Below are positions 1 through 64,000 of a DNA stretch of 64,000 nt, piece after piece. The position numbers and the translations under genes were made by a program. Source of the DNA: Marchantia polymorpha subsp. ruderalis (taxonomy: Eukaryota; Streptophyta; Marchantiopsida; Marchantiales; Marchantiaceae); contig AP031351.1 in the NCBI GenBank assembly GCA_037833965.1, forward strand, positions 23,200,501 through 23,264,500, given 5' to 3'. Each line of letters opens with the position of its first letter. Position 1 is the stretch's first letter. The notes beneath the pieces are model-generated. The model saw only the letters and a list, made by a program, of their open reading frames with translations, was not told where the DNA came from and made no database searches.

Positions 1-258
1 CCGCGGACGCAACCTCCGAAGGCGGGTTTTGCGCCTTGCGTCGTAGGGATCCTAACTGCAGAGCTCGCAGGGAGGGTGGTGCCCATCCTTACTGCTGCAC
101 CCCAAATCCTAGATTCTACAAGATCCCTCGAGAATCCCCGCGATCTTCCGGATTCACTCTGTTTTGATGTACCGAAGGCTATTTACAATGCTGCCAGGGT
201 ACAGTTTTTTCCGAAAATGTTTTAATTTCCTCAAAATTACCAAAAGTGGGGTACCACA
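1..258 (-). repeat. Start of A1 3' LTR (U3), cut by window edge
   Basis: The LTR begins with TGTGGTACCCC reading leftward from base 258, directly after the polypurine tract. Only the first 258 bases are in the window. The same sequence is found at 35038-35295, and a slightly different subtype at 24709 (plus) and 31905 (minus). Confidence 0.9.
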
Positions 259-271
259 TGCTCCCCTCCTC
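259..271 (-). other. A1 polypurine tract
   Basis: On the minus strand GAGGAGGGGAGCA lies directly before the LTR terminal TG. This is the expected primer site for plus-strand DNA synthesis. Family B has the same tract with one more G-run (GAGGAGGGGGGCA). Confidence 0.85.
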
Positions 272-295
272 AATTGTGAGCGCCCACGCGAACAC

Positions 296-3136
296 TCACA
301 TGTGGTATTTCTTCAACTGCCACCCGTTCACTCGGGTGCCTAACAAATCGCCGGCCAGGTCCGCAAGTTGGATGGATCCATTCGAGAAGACTTCGACAAC
401 CCTGTAAGGTCCCATCCATCTTAGGTGCAGTTTGCCTGGGAATCTGGCATGCCTGCTGTCGTAGAGCAATGCCAAATCACCCGCCTGTAGGAGTACAGGT
501 TTGATCTTTTTATCGTATCTCTCCTTCCGGCGGAGCTGGATTTTCCTGGTGCGATCTTCGGCGTCTCGTCTCCTCTCATCCAGCAGCGTGACCTCCTGTA
601 ACCTGTATAGCTGACTCTCCTCCGTGCCCATCCTCTGCAAATCCAACGTTCGTTGGGTGGGTACTTCAAACTCGATCGGGAGGATCGGGTGTTGCCCATA
701 CATCAGAAAGTATGGTGTCTGTTTGGTCGTGATCTTCTCAGCTGTCCGGTACGCCCATAGAGCGGCTGCTAGCTTCGTATCCCAGTCGTGAGCGTGATTC
801 ACCGTGACCTTGAGTAGTATTTTACACAGCAGACCATTGGACTTCTCCGTCAGTCCATTCGCCTTGGGATTGTATGGAGTAGTCTTCCGGTGCTTGATGT
901 GGAAATACCGTGTCAGATCTTCGATGATCTGATTTAGAAAATGCGTGCCCCGGTCGCTGACTAGCTCCAAGGGACATCCGTAGCGTGTGATAATCGACTC
1001 AAACAAGAAGGTTGCCACTGTGGCAGCATCATCCCTTCTGGTGGCCCTTGCCTCCACCATTTTGGTGGCGTAGTCCGTTGCTACCAGAATGTAGCGCCTT
1101 CGTGTGCTTCTAGTCACTGGTTGTATCGGCCCTACAAAGTCAATGCCCCACTTTTCGAAAGGTGCTAGAGGCATGATGAGAGTCAGGGGCCAGCGTGTTG
1201 TAGGCGTTGGTCTCCCCGTCCTCTGGCAACTGTCGCACTTGCGGATGTAATCGAGAACATCCTTAAACATGGTCGGCCACCAATACCCCGCATTTAGAAT
1301 CTTGGTGACCGTGTTCCTGGTGGCATAGTGTCCACCCGCCTCCTCTGTATGCATCGCACTCACTATTCTTGGTACCTCTGATTCCTCCAGGCATCTGCAT
1401 AAGCGCTCATCTGCCATCTTTTTGAACAAAACCCCCTGCTGGAGTTGGTACGGGCCTGCCTTATGAATAAAGACAGTTCGCTGTTCCAAATCCATGCCTA
1501 CGGGACACTGAAGGGTTAGCAGATATCGATACAGGTCGGCATAGCGGGACTCATGCCCCGCAGACAACTGAAATAACTCTTCATCTGGAAAATCTTCCAC
1601 CAATTCCTCCTCTGTCGGCTGGGTCCATAATCGGGACAAGTAATCCGCATTTTCGTGGTGCACCCCTTTCCTGGTCTGGACTGTGTAGGTGAACTCTTGT
1701 AGCAACAACACCCACCTGGCGATCCGACCGGATAGGTCGGCTTTCTTGACTAGGTGTTGCAATGCGTAGTGGTCCACATGGAACACAAACTCGTAGCAGA
1801 TTAGGTAGTGACGGAACTTTTTACAGGAGTACACCATCCCCAACGCTTCTCTCTCCGTCGTGGTGTACTTCCGCTCTGCTAGAGACAACTGTCGGCTCGC
1901 GAAATAGATCGGGTAGTCCTTTTTGTTGTCATCCTTTTGACTCAGTACTACACCGATGGCGAATGCAGATGTGTCAACGTAAACATGGAATGATCGATTC
2001 CAGTCTGGACTCCTTAGCACGGGAGCAGTCGTGAGTTTCGCTTTAAGAGCCTCAAATGCTGACTGCTGGTTCGCACCCCAGGCGTAAGGCTCGTCTTTCT
2101 TCAACAACTTGGTCAGGTCCGCCGCCAGTATTGCATACAGGTGTATGAATCTTCGGTAGTAGCCCACATGACCCAGGAATGCTCGCAGCTCTCTTAGATT
2201 CGTGGGTGGCTCAAGCTCGAGTATAACCTTGACCTTCTCGATGTCCACCGCAATGCCGTCTGCCGAGACCCGATGACCCAACAAGATCCCACTAGTCATA
2301 AAGAAAAAGCACTTCTCGGGATGCAGCGATAAACTGCTCTCTCTACATTTATCGAAGGTCTGCTTCAAGTGACTTAGGTGTTCAGACCGCTTCCCAAAGA
2401 CACAGAAGTCATCTATGAATATTTCCAGGAACTTCCTCTGTTGCTCCTGGAAGATATTGGTCATCATCCGTTGAAAGGTGGCAGGCGCGTTGCACAGACC
2501 GAAGGGCATCTTGTGGTATGCGTAAGTTCCCCAGTCGGTTGTGAACGTAGTTTTATCCTTGTCCTGTTCCCGGATAGACACCTGATTGTAACCTGAGAAC
2601 CCGTCCAGGAAGCTATAGCATTCATGTCCTGCGACATGGTCTAGAATGGCATCCGTGAACGGCAACGGGTGATGATCCTTGCGTGTTGCTGCATTCAACT
2701 TCCGGAAATCTTGACACACTCGTATCTTACCCGTCAACTTCTTGGGTACGATAACAATCGGCGACACCCATTCACTGCTGAGCACTGGGTAAATAATACC
2801 AGCACTCAAGTACTTATCTATCTCCTCCTTAACTAGCAAGGAGTATTTTGGGTTGAGGCGATACTGGCGCTGTCGTATGGGTACTGAGTCGTCCAGTAAA
2901 TCGATACGGTGTTCCCCATACCGTGCAGGTATCCCCTTCATGTCTTCGATCTTCCAGGCGAAGACGTCGACATAATGGCTAAGGAATGCCTGTACTTTCC
3001 TTAGCTCGTCTCCTCTCACTGTGCTTGATACCTTCAAGCACTTGTCGGGACTGAGTTGTACTTCGTGACAGTCACTAGGGTCGACAATGCCCTCGGTGTG
3101 ACTCGTCTCACTCCTTCCCAGTCCCACCGTTAATTG
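296..3136 (-). CDS. pol: A1 pol: reverse transcriptase-RNase H-integrase (readthrough part of gag-pol)
   Basis: The frame is open from the codon after the gag UAG to base 296 and is in phase with gag. There is no ATG near its beginning; the first ATG lies inside the start of RT, so I start it at the codon after the stop. RT shows the F-I-D-D active-site box. RNase H follows with its Asp (in VYVDTSAF) and Glu (in TEREALG). Integrase has a zinc-binding HH..CDSC segment, then the catalytic Asp in KWGIDFVGP, Asp in VSDRGTHF and Glu in LTEKSNG. The C-terminus (GPYRVVEVF..VNGWQLKKYH) has no chromodomain and resembles Athila/Tat ends. All catalytic residues are present. The product would be cut by the element's own protease, which lies in gag. 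Confidence 0.92.
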   Translation of the reverse strand, partial: QLTVGLGRSETSHTEGIVDPSDCHEVQLSPDKCLKVSSTVRGDELRKVQAFLSHYVDVFAWKIEDMKGIPARYGEHRIDLLDDSVPIRQRQYRLNPKYSLLVKEEIDKYLSAGIIYPVLSSEWVSPIVIVPKKLTGKIRVCQDFRKLNAATRKDHHPLPFTDAILDHVAGHECYSFLDGFSGYNQVSIREQDKDKTTFTTDWGTYAYHKMPFGLCNAPATFQRMMTNIFQEQQRKFLEIFIDDFCVFGKRSEHLSHLKQTFDKCRESSLSLHPEKCFFFMTSGILLGHRVSADGIAVDIEKVKVILELEPPTNLRELRAFLGHVGYYRRFIHLYAILAADLTKLLKKDEPYAWGANQQSAFEALKAKLTTAPVLRSPDWNRSFHVYVDTSAFAIGVVLSQKDDNKKDYPIYFASRQLSLAERKYTTTEREALGMVYSCKKFRHYLICYEFVFHVDHYALQHLVKKADLSGRIARWVLLLQEFTYTVQTRKGVHHENADYLSRLWTQPTEEELVEDFPDEELFQLSAGHESRYADLYRYLLTLQCPVGMDLEQRTVFIHKAGPYQLQQGVLFKKMADERLCRCLEESEVPRIVSAMHTEEAGGHYATRNTVTKILNAGYWWPTMFKDVLDYIRKCDSCQRTGRPTPTTRWPLTLIMPLAPFEKWGIDFVGPIQPVTRSTRRRYILVATDYATKMVEARATRRDDAATVATFLFESIITRYGCPLELVSDRGTHFLNQIIEDLTRYFHIKHRKTTPYNPKANGLTEKSNGLLCKILLKVTVNHAHDWDTKLAAALWAYRTAEKITTKQTPYFLMYGQHPILPIEFEVPTQRTLDLQRMGTEESQLYRLQEVTLLDERRRDAEDRTRKIQLRRKERYDKKIKPVLLQAGDLALLYDSRHARFPGKLHLRWMGPYRVVEVFSNGSIQLADLAGDLLGTRVNGWQLKKYHM

Positions 3137-3139
3137 CTA
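3131..3139 (-). promoter_or_regulatory. Leaky stop UAG CAA UUA between gag-PR and RT
   Basis: The gag stop and next two codons are TAG CAA TTA. This fits the TMV-type UAG-CARYYA readthrough context exactly. The downstream RT frame is in phase and lacks its own AUG. The same arrangement is kept in A0, B1 and B2, with CAA CTA in family B. Confidence 0.75.
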
Positions 3140-5971
3140 TTCGTCTTCCGGCGGAATAGCTTCCGGCTCTTCTTCTTCTCCCACCGAACAGCAGGCAACG
3201 AATCCCACGAAATAATCGGATTCGGTACCACTGGAATCCGATCGCGCGGTCGACTCACTGTCCCCGCCCGATGTGTAACCTGCACTTGTCGATGGGGTCT
3301 CTCCTTCGTGTCTGACCCTATTCCAGGGCACCGTAATGGTCTTGGTCGGTTCCGAAGGATGGGGAAACTTAAGGCGATGCCTTCGCCAATCACATCTGAC
3401 TTGCGCGCCATATAGCCATGGTCGCCCGCGCAGAACGTCATAGCCCTGCTTCATCATCGGTTGAAGGATGATATACGTCAACCGAAAGTCCGCACCACCG
3501 ATGATTGTTTTGACATTGCGCAGCATACCTGCAGGCATCCTCCGCATCTGATCCGCTAATCTCAACACACGCTTCGAGGGTTCGTATTGACTGAACCCCA
3601 AGGCTCTCGCGGTATCCTCCGTCATTATGTTGACTCCTGATCCAGAGTCGATTGGTACCCTGCGTACACAACACCCTGCTATTTCCACATCGATCTCTGG
3701 TGACCCTTGGTCTTCGCTCTCCACTTGATATACTTGAGAGGATGTGGATGCGCGCGGCTTCCGCGGACGTCGTAGCGAAAGCATCAACATTCTTCTATAC
3801 GTCTTGTTGTCCTCCAGGAGTTGCTTGAACGTGATGTTCACTTTCCGACTCCCGAGATCTTCGACCAAGTCATAGTGGGCGCGGTGGGTCGCCGGGGTCG
3901 GCGGCGACGCTCTGCGAGGTTCCACGGTGGCTGCCAACTTCGCCCCAAGGAAGGATGGCAAGTCTGGCCGCGGGGGGTCCTTTTGAGTGCGGATCGCTTC
4001 CTTCAACAGGTTGGTTACCTCGTTGCGGATATCCGGAGCATAGTCCCGTTTCAGCAAGCGTACTGGCTCATCCTCGACTGCTGTCTGGGGGCGCACTGCT
4101 GGTGCCTCTCGCGTAACCGAAGACTTCCGTGCAGGTCGCAAGTCGGACTTGCTGGATGTCTTCTCCTTCCCTTTTCCCGTCCGGTCGTCGGTTCTCCGTT
4201 CGTGCTTGCGAGTGTCACGTTCTTGCTCCTTCGATTTCTTGGAACTACGAGTTTCGACCCGTGCGCACATAACCTCTTCCGCCGGCCATTCTTCGTCTTC
4301 GTCATCCCCGTCTGAACCTACTTCGACCTGGTTAACTTGGACGTCCTCCTTGGCAGGAGGGTTCACAAATCGTACCGCTGGCCGAGGAACTGGTGGCTGA
4401 TCACACTCTGGCGCAGTATGCCCGGTCTTCTTGCAATTACTACATGTCGGAACATAATCGTTTCGCCTTTTTGGATGGGGACACTGCGGTGAGAAGTGTC
4501 CAACTTCCCCGCAATTATAACAAGCTCGCGGTGGCGGTGGGTCAAACGTCCCTGGAGGTGCTCTCCTCCTCACGGGTACTGTAGTGGCCCGATCCACCGG
4601 ATGATATCGTGGGACTTGCATTGCTGAAACTGCAGTAGGGGTGGGAACCGACTGGACGGCGTAGGCTGTCTCTTCGCTAGCCTCTCCATAGTACTGGGGA
4701 TGCTCTCCATAGTACGGTTGTGCCCACTCTACTGCGTTGACTGGATATGACGGACGGGTGGTAAGGCACTCGGTGTTTGCATGTCCCACCGCCCCGCACG
4801 TAGTACACCATAAGTTCGCTCGCACTCTCCCGGGTGATTTTCGGCGATCATGCCCGCCTACCACTTGAACCTTGAGGTCGGCGAAGTCCTTCACAAGGGT
4901 CTCCATCTTCGAGGCTATGTCTCCCGGCGCTCTGTCCGTAGTCACTCGTCGGGTGCCCTTCTTCTTCGCTGCCCCATGCTTCTTCCTCTTCTTCTCCTCC
5001 TCCGACGATGAGGTTTCCTCTTCTTCGGATGAGGAACGGTTCTCGTCCGAAGACGATTCTTCCGATGACGGAGTTGTACCTCTACGTCGTCTTCGCACTC
5101 CCTTCGGTTTTCGCTCCTTTGACTCCCGTCTCTCTCTCCCTCTTCGGTTGAGAGTGGAAGTTTCGAAGGCTTCTGCCGATGCAATCACATCCTCAATAGT
5201 GTCGCACTTGCTGCGTCGGCAAAAAGTCTCCATCTCCCGAGTTAAGCCGGTCACGTACCAATCCACAGCTTGTGGTACCGAGAAAGGGGACCCTGGTCCT
5301 GTTTTCGGTATTCTGTCAAGGAGGTCCAGAAATCTCTCAGTATAGTCACGCAGACTCTCCTTCTTCTCTCGCTGCAAATTACGTAACTTTGTCAATACCC
5401 GACTGTCGTAGCCGAGCTCACGGAAGCGGCGAAGGAACTTCTCCTTCAGCTGGGCCCATGTTGTCAACCCAGTCGGATCGATGCTCTCGTGATTGTACCA
5501 ACTCCTCGCTTTCTTCCGCAGAAGGCTTGGAAAGATCCTTAGTCGGTCGTCGTCTGCGATCTCGCGATTGGCAATAGACACCGATTCGAACAACTTGATG
5601 TATGAATCTGCATCGTCGTCATCCCCACTCCCTTTATACTTTGGGTAGGAATGTTTAGTAATCGGCTGAGGTAGCCGCACATTGGCTTGTCCGTCCGCCA
5701 TCGGTGTGTCTGTCGACGGTTCTCGGGCGGTCGGTTCTACTTCACGAGGCGGGTCCGTGCAAGGAATATCTAGTAGAACTGTAAGCACCAAGTTTGGTTC
5801 CGAGTCGCCGGGGGTAGGTTCCCCAAGGATGTCGGCCAAACTAGGCTTAGGTACTCTTTTTGGTGTTTTCTTGTTTTGACGCCGTGTCTCTTCCACGGCC
5901 TTCTCTGAATCTCGTCGGAACTTGCGGACAGCTCTAGCACTTAGGTTGCTCCCGCTAGCCCCAGTCGACAT
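3137..5971 (-). CDS. gag: A1 gag-protease polyprotein, 944 aa
   Basis: It starts at an ATG 46 nt after the PBS. A retrotransposon gag capsid-type domain occupies roughly residues 105-280 (KHSYPKYKG.., WAQLKEKFLRRFRELG, RDYTERFLDLLDRIP). A Ser/Glu-rich acidic stretch with Lys-rich runs follows, near residues 300-345. Three CCHC zinc knuckles come next: CTTCGAVGHANTEC, CYNCGEVGHFSPQC and CSNCKKTGHTAPEC. A retropepsin domain near the C-terminus has the catalytic triplet in PIDSGSGVNIM and a downstream GRPWLYGAQ. Gag would form the particle and bind RNA, and the protease would process the polyprotein. Placing protease before the leaky stop means it is made at gag level, not pol level. Confidence 0.92.
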   Translation of the reverse strand: MSTGASGSNLSARAVRKFRRDSEKAVEETRRQNKKTPKRVPKPSLADILGEPTPGDSEPNLVLTVLLDIPCTDPPREVEPTAREPSTDTPMADGQANVRLPQPITKHSYPKYKGSGDDDDADSYIKLFESVSIANREIADDDRLRIFPSLLRKKARSWYNHESIDPTGLTTWAQLKEKFLRRFRELGYDSRVLTKLRNLQREKKESLRDYTERFLDLLDRIPKTGPGSPFSVPQAVDWYVTGLTREMETFCRRSKCDTIEDVIASAEAFETSTLNRRGRERRESKERKPKGVRRRRRGTTPSSEESSSDENRSSSEEEETSSSEEEKKRKKHGAAKKKGTRRVTTDRAPGDIASKMETLVKDFADLKVQVVGGHDRRKSPGRVRANLWCTTCGAVGHANTECLTTRPSYPVNAVEWAQPYYGEHPQYYGEASEETAYAVQSVPTPTAVSAMQVPRYHPVDRATTVPVRRRAPPGTFDPPPPRACYNCGEVGHFSPQCPHPKRRNDYVPTCSNCKKTGHTAPECDQPPVPRPAVRFVNPPAKEDVQVNQVEVGSDGDDEDEEWPAEEVMCARVETRSSKKSKEQERDTRKHERRTDDRTGKGKEKTSSKSDLRPARKSSVTREAPAVRPQTAVEDEPVRLLKRDYAPDIRNEVTNLLKEAIRTQKDPPRPDLPSFLGAKLAATVEPRRASPPTPATHRAHYDLVEDLGSRKVNITFKQLLEDNKTYRRMLMLSLRRPRKPRASTSSQVYQVESEDQGSPEIDVEIAGCCVRRVPIDSGSGVNIMTEDTARALGFSQYEPSKRVLRLADQMRRMPAGMLRNVKTIIGGADFRLTYIILQPMMKQGYDVLRGRPWLYGAQVRCDWRRHRLKFPHPSEPTKTITVPWNRVRHEGETPSTSAGYTSGGDSESTARSDSSGTESDYFVGFVACCSVGEEEEPEAIPPEDE

Positions 5972-6017
5972 TCACCGAGCATGGCTGCTCGTAAAAACCC
6001 CGGTGTTGACGCAACTG

Positions 6018-6035
6018 TCCCCGGCAGCGGCGCCA
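6018..6035 (-). other. A1 primer-binding site, tRNA-Asp type
   Basis: On the minus strand TGGCGCCGCTGCCGGGGA matches the 3' end of plant tRNA-Asp(GTC), as I recall it, with one mismatch. It starts 22 nt after the LTR end at 6058, an unusually long gap that is identical in B1 and B2. Confidence 0.8.
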
Positions 6036-6057
6036 AAAAGAAGTTGTCGGCTTCTTA

Positions 6058-6194
6058 TGTAATAACCCACTAAAGGCTAAAACTGCAATATAGTGGTAGA
6101 AAGGTCGAACCCACAGGGACAGAGGAACACACAGGGTACAAAGTGTCACGTTTAACAGACTATTGATGAGTTTGAATTCTCAGGCGACTGTCAC
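6058..6194 (-). repeat. A1 5' LTR remnant (U5 end only)
   Basis: The LTR end (..TTATTACA on the minus strand) and the adjacent 137 bp match 22934-23070. The match then stops at an array of CAAATCAC units. The rest of the LTR is missing. Confidence 0.85.
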
Positions 6195-6226
6195 CAAATC
6201 ACCAAATCACCAAATCGCCAAATCAC
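6195..6226. repeat. Four 8-bp CAAATCAC units at a rearrangement joint
   Basis: CAAATCAC, CAAATCAC, CAAATCGC and CAAATCAC lie between the broken A1 LTR and the A0 pol fragment. The last unit is native to pol (compare the CCAAATCAC sequence near base 470), and TCAC is the end of the LTR part. It looks like repeat expansion during end joining. Confidence 0.7.
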
Positions 6227-6385
6227 CCTCCTGCAAGAGTACAGGTTTTATGTTTTTATCGTATCTCTCCTTCCGGCGGAGCTGAATTCTCCTGGTGCGT
6301 TCCTCGGCTTCTCGTCTCCTCTCATCCAGCAGCATGACCTCCTGTAATCTAGAGTTGACTCTCCTCTGCGCTCACCCTCTATAAA
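6219..6385 (-). pseudogene. A0 pol fragment (after integrase core)
   Basis: This 167 bp piece aligns to A1 pol at about bases 470-640, in the basic region after the integrase core. It is cut on the left by the CAAATCAC joint and on the right by B1. It continues at 21908. Confidence 0.8.
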
Positions 6386-6734
6386 TGTGGTAACACACTT
6401 TTTGTTTTTTTTGCAGAATTTAAACAATTTTAGAAAACTAGTACCAAAGCAGTGTTTGTAGCTAGAGAAGGGTACGCTAAATAGAGTGGATTGATGAGAT
6501 CGTCACGAGGACACAAAGAATCACGCAGTCGGATGTACCAATGTCTTCGGCGCCTTCGGCAAAAGCTCCTTTTTGAGGTGTCTCTACTCACGCGCCTCTA
6601 GCGTATAAGGAAGCTACGCTTCCGGCGCAGACACCTCAGGAGGAGGTTTTGCTAAAGACGTCAGGAGAAGGGCCCGGACCTCTAAAGGCATCCGACCATG
6701 AGTGCGCCTTCGGCGAAACGCCGCTAGCGCGGAA

Positions 6735-6876
6735 AGGGAAAACCTTCATAACAATCGGGATACACGGTAGATCCAGTTGGTTGAAGTTGCCTTAGAAAGA
6801 GCGCGGGACGCTCGTTCTAACGAGTCTAAGAGCGTCGGAGATGGATCAGGAATGGAGAAGTTATGAGCGTCGGAAA
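6735..6876 (+). promoter_or_regulatory. Hairpin module shared by U3 of families A, B and C
   Basis: It contains a CTTCATAAC block, a CCAGTTGG block, a two-part stem-loop (TTAGAA 6792-6797 pairing TTCTAA 6815-6820; inner GAGCG 6799-6803 pairing CGCTC 6809-6813) and a tail AGTTATGAGCGTCGG. Related modules occur near 25000 (A) and three times in the C LTR. The role is unknown; a cis-regulatory or RNA-structural element is possible. Confidence 0.5.
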
Positions 6877-7734
6877 ACTCGTAGCCGGACATGCGCCGTA
6901 CGCGCTAGGGTTCACAGCCGGAAAGGATTCCCGTACGCCCTCGGCGATGCGCCTTCGGTGGAATCACGCGCTCATAGGAGGAAACCCACTCAGAGTCGGA
7001 AGCGCCTTTGGCGGCGGTCCATGGAAGGAAAGCGCCGGTCGGATGTACGCCTCCGACGTGGCGCTGACAGCCGGATGCGCTGGCATGGGTTGCGCTGGCG
7101 GATATGCGCCGGCAGCAACGGACGAGGCATAAAGGACAAAATAGGCGGTACGACTGCGCGCCGGCGTAATTCGATCCGACTGGATGTGCGCCTCCAGCAA
7201 GGCGCCGACGGATGATGAACGCACCAGCGGCGACACGCCTCCGGAGAAGGGCGGGTTAGGAAAAGACAACAGGGTCGACGTATACCCTGCAGCGGACTCG
7301 AGTCCGGAAGGTGGCGGCGGCGGGAGAATTCAACGTTCAAGCATGCGAATGCGCGCAATGCGGAGACGTGAATTCGCGCATGCAAAGGGCGAACCGTTAA
7401 GCCGTATAGCCGGCTGCGTACGTTGCAACCAGTAGGAACGTTGGACGTTCTTGAAATCGGAGAAGAAAAGACTGCACTCCAGTCTCATACTCTCATTCTT
7501 GACTTTGCGATTTCCAGTTCCAAGATTACGCGCAAGGGCGGAGCGACCTGCAGTGAGAGTAGAGAGGGCGGAGACGAGTTGCGCAAGGATCTTGGCGGAC
7601 CTTGAAAGAATTGGGAGTAGCGATCTTGAACGAGCGCAGAGAGAGTGAGCAGTCAGTGCTTGAGTGGCCGACGCGCAGTGGCGATTGTGAGAGAGCGAGC
7701 GAAAGGGAGAACGTTTGTGTGTGCAGGCAACGCA

Positions 7735-10290
7735 ATGTCGAAGGTTCCCCAGCTGCGAGTGTCTCCACTCAGGGTGCCGCAGATCGGTCTACGCGCATTT
7801 CAAGATGTGCTGTTGAGGCTGAAGCTCGATTTTCTCCTATGGGGGTGGAATTGGACATGTCCGGAGATGGTGCGCGAGTATCTGCAAGAGAGACACAAGC
7901 CGTCTCGCGGATTTCGCCCACACCCAGAGAGATGGGACATTTGCAATTGGGCGCAGGTGTTGGGCAAGTGTGCCGGCGAGGAAGGGGATCTCCTCTTCGA
8001 GGCCGACAGCGTGAAGGTGTCCCAGGAGGAAGAAGTCTCTTACAATGAGCTCTTCAAGGTGGCTAGACATCCCAAGAACGGTTTCCGGACACGGGATTAC
8101 AAGGATCGATTGCAGAGAAATGTCGCGACGGCATTGCTGCAGATATTGCAGCCGACCAAGACCGCTTACATGCATGGTTGGCAGGTAGAGTTCGTGGAGC
8201 TAGTGCTGTCAGGAGCTCCGGTGCATTGGGCACGGCTCCTGTGGAAGGTGACGCGCCAACATGCGCAAGAAGAGAGGGGAGGAACGCTCAATCATCTATC
8301 GCCTTACTTAATCGTGTTTTACCGGGCGATGGCATGTTTGACGAATGCTGAGAAAACTCGGTTTCCGCAGCTGACCCGGACTTACCCAGGTAGATATTCG
8401 AGGGAGGCCGAAGTAGACATGGATCCGGACGAGGAACCTGCCAGTACGCCTCCGGTTCCGGCTCCAGCAAGAGCAGCAGAAGAACGTCGAAGTGAGCGCA
8501 TTCCGCGAAAGCGGAAGTGGGATGAGAGACCTGAGGACAGGCAGCCGGAAGTGCCAGCTGCGCCGACTCGTGGTCGGCCCACCCCCGAGCCTCACAGTCG
8601 ACCAAAACAGAGGGCACGCAAAATGCCAACTGTTACTAAGGAGACCAGGCGAACTCCGACCCGGCGGAATCTCACACAGGAAGAGATAATCGCTCAGATC
8701 CTAGGCAAGACGGCAGAAACCTCTGCACAGAAGGCACCACGGCCTTCGGGAGGAGATGGACGGACTGACGGCCGGCCGGCTGCGAGTCGGATGACTGAAG
8801 GTCGACAAGCGGAAGGAAGGCCAACTGAACGGCGCGTTGAACCGGACAGCAGGCCGGAAGCAGAAGAGAGTTTGGCTGACGAGCCAACAATCCTCAGAGG
8901 GTCGTCTTCGGCGGAAGGCACTTCTGGAAGAACGCCACCAACAAGCAGGCCAAGTGGAGTCAAGACGCGCAGGGTGTATCCGACTCCCAGTCGGACAACT
9001 GCTGGTCGGCCGACTGCGAGTAGGACAACAGAGAGTCAGTCGGATTCGCCGACTGCGAGACGGATGGGGCCAACGACGAGTGTGCGGACGCCTTCGGCGG
9101 ACGCACCTTCAGCAAGAACACCTTCCGCGCAGATTGCGCCGGAAGGACAGGCAGTAGAAGCGGGCGGATCAAGAGTGACAAAAGTCACTGCGGCGTCGAC
9201 CCCTTCACAAACCGAAGATCAAGCCGGAACAGGGGCTCAAGCAGTGGGATCTCCCACTGCCCTGGATATTTTAGCAGGCAGTGGAGCAGCAGTCGCAGCG
9301 GAAGCTGCTGCGCGCCACAGTTCCAGGGAGTCGCCAAGGGATTCGGTGGCGACTGAAATCCTCGAGACTGAGGATGATACGAGCTCGGAAGAGCAAGAAG
9401 CGGATTCGGTACAGAAAACGCCAACAGGGGTGCTGTGCGAACAGATAGTTCCACTCCTGCGATATCTGGATCGCAAGACATCCAAATACGCGAGTGCCTT
9501 AAAACCGCAGTCTTATGTGGAGACTATCAGGCGAAGGACGAGGAGCAAGGTGGCAAGGTGGGCCTCTAGATGCCAAGTATATGTGGATAGGAACACCGCC
9601 CTCCGACAACACCTGGCGGTCACCCAGAAGCTATACCAAGCCTTGCAGCAGCAGAGGGAGGATGCGGCGACGAAGAGTCAGGCGGAGGCCGAACTAATAC
9701 GGGCAAAGATCGAGTCGGAATTGCAGGAGGAGCGGAGACAGAACAAAGTCCTAGCAGCCGAGCTTGCGCGCCAGACGCGCGCCTTAGAAGAAAGTCAAAG
9801 AGCCCGCAAGGAGGATGAGGAGTTGTTGTGCAACTTGCAATCCGAGTGCTCGGAATTGAGGGCACAACGTGCGGGATTGGAAATGCAGCTGGCAGAGGTG
9901 GAGAGCAGCTGCAGGGCACGAGGAGAGTTGGCGGCACGGGTGACTCGTTGTCTAAAAGGATACACCCATTGGGAGGTGGCAGCTCAAGAGAGGATCACAC
10001 TCAGGGAGTTCGAGCTTCGGGCGGCGGCACTGACGGAAGGTGACAGTCGGAGTCGGCGGCGAGTGGCGAGAAAATTAGAAACCTTCTTGTCGGGTGCGCG
10101 CGACACTATGGCGCACTTGCAGTCGGAAGTCACTGCAGCGCTCCGACGCCTGGGGTTACGCAGCCGGTCGGAAGACTGGCAAGGTAGAGACAGTAAGCGG
10201 AGCAGTCCGGCGCGCAGGAGGCGCAGCACCGGATCTGCTGAATGCAGTAGAGTAGTTTGGTTTCGCGCAGATGCTGCGAGTGGTAGATAG
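7735..10290 (+). CDS. U3-encoded ORF of B1 5' LTR, 851 aa, unknown function
   Basis: The protein is not recognised. I chose the ATG at 7735 because all family B copies share it, while the upstream open frame lacks an ATG and is closed in B2. Residues about 1-228 form a conserved, probably alpha-helical domain with LDFLLWGWNW, NWAQVLGKCAG, RTRDYKDRL and LNHLSPYLIVFYRAM. Residues about 229-565 are disordered and rich in Pro, Ser, Thr and Arg. A conserved block IVPLLRYLDRKTSKY follows at about 570-612, then a long coiled coil (about 620-730), a second block (HWEVAAQERITLREFELRAAAL) and a basic tail RRRRSTGSAEC. There is no signal peptide or membrane segment, so it is not envelope-like. The same architecture occurs in family A, which implies selection. 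A structural or nucleic-acid-binding role is a guess. Confidence 0.8.
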   Translation: MSKVPQLRVSPLRVPQIGLRAFQDVLLRLKLDFLLWGWNWTCPEMVREYLQERHKPSRGFRPHPERWDICNWAQVLGKCAGEEGDLLFEADSVKVSQEEEVSYNELFKVARHPKNGFRTRDYKDRLQRNVATALLQILQPTKTAYMHGWQVEFVELVLSGAPVHWARLLWKVTRQHAQEERGGTLNHLSPYLIVFYRAMACLTNAEKTRFPQLTRTYPGRYSREAEVDMDPDEEPASTPPVPAPARAAEERRSERIPRKRKWDERPEDRQPEVPAAPTRGRPTPEPHSRPKQRARKMPTVTKETRRTPTRRNLTQEEIIAQILGKTAETSAQKAPRPSGGDGRTDGRPAASRMTEGRQAEGRPTERRVEPDSRPEAEESLADEPTILRGSSSAEGTSGRTPPTSRPSGVKTRRVYPTPSRTTAGRPTASRTTESQSDSPTARRMGPTTSVRTPSADAPSARTPSAQIAPEGQAVEAGGSRVTKVTAASTPSQTEDQAGTGAQAVGSPTALDILAGSGAAVAAEAAARHSSRESPRDSVATEILETEDDTSSEEQEADSVQKTPTGVLCEQIVPLLRYLDRKTSKYASALKPQSYVETIRRRTRSKVARWASRCQVYVDRNTALRQHLAVTQKLYQALQQQREDAATKSQAEAELIRAKIESELQEERRQNKVLAAELARQTRALEESQRARKEDEELLCNLQSECSELRAQRAGLEMQLAEVESSCRARGELAARVTRCLKGYTHWEVAAQERITLREFELRAAALTEGDSRSRRRVARKLETFLSGARDTMAHLQSEVTAALRRLGLRSRSEDWQGRDSKRSSPARRRRSTGSAECSRVVWFRADAASGR

Positions 10291-10323
10291 GATAGCGTAG
10301 TGCTAGTTAGGATCTTTTGAGAG

Positions 10324-10352
10324 TATAAAGTAGATCAAGGCGTTTTGCCTTG
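10324..10352 (+). promoter_or_regulatory. B1 5' LTR core promoter (TATA) and start-site hairpin
   Basis: TATAAAG (10324-10330) lies 34 bases after the U3 ORF stop. It is followed by the hairpin CAAGGC-gtttt-GCCTTG (10336-10352), about where transcription should start. Family A has CCAGGC-gtttt-GCCTGG at the same place, a compensated pair change. Confidence 0.65.
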
Positions 10353-11273
10353 GGACTCTTCCAGTTTCGGAAGTGCAGATCAGGAACTCACTTTCTTGGC
10401 GTGTTTGTGCATTTTTGGTCCTGGCACCACGTAGAGAAGCTGCAGCATAGCGAAGTTACCGTATGTTGTAGTTGAAGGCCTTCGGCTGAATGTTCAGAGC
10501 TCGCACCCGGTTAGAGACTTGAGTAGTGCGGATCTGCACCTGCGGGTGATTTCTGATGCTCAGAGCCGGCTGCGAGTTAGATACTTGAACAGTTCCCCCT
10601 TACTCCTTCGAGTGACATATCCTGATTGTACTCCTACGGGAAGTTTCCCCTGAATGCCAATGTGAAGTTTCATTACTTCGTGTAAACCTTGGTTTGTAAT
10701 TCAGGTTGTGTGTGTGTTACTGGATCGTGTTTTCAGTAAGTTCTCAGTCGGGTCTGCACTCCCTGCGTTTTGTGTGATAGTCGAGGGTGACGTCCACGGC
10801 GTACGTAGAGGCTTCGTTCCGAAGTGAGAAGTCCAGTCCGGGTACCCCCGCTAGTTCCTGGCGGAAGGGCAGTAAAAGCCGGAGTGGGAGGCACTTCCTG
10901 CAGAACCTCTGAGTGAACTTGCGAGACACTTTCCTCCTGAAATCCGAAGCGGAGGTCCTGACCGACCTCCGAGTTGTGCTTTTTGCCAGTTTCAGGTGTG
11001 TGTGTGTGTGTGTGTTGAGTGACCAAGCTGTACCGTGCATCCTCCGAGCATCCTCCGAGTTGAGATCCTCCTCCGAGTCGAGCCTCCGAGTCGAGCACTG
11101 CAGTATTTCTGGGAGTGACAGTCGCCTAGAATTCAAACTCTACAAAAGTCTGTTAAACGTGACACTTTTACTCTGTGTGTTGCCTCTGTCCCTGTGGGTT
11201 CGATCTTTTTACCACCATACTGCAAGGTTTAGCCTTTGGTGGGTTATTACATAAGGAGCCGACAACTTCTTTT

Positions 11274-11291
11274 TGGCGCCGCTGCCGGGGA
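11274..11291 (+). other. B1 primer-binding site, tRNA-Asp type
   Basis: TGGCGCCGCTGCCGGGGA, 22 nt after the LTR end. The gag ATG follows 43 nt after the PBS, so the leader is very short. Confidence 0.8.
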
Positions 11292-11334
11292 CAGTGCGTC
11301 AACACCAGAATACTTGAGCAGCAATGCTCGGTGA

Positions 11335-14163
11335 ATGTCGACGAGCGATAGTGTGGGAAACCTGAGTGCGAGAGCCACACGGAAACTCCGTCGAGATTCA
11401 GAAAAAGCCGTGGAAACAAAACGGCGAACTAAAAAGAAGACTCCCGGTGAGGACTCTGCAGAAAGATCGCCATCACCGACTACTGGAAGACAAAGGCGTT
11501 CCAGTTCACCTACTGAGAGCATTGAGCTAACAATTCTGTTGGACATCCCTACGACAGGAACTCTTCCTGAGTTTGGCCAACCTAGGATCAGTCCGTCGAC
11601 AGGATCACCGATGGCAGAACATCAAGCCAATCTCCGCCAGGTGTTTTCCCAACCTACCACCAAACATTCGTATCCAAGATACACGGGAACGGGCGACGAC
11701 GATGATGCAGATTCATACATAAAGCTCTTCGAGTCTGTCTCCATCGCCAATCGTGAGACCAGTGATGAAGACAGACTACGAATCTTTCCTAGCCTACTAC
11801 GCAGACGAGCGCGTAGCTGGTACAACCATGAGAGCACCGACCCCACTGGCATCCGGACCTGGGCTCAGCTCAAGGAAAAGTTTCTGAGGCGGTTCCGCGA
11901 ACTCGGGTATGACAGTCGAGTTCTGACCCGGCTTCGAAATCTTCGACGCGAGCGGAAGGAGAATCTTCGAGACTACACTGAGAGATTCCAAGACCTCCTA
12001 GATCGAATTCCGAAGACAGGCCCGGGAGAACCATACTCGGTACAACAGGCAGTGGATTGGTATGTGACAGGGCTCTCAAGAGAAATGGAGACCTTCTGTA
12101 GGAGAGGCAAGACTGACACAATCCAAGATGTGATAGCTTCCGCGGAGACCTTTGAGACGTCAACCCTTGACACTCGAAGACGCGACCGACGGTCGACGAA
12201 GAAGAAGTCGCAGGGCGGACGTCGGAAGAGAAGGAACTCGCCTTCCTCGACAGAAGAATCAAGCTCCTCCGAATCAAGTTCTTCCTCGGAAGAGGACGAG
12301 GACTCGTCATCTTCAGAAGAAGAAATACGGAAGAAGAAACGCAGTGCGATCAAGAAGAAGGATCGAGGTAAGGGAATCCCAGTGAAGACTCAAGGGGACA
12401 TCGCAGCCAAGGTAGACAACCTGGTGAAGAACTTTGCGGACCTGAAAGTTCATGTAGTGGGAGGCCAAGACCGACGTAAATCACCTGCGAGACAACGAGC
12501 GAATCTCTGGTGTACTACGTGCGGACAGGTGGGACATGCCAACACGGAGTGCATGTCCGCGCGGCCATCTTACCCAGTGAATGCGGTCGAATGGGCACCA
12601 CAGTGGGAGAACCCCATGTATTATGCTGAGCCGCCTATGTATTATGCTGAGCAGGTTGAGGACACCGCCTACTCGGTACAGACAGCTCCAGCTACAACTC
12701 CGAACCCACCGGTGCATATACCGCGCTTTGTTCCGAGGGAAATGGCGGGTACACTCCCACCACGACGCATGGCACCTCCAGGCAATCACAACCGACCTCG
12801 ACCACAATTTGATGGTTGCTATAACTGCGGAGACATGGGGCATTACGCGCCAAGCTGTCCCCACCCGAGGAAGCCAATGGGGTATGCACCGTTGTGCAGC
12901 AATTGCAAGAAGTCCGGACATACAGTAGCCGAATGTGATCAGCCCCAACTCCCTAGGCCAGCCGTGCGTTTCGTATCAACACCTGGCAAGGAAGAAGTGC
13001 AGGTCAACCAGGTAGAACTGAGTCTGGACCCAGATGAAGGAAACGAAGTATGGCCAGAGGAAGAAGTGATGTGCGGTCGGGTAGAAACCCGAAGTTCGAA
13101 GAGGAGGGGAGAAGGTCACGAGGACACTCGCCGCCTCGAGCGTAGAGAAGAGAGAAGAAAGTCTAAAGAAGATAGAGAAGGCCAAAGAAGGAGGCCGGGT
13201 ACACCTCCGGCTATGAGAAACACCCAGCCGGAGCAGAACTCAGAAAAGGCGGACAGGTATTCGGAAGAGTCCCGGACTCGAGATTACCTTCCGGACATCA
13301 AAGATGAGGTGAGTCACCTCATCAAGGAAGCACTAGGCGCCGGAATGACATCCGACGACCGGAAGGCGGTTAGGCCCCCTACACCCCTTCCGACAGCGAG
13401 TACAGGGAAACTTCCGGCTGTGACTTCCAACACTCCCTACGACATAGTGGAGGACATGGGGAGTCAGAGGGCAAATATTTCCTTCCACCAGTTGTTGGAA
13501 GACAATAAGACATACAGAAGGATGCTGATGCTTTCGTTGCGCCGACCACGCAAACCCCGAAAAGAGAAACTTCCGGCTGTGTACAGAGTGGAAGGAGGAG
13601 ACCTGGGACCCCCAGAGATCGAAGTAGAGATCGGAGGCTGCGTCATACAGAAGGTACCTGTGGACTCCGGCTCGGGCGTGAATATCATGACCGAGGAGAC
13701 AGCGAACTCCTTGGGGTTCCAGACCTTCGAGCCTACATCCCGAGTATTGCGACTGGCCGATCAAACACGCAGAATGCCACTAGGAATGTTGAGCAATGTG
13801 AGAACCAACATCGGAGGAGTGGACTTTCAACTGTCCTACATAATACTGCAACCTCTGATGAAGAAAGGTTATGATGTGCTGCTTGGCAGACCATGGCTAT
13901 ACGATGCCAAAGCAAGGTGTGACTGGAGTAGGAAGAGATTACAGTTCCGTAGCCCTGCGGACCCTCCGACTGTCATTACCGTACCATGGACCAAGGTACC
14001 CCATGAGGGCGAAACACCTTCCACCACCTCCGGTTACACAACCGGAGGGGAGACCAGCTCATCATGCACTTCAGAGACCGAAACGTCGGAAGAATTTGTG
14101 GGCTACGTCACTTGCTGCTCTATTGAGGAGGAAGGAGACGAGGTGTATCCGGATGACGAATAG
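11335..14163 (+). CDS. gag: B1 gag-protease polyprotein, 942 aa
   Basis: ATG at 11335. The capsid-type gag domain spans roughly residues 108-275. An acidic Ser/Glu stretch (about 302-331) is followed by Lys-rich runs. CCHC knuckles start near residues 395 (CTTCGQVGHANTEC), 495 (CYNCGDMGHYAPSC) and 521 (CSNCKKSGHTVAEC). The retropepsin Asp lies near residue 777 in PVDSGSGVNIM, with GRPWLYDAK about 75 residues later. It is clearly homologous to A1 gag. A 14-codon upstream ORF (11324-11365) overlaps its start in another frame. The protein should assemble particles, package RNA and mature itself. It ends at a UAG in readthrough context. Confidence 0.93.
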   Translation: MSTSDSVGNLSARATRKLRRDSEKAVETKRRTKKKTPGEDSAERSPSPTTGRQRRSSSPTESIELTILLDIPTTGTLPEFGQPRISPSTGSPMAEHQANLRQVFSQPTTKHSYPRYTGTGDDDDADSYIKLFESVSIANRETSDEDRLRIFPSLLRRRARSWYNHESTDPTGIRTWAQLKEKFLRRFRELGYDSRVLTRLRNLRRERKENLRDYTERFQDLLDRIPKTGPGEPYSVQQAVDWYVTGLSREMETFCRRGKTDTIQDVIASAETFETSTLDTRRRDRRSTKKKSQGGRRKRRNSPSSTEESSSSESSSSSEEDEDSSSSEEEIRKKKRSAIKKKDRGKGIPVKTQGDIAAKVDNLVKNFADLKVHVVGGQDRRKSPARQRANLWCTTCGQVGHANTECMSARPSYPVNAVEWAPQWENPMYYAEPPMYYAEQVEDTAYSVQTAPATTPNPPVHIPRFVPREMAGTLPPRRMAPPGNHNRPRPQFDGCYNCGDMGHYAPSCPHPRKPMGYAPLCSNCKKSGHTVAECDQPQLPRPAVRFVSTPGKEEVQVNQVELSLDPDEGNEVWPEEEVMCGRVETRSSKRRGEGHEDTRRLERREERRKSKEDREGQRRRPGTPPAMRNTQPEQNSEKADRYSEESRTRDYLPDIKDEVSHLIKEALGAGMTSDDRKAVRPPTPLPTASTGKLPAVTSNTPYDIVEDMGSQRANISFHQLLEDNKTYRRMLMLSLRRPRKPRKEKLPAVYRVEGGDLGPPEIEVEIGGCVIQKVPVDSGSGVNIMTEETANSLGFQTFEPTSRVLRLADQTRRMPLGMLSNVRTNIGGVDFQLSYIILQPLMKKGYDVLLGRPWLYDAKARCDWSRKRLQFRSPADPPTVITVPWTKVPHEGETPSTTSGYTTGGETSSSCTSETETSEEFVGYVTCCSIEEEGDEVYPDDE

Positions 14164-14169
14164 CAACTA
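14161..14169 (+). promoter_or_regulatory. Leaky stop UAG CAA CUA in B1
   Basis: TAG CAA CTA fits UAG-CARYYA. The next frame continues in phase for 946 codons to the pol stop. The dinucleotides that differ from family A (CUA for UUA) still fit the consensus. Confidence 0.75.
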
Positions 14170-17004
14170 GCAGCCGGACTGGGCAGAAGCGAGATCAGTC
14201 ACACAGAGGGGATTGTTGACCCGAGTGATTGCTGCGAACTGCAACTCAGTCCAGGTAAAGGCTTGAAGGTGTCAAGCCAGATACAAGGAGAAGAGTTGAA
14301 CAGTGTACAGGCGTTTCTTCGCCAGTATGAGGATGTCTTCGCATGGAAGATTGAAGACATGAAAGGCATACCTGCAAGGTATGGAGAGCACAGGATCGAC
14401 TTGTTGGACGAGGCAGTTCCGGTTCGCCAACGCCAATACAAGCTCAACCCAAAATATTCATTATTGGTGAAGGACGAAATCGATAAGTACCTGAGCGCAG
14501 GAATCATCTACCCGGTACTCAGTAGCGAGTGGGTGTCGCCTATCGTGATCGTGCCCAAGAAACTGACGGGTAAGATCCGGGTGTGTCAGGACTTCAGAAA
14601 GCTGAACGCAGCCACGAGGAAGGACCATCACCCTCTTCCGTTCACGGACTCTATTTTGGACCATGTCGCAGGGCATGAATGCTACAGTTTCCTAGACGGA
14701 TTCTCCGGCTACAACCAGGTGTCCATCAGGGAACAGGACAAGGACAAAACAACCTTCACGACCGACTGGGGAACCTATGCTTATCACAAGATGCCGTTCG
14801 GTCTGTGCAACGCGCCAGCGACGTTCCAGCGGATGATGACAAACATCTTCCAAGAGCACCTGAGGAAGTTCCTAGAAATTTTCATCGACGACTTTTGCGT
14901 CTTCGGCAAGAGGTCGGAGCACCTTGATCATCTTCGGCAAACGTTCGACAGATGTAGGGAGAGCAGCTTGTCCTTACACCCTGAGAAATGTTTTTTCTTC
15001 ATGACCAGCGGAATCCTGCTAGGGCACCGAGTTTCGTCCGATGGCATTGCAGTGGATGTAGAGAAGGTGAAGATTATTCTCGAACTGCAGCCGCCAACGA
15101 ATCTGCGTGAGTTGAGGGCCTTCCTTGGCCATGTAGGTTATTACAGAAGGTTCATAAATATGTACGCCATCTTGGCAGCCGCTCTGACGAAGCTGCTTAA
15201 GAAGGAGGAACCCTATGTGTGGGGCAAAGAGCAACAGCTGGCCTTTGAAACGCTCAAAGCCAAACTGACGACTGCTCCGGTTCTGAGAAGTCCGGATTGG
15301 AACAGACCTTTCCATGTCTATGTAGACACGTCGGCGTTTGCAATCGGGGTGGTTCTCAGTCAGAAGGACGACAACAAGAAAGACTACCCGATTTACTTCG
15401 CGAGTCGTCAGTTGTCAGCAGCAGAGAAGAAGTACACGACAACTGAGAGGGAGGCGTTGGGAATGGTCTACTCCTGTAAGAAGTTCCGACATTATTTGAT
15501 CTGCTATGAGTTCGTGTTTCATGTAGATCATTACGCCTTACAGCACCTGGTAAAGAAGGCGGATCTGTCCGGACGAATTGCCAGGTGGGTACTACTGCTG
15601 CAGGAATTCACCTACACTGTACAGACACGGAAAGGCGTTCACCATGAGAACGCGGACTACCTCTCCCGACTATGGACCGAACCCATAGAGGAGGAAGTAG
15701 TGGATGATTTTCCCGACGAACAACTTTTTCAGTTGTCCGCCAGCCATGAGTCCAGGTACGCGGACTTATACAGGTTCCTGCTCACACTCCAATGTCCGGA
15801 AGGATTGGATGCAGAGCAGCGCACAGTCTTTGTTCATAAAGCGGGACCTTACCAGCTTCAACAAGGGGTCTTGTTCAAGAAAATGGCAGACGAAAGGTTG
15901 TGCAGATGTCTAGAGGAGTCCGAAGTACCGCGAGTTGTCAAAGCCATGCACACAGAAGACGCTGGTGGTCACTACGCCACCAGAAATACAGTGACCAAAA
16001 TTGTGAATGCAGGATACTGGTGGCCGACGATGTTCAAAGATGTACACGACTACGTTCGCAAATGCGACAGCTGCCAGAGGACGGGAAGGCCGACTCCGAC
16101 CACGAGATGGCCTCTTACACCAATCATGCCATTGGCACCATTTGAAAAATGGGGGATCGACTTCGTGGGACCGATACAACCTGTCACTAAAGGCACGCGC
16201 AGGCGCTACATATTGGTAGCAACAGACTATGCGACCAAGATGGTGGAGGCAGAGGCCACAAGGCACGACGACGCAGCCGCAGTAGCACGGTTCCTATTCG
16301 AATCAATCATCACACGCTACGGGTGCCCCCTAGAAATAGTCAGTGACAGAGGGACGCACTTTCTGAATCAGGTGATAGAGAGTTTGACGCGGCACTTCCA
16401 GATTAAGCATCGGAAGACTACTCCTTACAACCCCAAGGCAAATGGTCTGACAGAGAAGTCCAATGGATTACTCTGTAAGATACTCCTCAAGGTGACTGTA
16501 AACCATGCTCATGACTGGGACACCAAGCTACCGGCCGCCTTATGGGCATATAGAACGGCAGAAAAAGTCACCACCAGGCAAACACCTTACTTTCTAGTTT
16601 ACGGGCAGCATCCGATTTTACCCATCGAATTCGAGATACCTACGAAGAGGACCTTAGATCAGAGAAGGCTGGACGCGGAGGAAAGTCAGGCATATCGACT
16701 GCAAGAGGTAATGGCACTGGAGGAAAGACGTCAAGAGGCCGAAGATCGAACAAAGCAATTACAACTCAGGCGGAAGGAGAAGTACGATCGAAGACTCAAA
16801 CCAGTACTGCTGGAGAAGGGCGACTTGGCTCTACTATACGATAGCAGACATGCTAGATTTCCAGGCAAGCTCCACTTAAGGTGGATGGGACCTTACAAGG
16901 TAATAGAAGTTTTTCCAAATGGATCCATCCAACTCGCAGAACTGACGGGAGAATGGTTAGGCACCCGCGTGAACGGATGGCGTCTGAAGAAATACCACGT
17001 GTAA
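14164..17004 (+). CDS. pol: B1 pol: RT-RNase H-integrase by readthrough
   Basis: It is in phase with gag after the leaky UAG and has no ATG at its start (a TTG at 14263 opens the longest conventional frame). Counting from 14263, RT has its IFIDDF box near residues 207-211. RNase H has Asp near 354 and Glu near 392. The integrase zinc finger (HTEDAGGH..CDSC) lies near 560-606 and the catalytic Asp, Asp, Glu near 632, 694 and 730 (D-D-35-E). The end is GPYKVIEVF..VNGWRLKKYH with no chromodomain. One difference from B2 and family A is Ala for Asp in AAxLTKLL between RT and RNase H, outside known catalytic residues. It looks fully functional. Confidence 0.93.
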   Translation, partial: QLAAGLGRSEISHTEGIVDPSDCCELQLSPGKGLKVSSQIQGEELNSVQAFLRQYEDVFAWKIEDMKGIPARYGEHRIDLLDEAVPVRQRQYKLNPKYSLLVKDEIDKYLSAGIIYPVLSSEWVSPIVIVPKKLTGKIRVCQDFRKLNAATRKDHHPLPFTDSILDHVAGHECYSFLDGFSGYNQVSIREQDKDKTTFTTDWGTYAYHKMPFGLCNAPATFQRMMTNIFQEHLRKFLEIFIDDFCVFGKRSEHLDHLRQTFDRCRESSLSLHPEKCFFFMTSGILLGHRVSSDGIAVDVEKVKIILELQPPTNLRELRAFLGHVGYYRRFINMYAILAAALTKLLKKEEPYVWGKEQQLAFETLKAKLTTAPVLRSPDWNRPFHVYVDTSAFAIGVVLSQKDDNKKDYPIYFASRQLSAAEKKYTTTEREALGMVYSCKKFRHYLICYEFVFHVDHYALQHLVKKADLSGRIARWVLLLQEFTYTVQTRKGVHHENADYLSRLWTEPIEEEVVDDFPDEQLFQLSASHESRYADLYRFLLTLQCPEGLDAEQRTVFVHKAGPYQLQQGVLFKKMADERLCRCLEESEVPRVVKAMHTEDAGGHYATRNTVTKIVNAGYWWPTMFKDVHDYVRKCDSCQRTGRPTPTTRWPLTPIMPLAPFEKWGIDFVGPIQPVTKGTRRRYILVATDYATKMVEAEATRHDDAAAVARFLFESIITRYGCPLEIVSDRGTHFLNQVIESLTRHFQIKHRKTTPYNPKANGLTEKSNGLLCKILLKVTVNHAHDWDTKLPAALWAYRTAEKVTTRQTPYFLVYGQHPILPIEFEIPTKRTLDQRRLDAEESQAYRLQEVMALEERRQEAEDRTKQLQLRRKEKYDRRLKPVLLEKGDLALLYDSRHARFPGKLHLRWMGPYKVIEVFPNGSIQLAELTGEWLGTRVNGWRLKKYHV

Positions 17005-17028
17005 ATGTTCGCGTGGGCGCTCACAATT

Positions 17029-17041
17029 GAGGAGGGGGGCA
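17029..17041 (+). other. B1 polypurine tract
   Basis: GAGGAGGGGGGCA lies directly before the 3' LTR terminal TG. It lies between the pol stop and the U3 ORF, and that position places the ORF inside U3. Confidence 0.85.
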
Positions 17042-18390
17042 TGTGGTAACACACTTTTTGTTTTTTTTGCAGAATTTAAACAATTTTAGAAAACTAGTAC
17101 CAAAGCAGTGTTTGTAGCTAGAGAAGGGTACGCTAAATAGAGTGGATTGATGAGATCGTCACGAGGACACAAAGAATCACGCAGTCGGATGTACCAATGT
17201 CTTCGGCGCCTTCGGCAAAAGCTCCTTTTTGAGGTGTCTCTACTCACGCGCCTCTAGCGTATAAGGAAGCTACGCTTCCGGCGCAGACACCTCAGGAGGA
17301 GGTTTTGCTAAAGACGTCAGGAGAAGGGCCCGGACCTCTAAAGGCATCCGACCATGAGTGCGCCTTCGGCGAAACGCCGCTAGCGCGGAAAGGGAAAACC
17401 TTCATAACAATCGGGATACACGGTAGATCCAGTTGGTTGAAGTTGCCTTAGAAAGAGCGCGGGACGCTCGTTCTAACGAGTCTAAGAGCGTCGGAGATGG
17501 ATCAGGAATGGAGAAGTTATGAGCGTCGGAAAACTCGTAGCCGGACATGCGCCGTACGCGCTAGGGTTCACAGCCGGAAAGGATTCCCGTACGCCCTCGG
17601 CGATGCGCCTTCGGTGGAATCACGCGCTCATAGGAGGAAACCCACTCAGAGTCGGAAGCGCCTTTGGCGGCGGTCCATGGAAGGAAAGCGCCGGTCGGAT
17701 GTACGCCTCCGACGTGGCGCTGACAGCCGGATGCGCTGGCATGGGTTGCGCTGGCGGATATGCGCCGGCAGCAACGGACGAGGCATAAAGGACAAAATAG
17801 GCGGTACGACTGCGCGCCGGCGTAATTCGATCCGACTGGATGTGCGCCTCCAGCAAGGCGCCGACGGATGATGAACGCACCAGCGGCGACACGCCTCCGG
17901 AGAAGGGCGGGTTAGGAAAAGACAACAGGGTCGACGTATACCCTGCAGCGGACTCGAGTCCGGAAGGTGGCGGCGGCGGGAGAATTCAACGTTCAAGCAT
18001 GCGAATGCGCGCAATGCGGAGACGTGAATTCGCGCATGCAAAGGGCGAACCGTTAAGCCGTATAGCCGGCTGCGTACGTTGCAACCAGTAGGAACGTTGG
18101 ACGTTCTTGAAATCGGAGAAGAAAAGACTGCACTCCAGTCTCATACTCTCATTCTTGACTTTGCGATTTCCAGTTCCAAGATTACGCGCAAGGGCGGAGC
18201 GACCTGCAGTGAGAGTAGAGAGGGCGGAGACGAGTTGCGCAAGGATCTTGGCGGACCTTGAAAGAATTGGGAGTAGCGATCTTGAACGAGCGCAGAGAGA
18301 GTGAGCAGTCAGTGCTTGAGTGGCCGACGCGCAGTGGCGATTGTGAGAGAGCGAGCGAAAGGGAGAACGTTTGTGTGTGCAGGCAACGCA

Positions 18391-20946
18391 ATGTCGAAGG
18401 TTCCCCAGCTGCGAGTGTCTCCACTCAGGGTGCCGCAGATCGGTCTACGCGCATTTCAAGATGTGCTGTTGAGGCTGAAGCTCGATTTTCTCCTATGGGG
18501 GTGGAATTGGACATGTCCGGAGATGGTGCGCGAGTATCTGCAAGAGAGACACAAGCCGTCTCGCGGATTTCGCCCACACCCAGAGAGATGGGACATTTGC
18601 AATTGGGCGCAGGTGTTGGGCAAGTGTGCCGGCGAGGAAGGGGATCTCCTCTTCGAGGCCGACAGCGTGAAGGTGTCCCAGGAGGAAGAAGTCTCTTACA
18701 ATGAGCTCTTCAAGGTGGCTAGACATCCCAAGAACGGTTTCCGGACACGGGATTACAAGGATCGATTGCAGAGAAATGTCGCGACGGCATTGCTGCAGAT
18801 ATTGCAGCCGACCAAGACCGCTTACATGCATGGTTGGCAGGTAGAGTTCGTGGAGCTAGTGCTGTCAGGAGCTCCGGTGCATTGGGCACGGCTCCTGTGG
18901 AAGGTGACGCGCCAACATGCGCAAGAAGAGAGGGGAGGAACGCTCAATCATCTATCGCCTTACTTAATCGTGTTTTACCGGGCGATGGGATGTTTGACGA
19001 ATGATGAGAAAACTCGGTTTCCGCAGCTGACCCGGACTTACCCAGGTAGATATTCGAGGGAGGCCGAAGTAGACACGGATCCGGACGAGGAACCTGCCAG
19101 TACGCCTCCGGCTCCGGCTCCAGCAAGAGCAGCAGAAGAACGTCGAAGTGAGCGCATTCCGCGAAAGCGGAAGTGGGATGAGAGACCTGAGGACAGGCAG
19201 CCGGAAGTGCTTGCTGCGCCGACTCGTGGTCGGCCCACCCCCGAGCCTCACAGTCGACCAAAACAGAGGGCACGCAAAATGCCAACTGTTACTAAGGAGA
19301 CCAGGCGAACTCCGACCCGGCGGAATCTCACACAGGAAGAGATAATCGCTCAGATCCTAGGCAAGACGGCAGAAACCTCTGCACAGAAGGCACCACGGCC
19401 TTCAGGAGGAGATGGACGGACTGACGGCCGGCCGGCTGCGAGTCGGATGACTGAAGGTCGACAAGCGGAAGGAAGGCCAACTGAACGGCGCGTTGAACCG
19501 GACAGCAGGCCGGAAGCAGAAGAGAGTTTGGCTGACGAGCCAACAATCCTCAGAGGGTCGTCTTCGGCGGAAGGCACTTCTGGAAGAACGCCACCAACAA
19601 GCAGGCCAAGTGGAGTCAAGACGCGCAGGGTGTATCCGACTCCCAGTCGGACAACTGCTGGTCGGCCGACTGCGAGTAGGACAACAGAGAGTCAGTCGGA
19701 TTCGCCGACTGCGAGACGGATGGGGCCAACGACGAGTGTGCGGACGCCTTCGGCGGACGCACCTTCAGCAAGAACACCTTCCGCGCAGATTGCGCCGGAA
19801 GGACAGGCAGTAGAAGCGGGCGGATCAAGAGTGACAAAAGTCACTGCGGCGTCGACCCCTTCACAAACCGAAGATCAAGCCGGAACAGGGGCTCAAGCAG
19901 TGGGATCTCCCACTGCCCTGGATATTTTAGCAGGCAGTGGAGCAGCAGTCGCAGCGGAAGCTGCTGCGCGCCACAGTTCCAGGGAGTCGCCAAGGGATTC
20001 GGTGGCGACTGAAATCCTCGAGACTGAGGATGATACGAGCTCGGAAGAGCAAGAAGCGGATTCGGTACAGAAAACGCCAACAGGGGTGCTGTGCGAACAG
20101 ATAGTTCCACTCCTGCGATATCTGGATCGCAAGACATCCAAATACGCGAGTGCCTTAAAACCGCAGTCTTATGTGGAGACTATCAGGCGAAGGACGAGGA
20201 GCAAGGTGGCAAGGTGGGCCTCTAGATGCCAAGTATATGTGGATAGGAACACCGCCCTCCGACAACACCTGGCGGTCACCCAGAAGCTATACCAAGCCTT
20301 GCAGCAGCAGAGGGAGGATGCGGCGACGAAGAGTCAGGCGGAGGCCGAACTAATACGGGCAAAGATCGAGTCGGAATTGCAGGAGGAGCGGAGACAGAAC
20401 AAAGTCCTAGCAGCCGAGCTTGCGCGCCAGACGCGCGCCTTAGAAGAAAGTCAAAGAGCCCGCAAGGAGGATGAGGAGTTGTTGTGCAACTTGCAATCCG
20501 AGTGCTCGGAATTGAGGGCACAACGTGCGGGATTGGAAATGCAGCTGGCAGAGGTGGAGAGCAGCTGCAGGGCACGAGGAGAGTTGGCGGCACGGGTGAC
20601 TCGTTGTCTAAAAGGATACACCCATTGGGAGGTGGCAGCTCAAGAGAGGATCACACTCAGGGAGTTCGAGCTTCGGGCGGCGGCACTGACGGAAGGTGAC
20701 AGTCGGAGTCGGCGGCGAGTGGCGAGAAAATTAGAAACCTTCTTGTCGGGTGCGCGCGACACTATGGCGCACTTGCAGTCGGAAGTCACTGCAGCGCTCC
20801 GACGCCTGGGGTTACGCAGCCGGTCGGAAGACTGGCAAGGTAGAGACAGTAAGCGGAGCAGTCCGGCGCGCAGGAGGCGCAGCACCGGATCTGCTGAATG
20901 CAGTAGAGTAGTTTGGTTTCGCGCAGATGCTGCGAGTGGTAGATAG
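18391..20946 (+). CDS. U3-encoded ORF of B1 3' LTR, 851 aa
   Basis: Second copy of the U3 ORF. This copy lies downstream of pol on the genomic RNA, so it is the one that can be carried in full-length transcripts. It differs from the 5' copy at about five residues: Gly for Ala and Asp for Ala in the RAMGCLTNDEK segment, Thr for Met before DPDEEP, Ala for Val, and Leu for Pro in EVLAAPT. Most observed LTR differences change a residue, as expected for drift after insertion. Function unknown. Confidence 0.8.
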   Translation: MSKVPQLRVSPLRVPQIGLRAFQDVLLRLKLDFLLWGWNWTCPEMVREYLQERHKPSRGFRPHPERWDICNWAQVLGKCAGEEGDLLFEADSVKVSQEEEVSYNELFKVARHPKNGFRTRDYKDRLQRNVATALLQILQPTKTAYMHGWQVEFVELVLSGAPVHWARLLWKVTRQHAQEERGGTLNHLSPYLIVFYRAMGCLTNDEKTRFPQLTRTYPGRYSREAEVDTDPDEEPASTPPAPAPARAAEERRSERIPRKRKWDERPEDRQPEVLAAPTRGRPTPEPHSRPKQRARKMPTVTKETRRTPTRRNLTQEEIIAQILGKTAETSAQKAPRPSGGDGRTDGRPAASRMTEGRQAEGRPTERRVEPDSRPEAEESLADEPTILRGSSSAEGTSGRTPPTSRPSGVKTRRVYPTPSRTTAGRPTASRTTESQSDSPTARRMGPTTSVRTPSADAPSARTPSAQIAPEGQAVEAGGSRVTKVTAASTPSQTEDQAGTGAQAVGSPTALDILAGSGAAVAAEAAARHSSRESPRDSVATEILETEDDTSSEEQEADSVQKTPTGVLCEQIVPLLRYLDRKTSKYASALKPQSYVETIRRRTRSKVARWASRCQVYVDRNTALRQHLAVTQKLYQALQQQREDAATKSQAEAELIRAKIESELQEERRQNKVLAAELARQTRALEESQRARKEDEELLCNLQSECSELRAQRAGLEMQLAEVESSCRARGELAARVTRCLKGYTHWEVAAQERITLREFELRAAALTEGDSRSRRRVARKLETFLSGARDTMAHLQSEVTAALRRLGLRSRSEDWQGRDSKRSSPARRRRSTGSAECSRVVWFRADAASGR

Positions 20947-20979
20947 GATAGCGTAGTGCTAGTTAGGATCTTTTGAGAG

Positions 20980-21008
20980 TATAAAGTAGATCAAGGCGTT
21001 TTGCCTTG
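20980..21008 (+). promoter_or_regulatory. B1 3' LTR TATA box and hairpin
   Basis: Same TATAAAG and CAAGGC-gtttt-GCCTTG as the 5' LTR. In this copy it would drive transcription into flanking A0 sequence, antisense to the A0 genes. Confidence 0.6.
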
Positions 21009-21907
21009 GGACTCTTCCAGTTTCGGAAGTGCAGATCAGGAACTCACTTTCTTGGCGTGTTTGTGCATTTTTGGTCCTGGCACCACGTAGAGAAGCTGCA
21101 GCATAGCGAAGTTACCGTATGTTGTAGTTGAAGGCCTTCGGCTGAATGTTCAGAGCTCGCACCCGGTTAGAGACTTGAGTAGTGCGGATCTGCACCTGCG
21201 GGTGATTTCTGATGCTCAGAGCCGGCTGCGAGTTAGATACTTGAACAGTTCCCCCTTACTCCTTCGAGTGACATATCCTGATTGTACTCCTACGGGAAGT
21301 TTCCCCTGAATGCCAATGTGAAGTTTCATTACTTCGTGTAAACCTTGGTTTGTAATTCAGGTTGTGTGTGTGTTACTGGATCGTGTTTTCAGTAAGTTCT
21401 CAGTCGGGTCTGCACTCCCTGCGTTTTGTGTGATAGTCGAGGGTGACGTCCACGGCGTACGTAGAGGCTTCGTTCCGAAGTGAGAAGTCCAGTCCGGGTA
21501 CCCCCGCTAGTTCCTGGCGGAAGGGCAGTAAAAGCCGGAGTGGGAGGCACTTCCTGCAGAACCTCTGAGTGAACTTGCGAGACACTTTCCTCCTGAAATC
21601 CGAAGCGGAGGTCCTGACCGACCTCCGAGTTGTGCTTTTTGCCAGTTTCAGGTGTGTGTGTGTGTGTGTGTTGAGTGACCAAGCTGTACCGTGCATCCTC
21701 CGAGCATCCTCCGAGTTGAGATCCTCCTCCGAGTCGAGCCTCCGAGTCGAGCACTGCAGTATTTCTGGGAGTGACAGTCGCCTAGAATTCAAACTCTACA
21801 AAAGTCTGTTAAACGTGACACTTTTACTCTGTGTGTTGCCTCTGTCCCTGTGGGTTCGATCTTTTTACCACCATACTGCAAGTTTTAGCCTTTGGTGGGT
21901 TATTACT

Positions 21908-22933
21908 GTAAATCCAACGTTCGTTGGGTGGGTACTTCGAACTCGATTGGGAGGATCGGGTGTTGACCATACACCAGAAAGTATGGTGTCTGTTTGGTCG
22001 TAATTTTCTCAGCCGTCCGGTACGCCCATAGAGCGGCTGCTAACTTTGTATCCCAGTCGTGAGCGTGATTTACCGTGACTTTCACTAGTATTTTACACAG
22101 CAGACCATTGGACTTCTCCGTCAACCCATTCGCCTTGGGATTGTATGGAGTAGTCTTCCGGTGCTTGATGTGGAAATACCGTGTCAGGTCTTCGATGATC
22201 TGATTCAGAAAATGCGTGCCCCGGTCGCTGACTAGCTCTAAGGGACAACCGTAGCGCGTGATAATCGACTCGAACAAGAAGGCTGCCACTGTGGCTGCAT
22301 CATCCCTTCTGGTGGCCTTGGCCTCCACCATTTTGGTGGCGTAGTCCGTAGCTACAAGAATGTAGCGCCTTCGTGTGTTCCTAGTCACTGGTTGTATCGG
22401 CCCTACAAAGCCCCACTTTTCGAAAGGTGCTAGAGGCATGATGGGAGTCAGGGGCCATCGTGTTGTAGGCGTTGGTCTCCCCGTCCTCTGGCAACTATCG
22501 CATTTGCGGATGTAATCGAGAACATCCTTAAACATGGTCGGCCACCAATACCCCGCATTTACAATCTTTGTGACCGTGTTCCGGGTGGCATAGTGTCCAC
22601 CCGCCTCCTCGGTATGCATTGCACTTACTACTCTTGGGACCTCTGATTCCTCCAGACACCTGCACAAGCGTTCATCTGCCATCTTTTTGAACAAAACACC
22701 CTGCTGGAGTTGGTACGGGCCTGCCTTATGAATAAAGACAGTCCTTTGTTCTAAGTCCATGCCTACGGGACACTTAAGTGTTAGCAAATATCGGTACAGG
22801 TCGGCGTAGCGGGACTCGTGCCCCGCAGACAACTGAAACAATTCTTCATCTGGGAAATCGTCCACCAATTCCTCTTCGGTAGGCTGGGTCCATAGTCTGG
22901 ACAAGTAATCTGCATTTTCGTGATGCACCCCTT
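21908..22933 (-). pseudogene. A0 pol fragment (RNase H end to integrase)
   Basis: It continues the A0 pol gene between B1 and A2. The frame is open here, but six bases are missing at 22410/22411 relative to A1 pol. This removes Ile-Asp of the KWGIDFVGP motif, so the first catalytic Asp of integrase is lost. An apparent start at 22946 lies in the adjoining LTR and is an artefact of the junction. The last bases CCCTT (22929-22933) are the left copy of the A2 target duplication. Confidence 0.85.
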
Positions 22934-23880
22934 TGTAATAACCCACTAAAGGCTAAAACTGCAATATAGTGGTAGAAAGGTCGAACCCACAGGGACAGAG
23001 GAACACACAGGGTACAAAGTGTCACGTTTAACAGACTATTGATGAGTTTGAATTCTCAGGCGACTGTCACTCCCAGAAATACTGCAAGTGTCCACTCGGA
23101 GCGCACTCGGAGGTCGCACAGTGCAGCGTAACACCCACACACACACACACCTGAAACTACAGAAATACAACCCAGAGATCCGTTAGGACCTCTACTTCAA
23201 GATTTCAGGGGGAAAGTCTCTCGCGAGCACACTCGGCAAAGCTGCGGGCAGTGACTTCCAACTCCGGCTTTTACAACACTTCCACTAGCTTGCTGCTAGT
23301 GTAGGAAACCCGGTTTGGACTGCCTACTTCGGATCGAAGTCACTCCTACGCGGTGAACAACACTCTCAACTCACAAAACGCGTAGAGAACACAGGTCCGC
23401 ACTGAAGGACTCACTGTGAAACATTCCAGTAACACAACAACAGTCTATTGAAGAGTTTGAATTCTCAGGCACTTGTCATTCCCAGAAATACTACAGGGGT
23501 TACCCTCAAGGCACCTGCTGCAGCGTAACCTGAATTTACAACCAAGGCTTACACGAAGTAGCAAAACTTCACTTTGGCATTCAGGGGAAAAATCCCAAAG
23601 GAGTACAATCAGAAAGAAACACTCGAAGGTGTAGGGGCGAAACTGTTCAAGTATCTAACTAGTCACTGGCTCTGAGCATCGGCAGTCACCCGCAGGTGCA
23701 GTTCCGAACTACTCAAGTCTCTAACCAATGTACTAGCTCTGAACATTCGGCCGAAGGCCTTCAGCTACAAAATGCGGAACGCTAAGTTGTAACTCCTCAT
23801 GCGTGGTGACAGAACTCAAGGACACAAACACGCAAAGGAAATGGGTTCCTGATCTATACTTCTGAGTTTGGGAAAGAACC

Positions 23881-23909
23881 CCAGGCAAAACGCCTGGAAC
23901 TATTTTATA
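23881..23909 (-). promoter_or_regulatory. A2 3' LTR TATA box and hairpin
   Basis: On the minus strand TATAAAATA (23901-23909) is followed by CCAGGC-gtttt-GCCTGG (23881-23897). Same layout as in A3 and in family B. Confidence 0.6.
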
Positions 23910-23945
23910 CCTTCTAAGTCCTAACTAGCACTACACTGCACTACG

Positions 23946-24708
23946 CTACACGCCTGCACGGAACCACGCTACACTACACTCCGCGGAACCTGTGCTACGT
24001 CTCCTGCGCGGCGGACTGCCGCGCACTAGCTCCCTACCCTGCCAGTCTTCCGCTCGACTGCGCAGTCCCAACCGCTGCAACGCCGCGGACACCTCCACTT
24101 CGAGGGCGGACATGGTATCCTGCGCCTTCAACAGAAAAGCATCGAGCTTCTTTGCTACCTTCCGCCGACTCCTACTGTCGCCTGACAACAACCCGGCTGC
24201 GCGAAGTTCAAACTCACGCAGTGTGAGTTTCTCCTGCGCCTTCACTTCCCAGTGGGCGTAGCCCTTGAGACAGTGGGCGACACGCTTCGCCGTCTCCACC
24301 TTTGTGCGATCTGCCTCCTTCCTGCGATCCTCTTCAACTATCACTAATTGCGATTCGGCCTCAGCACGTTGCGCTCTCAATTCGCCGCACTCTGACTGTA
24401 GCCTGCGGATTACCTCCTCATCCGCCTGCCGTGCGAGCTGACACTGTTCCAACAACCGCGTCTGTCGCACGAGCTCCTCTGACAAAATCCGATTCTGGGC
24501 CTGCTCAGAAATTAGTGCTTCCGTGACCTTCACCTGCTCCTTGGTGAGCTCTTCCAGTTTCCCATCCCTCACCTTCTCGGAGTACTTGTAGAATTTCTGA
24601 TTAAGTTTATACTGACCCCACAAGCATTCATGCTTCTCCTTCAATTCCCTCAACTCCTGGTCCACTCTAGCTAATAGCTTGCTGGTGTGGACTTTAGTGC
24701 GAGTCCGC
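23946..24708 (-). pseudogene. U3 ORF of A2, C-terminal fragment
   Basis: It encodes the coiled coil and conserved C-terminal block of the family A U3 protein, ending in the basic RRRRSTGSAEC tail. It is cut at 24708, in the RRRTRTK segment, where the inverted LTR A3 starts. The preceding coding part is at 29242-30722, and about 0.85 kb between the two pieces is lost. Confidence 0.8.
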
Positions 24709-24999
24709 TGTGGTACCCCACTTTTGGCAATTTTGAGAAAATTAAAACATTTTTGGAAAACTGTACCCTGGCAGCATTGTAAATAGCCTTCGGTACATCA
24801 AAACGGAGTGAATCCGGACGATCGCGGGGATTCTCGAGGGATCTTGTAGAATCTGGGATTTGGGGTGCAGCAGTAAGGACAGGCACCACCCTCCCTGCGA
24901 GCTCTGCAGTTAGGATCCCTACGACGCAAGGCGCAAAACCCGCCTTCGGAGGTTGCGTCCGCGGCGGTAGGGAAACCCTCCATAATTAGGTCAACCCTC

Positions 25000-25120
25000 G
25001 GGCGCCTTGACCAAGTTAGGGTTCCGTTGGAAAGAGCTCGACGCACTGATTCCAACGAGTCCAAGAACGCTTGGAACGGATGAGGACTTAGGGAGCTATC
25101 ACTATTGGAAGATACGGAGA
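25000..25120 (+). promoter_or_regulatory. Shared hairpin module, family A copy
   Basis: A GACCAAGTTAGGGT block is followed by a stem CGTTGGAA (25025-25032) pairing TTCCAACG (25050-25057). Then come CCAAGAACGCTTGGAACGGA and a GAGGAC block. It corresponds to the modules at 6735 (B) and in the C LTR. The stem changes in a compensated way between families. Confidence 0.5.
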
Positions 25121-25213
25121 CGGTCGCCTTCGGCGGAAGGAGTTCGCCACCGGCGCGAATTCCGCCTACGCGGAAGGGGGAATCAAGTTTTGTCCTATGC
25201 GCGGACGAAGGCG

Positions 25214-25292
25214 TTCGCCTGTGCACAGGCGAAGTAGGGTTTGGGGAGGCGCGAAGTCCGCCTACGCACAGGCGTTCGCCTGTGCACAGGCG
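25214..25292. repeat. 16-bp palindromes CGCCTGTGCACAGGCG in U3
   Basis: Perfect copies at 25216-25231 and 25277-25292, with close variants near 25577 and 25595. Related pieces lie in the ORF near 27376 and 27405. All copies in A2 are in matching places. Function unknown. Confidence 0.75.
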
Positions 25293-25951
25293 CTTCGGCG
25301 TTGGCGGAAAATCCGCCTTGGGCCCTAGAAATGCGCCTTGTGAGGTAGAAAGTGTACGGCGCCTTCCGCGCCAGCGCAGCGCCGCGTACGGCGGAAGAGC
25401 CGCCAGAGTAATCAAATCTGTACGGACCATGCGGACGGGACGGGTGGATGCGCTCTTGGACGGACGGAGTTGCGGCGGCGGAAGCGCGACGAAGAGACAA
25501 GAAACGGACAGACTGGACGGAGACGGCTGACCACGGTCAACGCCCTCCGCGCCAGCGCGACGCCGCGCACGGAATTCGCCTGCGCACAGGCGAGCGCCTG
25601 TGCACAGGAGGATGAAGTTCCGCGCCGGCGGAGAATCCGCCGAGGAATCTGCCTGCGCACAGGTAGGAGTTGAACTTTTGTCCGACATGCGGACACACGC
25701 GTCAAGGCAGAGGGGGATTGGCCGAGGGGCGGTACGAGCAAGTGTACCGCGCAAGGCGGAAAACTCGCCTTCGGCGCTACGCCCCCATGTCCGCGGGGTA
25801 ATACGCTCGCGGAGTTCAAATCCGCCAATTCGAGCGTGAGAGTTTAATCGACGACGGCGGAGCGTGAAGCCGCGCGTGAGAGCGAAGACCGTTCCAGCGT
25901 ACAGCCGGCGCGGCCATCAAGTGAGACGTTCTTCACGAGCAAGAGCCGACC

Positions 25952-28900
25952 ATGACCTTCGACCGGGCGGCGGAGAACGTCCCATTCTTGAATTCGCGAT
26001 TCCAATCTCTTGTGCGCGCTGCGCGCATCCATCTGCTGGCTGCTAAACATTCTCGACGTCGCCGCACAGGAGATTTCTTGTTGATTGAGGGAGAAGTGAA
26101 TGCGCGTGATTTGGAATTGAGGGCGATTAGAGTTTGCCGAGAGAGAGAGAAGCTCGGGCGGTGCGGAAGTAGAATGAGCGGGCGAGCGAACCCCAGGAAC
26201 GCAATGACGAGACCGAGCAGATTGCGGATGGTGCCACTTCGCCTACCACAGAACGGGCTGCGCGCTTTCGAGGAGCGCTTAATAGCAAGAAAGCTCGATT
26301 TCTTGCTATGGGGATGGAACTACATCTGTGCGAATATGGTGCGCGAGTGGCTAGAGCCACAGGGACCACCCTCGCGCGGATTGCGTCCGCATGTTGATCG
26401 GTGGACAGTCCAAGATTGGGCGCAGGCGTTGGGAAGATGTGCTGGCATGCCAGGGCATCTCCTTTTCGACAGTGAGAGCATCAAGGTGACCAAGCAGGAA
26501 GAGGCGCAATTTGTGGAGCTGTTCAAGACCGGGAGGTCTACCAAGAATGGGTACAGGACCCGTGATTACAAGGATCGATTTCGCCGGACTTTGTCCGCGG
26601 CGCTGATGCAATTGCTGCAGCCACACCGCGCCTGCTACATCACATTGTGGCAGGTCTCTTTTGTGGAGTGCGTCATCGAGGGAACTCCAATTCACTGGGC
26701 GAGCATCCTGCACAGGGTGATGCGACAGCACGCTTTTGAGGAGAAGGGGGGAACTCTAAACCATCTTTCTCCTTTCCTCATCAATTTTTATCGACAGCGG
26801 AATTGTTTGACAGCGGCGGAGCTTGAGCATTTTCCGCCATTGTCCGTCGACCATCCCGGGAAGTATGTGCGGGAGAATGAGGTCGACACTGATGCAGAGG
26901 AGTCACCGACTTCTACCCCATCAAGGCGGAGGGACGAAGGGAGAAACACTCCTGCAGCACGAGTGCCGCGGAAGCGGCGATGGAGAGAAGAGTCCGAAGA
27001 GGAGCAGCATCAAGAACCCTCTGCTCCCATTCGACCGCGGCCGCTGTACGAGTCATACAGCCGGCCGAAGCAGAAGGCACGCAGACTGGTGTTACCAGCC
27101 GACAGTGCGGACACGGCGACGATTGCGACGGAGAAAGGAAGTGCGTCGCCAGAGAAGCATGAGGAAGCGCGGACGACCGCAGGAGCAACGGGCCACGCTG
27201 CAACCTCGACGGGAGAGAGGCCGCCTACGGGCCAAGGGCCTCCGGAGTTACCACGTGCGTCGCGGACAGATGTTTCGTTTGCGCACAGACGAGACTCCGC
27301 GGACGGACGAGCCTCCGCGGACAGGCGATCACAAGTGGACGTGGATCTACGCTTACGCGTGGGAAGGAGTAGTCCGCCTGTGCACAGGACACCTCCACAC
27401 GTGCCGCCTGTGCACAGGCAAGAATCACCCCCGTTCCAACGTAGGAAGGGGAAAGAGCCGGCGGAAGAACCGCCTACGAGACACCGGCCCTCGGGGCCAG
27501 ACCCTCCGGCGCACCACGCGCCGCAATTTGCGCCTTCGGCGCCAGGGCCTTCGAGCCGAGGAGATACGAGCAGGGAGCGTGCGGAGGCCGCACCATCGGC
27601 GGGTAGTCCGCCGATAGATGCGCCTTCGGCGGTAGGACCTATAGGCCAAGGGACATCGGGCGAGCGACCCCCGGCCATGTCGCCTTTGGCGATGGATGTC
27701 CGCGGCGCTACGCCTGCGGCGGACAAGGCGCCGGCATTTGCGCCTGCGCACAGGCCGAGCACAGCCCCCACGGACCGATCAAGGGAGCAGCAACAGACGC
27801 AGGAGCGGAGTGACTGTCCGCGGGATGAAATTTCGATGCGCGATGCGCAATCAAACCCCGCGCAGCCACCCTCCGCTCGATCGCCTTCGGCGGCGGGCGT
27901 CGGCGGCAGAGAGGACACGGTAGACGACCAACAAGCGAGCGGCGGGGATGCCGCACGGGCACATTCGCCTACCGCCTTAGACATTTTGGCGAAGAGCAGC
28001 GAGGCTGCAGCCGTGCCTTCGCAGGCAGCACACGTCGACGACGTGCAGCCCCACTCGGGGCAGTCGCCGACGCAATCAATGGCGACCGAAATTCTCCACT
28101 CGGATGATGACGACGGAGGCTCCACGGAAGAAATGTCAGGAGCAGAAGACACCGAGGAGGAGGAGGAGGAAATTGTTGGAGCGCCGGCGGCGGCGCTCTC
28201 TGAGCTGGTGATTCCGTTGCTGAGGTACTTGGATCGTAAGGTCGATAAATACGCCGACCCACTTCAGCCGGGATCTTACATCGAGTTAGTGCGCAGGCGG
28301 ACTCGCACTAAAGTCCACACCAGCAAGCTGTTAGCTAGAGTGGACCAGGAGTTGAGGGAATTGAAGGAGAAGCATGCATGCTTGTGGGGTCAGTATAAAC
28401 TTAATCAGAAATTCTACAAGCACTCCGAGAAGGTGAAGGATGAGAAACTGGACGAGCTCACCAAGGAGCAGGTGAAGGTCAAGGAAGCACTCATTTCTGA
28501 GCAGGCCCAGAATCGGATTTTGTCAGAGGAGCTCGTGCGACAGACGCGGTTGTTGGAACAATGTCAGCTCGCACGGCAGGCGGATGAGGAGTTAATCCGC
28601 AGGTTACAGTCAGAGTGTGGCGAATTGAGAGCGCAACGTGCTGAGGCCGAATCGCAATTAGTGATAATTGAAGAGGATCGCAGGAAGGAGGCGGATCGCA
28701 CGAAGGTGGAGACGGCGAGGCGTGTCGCCCACTGTCTCAAGGGCTACGCCCACTGGGAAGTGAAGGCGCAGGAGAAACTCACACTGCGTGAGTTTGAATT
28801 GCGCGCAGCCGGGTTGTTGTCAGGCGACAGTAGGAGTCGGCGGAAGGTAGCAAAGAAGCTCGATGCTTTTCTGTCGAAGGCACAGGATACCATGTCCGCC

Positions 28901-29059
28901 CTCGAAGTGGAGGTGTCCGCGGCATTACAGCGCTTGGGACTGCGCAGTCGAACGGAAGATTGGCAGGGTAGGGAGTTAGTGCGCGGCAATCCGCCGCGTA
29001 GGAGACGTAGTACAGGTTCCGCGGAGTGTAGTGTAGCGTGGTTCCGTGCAGGCGTGTAG
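25952..29059 (+). CDS. U3-encoded ORF of family A (A3), up to 1035 aa
   Basis: Homologue of the family B U3 protein with unknown function. ATG at 25952 opens the longest frame. An ATG at 26174 (MSGRAN) lies closer to the conserved start seen in family B and may be the real one. The N-terminal domain (residues about 85-300) has LDFLLWGWNYI, WAQALGRCAG, RTRDYKDRFRR and LNHLSPFLINFYRQ. A Pro/Arg/Ser-rich middle follows, with PTALDILA. Then come IPLLRYLDRKVDKY (about 750), a coiled coil (about 790-928), HWEVKAQEKLTLREFELRAAG and the tail RRRRSTGSAEC. The ends are much more conserved against family B than the middle. No hydrophobic membrane segment. Confidence 0.8.
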   Translation: MTFDRAAENVPFLNSRFQSLVRAARIHLLAAKHSRRRRTGDFLLIEGEVNARDLELRAIRVCREREKLGRCGSRMSGRANPRNAMTRPSRLRMVPLRLPQNGLRAFEERLIARKLDFLLWGWNYICANMVREWLEPQGPPSRGLRPHVDRWTVQDWAQALGRCAGMPGHLLFDSESIKVTKQEEAQFVELFKTGRSTKNGYRTRDYKDRFRRTLSAALMQLLQPHRACYITLWQVSFVECVIEGTPIHWASILHRVMRQHAFEEKGGTLNHLSPFLINFYRQRNCLTAAELEHFPPLSVDHPGKYVRENEVDTDAEESPTSTPSRRRDEGRNTPAARVPRKRRWREESEEEQHQEPSAPIRPRPLYESYSRPKQKARRLVLPADSADTATIATEKGSASPEKHEEARTTAGATGHAATSTGERPPTGQGPPELPRASRTDVSFAHRRDSADGRASADRRSQVDVDLRLRVGRSSPPVHRTPPHVPPVHRQESPPFQRRKGKEPAEEPPTRHRPSGPDPPAHHAPQFAPSAPGPSSRGDTSRERAEAAPSAGSPPIDAPSAVGPIGQGTSGERPPAMSPLAMDVRGATPAADKAPAFAPAHRPSTAPTDRSREQQQTQERSDCPRDEISMRDAQSNPAQPPSARSPSAAGVGGREDTVDDQQASGGDAARAHSPTALDILAKSSEAAAVPSQAAHVDDVQPHSGQSPTQSMATEILHSDDDDGGSTEEMSGAEDTEEEEEEIVGAPAAALSELVIPLLRYLDRKVDKYADPLQPGSYIELVRRRTRTKVHTSKLLARVDQELRELKEKHACLWGQYKLNQKFYKHSEKVKDEKLDELTKEQVKVKEALISEQAQNRILSEELVRQTRLLEQCQLARQADEELIRRLQSECGELRAQRAEAESQLVIIEEDRRKEADRTKVETARRVAHCLKGYAHWEVKAQEKLTLREFELRAAGLLSGDSRSRRKVAKKLDAFLSKAQDTMSALEVEVSAALQRLGLRSRTEDWQGRELVRGNPPRRRRSTGSAECSVAWFRAGV

Positions 29060-29095
29060 CGTAGTGCAGTGTAGTGCTAGGTAGGACTTAGAAGG

Positions 29096-29124
29096 TATAA
29101 AATAGTTCCAGGCGTTTTGCCTGG
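29096..29124 (+). promoter_or_regulatory. A3 LTR TATA box and hairpin
   Basis: TATAAAATA (29096-29104) and CCAGGC-gtttt-GCCTGG (29108-29124), 37 bases after the U3 ORF stop. Transcripts from here would run directly into the inverted A2 LTR. Confidence 0.65.
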
Positions 29125-29241
29125 GGTTCTTTCCCATCAGAAGTGCAGATCAGGAACCCATTTCCTTTGCGTGTTTGTGTCCTTGAGTTCTGTCACCACG
29201 CATGAGGAGTTACAACTTAGCGTTCCGCATTTTGTAGCTGA

Positions 29242-30722
29242 GGGGGTGATTCTTGCCTGTGCACAGGCGGCACGTGTGGAGGTGTCCTGTGCACAGGCGG
29301 ACTGCTCCTTCCCACGCGTAAGCGTAGATCCACGTCCACTTGTGATCGCCTGTCTGCGGAGGCTCGTCCGTCCGCGGAGTCTCGTCTGTGCGCAAACGGA
29401 ACATCTGTCCGCGACGCACGTGGTAACTCCGGAGGCCCTTGGCCCGTAGGCGGCCTCTCTCCCGTCGAGGTTGCAGCGTGGCCCGTTGCTCCTGCGGTCG
29501 TCCGCGCTTCCTCATGCTTCTCTGGCGACGCACTTCCTTTCTCCGTCGCAATCGTCGCCGTGTCCGCACTGTCGGCTGGTAACACCAGTCTGCGTGCCTT
29601 CTGCTTCGGCCGGCTGTATGACTCGTACAGCGGCCGCGGTCGAATGGGAGCAGAGGGTTCTTGATGCTGCTCCTCTTCGGACTCTTCTCTCCATCGCCGC
29701 TTCCGCGGCACTCGTGCTGCAGGAGTGTTTCTCCCTTCGTCCCTCCGCCTTGATGGGGTAGAAGTCGGTGACTCCTCTGCATCAGTGTCGACCTCATTCT
29801 CCCGCACATACTTCCCGGGATGGTCGACGGACAATGGCGGAAAATGCTCAAGCTCCGCCGCTGTCAAACAATTCCGCTGTCGATAAAAATTGATGAGGAA
29901 AGGAGAAAGATGGTTTAGAGTTCCCCCCTTCTCCTCAAAAGCGTGCTGTCGCATCACCCTGTGCAGGATGCTCGCCCAGTGAATTGGAGTTCCCTCGATG
30001 ACGCACTCCACAAAAGAGACCTGCCACAATGTGATGTAGCAGGCGCGGTGTGGCTGCAGCAATTGCATCAGCGCCGCGGACAAAGTCCGGCGAAATCGAT
30101 CCTTGTAATCACGGGTCCTGTACCCATTCTTGGTAGACCTCCCGGTCTTGAATAGCTCCACAAATTGCGCCTCTTCCTGCTTGGTCACCTTGATGCTCTC
30201 ACTGTCGAAAAGGAGATGCCCTGGCATGCCCGCACATCTTCCCAACGCCTGCGCCCAATCTTGGACTGTCCACCGATCAACATGCGGACGCAATCCGCAC
30301 GAGGGTGGTCCCTGTGGCTCTAGCCACTCGCGCACCATATTCGCACAGATGTAGTTCCATCCCCATAGCAAGAAATCGAGCTTTCTTGCTATTAAGCGCT
30401 CCTCGAAAGCGCGCAGCCCGTTCTGTGGTAGGCGAAGTGGCACCATCCGCAATCGGCCCGGTCTCGTCATTGCGTTCCTGGGGTTCGCTCGCCCGCTCAT
30501 TCTACTTCCGCACCGCCCGAGCTCCTTTCTCTCTCGGCAAACTCTAATCGCCCTCAATTCCAAATCACGCGCATTCACTTCTCCCTCAATCAACAAGAAA
30601 TCTCCTGTGCGGCGACGTCGAGAATGTTTAGCAGCCAGCAGATGGATGCGCGCAGCGCGCACAAGAGATTGGAATCGCGAATTCAAGAATGGGACGTTCT
30701 CCGCCGCCCGGTCGAAGGTCAT
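29242..30722 (-). pseudogene. U3 ORF of A2, N-terminal fragment
   Basis: It encodes the N-terminal domain and the start of the Pro-rich middle of the family A U3 protein, nearly identical to A3. The frame runs over the joint at 29241/29242 into A3 sequence and stops at 29217, giving a 501-codon truncated ORF. Confidence 0.8.
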
Positions 30723-31905
30723 GGTCGGCTCTTGCTCGTGAAGAACGTCTCACTTGATGGCCGCGCCGGCTCTACGCTGGAACGGTCTCCGCTCTCACGC
30801 GCGGCTTCACGCTCCGCCGTCGTCGATTAAACTCTCACGCTCGAATTGGCGGATTTGAACTCCGCGAGCGTATTACCCCGCGGACATGGGGGCGTAGCGC
30901 CGAAGGCGAGTTTTCCGCCTTGCGCGGTACACTTGTTCGTACCGCCCCTCGGCCAATCCCCCTCTGCCTTGACGCGTGTGTCCGCATGTCGGACAAAAGT
31001 TCAACTCCTGCCTGTGCGCAGGCAGACTCCTCGGCGGATTCTCCGCCGGCGCGGAACTTCATTCTCCTGTGCACAGGCGCTCGCCTGTGCGCAGGCGAAT
31101 TCCGTGCGCGGCGTCGCGCTGGCGCGGAAGGCGTTGACCGTGGTAGCCGTCTCCGTCCAGTCTGTCCGTTTCTTGTCTCTTCGTCGGCGCTTCCGCCGCC
31201 GCAACTCCGTCCGTCCAAGAGCGCATCCACCCGTCCCGTCCGCATGGTCCGTACAGATTTGATTACTCTGGCGGCTCTTCCGCCGTACGCGGCGCTGCGC
31301 TGGCGCGGAAGGCGCCGTACACTTTCTACCTCACAAGGCGCATTTCTAGGGCCCAAGGCGGATTTTCCGCCGACGTCGAAGCGCCTGTGCACAGGCGAAC
31401 GCCTTCGTCCGCGCATAGGACAAAACTTGATTCCCCCTTCCGCGTAGGCGGAATTCCCGCCGGTGGCGAACTCCTTCCGCCGAAGGCGACCGTCTCCGTA
31501 TCTTCCAATAGTGATAGCTCCCTAAGTCCTCATCCGTTCCAAGCGTTCTTGGACTCGTTGGAATCAGTGCGTCGAGCTCTTTCCAACGAGACCCTAACTT
31601 GGTCAAGGCGCCCGAGGGTTGACCTAATTATGGAGGATCTTCCCTACCGCCGCGGACGCAACCTCCGACGGCGGGTTTTGCGCCTTGCGTCGTAGGGGTC
31701 CTAACTGCAGAGCTCGCAAGGAGGGTGGTGCCTGTCCTTACTGCTGCACCCCAAATCCTAGATTCTACAAGATCCCTCGAGAATCCCCGCGATCTTCCGG
31801 ATTCACTCCGTTTTGATGTACCGAAGGCTATTTACAATGCTGCCAGGGTACAGTTTTCCAAAAATGTTTTAATTTCCTCAAAATTGCCAAAAGTGGGGTA
31901 CCACA
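29242..31905 (-). repeat. A2 3' LTR, proximal part (U3)
   Basis: It starts TGTGGTACC at 31905 directly after the PPT and contains U3 with the CGCCTGTGCACAGGCG palindromes, the shared hairpin module near 31590 and the first half of the U3 ORF. It is an inverted copy of about 24709-27432, separated from it by 1.8 kb, so a long stem could form. Confidence 0.85.
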
Positions 31906-31918
31906 TGCTCCCCTCCTC
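31906..31918 (-). other. A2 polypurine tract
   Basis: GAGGAGGGGAGCA on the minus strand, as in A1. Confidence 0.85.
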
Positions 31919-31942
31919 AATTGTGAGCGCCCACGCGAACAC

Positions 31943-33998
31943 TCACATGTGGTATTTCTTCAACCGCCACCCGTTCACTCAGGTGCCTAACAAATCGCCG
32001 GCCAGGTCCGCAAGTTGGATGGATCCATTCGGGAAGACCTCGACAACCCTGTAAGGTCCCATCCATCTTAGGTGCAGTTTGCCTGGGAATCTGGCATGCC
32101 TGCTGTCGTAGAGCAATGCCAAATCACCCGCCTGCAGGAGTACAGGTTTGATCTTTTTATCGTATCTCTCCTTTCGGCGGAGCTGGATTTTCCGGGTGCG
32201 ATCTTCGGCGTCTCGTCTCCTCTCATCCAGCAGCGTGACCTCCTGTAACCTGTAGAGCTGACTCTCCTCTGCGCCCATCCTCTGCAAATCCAACGTTCGT
32301 TGGGTGGGTACTTCAAATTCGATCGGGAGGATCGGGTGTTGCCCATACACCAGAAAGTATGGTGTCTGTTTGGTCGTGATCTTCTCAGCTGTCCGGTACG
32401 CCCATAGAGCGGCTGCTAGCTTCGTATCCCAGTCGTGAGCGTGATTCACCGTGACCTTGAGTAGTATTTTACACAGCAGACCATTGGACTTCTCCGTCAA
32501 TCCATTCGCCTTGGGATTGTATGGAGTAGTCTTCCGGTGCTTGATGTGGAAATACCGTGTCAGATCTTCGATGATCTGATTCAGAAAATGCGTGCCCCGG
32601 TCGCTGACTAGCTCTAAGGGACATCCGTAGCGTGTGATAATCGACTCAAACAAGAAGGCTGCCACTGTGGCAGCATCATCCCTTCTGGTGGCCCTGGCCT
32701 CTACCATTTTGGTGGCGTAGTCCGTTGCTACCAGAATGTAGCGCCTTCGTGTGCTTCTAGTCACTGGTTGTATCGGCCCTACAAAGTCAATGCCCCACTT
32801 TTCGAAAGGTGCTAGAGGCATGATGGGAGTCAGGGGCCAGCGTGTTGTAGGCGTCGGTCTCCCCGTCCTCTGGCAACTGTCGCACTTGCGGATGTAATCG
32901 AGAACATCCTTAAACATGGTCGGCCACCAATACCCCGCATTTAGAATCTTTGTGACCGTGTTCCTGGTGGCATAGTGTCCACCCGCCTCCTCTGTATGCA
33001 TCGCACTCACTATTCTTGGTACCTCTGATTCCTCCAGGCATCTGCATAAGCGCTCATCTGCCATCTTCTTGAACAAAACCCCCTGCTGGAGTTGGTACGG
33101 GCCTGCCTTATGAATAAAGACAGTTCGCTGTTCCAAATCCATGCCTACGGGACACTGGAGGGTTAGCAGATATCGATACAGGTCGGCATAGCGGGACTCA
33201 TGCCCTGCAGACAACTGAAATAACTCTTCATCTGGAAAATCGTCCACCAATCCCTCCTCTGTCGGCTGGGTCCATAATCGGGACAAGTAATCCGCATTTT
33301 CGTGGTGCACCCCTTTCCTGGTCTGGACTGTGTAGGTGAACTCTTGTAGTAACAACACCCACCTGGCGATCCGACCGGATAGGTCGGCTTTCTTGACTAG
33401 GTGTTGCAATGCGTAGTGGTCCACATGGAACACAAATTCGTAGCAGATTAGGTAGTGACGGAACTTTTTACAGGAGTACACCATCCCCAACGCTTCTCTC
33501 TCCGTCGTGGTGTACTTCCGCTCTGCTAGAGACAGCTGTCGGCTCGCGAAGTAGATCGGGTAGTCCTTTTTGTTGTCATCCTTTTGACTCAGTACTACAC
33601 CGATGGCGAATGCAGATGTGTCAACGTAAACATGGAATGGTCGATTCCAGTCTGGACTCCTTAGCACGGGAGCAGTCGTGAGTTTCGCTTTAAGAGCCTC
33701 AAATGCTGACTACTGGTTCGCACCCCAGGCGTAAGGCTCGTCCTTCTTCAACAACTTGGTCAGGTCCGCCGCCAGTATTGCATACAGGTGTATGAATCTT
33801 CGGTAGTAGCCCACATGACCCAGGAATGCTCGCAGCTCTCTTAGATTCGTGGGCGGCTCAAGCTCGAGTATAACCTTGACCTTCTCGATGTCCACCGCAA
33901 TGCCGTCTGCCGAGACCCGATGACCCAACAAGATCCCACTAGTCATAAAGAAAAAGCACTTCTCGGGATGCAGTGATAAACTGCTCTCTCTACATTTA
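31943..33998 (-). pseudogene. A2 pol fragment (late RT to integrase)
   Basis: It begins inside RT at the SLHPEKCFFF segment, where it is joined to the 5' LTR, and runs to the normal pol end. Two nonsense codons break it: CAG to TAG at 33710-33712 (in a Gln-Gln pair before RNase H) and CGA to TGA at 31979-31981 near the C-terminus. Both are C-to-T changes. The integrase catalytic residues are present, but RT is incomplete. Confidence 0.85.
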
Positions 33999-34000
33999 AC

Positions 34001-35295
34001 ATCGCGAATTCAAGAATGGGACGCTCTCCGCCGCCCGGTCGAAGGTCATGGTCGGCTCTTGCTCGTGGAGGACGTCTCACTTGATGGCCGCGCCGGCTCT
34101 ACGCTGGAACGGTCTCCGCTCTCACGCGCGGCTTCACGCTCCGCCGTCGCCGATTAAACTCTCACGCTCGAATTGGCGGATTTGAACTCCGCGAGCGTAT
34201 TACCCCGCGGACATGGGAGCGCAGCGCCGAAGGCGAGTTTTCCGCCTTGCGCGGTACACTTGTTCGTACCGCCCCTCGGCCAATCTCCTTCTGCCTCGAC
34301 GCGTGTGTCCGCATGTCGGACAAAAGTTCGACTCCTGCCTGTGCGCAGGCAGACTCCTCGGCGGATTCTCCGCCGGCGCGGAACTTCATCCTTCTGTGCA
34401 CAGGCGCTCGCCTGTGCGCAGGCGAATTCCGTGCGCGGCGTCGCGCTGGCGCGGAAGGCGTTGACCGTGGTCAGCCGTCTCCGTCCAGTCTGTCCGTTCC
34501 TTGTCTCTTCGTCGGCGCTTCCGCCGCCGCACTCCGTCCGTCCAAGAGCGCATCCACCCGTCCCGTCCGCATGGTCCGTACGGATTTGATTACTCTGGCG
34601 GCTCCTTGCTCGTCCGCGGCGCCGCGCTGGCGTAGAAGGCGCCGTACACTTTCTACCTCACAAGGCGCATTTCTAGGGCCCAAGGCGGATTTTCCGCCGA
34701 CGCCGAAGCGCCTGTGCACAGGCGAACGCCTGTGCGTAGGCGGACTTCACGCCTCCCCAAACCCTACTTCGCCTGTGCACAGGCGAACTTCCTTCGTCCG
34801 CGCATAGGACAAAACTTGATTCCCCCTTCCGCGTAGGCGGAATTCCCGCCGGTGGCGAACTCCTTCCGCCGAAGGCGAACGTCTACGTATCTTCTAATAG
34901 TGATAACTCCCTAAGTCCTCATCCGTTCCAAGCGTTCTTGGACTCGTTGGAATCAGTGCGTCGAGCTCTTTCCAACGAGACCCTAACTCGGTCAAGGCGC
35001 CCGAGGGTTGACCTAATTATGAAGGATTTCCCTACCGCCGCGGACGCAACCTCCGAAGGCGGGTTTTGCGCCTTGCGTCGTAGGGATCCTAACTGCAGAG
35101 CTCGCAGGGAGGGTGGTGCCCATCCTTACTGCTGCACCCCAAATCCTAGATTCTACAAGATCCCTCGAGAATCCCCGCGATCTTCCGGATTCACTCTGTT
35201 TTGATGTACCGAAGGCTATTTACAATGCTGCCAGGGTACAGTTTTTTCCGAAAATGTTTTAATTTCCTCAAAATTACCAAAAGTGGGGTACCACA
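34001..35295 (-). repeat. A2 5' LTR, first 1.3 kb
   Basis: U3 from the LTR start at 35295 to just after the U3 ORF start codon (near 34050), where a deletion joins it to pol. The last 258 bases match A1 bases 1-258. It contains the palindromes and the hairpin module. No complete gene. Confidence 0.85.
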
Positions 35296-36769
35296 CCCTT
35301 TCCTGGTCTGGACCGTGTAGGTGAACTCTTGTAGCAACAGCACCCATCTGGCTATCCGACCGGACAGGTCGGCTTTCTTGACTAGGTGTTGCAATGCGTA
35401 GTGATCCACATGGAACACAAACTCGTAGCAGATTAGGTAGTGTCGAAACTTCTTACAGGAGTACACCATCCCCAACGCTTCTCTCTCCGTCGTGATGTAC
35501 TTCGTCTCTGCTAGAGACAGCTGACGGCTCGCGAAATAGATCGGGTAGTCCTTCTTGTTGTCATCCTTTTGGCTCAGTACTACACCGATGGCGAATGCAG
35601 ATGTGTCAACGTAAACATGGAATGGTCGATTCCAGTCTGGACTCCTTAGCACTGGAGCAGTCGTGAGTTTCGCTTTAAGAGCCTCGAATGCTGACTGCTG
35701 GTTCGCACCCCAGGCATAAGGCTCGTCCTTCTTCAACAACTTGGTCAGGTCGGCCGCCAGTGTTGCATACAGGTGTATGAATCTTCGGTAGTAGCCCACA
35801 TGACCCAAGAATGCTCGAAGCTCTCTCAGATTCGTGGGTGGCTCAAGCTCGAGTATAACCTTGACCTTCTCGATGTCCACTGCAATGCCGTCTGCCGAGA
35901 CCCGATGGCCCAACAAGATCCCACTAGTCATAAAGAAAAAGCACTTCTCGGGGTGCAGCGATAAACTGCTCTCCCTACATTTATCAAAGGTCTGCTTCAG
36001 GTGACTTAGGTGTTCTGACCGTTTCCCAAAGACACAGAAGTCATCTATGAATATTTCCAGGAACTTCCTCAGTTGCTCCTGAAAGATATTGGTCATCATC
36101 CGTTGAAAGGTGGCAGGTGCGTTGCACAGACCGAAGGGCATCTTGTGATATGCGTAAGTTCCCCAGTCGGTTGTGAACGTCGTTTTATCCTTGTTCTGTT
36201 CCCGGATAGACACCTGATTGTAACCTGAGAACCCGTACAGGAAGCTATAGCACTCATGTCCTGCGACATGGTCTAAAATGGCATCCGTGAACGGCAACGG
36301 GTGATGATCCTTGCGTGTTGCTGCATTCAACTTCCTGAAATCCTGACACACTCGTATCTTACCCGTCAACTTCTTTGGTACGATAACAATCGGCGATACC
36401 CATTCACTGCTGAGCACTGGGTAAATAATACCGGCGCTCAGGTACTTATCTATCTCCTCCTTAACTAGCAAGGAGTATTTTGGGTTGAGGCGATACTGGC
36501 GCTGACGTATGGGTACTGCTTCATCCAGTAAATCAATACGGTGTTCCCCATATCGTGCAGGTATCCCCTTCATGTCTTCGATCTTCCAGGCGAAGACATC
36601 AACATAATGGCTAAGGAATGTCTGTACCTCCCTTAGCTCGTCTCCTCTCACCGTGCTTGATACTTTCAAGCACTTGTCGGGACTGAGTTGTACTTCGTGA
36701 CAGTCACTAGGGTCGACAATGCCCTCGGTGTGACTCGTCTCACTTCCTCCCCAGCCCTACCGTTAATTG
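35296..36769 (-). pseudogene. A0 pol, 5' part (RT and start of RNase H)
   Basis: RT with the intact FIDDF box and most of RNase H, cut at 35296 by A2 (right target copy CCCTT, 35296-35300). Relative to A1 there is one extra base in the G-rich stretch just after the leaky stop, which puts a TGA early in the readthrough frame. RT could then no longer be made as a gag-pol fusion. Confidence 0.85.
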
Positions 36770-37122
36770 CTATTCGTCCTCCGGCTGAATAGCTTCCGGT
36801 TCTTCTTCCACAGAACAACAGGCAACGAATCCCACGAAATAATCGGATTCAGTGTCACTGGAATCTGATCGAGCGGCCGAATCACTGTCTACCCCCGATG
36901 TGTAACCCGCACTTGTCGATGGGGTCTCTCCTTCATGTCGGACCTTGTTCCAGGGCACCGTGATGGTCTGGGTCGGCGCCGTAGGATTGGGAAACTTAAG
37001 GCGATGCCTACGCCAGTCACATCGTACTTGTGCGCCATACAGCCACGGTCGCCCGAGCAGGACGTCATAGCCTTGCTTCAGCATCGGTTGAAGGATGATA
37101 TAAGTCAACCGAAAGTCTGCAC
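36770..37122 (-). pseudogene. A0 gag-PR, C-terminal fragment
   Basis: End of the protease domain (GRPWLYGAQ) and the acidic tail, ending in TAG CAA TTA like A1. It is cut at 37122 by B2. The last five bases TGCAC (37118-37122) are repeated at 52647-52651, where gag resumes. Confidence 0.88.
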
Positions 37123-38477
37123 TGTGGTAACACACTTTTTGTTTTTTTTGCAGAATTTAAACAATTTTAGAAAACTAGTACCAAAGCAGTGTTTGTAGCT
37201 AGAGAAGGGTACGCTAAATAGAGTGGATTGATGAGATCGTCACGAGGGCACAAAGAATCACGTAGTCGGATGTACCAACGCCAACGTCTTCGGCGCCTTC
37301 GGCAAAAACTCATTTTTGAGGTGTCTCTACTCACGCGCCTCTAGCGTATAAGGAAGCTACGCTTCCGGCGCAGACACCTCAGGAGGAGGTTTTGCTAAAG
37401 ACGTCAGGAGAAGGGCCCGGACCTCTAAAGGCATCCGACCATGAGTGCGCCTTCGGCGAAGCGCCGCTAGCGCGGAAAGGGAAAACCTTCATAACACTCG
37501 GGATACACGGTAGATCCAGTTGGTTGAAGTTGCATTAGAAAGAGCTCGGGACGCTCGTTCTAACGAGTCCAAGAGCGCCGGAGATGGATCAGGAATGGAG
37601 AAGTTATGAGCGTCGGAAAACTCGTAGCCGGACATGCGCCGTTCGCGCTAGGGTTCACAGCCGGAAAGGATTCCAGTACGCCCTCGGCGATGCGCCTTCG
37701 GCGGAATCACGCGCTCACAGGAGGAAACCAACTCAGAGTCGGAAGCGCCCTTGGCGGCTGTTCATGGAAGGAAAGTGCCGGTCGGATGTACGCCTCCGAC
37801 GTGGCGCTGACGGCCGGATGCGCTGGCATAAGTTGCGCTGACGGATATGCGCTGGCAGCAACGGACGAGGCATAAAGGACAAAATAGGCGGTACGACTGC
37901 GCGCCGGCGTAATTCGCTCCGGCTGGATGTGCGCCTCCAGCAAGGCGCCGACGGATAATGAACGCACCAGCGGCGACACGCCTCCGGAGAAGGGCGGGTT
38001 AGGAAAAGACAACAGGGCCGACGTATACCCTGCAGCGGACTCGAGTCCGGAAGGTGGCGGCGGCGGGAGAATTCAACGTTTAAGCATGCGAATGCGCGCA
38101 ATGCGGGGACGTGAATTCGCGCATGCAAAGGGCGAACCGTTAAGCCGTATAGCCGGCTGCGTACGTTGCAACCAGTAAGAACGTTGGACGTTCTTGAAAT
38201 CGGAGAAGAAAAGACTGCGCTCCAGTCTCATTCTCTCATTCTTGACTTTGCAATTTCCAGTTCCAAGATTACGCGCAAGGGCGGAGCGACCTGCAGTGAG
38301 AGTAGAGAGTGCGGAGACGAGTTGCACAAGGATCTTGGCGGACCTTGAAAGAATTGGGAGTAGCGATCTTGAACGAGCGCAGAGAGAGTGAGCAGTCAGT
38401 GCTTGAGTGGCCGACGCGCAGTGGCGATTGTGAGAGAGTGAGCGAAAGGGAGAACGTTTGTGTGTGCAGGCAACGCA

Positions 38478-41033
38478 ATGTCGAAGGTTCCCCAACTGCG
38501 AGTGTCTCCACTCAGGGTGCCGCAGATCGGTCTACGCGCATTTCAAGATGTGCTGACGAGGCTGAAGCTCGATTTTCTCCTCTGGGGGTGGAATTGGACG
38601 TGTCCGGAGATGGTGCGCGAGTATCTGCAAGAGAGACACAAGCCTTCTCGCAAATTTCGCCCACACCCAGAGAGATGGGAAATTTGCAATTGGGCGCAGG
38701 TGTTGGGCAGGTGTGCCGGCGAGGAAGGGGATCTCCTCTTCGAGGCCGACAGCGTGAAAGTGTCCCAGGAGGAAGAAGTCTCTTACAATGAGCTCTTCAA
38801 GGTGGCTAGACATCCCAAGAACGGTTTCCGGACTCGGGATTACAAGGATCGATTGCGGAGAAATGTCGCGACAGCATTGCTGCAGATATTGCAGCCGACC
38901 AAGACCGCTTACATGCATGGTTGGCAGGTAGAGTTCGTGGAGCTAGTGTTGTCAGGAGCTCCGGTGCATTGGGCACGGCTCCTGTGGAAGGTGACGCGCC
39001 AACATGCGCAAGAAGAGAGGGGAGGAACGCTCAATCATCTATCGCCTTACTTAATCGTGTTTTACCGGGCGATGGGATGTTTGACGAATGCTGAGAAAAC
39101 TCGGTTTCCGCAGCTGAGCCGGTCTTATCCAGGTAGATATTCGAGGGAGGCCGAAGTAGACACGGATCCGGACGAGGAACCTGCCAGTACGCCTCCGGCT
39201 CCGGCTCCAGCCAGAGCAGCAGAAGAACGTCGAAGTGAGCGCATTCCGCGCAAGCGGAAGTGGGATGAGAGACCTGAGGACAGGCAGCCGGAAGTACCAG
39301 CTGCGCCGACTCGTGGTCGGCCCACCCCCGAGCCTCATAGTCGACCAAAACAGAGGGCACGCAGAATGCCAACTGTTACTGAGGAGACCAGGCGAACTCC
39401 GACCCGGCGGAATCTCACACAGGAAGAGATAATTGCTCAGGTCCTAGGGAAGACGGCAGAAACCTCTGCACAGAAGGCACCACGGCCTTCGGGAGGAGAT
39501 GGACGGACTGACGACCGGCCGACTGCGAGTCGGATGACTGAAGGTCGACAAGCGGAAGAAAGGCCAACTGAACGGCGCGTTGAACCGGACAGCAGGCCGG
39601 AAGCGGAAGAGAGTTTGGCTGACGAGCCAACAACCCTCAGAGGGTCGTCTTCGGCGGAAGGCACTTCTGGAAGAACGCCCCCAACAAGCAGGCCAAGTGG
39701 AGTCAAGACGCGCAGGGTGTATCCGACTCCCAGTCGGACAACTGCTGGTCGGCCGACTGCGAGTCGGACAACAGAGAGTCAGCCGGATTCGCCGACTGCG
39801 AGACGGATGGGGCCAACGACCAGTATGCGGACGCCTTCGGCGGACGCACCTTCAGCAAGGACACCTTCCGCGCAGATTGCGCCGGAAGGACAGGCAGCAG
39901 AAGCGGGCGGTGCAAGAGTGACAAAAGTCACTGCGGCGTCGACCCCTTCACAAACCAAAGATCGAGCCGGAACAGGGGCTCAAGCAGTGGGATCTCCCAC
40001 TGCCCTGGATATTTTAGCAGGCAGTGGAGCAGCAGTCGCAGCAGAAGCTGCTGCGCGCCACAGTTCCAGGGAGTCGCCAAGGGATTCGGTGGCGACTGAA
40101 ATCCTCGAGACTGAGGATGAGACGAGCTCGGAAGAGCAAGAAGAGGATTCGGTGCAGAAAACGCCAACAGGGGTGCTGTGCGAACAGATAGTTCCACTCC
40201 TGCGATATCTGGATCGCAAGACATCCAAATACGGAAGTGCCTTAAAACCGCAGTCTTATGTGGAGACTATCAGGCGAAGGACGAGGATCAAGGTGGCAAA
40301 GTGGGCCTCTAGTTGCCAAGTATATGTGGAAAGGAACACCGCCCTCCGACAACACCTGGCGGTCACCCAGAAGCTGTACCAAGCCTTGCAGCAGCAGAAG
40401 GAGGATGCGGCGACGAAGAGTCAGGCGGAGGCCGAACTAATACGGGCAAAGATCGAGTCGGAACTGCAGGAGGAGCGGAGACAGAACAAAGTCCTAGCAG
40501 CCGAGCTTGCGCGCCAGACGCGCGCCTTAGAGGAAAGTCAAAGAGCCCGCAAGGAGGATGAGGAGTTGTTGTGCAACTTGCAAACCGAGTGCTCGGATTT
40601 GAGGGCTCAACGTGCGGATTTAGAAATGCAGCTGGCAGAGGTGGAGAGCAGCTGCAGGGCACGAGGAGAGTTGGCGGCACGGGTGACTCGTTGTCTAAAC
40701 GGATACACCCATTGGGAGGTGGCAGCTCAAGAGAGGGTTACACTCCGGGAGTTCGAGCTTCGGGCGGCGGCCTTGACGGAAGGTGACAGTCGGAGTCGGC
40801 GGCGAGTGGCAAGAAAATTAGAAACTTTCTTGTCGGGTGCGTGCGACACTATGGCGCACTTGCAGTCGGAAGTCACTGCAGCGCTCCGACGCCTGGGGTT
40901 ACGCAGCCGGTCGGAAGACTGGCAAGGTAGAGACAGTAAGCGGAGCAGTCCGGCGCGCAGGAGGCGCAGCACCGGATCTGCTGAGTGCAGTAGAGTAGTT
41001 TGGTTTCGCGCAGATGCTGCGAGTGGTAGATAG
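38478..41033 (+). CDS. U3-encoded ORF of B2 5' LTR, 851 aa
   Basis: Same start (ATG in MSKVPQ) and same length as B1. In B2 the frame upstream of this ATG is closed by a TGA near 38440, which supports this start. It differs from the B1 copy at a few dozen residues, mostly conservative and concentrated in the middle and the coiled coil, for example Lys for Arg and Ile for Ser. It differs from its own 3' LTR copy at three residues (Lys/Gly in SRxFRPHP, Gln/Lys in NWAxVLG, Gln/His in IIAxVLG). Function unknown. Confidence 0.8.
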   Translation: MSKVPQLRVSPLRVPQIGLRAFQDVLTRLKLDFLLWGWNWTCPEMVREYLQERHKPSRKFRPHPERWEICNWAQVLGRCAGEEGDLLFEADSVKVSQEEEVSYNELFKVARHPKNGFRTRDYKDRLRRNVATALLQILQPTKTAYMHGWQVEFVELVLSGAPVHWARLLWKVTRQHAQEERGGTLNHLSPYLIVFYRAMGCLTNAEKTRFPQLSRSYPGRYSREAEVDTDPDEEPASTPPAPAPARAAEERRSERIPRKRKWDERPEDRQPEVPAAPTRGRPTPEPHSRPKQRARRMPTVTEETRRTPTRRNLTQEEIIAQVLGKTAETSAQKAPRPSGGDGRTDDRPTASRMTEGRQAEERPTERRVEPDSRPEAEESLADEPTTLRGSSSAEGTSGRTPPTSRPSGVKTRRVYPTPSRTTAGRPTASRTTESQPDSPTARRMGPTTSMRTPSADAPSARTPSAQIAPEGQAAEAGGARVTKVTAASTPSQTKDRAGTGAQAVGSPTALDILAGSGAAVAAEAAARHSSRESPRDSVATEILETEDETSSEEQEEDSVQKTPTGVLCEQIVPLLRYLDRKTSKYGSALKPQSYVETIRRRTRIKVAKWASSCQVYVERNTALRQHLAVTQKLYQALQQQKEDAATKSQAEAELIRAKIESELQEERRQNKVLAAELARQTRALEESQRARKEDEELLCNLQTECSDLRAQRADLEMQLAEVESSCRARGELAARVTRCLNGYTHWEVAAQERVTLREFELRAAALTEGDSRSRRRVARKLETFLSGACDTMAHLQSEVTAALRRLGLRSRSEDWQGRDSKRSSPARRRRSTGSAECSRVVWFRADAASGR

Positions 41034-41066
41034 GATAGCGTAGTGCTAGTTAGGATCTTTTAAGAG

Positions 41067-41095
41067 TATAAAGTAGATCAAGGCGTTTTGCCTTG
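41067..41095 (+). promoter_or_regulatory. B2 5' LTR TATA box and hairpin
   Basis: TATAAAG at 41067-41073 and hairpin CAAGGC-gtttt-GCCTTG at 41079-41095. Confidence 0.65.
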
Positions 41096-42011
41096 GGACT
41101 CTTCCAGTTTCGGAAGTGCAGATCAGGAACTCACTTTCTTGGCGTGTTTGTGCATTTTGGTCCTGGCACCACGTAGAGAAGCTGCAGCATAGCGAAGTTA
41201 CCGTATGTTGTAGTTGAAGGCCTTCGGCTGAATGTTCAGAGCTAGCACCCGGTTAGAGACTTGAGTAGTGCGGATCTGCACCTGCGGGTGATTTCTGATG
41301 CTCAGAGCCGGCTGCGAGTTAGAGACTTGAACAGTTCCCCCTTACTCCTTCGAGTGACATATCCTGATTGTACTCCTACGGGAAGTTTCCCCTGAATGCC
41401 AATGTGAAGTTTCATTACTTCGTGTAAACCTTGGTTTGTAATTCAGGTTGTGTGTGTGTTACTGGATCGTGTTTTCAGTAAGTTCTCAGTCGGGTCTGCA
41501 CTCCCTGCGTTTTGTGTGATAGTCGAGGGTGACGTCCACGGCGTACGTAGAGGCTTCGTTCCGAAGTGAGAAGTCCAGTCCGGGTACCCCCGCTAGTTCC
41601 TGGCGGAAGGGCAGTAAAAGCCGGAGTGGGAGGCACTTCCTGCAGAACCTCTGAGTGAACTTGCGAGACACTTTCCTCCTGAAATCCGAAGCGGAGGTCC
41701 TGACCGACCTCCGAGTTGTGCTTTTTGCCAGTTTCAGGTGTGTGTGTGTGTGTTGAGTGACCAAGCTGTACCGTGCATCCTCCGAGCATCCTCCGAGTTG
41801 AGATCCTCCTCCGAGTCGAGCCTCCGAGTCGAGCACTGCAGTATTTCTGGGAGTGACAGTCGCCTAGAATTCAAACTCTATCAAAAGTCTGTTAAATGTG
41901 ACACTTTTACTCTGTGTGTTGCCTCTGTCCCTGTGGGTTCGATCTTTTTACCACCATACTGCAGTTTTAGCCTTTGGTGGGTTATTACATAAGGAGCCGA
42001 CAACTTCTTTT

Positions 42012-42029
42012 TGGCGCCGCTGCCGGGGA
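42012..42029 (+). other. B2 primer-binding site, tRNA-Asp type
   Basis: TGGCGCCGCTGCCGGGGA, again 22 nt after the LTR end at 41989. Here the LTR end is proved by the perfect target duplication of the 3' LTR. Confidence 0.82.
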
Positions 42030-42072
42030 CAGTGCGTCAACACCAGAATACTTGGGCAACAATGCTCGGTGA

Positions 42073-44901
42073 ATGTCGACGAGCGATAGTGTGGGAAACC
42101 TGAGTGCGAGAGCCACACGGAAACTCCGTCGAGATTCAGAAAAAGCCGTGGAAACAAAACGGCGAACTAAAAAGAAGACTCCCGGTGAGGACTCTGCAGA
42201 AAGATCGCCCTCGCCGACTACTGGAAGACAAAGGCGTTCCAGTTCACCTACCGAGAGCATTGAGCTAACAGTTCTATTGGACATCCCTCCGACAGGAACT
42301 CTTCCTGAGTTTGGCCAACCTAGGATCAGTCCGTCGACAGGATCACCGATGGCAGAACATCAAGCCAATCTCCGCCAGGTGTTTTCCCAACCTACCACCA
42401 AACATTCGTATCCAAGATACACGGGAACGGGCGACGACGATGATGCAGATTCATACATAAAGCTCTTCGAGTCTGTCTCCATCGCCAATCGTGAGACCAG
42501 TGATGAAGACAGATTACGAATCTTTCCTAGCCTGCTACGCAGACGAGCGCGTAGCTGGTACAACCATGAGAGCACCGACCCCACTGGCATCCGGACCTGG
42601 GCTCAGCTCAAGGAAAAGTTTCTGAGGCGGTTCCGCGAACTCGGATATGACAGTCGAGTTCTGACCCGACTTCGAAATCTTCGACGCGAGCGGAAGGAGA
42701 ATCTTCGAGACTACACTGAGAGATTCCAAGACCTCCTAGATCGAATTCCGAAGACAGGCCCGGGAGAACCGTATTCGGTACAACAGGCAGTGGATTGGTA
42801 TGTGACAGGGCTCTCAAGAGAAATGGAGACCTTCTGTAGAAGAGGCAAGACTGACACAATCCAAGATGTGATAGCTTCCGCGGAGACCTTTGAGACGTCA
42901 ACCCTTGACACTCGAAGACGCGACCGACGGTCGACGAAGAAGAAGTCGCAAGGCGGACGTCGGAAGAGAAGGAACTCGCCTTCCTCGACAGAAGAATCAA
43001 GCTCCTCCGAATCAAGTTCTTCCTCGGAAGAGGAAGAGGACTCGTCATCTTCAGAAGAAGAAAGACGGAAGAAGAAACGCAGTGCGATCAAGAAGAAGGA
43101 TCGAGGTAAGGGAATTCCAGTGAAGACTCAAGGGGACATCGCAGCCAAGGTAGACAACCTGGTGAAGAATTTTGCGGACCTGAAAGTTCATGTAGTGGGA
43201 GGCCAAGACCGACGTAAATCACCTGCGAGACAACGAGCGAATCTCTGGTGTACTACGTGCGGACAGGTGGGACATGCCAACACGGAGTGCATGTCCGCGA
43301 GGCCATCTTACCCAGTGAATGCGGTCGAATGGGCACCACAGTGGGAGAACCCCATGTATTATGCTGAGCCACCTATGTATTATGCTGAGCAGGTTGAGGA
43401 CACCGCCTACTCAGTACAGACAGCTCCAGCTACAACTCCGAACCCACCGGTGCATATACCGCGCTTTGTTCCGAGGGAAATGGCGGGTACACTCCCACCA
43501 AGACGCATGGCACCTCCAGGCAATCACAACCGACCTCGACCACAATTCGATGGTTGCTACAACTGCGGAGACATGGGGCATTACGCGCCAAGTTGTCCCC
43601 ACCCGAGGAAGCCAATGGGGTATGCACCATTGTGCAGCAATTGCAAGAAGTCCGGACATACAGCAGCTGAATGTGATCAGCCCCAACTCCCTAGGCCAGC
43701 CGTGCGTTTCGTATCAACACCTGGCAAGGAAGAAGTGCAAGTCAACCAGGTAGAACTGAGTCTGGACCCAGCTGAAGGAGACGAAGTATGGCCAGAGGAA
43801 GAAGTAATGTGCGGTCGGGTAGAAACCCGAAGTTCGAAGAGGAAAGGAGAAGGCCACGAGGACACTCGCCGCCTCGAGCGTAGGGAAGAAAGGAGGAAGT
43901 CTAAAGAAGTTAGAGAAGGCCAGAGGAGAAGGCCGGGTACACCTCCGGCTATGAGAAACACCCAGCCGGAGCAGAACTCAGAAAAGGCGGACAGGTATTC
44001 AGAAGAGTTCCGGACTCGAGATTACCTTCCGGACATCAAAGATGAGGTGAGTCACCTCATCAAGGAAGCACTGGGCGCCGGAATGACATCCGACGACCGG
44101 AAGGCAGTTAGGCCCCCTACACCCCTTCCGACCGCGAGTACAGGGAAACTTCCGGCCGTGACTTCCAACACTCCCTACGACATAGTGGAAGACATGGGGA
44201 GCCAGAGGGCAAATATTTCCTTCCACCAGTTGTTGGAAGACAATAAGACGTACAGGAGGATGCTGATGCTTTCGTTGCGCCGACCACGCAAACCCCGAAA
44301 AGAGAAACTTCCGGCTGTGTACAGGGTGGAAGGAGGAGACCTGGGACCTCCAGAGATCGAAGTAGAGATCGGAGGCTGCGTCATACAGAAGGTACCAGTG
44401 GACTCCGGCTTGGGCGTGAATATCATGACCGAGGAGACAGCGAACTCCTTGGGGTTCCAGACCTTCGAGCCTACATCCCGAGTATTGCGACTGGCCGATC
44501 AAACACGCAGAATGCCACTAGGAATGTTGAGCAATGTGAGAACCAACATTGGAGGAGTGGACTTTCAACTGTCCTACATAATACTGCAACCTCTGATGAA
44601 GAAAGGTTATGATGTGCTGCTTGGCAGACCGTGGCTATACGATGCCAAAGCAAGGTGTGACTGGAGTAGGAAGAGATTACAGTTCCGTAGCCCTGCGGAC
44701 CCTCCGACTGTCATTACCGTACCGTGGACCAAGGTACCCCATGAGGGCGAAACACCTTCCACCACCTCCGGTTACACAACCAGAGGGGAGACCAGCTCAT
44801 CATGCACTTCAGAGACCGAAACGTCGGAAGACTTTGTGGGCTACGTCACTTGCTGCTCCATTGAGGAGGAAGGAGACGAGGTGTATCCGGATGAGGAATA
44901 G
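42073..44901 (+). CDS. gag: B2 gag-protease polyprotein, 942 aa
   Basis: Same domain order as in B1, with three CCHC knuckles and C-terminal retropepsin. One notable change is DSGLG in place of DSGSG right after the catalytic Asp-Ser-Gly (near 44408). The catalytic triplet is kept, but the following residue lies in the active-site loop, so activity might be altered. The C-terminal stop is the same leaky UAG. Confidence 0.92.
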   Translation: MSTSDSVGNLSARATRKLRRDSEKAVETKRRTKKKTPGEDSAERSPSPTTGRQRRSSSPTESIELTVLLDIPPTGTLPEFGQPRISPSTGSPMAEHQANLRQVFSQPTTKHSYPRYTGTGDDDDADSYIKLFESVSIANRETSDEDRLRIFPSLLRRRARSWYNHESTDPTGIRTWAQLKEKFLRRFRELGYDSRVLTRLRNLRRERKENLRDYTERFQDLLDRIPKTGPGEPYSVQQAVDWYVTGLSREMETFCRRGKTDTIQDVIASAETFETSTLDTRRRDRRSTKKKSQGGRRKRRNSPSSTEESSSSESSSSSEEEEDSSSSEEERRKKKRSAIKKKDRGKGIPVKTQGDIAAKVDNLVKNFADLKVHVVGGQDRRKSPARQRANLWCTTCGQVGHANTECMSARPSYPVNAVEWAPQWENPMYYAEPPMYYAEQVEDTAYSVQTAPATTPNPPVHIPRFVPREMAGTLPPRRMAPPGNHNRPRPQFDGCYNCGDMGHYAPSCPHPRKPMGYAPLCSNCKKSGHTAAECDQPQLPRPAVRFVSTPGKEEVQVNQVELSLDPAEGDEVWPEEEVMCGRVETRSSKRKGEGHEDTRRLERREERRKSKEVREGQRRRPGTPPAMRNTQPEQNSEKADRYSEEFRTRDYLPDIKDEVSHLIKEALGAGMTSDDRKAVRPPTPLPTASTGKLPAVTSNTPYDIVEDMGSQRANISFHQLLEDNKTYRRMLMLSLRRPRKPRKEKLPAVYRVEGGDLGPPEIEVEIGGCVIQKVPVDSGLGVNIMTEETANSLGFQTFEPTSRVLRLADQTRRMPLGMLSNVRTNIGGVDFQLSYIILQPLMKKGYDVLLGRPWLYDAKARCDWSRKRLQFRSPADPPTVITVPWTKVPHEGETPSTTSGYTTRGETSSSCTSETETSEDFVGYVTCCSIEEEGDEVYPDEE

Positions 44902-44907
44902 CAACTA
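44899..44907 (+). promoter_or_regulatory. Leaky stop UAG CAA CUA in B2
   Basis: TAG CAA CTA, in phase with RT, as in B1. Confidence 0.75.
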
Positions 44908-47742
44908 GCAGCCGGACTGGGCAGAAGCGAGATCAGTCACACAGAGGGGATTGTTGACCCGAGTGATTGCTGCGAACTGCAGCTCAGTCTAGGTAAAGGC
45001 TTGAAGGTGTCAAGCCAGGTACAAGGAGAAGAGTTGAACAGGATACAGGCGTTTCTTCGCCAGTATGAGGATGTCTTCGCATGGAAGATTGAAGACATGA
45101 AAGGCATACCTGCAAGGTATGGAGAGCACAGGATCGACTTGTTGGACGAGGCAGTTCCGGTTCGCCAACGCCAATACAGGCTCAACCCAAAATATTCATT
45201 ATTGGTGAAGAACGAAATCGATAAGTACCTGAGCGCAGGAATCATCTACCCGGTACTCAGTAGCGAGTGGGTGTCGCCTATCGTGATCGTGCCCAAGAAA
45301 CTGACGGGTAAGATCCGGGTGTGCCAGGATTTCCGAAAGCTGAACGCAGCAACGAGGAAGGACCATCACCCTCTTCCTTTCACGGACTCTATTTTAGACC
45401 ATGTAGCAGGGCATGAATGCTACAGTTTCCTAGACGGATTTTCCGGCTACAACCAGGTGTCCATCAGGGAACAGGACAAGGACAAAACAACCTTCACAAC
45501 CGACTGGGGAACCTATGCTTATCACAAGATGCCGTTCGGTCTGTGCAACGCGCCAGCGACGTTCCAGCGGATGATGACAAACATCTTCCAAGAGCACCTG
45601 AGGAAGTTCCTAGAAATTTTCATCGACGACTTTTGTGTCTTCGGTAAGAGGTCGGAGCACCTTAACCATCTTCGGCAAACGTTCGACAGGTGTAGGGAAA
45701 GCAGCTTGTCCTTACACCCTGAGAAATGTTTTTTCTTCATGACCAGCGGAATCCTGCTGGGGCACCGAGTTTCGTCCGATGGCATTGCAGTGGATGTAGA
45801 GAAGGTGAAGATTATTCTTGAACTGCAGCCGCCAACGAATCTGCGTGAGTTGAGGGCCTTCCTTGGCCATGTAGGTTATTACAGAAGGTTCATAAATATG
45901 TATGCCATCTTGGCAGCCGATCTGACGAAGCTGCTTAAGAAGGATGAACCCTATGTGTGGGGCAAGGAGCAACAGCTGGCCTTTGAAACGCTCAAAGCCA
46001 AACTGACGACTGCTCCGGTTCTGAGAAGTCCGGATTGGAATAGACCTTTCCATGTCTATGTAGACACGTCGGCGTTTGCAATCGGGGTGGTTCTCAGTCA
46101 GAAGGATGACAACAAGAAAGACTACCCGATTTACTTCGCGAGTCGTCAGTTGTCAGCAGCAGAGAAGAAGTACACGACAACTGAGAGGGAGGCGTTGGGA
46201 ATGGTGTACTCCTGCAAGAAGTTCCGACATTATTTGATCTGCTATGAGTTCGTGTTTCATGTAGATCATTACGCCTTACAGCACCTGGTGAAGAAGGCGG
46301 ATCTGTCCGGACGAATTGCCAGGTGGGTACTACTGCTGCAAGAATTCACCTATACTGTACAGACACGGAAAGGCGTTCACCATGAGAACGCGGACTACCT
46401 CTCCCGACTATGGACCGAACCCATAGAGGAGGAAGTAGTGGATGATTTTCCCGACGAACAACTTTTTCAGTTGTCCGCCAGCCATGAGTCCAGGTACGCG
46501 GACTTATACAGGTTCCTGCTCACACTCCAATGTCCGGAAGGATTGGATGCAGAGCAGCGCACAGTCTTCGTTCATAAAGCGGGACCTTACCAGCTCCAAC
46601 AAGGGGTCTTGTTCAAGAAAATGGCAGACGAGAGGTTGTGCAGATGTCTAGAGGAGTCTGAAGTACCGCGAGTTGTCAAAGCCATGCACACAGAAGACGC
46701 TGGTGGTCACTACGCCACCAGAAACACAGTGACCAAAATTGTGAATGCAGGATACTGGTGGCCGACGATGTTCAAAGATGTACACGACTACGTTCGCAAA
46801 TGCGACAGCTGCCAGAGGACGGGAAGGCCGACTCCGACCACGAGATGGCCTCTTACACCAATCATGCCATTGGCACCATTTGAAAAATGGGGGATCGACT
46901 TCGTGGGACCAATACAACCTGTCACTAAAGGCACGCGCAGGCGCTACATATTGGTAGCAACAGACTATGCGACCAAGATGGTGGAGGCAGAAGCCACAAG
47001 GCACGACGACGCAGCCGCAGTAGCACGGTTCCTATTCGAATCAATCATCACCCGCTACGGGTGCCCCCTAGAAATAGTCAGTGACAGAGGGACGCACTTT
47101 CTGAATCAGGTGATAGAGAGTTTGACGCGGCACTTCCAGATTAAGCATCGAAAGACTACACCTTACAACCCCAAGGCAAATGGTCTGACAGAGAAGTCCA
47201 ATGGATTACTCTGTAAGATACTCCTCAAGGTAACTGTAAACCATGCTCATGACTGGGACACCAAGCTACCGGCCGCCTTATGGGCATATAGAACGGCAGA
47301 AAAAGTCACCACCAGGCAAACACCTTACTTCCTAGTTTATGGGCAGCATCCGATCTTACCCATCGAATTCGAGATACCTACGAAGAGGACCTTAGATCAG
47401 AGAAGGCTGGACGCGGAGGAAAGTCAGGCATATCGACTGCAAGAGGTAATGGCACTGGAGGAAAGACGTCAAGAGGCCGAAGATCGGACAAAGCAATTAC
47501 AACTCAGGCGGAAGGAGAAGTACGATCGAAGGCTCAAACCAGTACTGCTGGAGAAGGGCGACTTGGCTCTGCTATACGATAGCAGACATGCTAGATTTCC
47601 AGGCAAGCTCCACTTGAGGTGGATGGGACCTTACAAGGTGATAGAAGTTTTCCCAAATGGATCCATCCAACTCGCAGAACTGACGGGAGAATGGTTAGGC
47701 ACCCGCGTGAACGGATGGCGTCTGAAGAAATACCACGTGTAA
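44902..47742 (+). CDS. pol: B2 pol: RT-RNase H-integrase by readthrough
   Basis: In phase with gag, open to 47742, and no early ATG (TTG at 45001). RT FIDDF box, RNase H Asp and Glu, integrase HH-CC finger and D-D-35-E are all present. It keeps Asp in AADLTKLL, where B1 has Ala. It ends at VNGWRLKKYH, 24 bases before the PPT. It appears functional. Confidence 0.93.
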   Translation, partial: QLAAGLGRSEISHTEGIVDPSDCCELQLSLGKGLKVSSQVQGEELNRIQAFLRQYEDVFAWKIEDMKGIPARYGEHRIDLLDEAVPVRQRQYRLNPKYSLLVKNEIDKYLSAGIIYPVLSSEWVSPIVIVPKKLTGKIRVCQDFRKLNAATRKDHHPLPFTDSILDHVAGHECYSFLDGFSGYNQVSIREQDKDKTTFTTDWGTYAYHKMPFGLCNAPATFQRMMTNIFQEHLRKFLEIFIDDFCVFGKRSEHLNHLRQTFDRCRESSLSLHPEKCFFFMTSGILLGHRVSSDGIAVDVEKVKIILELQPPTNLRELRAFLGHVGYYRRFINMYAILAADLTKLLKKDEPYVWGKEQQLAFETLKAKLTTAPVLRSPDWNRPFHVYVDTSAFAIGVVLSQKDDNKKDYPIYFASRQLSAAEKKYTTTEREALGMVYSCKKFRHYLICYEFVFHVDHYALQHLVKKADLSGRIARWVLLLQEFTYTVQTRKGVHHENADYLSRLWTEPIEEEVVDDFPDEQLFQLSASHESRYADLYRFLLTLQCPEGLDAEQRTVFVHKAGPYQLQQGVLFKKMADERLCRCLEESEVPRVVKAMHTEDAGGHYATRNTVTKIVNAGYWWPTMFKDVHDYVRKCDSCQRTGRPTPTTRWPLTPIMPLAPFEKWGIDFVGPIQPVTKGTRRRYILVATDYATKMVEAEATRHDDAAAVARFLFESIITRYGCPLEIVSDRGTHFLNQVIESLTRHFQIKHRKTTPYNPKANGLTEKSNGLLCKILLKVTVNHAHDWDTKLPAALWAYRTAEKVTTRQTPYFLVYGQHPILPIEFEIPTKRTLDQRRLDAEESQAYRLQEVMALEERRQEAEDRTKQLQLRRKEKYDRRLKPVLLEKGDLALLYDSRHARFPGKLHLRWMGPYKVIEVFPNGSIQLAELTGEWLGTRVNGWRLKKYHV

Positions 47743-47766
47743 ATGTTCGCGTGGGCGCTCACAATT

Positions 47767-47779
47767 GAGGAGGGGGGCA
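47767..47779 (+). other. B2 polypurine tract
   Basis: GAGGAGGGGGGCA before the 3' LTR, as in B1. Confidence 0.85.
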
Positions 47780-49134
47780 TGTGGTAACACACTTTTTGTT
47801 TTTTTTGCAGAATTTAAACAATTTTAGAAAACTAGTACCAAAGCAGTGTTTGTAGCTAGAGAAGGGTACGCTAAATAGAGTGGATTGATGAGATCGTCAC
47901 GAGGGCACAAAGAATCACGTAGTCGGATGTACCAACGCCAACGTCTTCGGCGCCTTCGGCAAAAACTCATTTTTGAGGTGTCTCTACTCACGCGCCTCTA
48001 GCGTATAAGGAAGCTACGCTTCCGGCGCAGACACCTCAGGAGGAGGTTTTGCTAAAGACGTCAGGAGAAGGGCCCGGACCTCTAAAGGCATCCGACCATG
48101 AGTGCGCCTTCGGCGAAGCGCCGCTAGCGCGGAAAGGGAAAACCTTCATAACACTCGGGATACACGGTAGATCCAGTTGGTTGAAGTTGCATTAGAAAGA
48201 GCTCGGGACGCTCGTTCTAACGAGTCCAAGAGCGCCGGAGATGGATCAGGAATGGAGAAGTTATGAGCGTCGGAAAACTCGTAGCCGGACATGCGCCGTT
48301 CGCGCTAGGGTTCACAGCCGGAAAGGATTCCAGTACGCCCTCGGCGATGCGCCTTCGGCGGAATCACGCGCTCACAGGAGGAAACCAACTCAGAGTCGGA
48401 AGCGCCCTTGGCGGCTGTTCATGGAAGGAAAGTGCCGGTCGGATGTACGCCTCCGACGTGGCGCTGACGGCCGGATGCGCTGGCATAAGTTGCGCTGACG
48501 GATATGCGCTGGCAGCAACGGACGAGGCATAAAGGACAAAATAGGCGGTACGACTGCGCGCCGGCGTAATTCGCTCCGGCTGGATGTGCGCCTCCAGCAA
48601 GGCGCCGACGGATAATGAACGCACCAGCGGCGACACGCCTCCGGAGAAGGGCGGGTTAGGAAAAGACAACAGGGCCGACGTATACCCTGCAGCGGACTCG
48701 AGTCCGGAAGGTGGCGGCGGCGGGAGAATTCAACGTTTAAGCATGCGAATGCGCGCAATGCGGGGACGTGAATTCGCGCATGCAAAGGGCGAACCGTTAA
48801 GCCGTATAGCCGGCTGCGTACGTTGCAACCAGTAAGAACGTTGGACGTTCTTGAAATCGGAGAAGAAAAGACTGCGCTCCAGTCTCATTCTCTCATTCTT
48901 GACTTTGCAATTTCCAGTTCCAAGATTACGCGCAAGGGCGGAGCGACCTGCAGTGAGAGTAGAGAGTGCGGAGACGAGTTGCACAAGGATCTTGGCGGAC
49001 CTTGAAAGAATTGGGAGTAGCGATCTTGAACGAGCGCAGAGAGAGTGAGCAGTCAGTGCTTGAGTGGCCAACGCGCAGTGGCGATTGTGAGAGAGTGAGC
49101 GAAAGGGAGAACGTTTGTGTGTGCAGGCAACGCA

Positions 49135-51690
49135 ATGTCGAAGGTTCCCCAACTGCGAGTGTCTCCACTCAGGGTGCCGCAGATCGGTCTACGCGCATTT
49201 CAAGATGTGCTGACGAGGCTGAAGCTCGATTTTCTCCTCTGGGGGTGGAATTGGACGTGTCCGGAGATGGTGCGCGAGTATCTGCAAGAGAGACACAAGC
49301 CTTCTCGCGGATTTCGCCCACACCCAGAGAGATGGGAAATTTGCAATTGGGCGAAGGTGTTGGGCAGGTGTGCCGGCGAGGAAGGGGATCTCCTCTTCGA
49401 GGCCGACAGCGTGAAAGTGTCCCAGGAGGAAGAAGTCTCTTACAATGAGCTCTTCAAGGTGGCTAGACATCCCAAGAACGGTTTCCGGACTCGGGATTAC
49501 AAGGATCGATTGCGGAGAAATGTCGCGACAGCATTGCTGCAGATATTGCAGCCGACCAAGACCGCTTACATGCATGGTTGGCAGGTAGAGTTCGTGGAGC
49601 TAGTGTTGTCAGGAGCTCCGGTGCATTGGGCACGGCTCCTGTGGAAGGTGACGCGCCAACATGCGCAAGAAGAGAGGGGAGGAACGCTCAATCATCTATC
49701 GCCTTACTTAATCGTGTTTTACCGGGCGATGGGATGTTTGACGAATGCTGAGAAAACTCGGTTTCCGCAGCTGAGCCGGTCTTATCCAGGTAGATATTCG
49801 AGGGAGGCCGAAGTAGACACGGATCCGGACGAGGAACCTGCCAGTACGCCTCCGGCTCCGGCTCCAGCCAGAGCAGCAGAAGAACGTCGAAGTGAGCGCA
49901 TTCCGCGCAAGCGGAAGTGGGATGAGAGACCTGAGGACAGGCAGCCGGAAGTACCAGCTGCGCCGACTCGTGGTCGGCCCACCCCCGAGCCTCATAGTCG
50001 ACCAAAACAGAGGGCACGCAGAATGCCAACTGTTACTGAGGAGACCAGGCGAACTCCGACCCGGCGGAATCTCACACAGGAAGAGATAATTGCTCATGTC
50101 CTAGGGAAGACGGCAGAAACCTCTGCACAGAAGGCACCACGGCCTTCGGGAGGAGATGGACGGACTGACGACCGGCCGACTGCGAGTCGGATGACTGAAG
50201 GTCGACAAGCGGAAGAAAGGCCAACTGAACGGCGCGTTGAACCGGACAGCAGGCCGGAAGCGGAAGAGAGTTTGGCTGACGAGCCAACAACCCTCAGAGG
50301 GTCGTCTTCGGCGGAAGGCACTTCTGGAAGAACGCCCCCAACAAGCAGGCCAAGTGGAGTCAAGACGCGCAGGGTGTATCCGACTCCCAGTCGGACAACT
50401 GCTGGTCGGCCGACTGCGAGTCGGACAACAGAGAGTCAGCCGGATTCGCCGACTGCGAGACGGATGGGGCCAACGACCAGTATGCGGACGCCTTCGGCGG
50501 ACGCACCTTCAGCAAGGACACCTTCCGCGCAGATTGCGCCGGAAGGACAGGCAGCAGAAGCGGGCGGTGCAAGAGTGACAAAAGTCACTGCGGCGTCGAC
50601 CCCTTCACAAACCAAAGATCGAGCCGGAACAGGGGCTCAAGCAGTGGGATCTCCCACTGCCCTGGATATTTTAGCAGGCAGTGGAGCAGCAGTCGCAGCA
50701 GAAGCTGCTGCGCGCCACAGTTCCAGGGAGTCGCCAAGGGATTCGGTGGCGACTGAAATCCTCGAGACTGAGGATGAGACGAGCTCGGAAGAGCAAGAAG
50801 AGGATTCGGTGCAGAAAACGCCAACAGGGGTGCTGTGCGAACAGATAGTTCCACTCCTGCGATATCTGGATCGCAAGACATCCAAATACGGAAGTGCCTT
50901 AAAACCGCAGTCTTATGTGGAGACTATCAGGCGAAGGACGAGGATCAAGGTGGCAAAGTGGGCCTCTAGTTGCCAAGTATATGTGGAAAGGAACACCGCC
51001 CTCCGACAACACCTGGCGGTCACCCAGAAGCTGTACCAAGCCTTGCAGCAGCAGAAGGAGGATGCGGCGACGAAGAGTCAGGCGGAGGCCGAACTAATAC
51101 GGGCAAAGATCGAGTCGGAACTGCAGGAGGAGCGGAGACAGAACAAAGTCCTAGCAGCCGAGCTTGCGCGCCAGACGCGCGCCTTAGAGGAAAGTCAAAG
51201 AGCCCGCAAGGAGGATGAGGAGTTGTTGTGCAACTTGCAAACCGAGTGCTCGGATTTGAGGGCTCAACGTGCGGATTTAGAAATGCAGCTGGCAGAGGTG
51301 GAGAGCAGCTGCAGGGCACGAGGAGAGTTGGCGGCACGGGTGACTCGTTGTCTAAACGGATACACCCATTGGGAGGTGGCAGCTCAAGAGAGGGTTACAC
51401 TCCGGGAGTTCGAGCTTCGGGCGGCGGCCTTGACGGAAGGTGACAGTCGGAGTCGGCGGCGAGTGGCAAGAAAATTAGAAACTTTCTTGTCGGGTGCGTG
51501 CGACACTATGGCGCACTTGCAGTCGGAAGTCACTGCAGCGCTCCGACGCCTGGGGTTACGCAGCCGGTCGGAAGACTGGCAAGGTAGAGACAGTAAGCGG
51601 AGCAGTCCGGCGCGCAGGAGGCGCAGCACCGGATCTGCTGAGTGCAGTAGAGTAGTTTGGTTTCGCGCAGATGCTGCGAGTGGTAGATAG
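49135..51690 (+). CDS. U3-encoded ORF of B2 3' LTR, 851 aa
   Basis: The copy that would lie at the 3' end of B2 genomic RNA. It keeps Gly in SRGFRPHP, as B1 does, so the Lys in the 5' copy is probably a change after insertion. Function unknown. Confidence 0.8.
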   Translation: MSKVPQLRVSPLRVPQIGLRAFQDVLTRLKLDFLLWGWNWTCPEMVREYLQERHKPSRGFRPHPERWEICNWAKVLGRCAGEEGDLLFEADSVKVSQEEEVSYNELFKVARHPKNGFRTRDYKDRLRRNVATALLQILQPTKTAYMHGWQVEFVELVLSGAPVHWARLLWKVTRQHAQEERGGTLNHLSPYLIVFYRAMGCLTNAEKTRFPQLSRSYPGRYSREAEVDTDPDEEPASTPPAPAPARAAEERRSERIPRKRKWDERPEDRQPEVPAAPTRGRPTPEPHSRPKQRARRMPTVTEETRRTPTRRNLTQEEIIAHVLGKTAETSAQKAPRPSGGDGRTDDRPTASRMTEGRQAEERPTERRVEPDSRPEAEESLADEPTTLRGSSSAEGTSGRTPPTSRPSGVKTRRVYPTPSRTTAGRPTASRTTESQPDSPTARRMGPTTSMRTPSADAPSARTPSAQIAPEGQAAEAGGARVTKVTAASTPSQTKDRAGTGAQAVGSPTALDILAGSGAAVAAEAAARHSSRESPRDSVATEILETEDETSSEEQEEDSVQKTPTGVLCEQIVPLLRYLDRKTSKYGSALKPQSYVETIRRRTRIKVAKWASSCQVYVERNTALRQHLAVTQKLYQALQQQKEDAATKSQAEAELIRAKIESELQEERRQNKVLAAELARQTRALEESQRARKEDEELLCNLQTECSDLRAQRADLEMQLAEVESSCRARGELAARVTRCLNGYTHWEVAAQERVTLREFELRAAALTEGDSRSRRRVARKLETFLSGACDTMAHLQSEVTAALRRLGLRSRSEDWQGRDSKRSSPARRRRSTGSAECSRVVWFRADAASGR

Positions 51691-51723
51691 GATAGCGTAG
51701 TGCTAGTTAGGATCTTTTAAGAG

Positions 51724-51752
51724 TATAAAGTAGATCAAGGCGTTTTGCCTTG
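51724..51752 (+). promoter_or_regulatory. B2 3' LTR TATA box and hairpin
   Basis: TATAAAG at 51724-51730 and hairpin at 51736-51752. It would drive transcription antisense to the A0 gag remnant. Confidence 0.6.
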
Positions 51753-52646
51753 GGACTCTTCCAGTTTCGGAAGTGCAGATCAGGAACTCACTTTCTTGGC
51801 GTGTTTGTGCATTTTGGTCCTGGCACCACGTAGAGAAGCTGCAGCATAGCGAAGTTACCGTATGTTGTAGTTGAAGGCCTTCGGCTGAATGTTCAGAGCT
51901 AGCACCCGGTTAGAGACTTGAGTAGTGCGGATCTGCACCTGCGGGTGATTTCTGATGCTCAGAGCCGGCTGCGAGTTAGAGACTTGAACAGTTCCCCCTT
52001 ACTCCTTCGAGTGACATATCCTGATTGTACTCCTACGGGAAGTTTCCCCTGAATGCCAATGTGAAGTTTCATTACTTCGTGTAAACCTTGGTTTGTAATT
52101 CAGGTTGTGTGTGTGTTACTGGATCGTGTTTTCAGTAAGTTCTCAGTCGGGTCTGCACTCCCTGCGTTTTGTGTGATAGTCGAGGGTGACGTCCACGGCG
52201 TACGTAGAGGCTTCGTTCCGAAGTGAGAAGTCCAGTCCGGGTACCCCCGCTAGTTCCTGGCGGAAGGGCAGTAAAAGCCGGAGTGGGAGGCACTTCCTGC
52301 AGAACCTCTGAGTGAACTTGCGAGACACTTTCCTCCTGAAATCCGAAGCGGAGGTCCTGACCGACCTCCGAGTTGTGCTTTTTGCCAGTTTCAGGTGTGT
52401 GTGTGTGTGTTGAGTGACCAAGCTGTACCGTGCATCCTCCGAGCATCCTCCGAGTTGAGATCCTCCTCCGAGTCGAGCCTCCGAGTCGAGCACTGCAGTA
52501 TTTCTGGGAGTGACAGTCGCCTAGAATTCAAACTCTACCAAAAGTCTGTTAAATGTGACACTTTTACTCTGTGTGTTGCCTCTGTCCCTGTGGGTTCGAT
52601 CTTTTTACCACCATACTGCAGTTTTAGCCTTTGGTGGGTTATTACA

Positions 52647-54991
52647 TGCACCACCGATGATTGTTTTGACATTGCGTAGCATACCTACCGGCATTCTCCG
52701 CGTCTGATCCGCTAACCTCAACACACGCCTCGAAGGTTCGTATTCACTGAACCCCAAGGCTCTTGCAGTGTCCTCCGTCATTATGTTACCTCCTGATCCA
52801 GAGTCTACTGGTACCTTGCGTACACAACACCCTGCTATTTCCACATCGATCTCTGGTGGCCCTTGGTCTTCGCTGGCCACTTGGTACACCTGAGAGGATT
52901 TGGATGCGCGCGGCTTCCACGGACGTCGTAACGAAAGCATCAACATCCTTCGATACGTCTTGTTGTCCTCAAGAAGCTGGTTGAACGTGATGTTCACTTG
53001 CCGATTCCCGAGATCTTCGACTAAGTCATAGTGGACGCGTCGGGTCGCAGGGGTCGAGGACGACGCCCTGCGAGGTTCCAAAGTTGCTGCCATCTTCACA
53101 CCAAAGGAGGGTGACAAGTCTGGTCGCGGTGGTTCCTTTTGGTTGCGGATCGCTTCCTTCAACAAGTTCCTTACAGAGCATTTGATATCCGGGGCATAGT
53201 CCCGTTTCAGCAAGCGTACTGGCTCATCTTCAACCGCTGTCTGGGTGCGCACTGCTGGTGCTTCTCGCGTAACCGAAGACTTTCGTGCAGGTCGCAAGTC
53301 GGACTTGCTGAATGCCTTCTCTTTCCCCTTTCCTGTCCGGTCGTCGACTTTCCGTTTGTGCTTGCGAGTGTCGCGCTCTTGTTCCTTTGATTTCTTGGAA
53401 CTACGAGTTTCGACTCGTGCGCACATAACCTCTTCCGCCGGCCATTCTTTGTCTTCGTCATTTCTGTCCGAACCTACTTTGACCTGGTTAACTTGGACGT
53501 CCTCCTTGGCAGGAGTGGTCACAAATCGTACCGTTGGCCGAGGAACTGGTGGCTGATCACACTCTGGCGCAGTATGCCCGAACTTCTTGCAGTTACTACA
53601 TGTCGGGACATAATCGTTTCGCCGTTTGGGATGGGGGCACTGAGGTGAGAAGTGTCCAACTTCCCCACAATTATAACAAGCTCTCGGTGGCGGTGGGTCA
53701 AACGTCCTTGGAGGTGCCCTTCGCCTCACGGGTACCGTAGTGGCCCGATCTACCGGATGATACCGTTGAACCTGCATTGCTGAAACTGCAGTAGGGGCGG
53801 GGACCGACTGGACGGCGTAGGCTGTCTCTTCGCTCGCCTCTCCATAGTACTGGGGGTGTTTTCCATAGTACGGTTGTGCCCACTCCACTGCGTTGACTGG
53901 ATATGACAGACGGGTGGTAAGACACTCGGTGTTCGCATGTCCCACCGCTCCGCATGTAGTGCACCACAAGTTCGCTCGCACTCTCCCGGGTGATTTTCGG
54001 CGATCATGGCCGCCTACCACTTAAACTTTGAGGTCGGCGAAGTCCTTCACAAGGGTCTCCATCTTCGAGGCTATGTCTCCCGGCGCTCTGTCCATAGTCA
54101 TTCGTCGGGGGCCCTTCTTCTTCGCTGCCCCATGCTTCTTTCTCTTCTTCTCTTCCTCCGACGAGGAGGTTTCCTCTTCTTCGGATGAGGAACGGTTCTC
54201 GTCCGAGGACGGTTCTTCCGATGACGGAGTTGCACCTCTACGTCGTCTTCGCCCTCCCTTCGGTTTCCGCTCCTTTGACTCCCGTCTCTCTCTCCCTCTT
54301 TGGTTGAGAGTGGAAGTTTCGAAGGCTTCGGCCGATGCAATCACATCCTCAATAGTATCGCACTTACTGCGTCGGCAAAAAGTCTCCATCTCCCGAGTTA
54401 AGCCGGTCACGTACCAATCCACAGCTTGCTGTACCGAGAAAGGAGATCCTGGTCCTGTTTTCGGTATTCTGTCAAGGAGGTCCAGAAATCTCTCAGTGTA
54501 GTCACGCAGACTCTCCTTCTTCTCTCGCTGCAGGTTACGCAACTTTGTCAATACCCGACTGTCGTAGCCGAGCTCGCGGAAGCGTCGAAGGAACTTCTCC
54601 TTCAGCTGAGCCCATGTTGTCAATTGACAACATGGGCTCAGCCGGATCCCTGCTCTCCTGATTGTACCAACTTCGTGCCTTCTTCCGTAGATGACTTGGA
54701 AAGATCCGTAGTCTGTCCTCGTCGTGGATCTCGCGATTAGCAATGGACACCGATTCGAACAACTTGATGTAGGAATCTGCATCGTCGTCATCCCCACTCC
54801 CTTTATACTTTGGATAGGAATGCTTAGTAATCGGCTGTGGCAGCCGCACATTGGCTTGTCCGTCCGCCATCGGTGTGTCTGTCGACGTTTCTCGGGCGGT
54901 CGGTTCTAAATCACGAGGGGGGTCCGTGCAAGGAATATCTAGTAGAACTGTAAGCACCAGGTTTGGTTCCAAGTCACTGGGGGTGGTTTCC
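52647..54991 (-). pseudogene. A0 gag-PR, N-terminal and central part
   Basis: Contains the capsid-type domain, the acidic Ser/Glu stretch, three CCHC knuckles and the protease Asp-Ser-Gly (in DSGSGGNIM, with Gly for the usual Val). Three lesions are visible. CAA is changed to TAA at 54021-54023, before the first knuckle. A palindromic rearrangement at 54605-54642 shifts the frame in the capsid region. The N-terminus is replaced at 54991 by LTR B4. It continues at 37122 across B2. Confidence 0.88.
54605..54642. repeat. 38-bp perfect palindrome in A0 gag
   Basis: Two 19-base arms with no spacer, centre between 54623 and 54624. The left arm is normal gag sequence (compare A1 near 5455). The right arm is its inverted copy and replaces about 16 normal bases. 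It can form a cruciform. Confidence 0.85.
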
Positions 54992-55259
54992 TGTAATAAC
55001 CCACCAAAGGCTAAAACTGCAGTATGGTGGTAAAAAGATCGAACCCACAAGGACAGAGGCAACACACAGAGTAAAAGTGTCACGTCTAACAGACTTTTGT
55101 AGAGTTTGAATTCTCAGGCGATTGTCACTCCCAGAAATACTGCAGTGCTCGACTCGGAGGCTCGACTCGGAGGAGGATACTCGACTCGGAGGATGCTCGG
55201 AGGATGCACAGTACAGCGTAGTCACTCAACACACACACCTGAAACTGGAAAAGCACAAC
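54992..55259 (-). repeat. B4: LTR end of a minus-strand family B element
   Basis: It begins exactly at the LTR terminus (TGTAATAACCC on the plus strand) and matches the inverted last 268 bases of the B LTR, with more differences than B1 and B2 show. It was inserted in A0 gag, then interrupted at 55260 by B3. The rest lies beyond the window. Confidence 0.8.
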
Positions 55260-56635
55260 TGTGGTAACACACTTTTTGTTTTTTTTGCAGAATTTAAACA
55301 ATTTTAGAAAACTAGTACCGAAGCAGTGTTTGTAGTTAGAAAAGGGTACGTTAAATAGAGTGGATTGATGAGATCGTCACGAGGACACGAAGAATCACGT
55401 AGTCGGATGTACCAACGCCAATGTCTTCGGCGCCTTCGGCAAAAGCTCCTTTTCTGAGGTGTCTCTACTCACGCGCCTCCAGCGTATAAGGAAGCTACGC
55501 TTCCGGCGCAGACACCTCAGGAGGAGGTTTTGCTAAAGACGTCAGGAGAAAGGCCCGGACCTCTAAAGGCGTCCGACCATGAGTGCGCCTTCGGCGATGC
55601 GCCGCTAGCGCGGAAAGGGAAAACCTTCATAACGATCGGGATACACGGTAGATCCAGTTGGTTGAAGTCGCATTAGAAAGAGCTCGGGACGCTCGTTCTA
55701 ACGAGCCCAAGAGCGTCGGAGATGGATCAGGGACGGAGAAGTTATGAGCGTCGGAAAACTCGTAGCCGGACATGCGCCGTTCGCGCTAGGATTCACAGCC
55801 GGAAAGGATTCCCGTACGCCCTCGGCGATGCGCCTTCGGCGAAATCACGCGCTCATAGGAGGAAACCAACTCGGAGTCGGAAGCGCCTTTGGCGGCTGTT
55901 CATGGAAGGAAAGCGCCGGTCGGATGTACGCCTCCGACGTGGCGCTGACGGCCGGATGCGCTGGCGGCCGGATGCGCTGGCATGAGTTGCGTTGGCGGAT
56001 ATGCGCCGGCAGCAATGGACGAGGCATAAAGGACAAGATAAGCGGTACGACTGCGCGCCGGCGTAATTCGCTCCGACTAGATGTGCGCCTCCAGCAAGGC
56101 GCCGACGGATAAGGAACGCACCAGCGGCGACACGCCTCCGGTGAGGGACGGGTTAGGAAAAGACAACATGGCCGACGAATACCCTGCGGCGGACTCGAGT
56201 CCGGAAGGTGGCGGCGGCGGGAGAATTCAACATTCACGCATGCGAATGCGTGCAGTGCGGAGATGTGAATTCGCGCATGCAAAGGGCGAACCGTTAGGCC
56301 GTATAGCCGGCTGCGTAAGTTGTAACCAGTAAGAACGTTGGACGTTCTTGAAATTGGAGAAGAAAAGACTGCGCTCCAGTCTCATTCTCTCATTCTTGAT
56401 TTTGCGATTTCCAGTTTCCAAGATTACGCGCAAGAGCGGAGCGACCTGCAGTGAGAGGAGAGAGTGCGGAGACGAGTTGCGCAAGGATCTTGACAGACCT
56501 TGGAGAGAATTGCGAGTAGCGATCTTGAGCGTGAGCGCAGAGAGAGTGAGCAGTCAGTGCTTGAGCGGCCGACGCGCAGTGGCGATTGTGAGAGAGCGAG
56601 CGAAAGGGGGAACGTTTGTGTGTGCAGGCAACGCA

Positions 56636-59600
56636 ATGTTGAAGGTTCCCCAGCTGCGAGTGTCTCCACTCAGGGTGCCGCAGATCGGTCTACGCGCATT
56701 TCAAGATGTGCTGCTGATGCTGAAGCTCGATTTTCTCCTGTGGGGGTGGAACTGGACATGTCCGGAGATGGTGCGCGAGTATCTGCAGGAGAGACACAAA
56801 CCCTCTCGCGGATTCCGTCCACATCCAGAAAGATGGGACATTTGCAACTGGGCGCAGGTGTTGGGCAGGTGTGCCGGCGAGGAAGGGGATCTCCTCTTCG
56901 AGGCCGATAGCGTGAAGGTGTCCCAGGAGGAAGAAATCTCCTACAATGAGCTCTTCAAAGTTGCCAGGCATCCCAAGAACGGTTTCCGGACACGGGATTA
57001 CAAAGATCGATTGCGGAGAAATGTCGCGACTGCATTACTGCAGATATTGCAGCCGACCAAGACCGCTTACATGCATGGTTGGCAGGTAGAATTTGTGGAG
57101 CTAGTGTTGTCAGGAGCTCCAGTGCATTGGGCACAGCTCCTCTGGAAGGTGACGCGCCAACATGCGCAAGAAGAGAAAGGAGGAACCCTCAATCATCTAT
57201 CGCCTTACTTGATCGTGTTTTATCGGGCGATGGGATGTTTGACGAATGCTGAGAAAACACGGTTTCCGCAGCTGACCCGGAACTATCCAGGTAGATATTC
57301 GAGGGAGGCCGAAGTAGACACGGATCCGGACGAGGAACCTGCCAGTACGCCTCCGGCTCCGGCTCCAGCAAGAGCAGCAGAAGAACGTCGAAGTGAGCGC
57401 ATTCCGCGAAAGCGGAAGTGGGATGAGAGACCTGAGGACAGGCAGCCGGAAGTGCCAGCTGCGCCGACTCGTGGTCGGCCCACCCCCGAGCCTCACAGTC
57501 GACCAAAACAGAGGGCACGCAAAATGCCAACTGGTACTGAGGAGACCGGGCGAACTCCGACCCGGCGGAATCTCACACAGGAGGAGATAATCGCGCAGAT
57601 TCTAGGGAAGACGACAAATACCTCTGCACAGAAGGCACCAAGGCCTTCGGGAGGAGATGGACAGACTGACAGTTGGCCGACTACGAGTCGGGCGACTGAA
57701 GGCCGACAAGCGGAAGGAAGGCCAACTGAACGGCGCGTTGAACCGGACCGCAGGCCGGAAGTAGAAGAGAGTTTGGCTGACGAGCCAACAACCCTCTGTG
57801 AGCACAAAATTGTGCTCACATGTCTTTTTAACCTTGAGGTGTCCATTAGAGGAGGAGAGCTGAAGCAAATGAAGATGGGTTCCAAGCTAGGAGAGGATGA
57901 GATACAGAAGTATGGTGAGTTGGTGGACGAATTCAGTGATACCTTTGCTTGGTCGTATGATGAGTTAAAGGGAGTACCTCGTGAAATGGTGGAGCATCGG
58001 ATTTCGCTGGTCCTTGGAGCTAAGCCTATTAGACAGAAGGAGAGAAGGATGAACCCACAGTTACAGTTGTTAGTTCGAGCAGAATTGGAGAGATTACTCA
58101 AAGCTGGATTCATTAAGCCTGTAGAGATCACGGATTGGGTTTCTCCTATGGTTTTGATCAAGAAGAAGAATGGAAAACTTAGAGTGTGTGTGGATTATAG
58201 GAAGCTGAATGCCTGTACTGAGAAGGATCACTTTCCTTTACCTTTTATCACTCTGCTTTTGGAGGAAGTTGGGGGTCATGCGAGGTACACGTTCATGGAT
58301 GGATATGCTGGCTACAATCAGATTTCCATAGCTGTACAGGATGTTCACAAGACGGCCTTCACAACTCCGTGGGGAACTTTTGTATGGGTTGTTATGCCTT
58401 TCGGACTGTGCAATGCACCAGCCACATTCCAAAGGTTGGTGATGTATGTTTTCACGGATCTGTTATACAAGTCTATGACAATTTTTGTGGACGATTTTAG
58501 CACTCAGTCAAGTGCTGATGAGCATCTGCAGTGTGTTAGACAAGCTCTCATTAGATGTAGAAGAATGCAGCTAGCACTAAATCCTGAGAAGACTTTCCTA
58601 GGTGTTCAGAGAGGAGTTCTTTTGGGTTATGTCGTGAGTGAGAAGGGAAGAGAACCGGATCCTGATAAGATTGCAGTCATTGAAGGATTGGCAACTCCCA
58701 CGAATGCTAAGGGTGTAGCCAAGTTATTGGGACATGTAGGGTGGTATAGAGAGTTGATTCCTGACTTTGCCAAGATTGTAGTGCCTATTACTCAATTGTT
58801 GAGGAAGGAGAATATGTTCGAGTGGACAGATGCCTGTCAGGAAGCCTTTGAAGAGTTGAAGTCCAGGTTGAGTACTTATCCGGTGTTGAGGCCTCCTGAC
58901 TGGAGCATGCCTTTTCACGTTTTCTGTGATGCAAGTAGTGTAGCAGTGGGTAGTGCGCTGTGTCAGTCCACGGGGGAGAAGGGAAAGGACCTGCCAATCG
59001 GTTATGCCAGTAGGCAGTTGAATCTAGCAGAGAGGAACTATTCTACTACCGAGAGGGAGTGCTTGGCCATGGTTTTTTCAGTCAAGAAGTTTAGACATTA
59101 TCTGATCTGCAATCCAGTGGTTTTCTTCGTTGATCATATGGCAATCAAATATCTGGTGAACAAGGCGGAGCTTAGTGGAAGATTGGCCAGGTGGGTTTTA
59201 TTGCTGGAGGAATTTGACTACACTGTAGAGTATAAACCTGGTCGCATGCACTTGCAAGCCGACCATCTATCTAGGTTGTCAGAGGATGTAGGGACCAGTC
59301 CATTAGATGACAGGTTGATAGATGATAGTCTTTTTGTAGTCACAGCTCAGCCAGAATGGTACGCTGGAATAGTAGAGTTTTTGACAACTCAGCAGTTGTC
59401 AGGTGATTGGACTAAGGAGGAAAGGAGGAAGGTGAGAGTCAACAGTAGACATTTTGCAGTGATTGGCCACAGATTATTTAGAAGGGGAGCTGATGGTGTT
59501 CTGAGAAGATGTGTGTCAGAAGTGGAGGTTCCCGCAATTTTAGAGGCTTGCCACGATAGTGCTTGTGGAGGACATTTCTCTGGCCAACTTACAGGTCAGA

Positions 59601-60412
59601 AAATACTTAGAGCGGGATACTTCTGGCCTAGGTTGTTTAGGGACTCTCATGAATATGTGAAGCGCTGTGATGCCTGTCAGAGGTATGCTAGGAATGATCT
59701 TCGAATGGAGATGCCTCTACACGTTTCATTGCCACTTGTACCTTTTGAAAAATGGGGAATTGATTATATCGGTGAGATTCATCCTCATTCGTCAAGGGGC
59801 ATGGCTTACATCATAGTTGCAACAGAATACTTGACAAAGTGGGCCGAAGCGAAGGCAGTGAAGACAAATACGGCTGCTCATGCTGCCACATTCATGTACG
59901 AAAACATCATTTCAAGGTTTGGATGTCCCAAGATTCTGGTTAGCGATAGGGGCAGGCACTTCTTGAATGAGATGTTTCAAGAATTAACAGATAGGTTTGA
60001 GATAGATCACAGAAAAACTACTCCATATCATCCACAAACCAATGGTCAGACAGAGCGAGTCAATGGGACTCTGGTGAGTATTCTTCGCAAAACGGTGGTT
60101 GACTCAAAAAGGGATTGGGACACCAAGCTGACAGCAGCATTGTGGGCTTATCGGACAACTTTCAAGGTGACAACCCAGGCAACGCCGTTTTCGTTAGTGT
60201 ATGGATTGGAGGCCACTCTCCCCATCGAATTCGAGGTGGAATCACTCCGAGTTGCAGTGCAGTCACGGCTTACAAACAGTCAGTCATTAAGGAATAGGCT
60301 GACGACATTAGAAGAGCTTGATGAGAGGAGGAGAATGAGTGCTCAACATATTGAGGCCATTCAACGGAGGAGAAAATCACCTATGACAAGAAGCATAAGA
60401 AAAGGACGCTGA
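56636..60412 (+). CDS. Chimeric ORF: B3 U3 protein N-terminal half fused in frame to element C RT-RH-IN
   Basis: The frame runs without a stop from the B3 U3 ORF (ATG 56636, MLKVPQ) through the target bases, the 40-base C LTR stub and the whole C RT, RNase H and integrase, ending at 60412. About 387 residues come from the U3 protein (conserved N-terminal domain and part of the Pro/Arg-rich middle) and about 870 from C. The fusion is a by-product of insertion plus deletion of the C 5' region, and there is no evidence that it is expressed. The B3 protein loses its coiled coil in this product. Confidence 0.7.
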   Translation: MLKVPQLRVSPLRVPQIGLRAFQDVLLMLKLDFLLWGWNWTCPEMVREYLQERHKPSRGFRPHPERWDICNWAQVLGRCAGEEGDLLFEADSVKVSQEEEISYNELFKVARHPKNGFRTRDYKDRLRRNVATALLQILQPTKTAYMHGWQVEFVELVLSGAPVHWAQLLWKVTRQHAQEEKGGTLNHLSPYLIVFYRAMGCLTNAEKTRFPQLTRNYPGRYSREAEVDTDPDEEPASTPPAPAPARAAEERRSERIPRKRKWDERPEDRQPEVPAAPTRGRPTPEPHSRPKQRARKMPTGTEETGRTPTRRNLTQEEIIAQILGKTTNTSAQKAPRPSGGDGQTDSWPTTSRATEGRQAEGRPTERRVEPDRRPEVEESLADEPTTLCEHKIVLTCLFNLEVSIRGGELKQMKMGSKLGEDEIQKYGELVDEFSDTFAWSYDELKGVPREMVEHRISLVLGAKPIRQKERRMNPQLQLLVRAELERLLKAGFIKPVEITDWVSPMVLIKKKNGKLRVCVDYRKLNACTEKDHFPLPFITLLLEEVGGHARYTFMDGYAGYNQISIAVQDVHKTAFTTPWGTFVWVVMPFGLCNAPATFQRLVMYVFTDLLYKSMTIFVDDFSTQSSADEHLQCVRQALIRCRRMQLALNPEKTFLGVQRGVLLGYVVSEKGREPDPDKIAVIEGLATPTNAKGVAKLLGHVGWYRELIPDFAKIVVPITQLLRKENMFEWTDACQEAFEELKSRLSTYPVLRPPDWSMPFHVFCDASSVAVGSALCQSTGEKGKDLPIGYASRQLNLAERNYSTTERECLAMVFSVKKFRHYLICNPVVFFVDHMAIKYLVNKAELSGRLARWVLLLEEFDYTVEYKPGRMHLQADHLSRLSEDVGTSPLDDRLIDDSLFVVTAQPEWYAGIVEFLTTQQLSGDWTKEERRKVRVNSRHFAVIGHRLFRRGADGVLRRCVSEVEVPAILEACHDSACGGHFSGQLTGQKILRAGYFWPRLFRDSHEYVKRCDACQRYARNDLRMEMPLHVSLPLVPFEKWGIDYIGEIHPHSSRGMAYIIVATEYLTKWAEAKAVKTNTAAHAATFMYENIISRFGCPKILVSDRGRHFLNEMFQELTDRFEIDHRKTTPYHPQTNGQTERVNGTLVSILRKTVVDSKRDWDTKLTAALWAYRTTFKVTTQATPFSLVYGLEATLPIEFEVESLRVAVQSRLTNSQSLRNRLTTLEELDERRRMSAQHIEAIQRRRKSPMTRSIRKGR
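57797..57836 (+). repeat. Element C 5' LTR stub, 40 bp
   Basis: Identical to 60661-60700. The first 24 bases are a near-perfect palindrome (11-base arms TGTGAGCACAA and TTGTGCTCACA around AA). The deletion joint is at 57836/57837. Confidence 0.85.
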
Positions 60413-60603
60413 GGCCAGGTATGATGGTGATGCTCCAGGATGGTAGGAAGCTTGAGTTCCCAGGAAAGTTTGATGCAATATGGTTAGGGCCTTATCTGAT
60501 TCGTGAGGTATTTCCAAACAACTCAGTGCAGTTGGAAACGTTGAATGGAGAAGTTTTCCCCACACGCACTACGGGAAGTAGATGCAAGCAGTACCGGATT
60601 TGA
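57837..60603 (+). pseudogene. Element C pol: RT-RNase H-integrase, frameshifted near the end
   Basis: RT has the FVDDF box. RNase H follows (VFCDASS, TERECLAM). Integrase has the HDSACGGH..CDACQR finger and the catalytic Asp in KWGIDYIGE, Asp in VSDRGRHF and Glu in NGQTERVNG. One base appears to be missing from the A-run at 60373-60376. The main frame therefore ends at 60412, while the usual C-terminal domain (FPGKFDAIWLGPYLIREVF, no chromodomain) continues in another frame to 60603. Catalytic domains are intact, the C-terminal domain is out of frame, and gag is absent. Confidence 0.85.
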
Positions 60604-60660
60604 AGCTGTCTAGCCTGCAGAGCTAGGATTCTGGAATCTTCCCCTGATGGTCGCCAATGA

Positions 60661-62529
60661 TGTGAGCACAAAATTGTGCTCACATGTCTTTTTAACCTTG
60701 TGAGAGTTAAAGTTTTAGATTTAAGCTCTTGCAAAATTATGCTCGGAGTTTTCTGGAAGTTTTGGTAAGATTAGGAGTTGGTGTAATAGCTAGTAGGCAA
60801 AGGTCCGGAACGGGGCTTTCAGGGCAGGGTCTCCGGCGAAGAGCCTTCGGTGAAGTTCCTTCTGGGAAAGGCCTTCGGCGAAACAGTGAAACCCTCATAA
60901 CGTTTTCAATGTGTGACTCCTTGACTCAGTTAGTGTCTCCTTGGAAAGAGCTCGCAACGCTCGTTCCAACGAGACCAAAGACTCTTCAAACAGATGAGGA
61001 ATCACTGAGTTGTGAGTGTCGGAAGTTACTGATGGGAAGGGTTGAGGCAAGTCCGGCTGCGAACGTCTTCGGCTCCGGACGTCTCCGGCTGCGAACATCT
61101 CCGGCTTCGGACGACTTCGCGACAACTGCGAGCAGGCCTTCGGCGAACTCGGGGTCGGCGAACTCCGAGCCGGTGAACATCGTGCAAGGGCCATCGGCGA
61201 AACAGTAAACTCGGCATATCTTTTTCATTTGTTAACGGTTTTATTTGATTAGGGTCTTGTTGGAAAGAACTCGCGACGCTCGTTCCAACGAGACCAAGAA
61301 CTCTTCAAACGGATAAGGCGTCACTGAGTTATGAGCGTCGAAAGCGGCGGATAGGGTAGGACAACATCGAACCGGAAGACATCGAACCGGAAGACATCAA
61401 ACCGGCGAACATCGTGCCGGCGCCTTCGGCGATAACAGGTAACAGGCCTTCGGCGAAGGGTAAAACAGGCATAACTTTCTCAATTCGTAACGGTTTGACC
61501 CAGTTAGGGTCTCGTTGGAAAGAGCTCGACCTGGTCGTTCAAACAAGCCCACGAACTTGTGAAACGGAGCTAGGATCTGTGAGTTATGGGTGTCGGGAGT
61601 GACTGTTATGGATAAGCAAAGGTGTGGTCGTGCGTCTTCGGCGGGTGGATGCCTTCGGCGGTGCGCGGAAGAGGATTCCCTCCGGCGGTGATCGGGTGGT
61701 CAGGAATGTAGAATGTGCAGGTGTGGCAGCGGCGGCGGCGTGAAGTCAAGTGGGGGAGGCAAGACGACGGTGCATGTAGTCGCGCAAGGGAAGTAGGCAG
61801 CTACCCATCATTGCGAGTGTTGCATTTCAGGCGGGCTGTGTGTGTCTCGGCCTTGAACCTCGAAGTGGGGAGTTCGGCCTGGGAACGGAGAGCTGGTGGT
61901 GTGCGTGTGTGGAGACGGAAGTGGTGAGAATTAGGAGGGGAGTGTGGAGAGTTCGAGGTAGGAGGAAGCAAACTCTCGTGGGTGGAGAGTCGTATTAGAG
62001 AGTGAAATTTGAGTGGGATCTGAGATTGAAGTGTAACATCTGTGAGTGGGATCTGAGATCAGAGTGGAAGATCTGAGAATGGGAGCTGAGAGTGAAGTGA
62101 AATCCGAGACTGAGATCTGACAGTCGGAATCTGAATTTGACACTGAAAAGGCAAAGTTGAATCTGAGAGAGGAATCTGGTGGGGTCTGAAGGTGGAAGCT
62201 GAGAAATCGACACTGAGGTCTGAGTAGGAATTGGGAGTGGGACTGGGATCTAGGATAGACCACAACGGCTGTGGTGTTGAAACAGTCACCCAGAGTTGAG
62301 TTAGATCTTTATGTAACAAAGAGTTTGTTTGCTGCCCTTGTGGAGATAGCAGACAGCAAGTTATCATTTTCCGTTCTGGATAAATTGTCTGTGAACGAGC
62401 AAGTGTTTATGATCTCGTTGTCTTGGATACACTTTGAGCACATGGCTTGCAATCAGAGAAGTTAGATTATGGGAGTTCGAACCCCCACCCGGACTACAAA
62501 CGCTGAAGGGTGGGAAGGTTTGGCTCACA
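60661..62529 (+). repeat. Element C 3' LTR, about 1.87 kb
   Basis: It starts with the same 40 bases as the stub and ends GCTCACA before the target copy CCCTC. No clear polypurine tract precedes it. It holds three copies of the hairpin module in 60885-61600, many GCCTTCGGCG dyads, and a purine-biased GAGAGTGA-type stretch at 61920-62230. No long ORF. With only 40 bp of the 5' LTR left, the LTR length cannot be confirmed by comparison. Confidence 0.75.
60885..61600 (+). promoter_or_regulatory. Three copies of the shared hairpin module in C LTR
   Basis: Stem TTGGAA-A-GAGC..GCTC-G-TTCCAA at 60941-60969, a second copy at 61260-61288 and a decayed third at 61515-61543. Each is preceded by a GGCATAAC or TCATAAC block. 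The first two are followed by AAACRGATRAGG..TCACTGAGTTRTGAGYGTCG and the third by a shorter version. Copies are 255 to 320 bp apart. Confidence 0.55.
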
Positions 62530-63929
62530 CCCTCAGAGGGTCGTCTTCGGCGGAAGGCACTTCTGGGAAAACGCCACCAGCAAGCAGGCCAAGTGGAGTC
62601 AAGACGCGCAGGGTGTATCCGACTCCCAGTCGGACAACTGCTGGTCGGCCGACTGCGAGTCGGACAACAGAGAGTCGGCCGGATTCGCCGACTGCGAGAC
62701 GGACGGGGCCGACGACCAGTGTGCGGACGCCTTCGGCGGACGCACCTTCAGCGAAGACACCTTCCGCGCAGATTGCGCCGGAAGGGCAGGCAGCAGAAGC
62801 GGGCGGTGCAAAAGTGACAAGAGTCACTGCGGCGTCGACCCCTTCGGAGACCGAAGATCGAGCCGGAACAGGGGCTCAAGCAGTGGGATCTCCCACTGCC
62901 CTGGATATTTTAGCAGGCAGTGGAGCAGCAGTCGCAGCGGAAGCTGCTGCGCGCCACAGTTCCTGGGAGTCGCCAAGGGATTCGGTGGCGACTGAAATCC
63001 TCGAGACTGAGGATGAGACGAGCTCGGAAGAGCAGGAAGCGGATTCGGTGCAGAAAACGCCAACAGGGGTGTTGTGCGAACAGATAGTTCCACTCCTGCG
63101 ATATCTGGATCGCAAGACATCCAAGTACGTGGGTACTGGAAAACCGCAGTCTTATGTGGAGACTATCAGGCGAAGGACGAGGAGCAAGGTGGCAAGGTGG
63201 GCCTCTAGGTGCCAAGTATATGTGGATAGGAACACCGACCTCCGACAACACCTGGCGGTCACACAGAAGCTATACCAAGCCTTGCAGCAGCAGAGGGAGG
63301 ATGCGGCGACGAAAAGTCAGGCGGATGCCGAGCTAATGCGGGCAAAGATCGAGTCGGAATTGCAGGAAGAGCGGAGACAAAACCACGTCCTAGCAGCCGA
63401 GCTTGCGCGCCAGACGCGCGCCTTAGAAGAAAGTCAAAGAGCCCGCAAGGAGGATGAGGAGTTGTTGCGCAACTTGCAATCCGAGTGCTCGGATTTGAGG
63501 GCACAACGTGCGGAAGCAGAAATGCAGCTAGCAGAGGTGGAGAGCAGCTGCAGGGCGCGAGGAGAGTTGGCGACACGGGTGACTCGTTGTCTAAAAGGAT
63601 ACGCCCATTGGGAGGTGGCAGCTCAAGAGAGGATCACACTCATGGAGTTCGAGCTTCGGGCGGCGGCATTGACGGAGGGTGACAGTCGGAGTCGGCGGCG
63701 AGTGGCGAGGAAATTAGAAACCTTCTTGTCGGGTGCGCACGACACTATGGCGCACTTAGAGTCGGAAGTCACTACAATGCTCCGACGCCTGGGGTTGTGC
63801 AGCCGGTCGGAAGACTGGCAAGGTAGAAACAGCGAGCGGAGCAGTCCGGCGCGCAGGAGGCGCAGCACCGGATCAGCCGAGTGCAGTAGAATAGTTTGGT
63901 TTCGCGCAGATGCTGCGAGTAGTAGATAG
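62530..63929 (+). pseudogene. U3 ORF of B3, C-terminal half
   Basis: It resumes the family B U3 protein right after element C, at the target copy, in the same frame as the LRGSSSAEGTSG segment of B1. It encodes the Pro/Ser/Thr-rich middle, IVPLLRYLDRKTSKY, the coiled coil and the RRRRSTGSAEC tail. The open frame begins at an ATG in the C LTR (62469), which is incidental. Residue differences from B1 and B2 are scattered over the ends, with no stop. Confidence 0.82.
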
Positions 63930-63961
63930 GATAGCGTAGTGCTAGTTAGGATCTTTGAGGG

Positions 63962-63990
63962 TATAAAGTAGATCAAGGCGTTTTGCCTTG
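63962..63990 (+). promoter_or_regulatory. B3 LTR TATA box and hairpin
   Basis: TATAAAG at 63962-63968 and CAAGGC-gtttt-GCCTTG at 63974-63990, just inside the window end. Confidence 0.65.
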
Positions 63991-64000
63991 GGACTCTTCC

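What the first reader, a model, noticed from the sequence alone, without database searches (positions are those of the whole stretch)
7735..10290. A large conserved gene lives inside the LTR (U3) of two gypsy families
Seen: an 851-codon ORF lies wholly within each 4.87 kb LTR of B1 and B2. LTR ends are fixed by the perfect target duplication of B2. The ORF is upstream of the LTR TATA box, so it is in U3, after the polypurine tract on genomic RNA. Family A LTRs hold a diverged homologue (25952-29059) with the same N-terminal domain, coiled coil and basic tail, while the middle has drifted, a pattern expected under selection. Known: MMTV sag is a U3 gene and foamy virus accessory genes reach into U3; plant Tat/Ogre elements have extra ORFs, but as far as I recall outside the LTR. 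Inference: a 3'-terminal accessory gene of this lineage that each integration duplicates.
Basis: partly seen in the sequence, partly recalled or inferred. Interest (0 to 1): 0.88.

Follow-up and report, generated by a model that had tools for sequence, protein, structure and literature searches.

The report
Gene inside liverwort retrotransposon terminal repeats
In the liverwort Marchantia, a group of jumping genes carries a large, selectively conserved extra gene inside the repeats at both of their ends, so even lone end-repeats left behind in the genome can keep an intact copy of that gene.

Summary
The window is Marchantia polymorpha. B1 and B2 are Ty3/gypsy elements with 4.87-kb LTRs; an 851-codon sense ORF lies wholly inside each LTR. 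The polypurine tract closely follows the pol stop. The LTR's only TATAWA box lies 33 nt past the ORF stop and is conserved in family A, so the ORF is probably in U3. The arrangement recurs in family A and in a third family, C51. The ORF is under purifying selection between lineages (N-domain dN/dS 0.08-0.36) but not detectably between LTRs of one insertion (2 S: 10 N: 1 stop). Of 50 LTR loci examined, 25 are solo LTRs, 23 with perfect 5-bp target duplications; 17 of those 23 keep the ORF open. Protein searches found relatives only in Marchantia or unnamed assemblies; profiles of known plant accessory ORFs did not match. An NLS-like motif is conserved. New here: a palindrome and a pyrimidine block 121-128 nt apart, conserved upstream of the ORF in three families, suggest a U3 promoter for the gene, as with MMTV sag. 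Transcription and function are untested.

The parts
6386..11251 (+). B1 5' LTR (TG...CA, 4866 bp)
   Evidence: self-BLAST; ends read; same ends in solo LTRs with exact target duplications
7366..7379 (+). conserved palindrome-like motif upstream of the ORF (ACGTGAATTCGCGC)
   Evidence: shared by B, A and three C copies
7477..7506 (+). pyrimidine-rich block; CATTCTTGA at 7494 is 128 nt after the palindrome start (initiator-like by inference)
7725..7726 (+). possible splice-acceptor AG (TTTGTGTGTGCAG) 8 nt before the ATG; inferred only
   Evidence: CAG also before the A start, in a weaker context
7735..10290 (+). accessory ORF inside the LTR (probably U3), 851 codons
8503..8520 (+). PRKRKW, NLS-like motif of the ORF product
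   Evidence: K[RH][KR] in 34 of 40 members spanning the site
10324..10329 (+). TATA box (GTATAAAGTAG), the only TATAWA in the LTR + strand
10330..11251 (+). conserved noncoding R/U5 stretch (R and U5 limits inferred)
   Evidence: 76-84% identity between A, B and C51 downstream of the ORF; alignment
10736..10741 (+). possible splice donor GTAAGT in the leader (GTGAGT in A); inferred only
   Evidence: not kept in C51
11274..11291 (+). putative primer-binding site TGGCGCCGCTGCCGGGGA, 22 nt past the LTR
   Evidence: sequence; tRNA identity recalled, not shown
11335..14163 (+). B1 gag-protease ORF
   Evidence: Pfam, (protease match just under its cut-off)
14263..17004 (+). B1 RT-RNaseH-integrase ORF
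   Evidence: Pfam
17028..17041 (+). polypurine tract TGAGGAGGGGGGCA next to the 3' LTR
   Evidence: homologous tract in A
17042..21907 (+). B1 3' LTR
18391..20946 (+). ORF copy in B1 3' LTR
37123..41989 (+). B2 5' LTR; target duplication TGCAC at 37118-37122 and 52647-52651
38478..41033 (+). ORF copy in B2 5' LTR
47780..52646 (+). B2 3' LTR
49135..51690 (+). ORF copy in B2 3' LTR
56636..57796 (+). first half of a fifth ORF copy, split by a nested element
62533..63929 (+). second half of the fifth ORF copy
25952..29059 (+). family A homologue in an LTR starting at 24709; start equivalent to B is the Met at 26204; TATA at 29096

Best explanation
The ORF is a genuine third gene (after gag and pol) of a Marchantia Ty3/gypsy lineage. 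It sits in the LTR, so reverse transcription copies it into both LTRs at every integration. Shown: position inside the LTR, sense orientation, purifying selection in the transmitted lineage, no detectable constraint between LTRs of one insertion, the same layout in three diverged families, and intact copies in many solo LTRs. Inferred: genomic RNA starts at the TATA box just after the ORF, which puts the ORF in U3; the gene is expressed from its own U3 promoter (palindrome plus pyrimidine block, 369 and 241 nt upstream in B, 137-478 nt over all families), as MMTV sag is from P2, with the RNA ending in R of the same LTR. Also inferred: the protein is nuclear (conserved PRKRKW), has a globular N-terminal domain, a disordered linker, a helical C-terminal region that may be a coiled coil and a basic tail, and acts in trans as a nuclear factor of the element (LTR transcription or anti-silencing, or nuclear entry and integration).
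For: LTR ends, target duplications, polypurine tract and putative PBS. Selection: B1 versus the fifth copy, N-domain 32 S/158 sites and 10 N/532 sites (dN/dS 0.081); B1-B2 whole ORF 0.345; A-B N-domain 0.138 with near-saturated dS; 7 within-element LTR pairs 2 S, 10 N, 1 stop, differing from the N-domain ratio at p = 1.4e-4. Variants shared among 43 copies: normalised N/S 0.19-0.21. Layout in A and C51. TATA unique in the B LTR and conserved in A and in one C copy. Noncoding DNA downstream of the ORF 76-84% identical between families, upstream 46-50%, Markov controls 40.5-46%. Palindrome-to-block spacing 128 nt in B and three C copies, 121 in A. NLS-like motif 34 of 40. Analogues: MMTV Sag from U3 promoter P2 (PMC9412291, passages); Grande gene23, nuclear protein with its own promoter (PMC7264820, two of three parts of the text).
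Against: No transcript or protein evidence. Two public gene models (P0011, P0133) join parts of this ORF to gag; if real, transcription would start upstream of the ORF and 'U3' would be wrong. B1-B2 N-domain dN/dS is 0.357, and residues 231-387 of the fifth copy versus B1 give 0.837. The ORF is far less constrained than gag (0.083) or pol (0.048) between B1 and B2. The upstream motifs were found by looking at many local matches, and the three C copies are close kin, so they stand for three families at most. C51 has lost the TATA region and its ORF is decayed. Both structure predictions failed (mean pLDDT 38.5 and 40.6).
Confidence: 0.55

Rival explanations
1. The ORF is in U3 but is expressed env-style: the full-length RNA starts after the TATA box and a donor in the leader (10736) is spliced to an acceptor just before the ORF ATG (7725-7726, in the 3' LTR copy), so only full-length elements make the protein.
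For: TTTGTGTGTGCAG lies 8 nt before the ATG in B and a CAG at the same place in A; GTAAGT (B) and GTGAGT (A) align in the leader.
Against: The donor is not kept in C51. The acceptor context in A is poor, and GCAG is common in that region. It does not explain the conserved palindrome and pyrimidine block upstream.
Confidence: 0.2
2. Transcription of the element starts upstream of the ORF, so the ORF is in the 5' leader (not U3) and may be spliced or fused to gag, as a 5' accessory ORF or gag extension.
For: Gene models P0011 and P0133 join ORF pieces to gag; conserved motifs lie upstream of the ORF.
Against: The ORF ends in a stop codon 1,044 nt before the gag ATG; the single TATA and the strongly conserved leader begin after the ORF. 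The two models join at different points, and residues 141-286 of P0011 have no match in the window at E 1e-5.
Confidence: 0.15
3. The ORF is a former env-position (pol-to-LTR) accessory ORF of the Tat/Athila type that became part of U3 when the LTR edge moved to a polypurine tract beside pol; it works as such ORFs do, and its LTR position has no functional meaning.
For: Only 37 nt separate the pol stop from the LTR. A sense 3' ORF with an NLS is reported in a sunflower Athila element (PMC11728184, passages). This is compatible with the main explanation as its origin.
Against: No match to PF20167, PF03078 or PF04195 in the members scanned or in the genome; the genome searches rang in no control genome, so they are weak.
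Confidence: 0.3
4. The open frame is a by-product of youth: recently inserted copies have not yet decayed and the ORF has no function.
For: LTR pairs are 99.8% identical and the genome hits were ranked by protein score.
Against: Between-lineage dN/dS of 0.08-0.5 in most segments of window copies not chosen by score (one segment 0.84), and homologous ORFs about 46-60% identical in other Marchantia sequences.
Confidence: 0.03

Closest known systems
MMTV sag (U3 gene of a betaretrovirus)
   Same: Sense ORF inside U3, therefore in both LTRs; Sag is expressed from a second U3 promoter, P2 (PMC9412291, passages).
   Different: No direct sequence comparison was made; the PDB sequence search found nothing. 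The element here is a plant Ty3/gypsy element with only 37 nt between pol and LTR, so no room for env; the ORF is 851 codons, and its U3 promoter is only inferred.
Sense 3' accessory ORFs of Athila elements (PF03078, PF20167 Transposase_32)
   Same: Sense, downstream of pol; the sunflower example has an NLS (PMC11728184, passages).
   Different: Described between pol and the 3' LTR; no match to either profile here.
Antisense accessory genes of Grande (gene23) and Retand (TRP28, PF04195)
   Same: Accessory gene downstream of pol; nuclear product and own promoter in Grande (PMC7264820); SMC-like segments in some Retand ORFs (PMC11963269, passages).
   Different: Antisense and internal there; sense and inside the LTR here; no PF04195 match.
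[not shown]
   Same: Marchantia host, no second RNase H found in pol.

Membership tests
Ty3/gypsy LTR retrotransposon | gag, protease, RT, RNase H, integrase in that order; LTRs TG...CA; 5-bp target duplication; PBS and PPT | tested here: met
   (protease match just under its Pfam cut-off; primer tRNA not identified)
Tat/Athila (OTA) clade | RT phylogeny within OTA | not tested
   no reference RT set in hand; PBS type recalled only
[not shown]
   one search lists RT_RNaseH and RT_RNaseH_2 over one overlapping stretch and no other RNase H model
Athila ORF1 / Transposase_32 | match to PF03078 or PF20167 | tested here: not met
   (50 members of alignment A3); the genome searches rang in no control
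[quoted passage not shown]
   sense and inside the LTR
U3-encoded gene (as MMTV sag) | ORF wholly between the LTR 5' end and the transcription start | tested here: inconclusive
   inside the LTR and upstream of the only TATAWA; start site not mapped
U3-encoded gene (as MMTV sag) | own promoter in U3 | not testable with these tools
   conserved palindrome and pyrimidine block only
env-like gene | signal peptide and transmembrane segment | not tested
   no predictor was run
Gag duplicate | profile similarity of the N-domain to gag | tested here: not met
   hhalign probability 0.2%, shallow profiles

The most novel reading that the evidence does not exclude
Each LTR is a complete, self-contained gene: its own upstream promoter, an 851-codon nuclear regulator, and an RNA end in R. 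Solo-LTR formation, normally the death of an element, would then leave a dispersed set of stand-alone genes that can supply the regulator in trans, so LTR-LTR recombination would not remove the family's trans-acting function.
Probability: 0.25. Interest if true: 0.85.

Novelty: new variant of a known kind. Interest (0 to 1): 0.72.

Why it matters
Accessory ORFs of plant LTR retrotransposons are described as lying in the internal region (PMC7264820). A large selected gene wholly inside the LTR of a plant element would be an independent case of the MMTV-sag layout. It would help explain why these LTRs are so long (4.87 kb in B, 4.5 kb in C51), and it would turn solo LTRs from relics into possible genes. 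Seven paper searches showed no such plant case in the titles and abstracts listed (one search listed 20 of 30 papers, 15 of 75). The two papers were checked by passage and concern other things. Most subscription journals are not in that library, so this is weak evidence of novelty.

Tried and rejected
Structure: two AlphaFold2 jobs on the N-terminal domain gave mean pLDDT 38.5 and 40.6, so no fold search was run. PDB sequence search: none at E up to 1. Viral contigs: 65 pattern matches, no relative. Rfam on the leader: nothing at E up to 1. Gag origin of the N-domain: no support. A primer-tRNA check failed: the one locus fetched of 34 matches to the PBS complement held no tRNA. Heptad test: the best 42-residue windows in B1 and A were reached by 27 and 36 of 5000 shuffles, without correction for choosing the best window; the coiled coil stays an inference. 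Papers naming Mp_8g15400 or MARPO_0006s0274: none. An earlier count said 40 of 53 copies without stop; the recount is 41. In one search the shared-variant profile along the LTR includes truncated copies, so its high values at the 5' end are not used.

Full report
Where it is. The window is Marchantia polymorpha: the best protein hit is Mp_8g15400, and the window maps to G000:C2:23200501-23264500 of a 241-Mb assembly. It is a nest of Ty3/gypsy elements.

Anatomy. B1 has LTRs at 6386-11251 and 17042-21907; B2 has LTRs at 37123-41989 and 47780-52646, with a perfect TGCAC duplication. gag-protease and RT-RNaseH-integrase ORFs lie between them (the protease match is just under its cut-off). A PBS-like sequence starts 22 nt after the LTR. 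A polypurine tract begins 23 nt after the pol stop and abuts the 3' LTR. Each LTR holds an 851-codon sense ORF. The longest stop-free run is 886 codons, against a maximum of 290 in 500 Markov sequences.

Is it in U3? The B LTR has one TATAWA, at 10324, 33 nt after the ORF stop. The same box stands just after the ORF in family A and in one C copy. Downstream of the ORF the noncoding DNA is 76-84% identical between families A, B and C51; upstream of the ORF it is 46-50%, with Markov controls at 40.5-46%. This fits a transcription start just after the ORF and a constrained leader. It is not a mapped start site.

Selection. B1 versus B2: dN/dS 0.345 for the ORF, 0.083 for gag, 0.048 for pol. B1 versus the fifth window copy: 0.081 for residues 1-230, 0.837 for 231-387, 0.426 for 387-560, 0.393 for 561-851; versus B2 the same pieces give 0.102, 0.472, 0.493, 0.400. 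In the B1 comparison dS in the N-domain is two to four times that of the other pieces, so this copy may be a recombinant. B1 versus B2 by region: 0.357, 0.404, 0.280. A versus B: 0.138 for residues 1-230 with dS near saturation; elsewhere dS is saturated. As a control, LTR pairs of the same insertion or tandem (7 pairs, three of them without any change in the ORF) differ by 2 synonymous, 10 nonsynonymous and 1 stop change. This fits neutrality (p = 0.75) and differs from B1 versus the fifth copy, N-domain (p = 1.4e-4) and whole ORF (p = 0.018), and from B1 versus B2 (p = 0.034). So the gene is kept by selection in the transmitting lineage and shows no constraint after insertion, though 13 changes are few. 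That is how a transposon gene behaves, not a host gene.

Genome copies. The protein search scored 53 of 13,386 first-look candidates; the 53 are full length and 41 have no stop. For A, 44 of 13,055 candidates were scored and 30 have no stop. Both lists are ranked by protein score and so favour intact copies. Of the 53 B hits I examined 50. Twenty-three are solo LTRs with identical 5-bp duplications, 2 solo without, 10 are 5' LTRs, 5 are 3' LTRs, 3 are shared LTRs of tandems and 7 are truncated or unclear. The ORF is open in 17 of 23 duplicated solos, 1 of 2 others, 10 of 10 5' LTRs, 4 of 5 3' LTRs, 2 of 3 shared and 4 of 6 truncated; L018 was left out of this count because of an indel. Among 43 copies (L018 and 6 same-element copies dropped), variants shared by two or more copies have normalised N/S of 0.19-0.21, singletons 0.37; both are biased downwards by the ranking.

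A third family. Searching with P0003 scored 82 of 10,214 candidates (120 matches), most of them with stops. Locus C51 (L051 with L054) is a 4.5-kb solo LTR with duplication TCTTT, the same LTR 5' end, a decayed homologue of the ORF (48% identical to B over residues 1-473) and the conserved leader. So the layout predates the split of A, B and C.

Protein. Two profile searches gave 84 hits (N-terminal, E up to 10) and 118 hits (C-terminal, E up to 0.01; only 7,994 candidates scored); every source name shown is Marchantia polymorpha, the rest are unnamed. In the Pfam scans no accessory-ORF family of plant elements matched; the best chance-level match was 0.0013 in one of 50 members. Genome searches for PF20167, PF03078 and PF04195 found nothing, but they also rang in no control genome. 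A K[RH][KR] motif, mostly PRKRKW, follows the N-domain in 34 of 40 members that span it. The middle is rich in P, S, T and G, and the tail is basic. No confident model was obtained.

Expression. In B, A and three C copies a palindrome-like motif (B ACGTGAATTCGCGC; C51 GCGTGAATTCACGC) stands 265-478 nt upstream of the start, followed after 128 nt (B, C51, C52, C53) or 121 nt (A) by a pyrimidine-rich block. The three C copies are close kin and count as one family. One form of the motif occurs 34 times in the genome; comparing the printed positions by eye, 11 of the 34 lie 158-1,126 nt upstream of a listed ORF match, on the same strand. These are copies of one repeat family, so this shows retention of the motif, not independent gain. 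I read it as a U3 promoter for the gene, like P2 of MMTV, which drives Sag (PMC9412291, passages). A spliced message is the main rival. Gene models P0011 and P0133 join ORF parts to gag at different points; without RNA they cannot be weighed.

Origin. The polypurine tract sits next to pol, so a shift of the LTR edge to that tract would have turned a pol-to-LTR accessory ORF into a U3 gene in one replication cycle. This is inference.

Verdict. Expression and function remain untested.

Noticed in passing
window 11251-11291: The PBS-like sequence starts 22 nt inside the LTR end in both A and B; target duplications of solo LTRs fix the LTR end, so the right end of the cDNA may need unusual trimming.
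   Followed up: partly
window 10330-11251: About 900 nt of noncoding leader is 76-84% identical between families whose synonymous sites are near or at saturation; cause unknown (no Rfam match at E up to 1).
   Followed up: partly
B, A and C51 LTRs (U3 and the ORF middle): CGCCTTCGG occurs 4, 6 and 8 times on the + strand and never on the - strand (Markov mean about 0.02), both in noncoding U3 and in the ORF middle.
   Followed up: partly
LTRs of A (22934-23930, minus) and C51: A second copy of a U5 segment (TAGTATTTCTGGGAATGA...) lies inside the LTR of A and C51 but not B.
   Followed up: no
G000 C7:486795-510661 and C5:20408080-20431964: Tandem arrays of three LTRs spaced about 10.66 kb.
   Followed up: no
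window 56348-60412: A nested gypsy element splits the fifth ORF copy, and one 1354-codon frame runs from this ORF copy into the nested element's pol.
   Followed up: no
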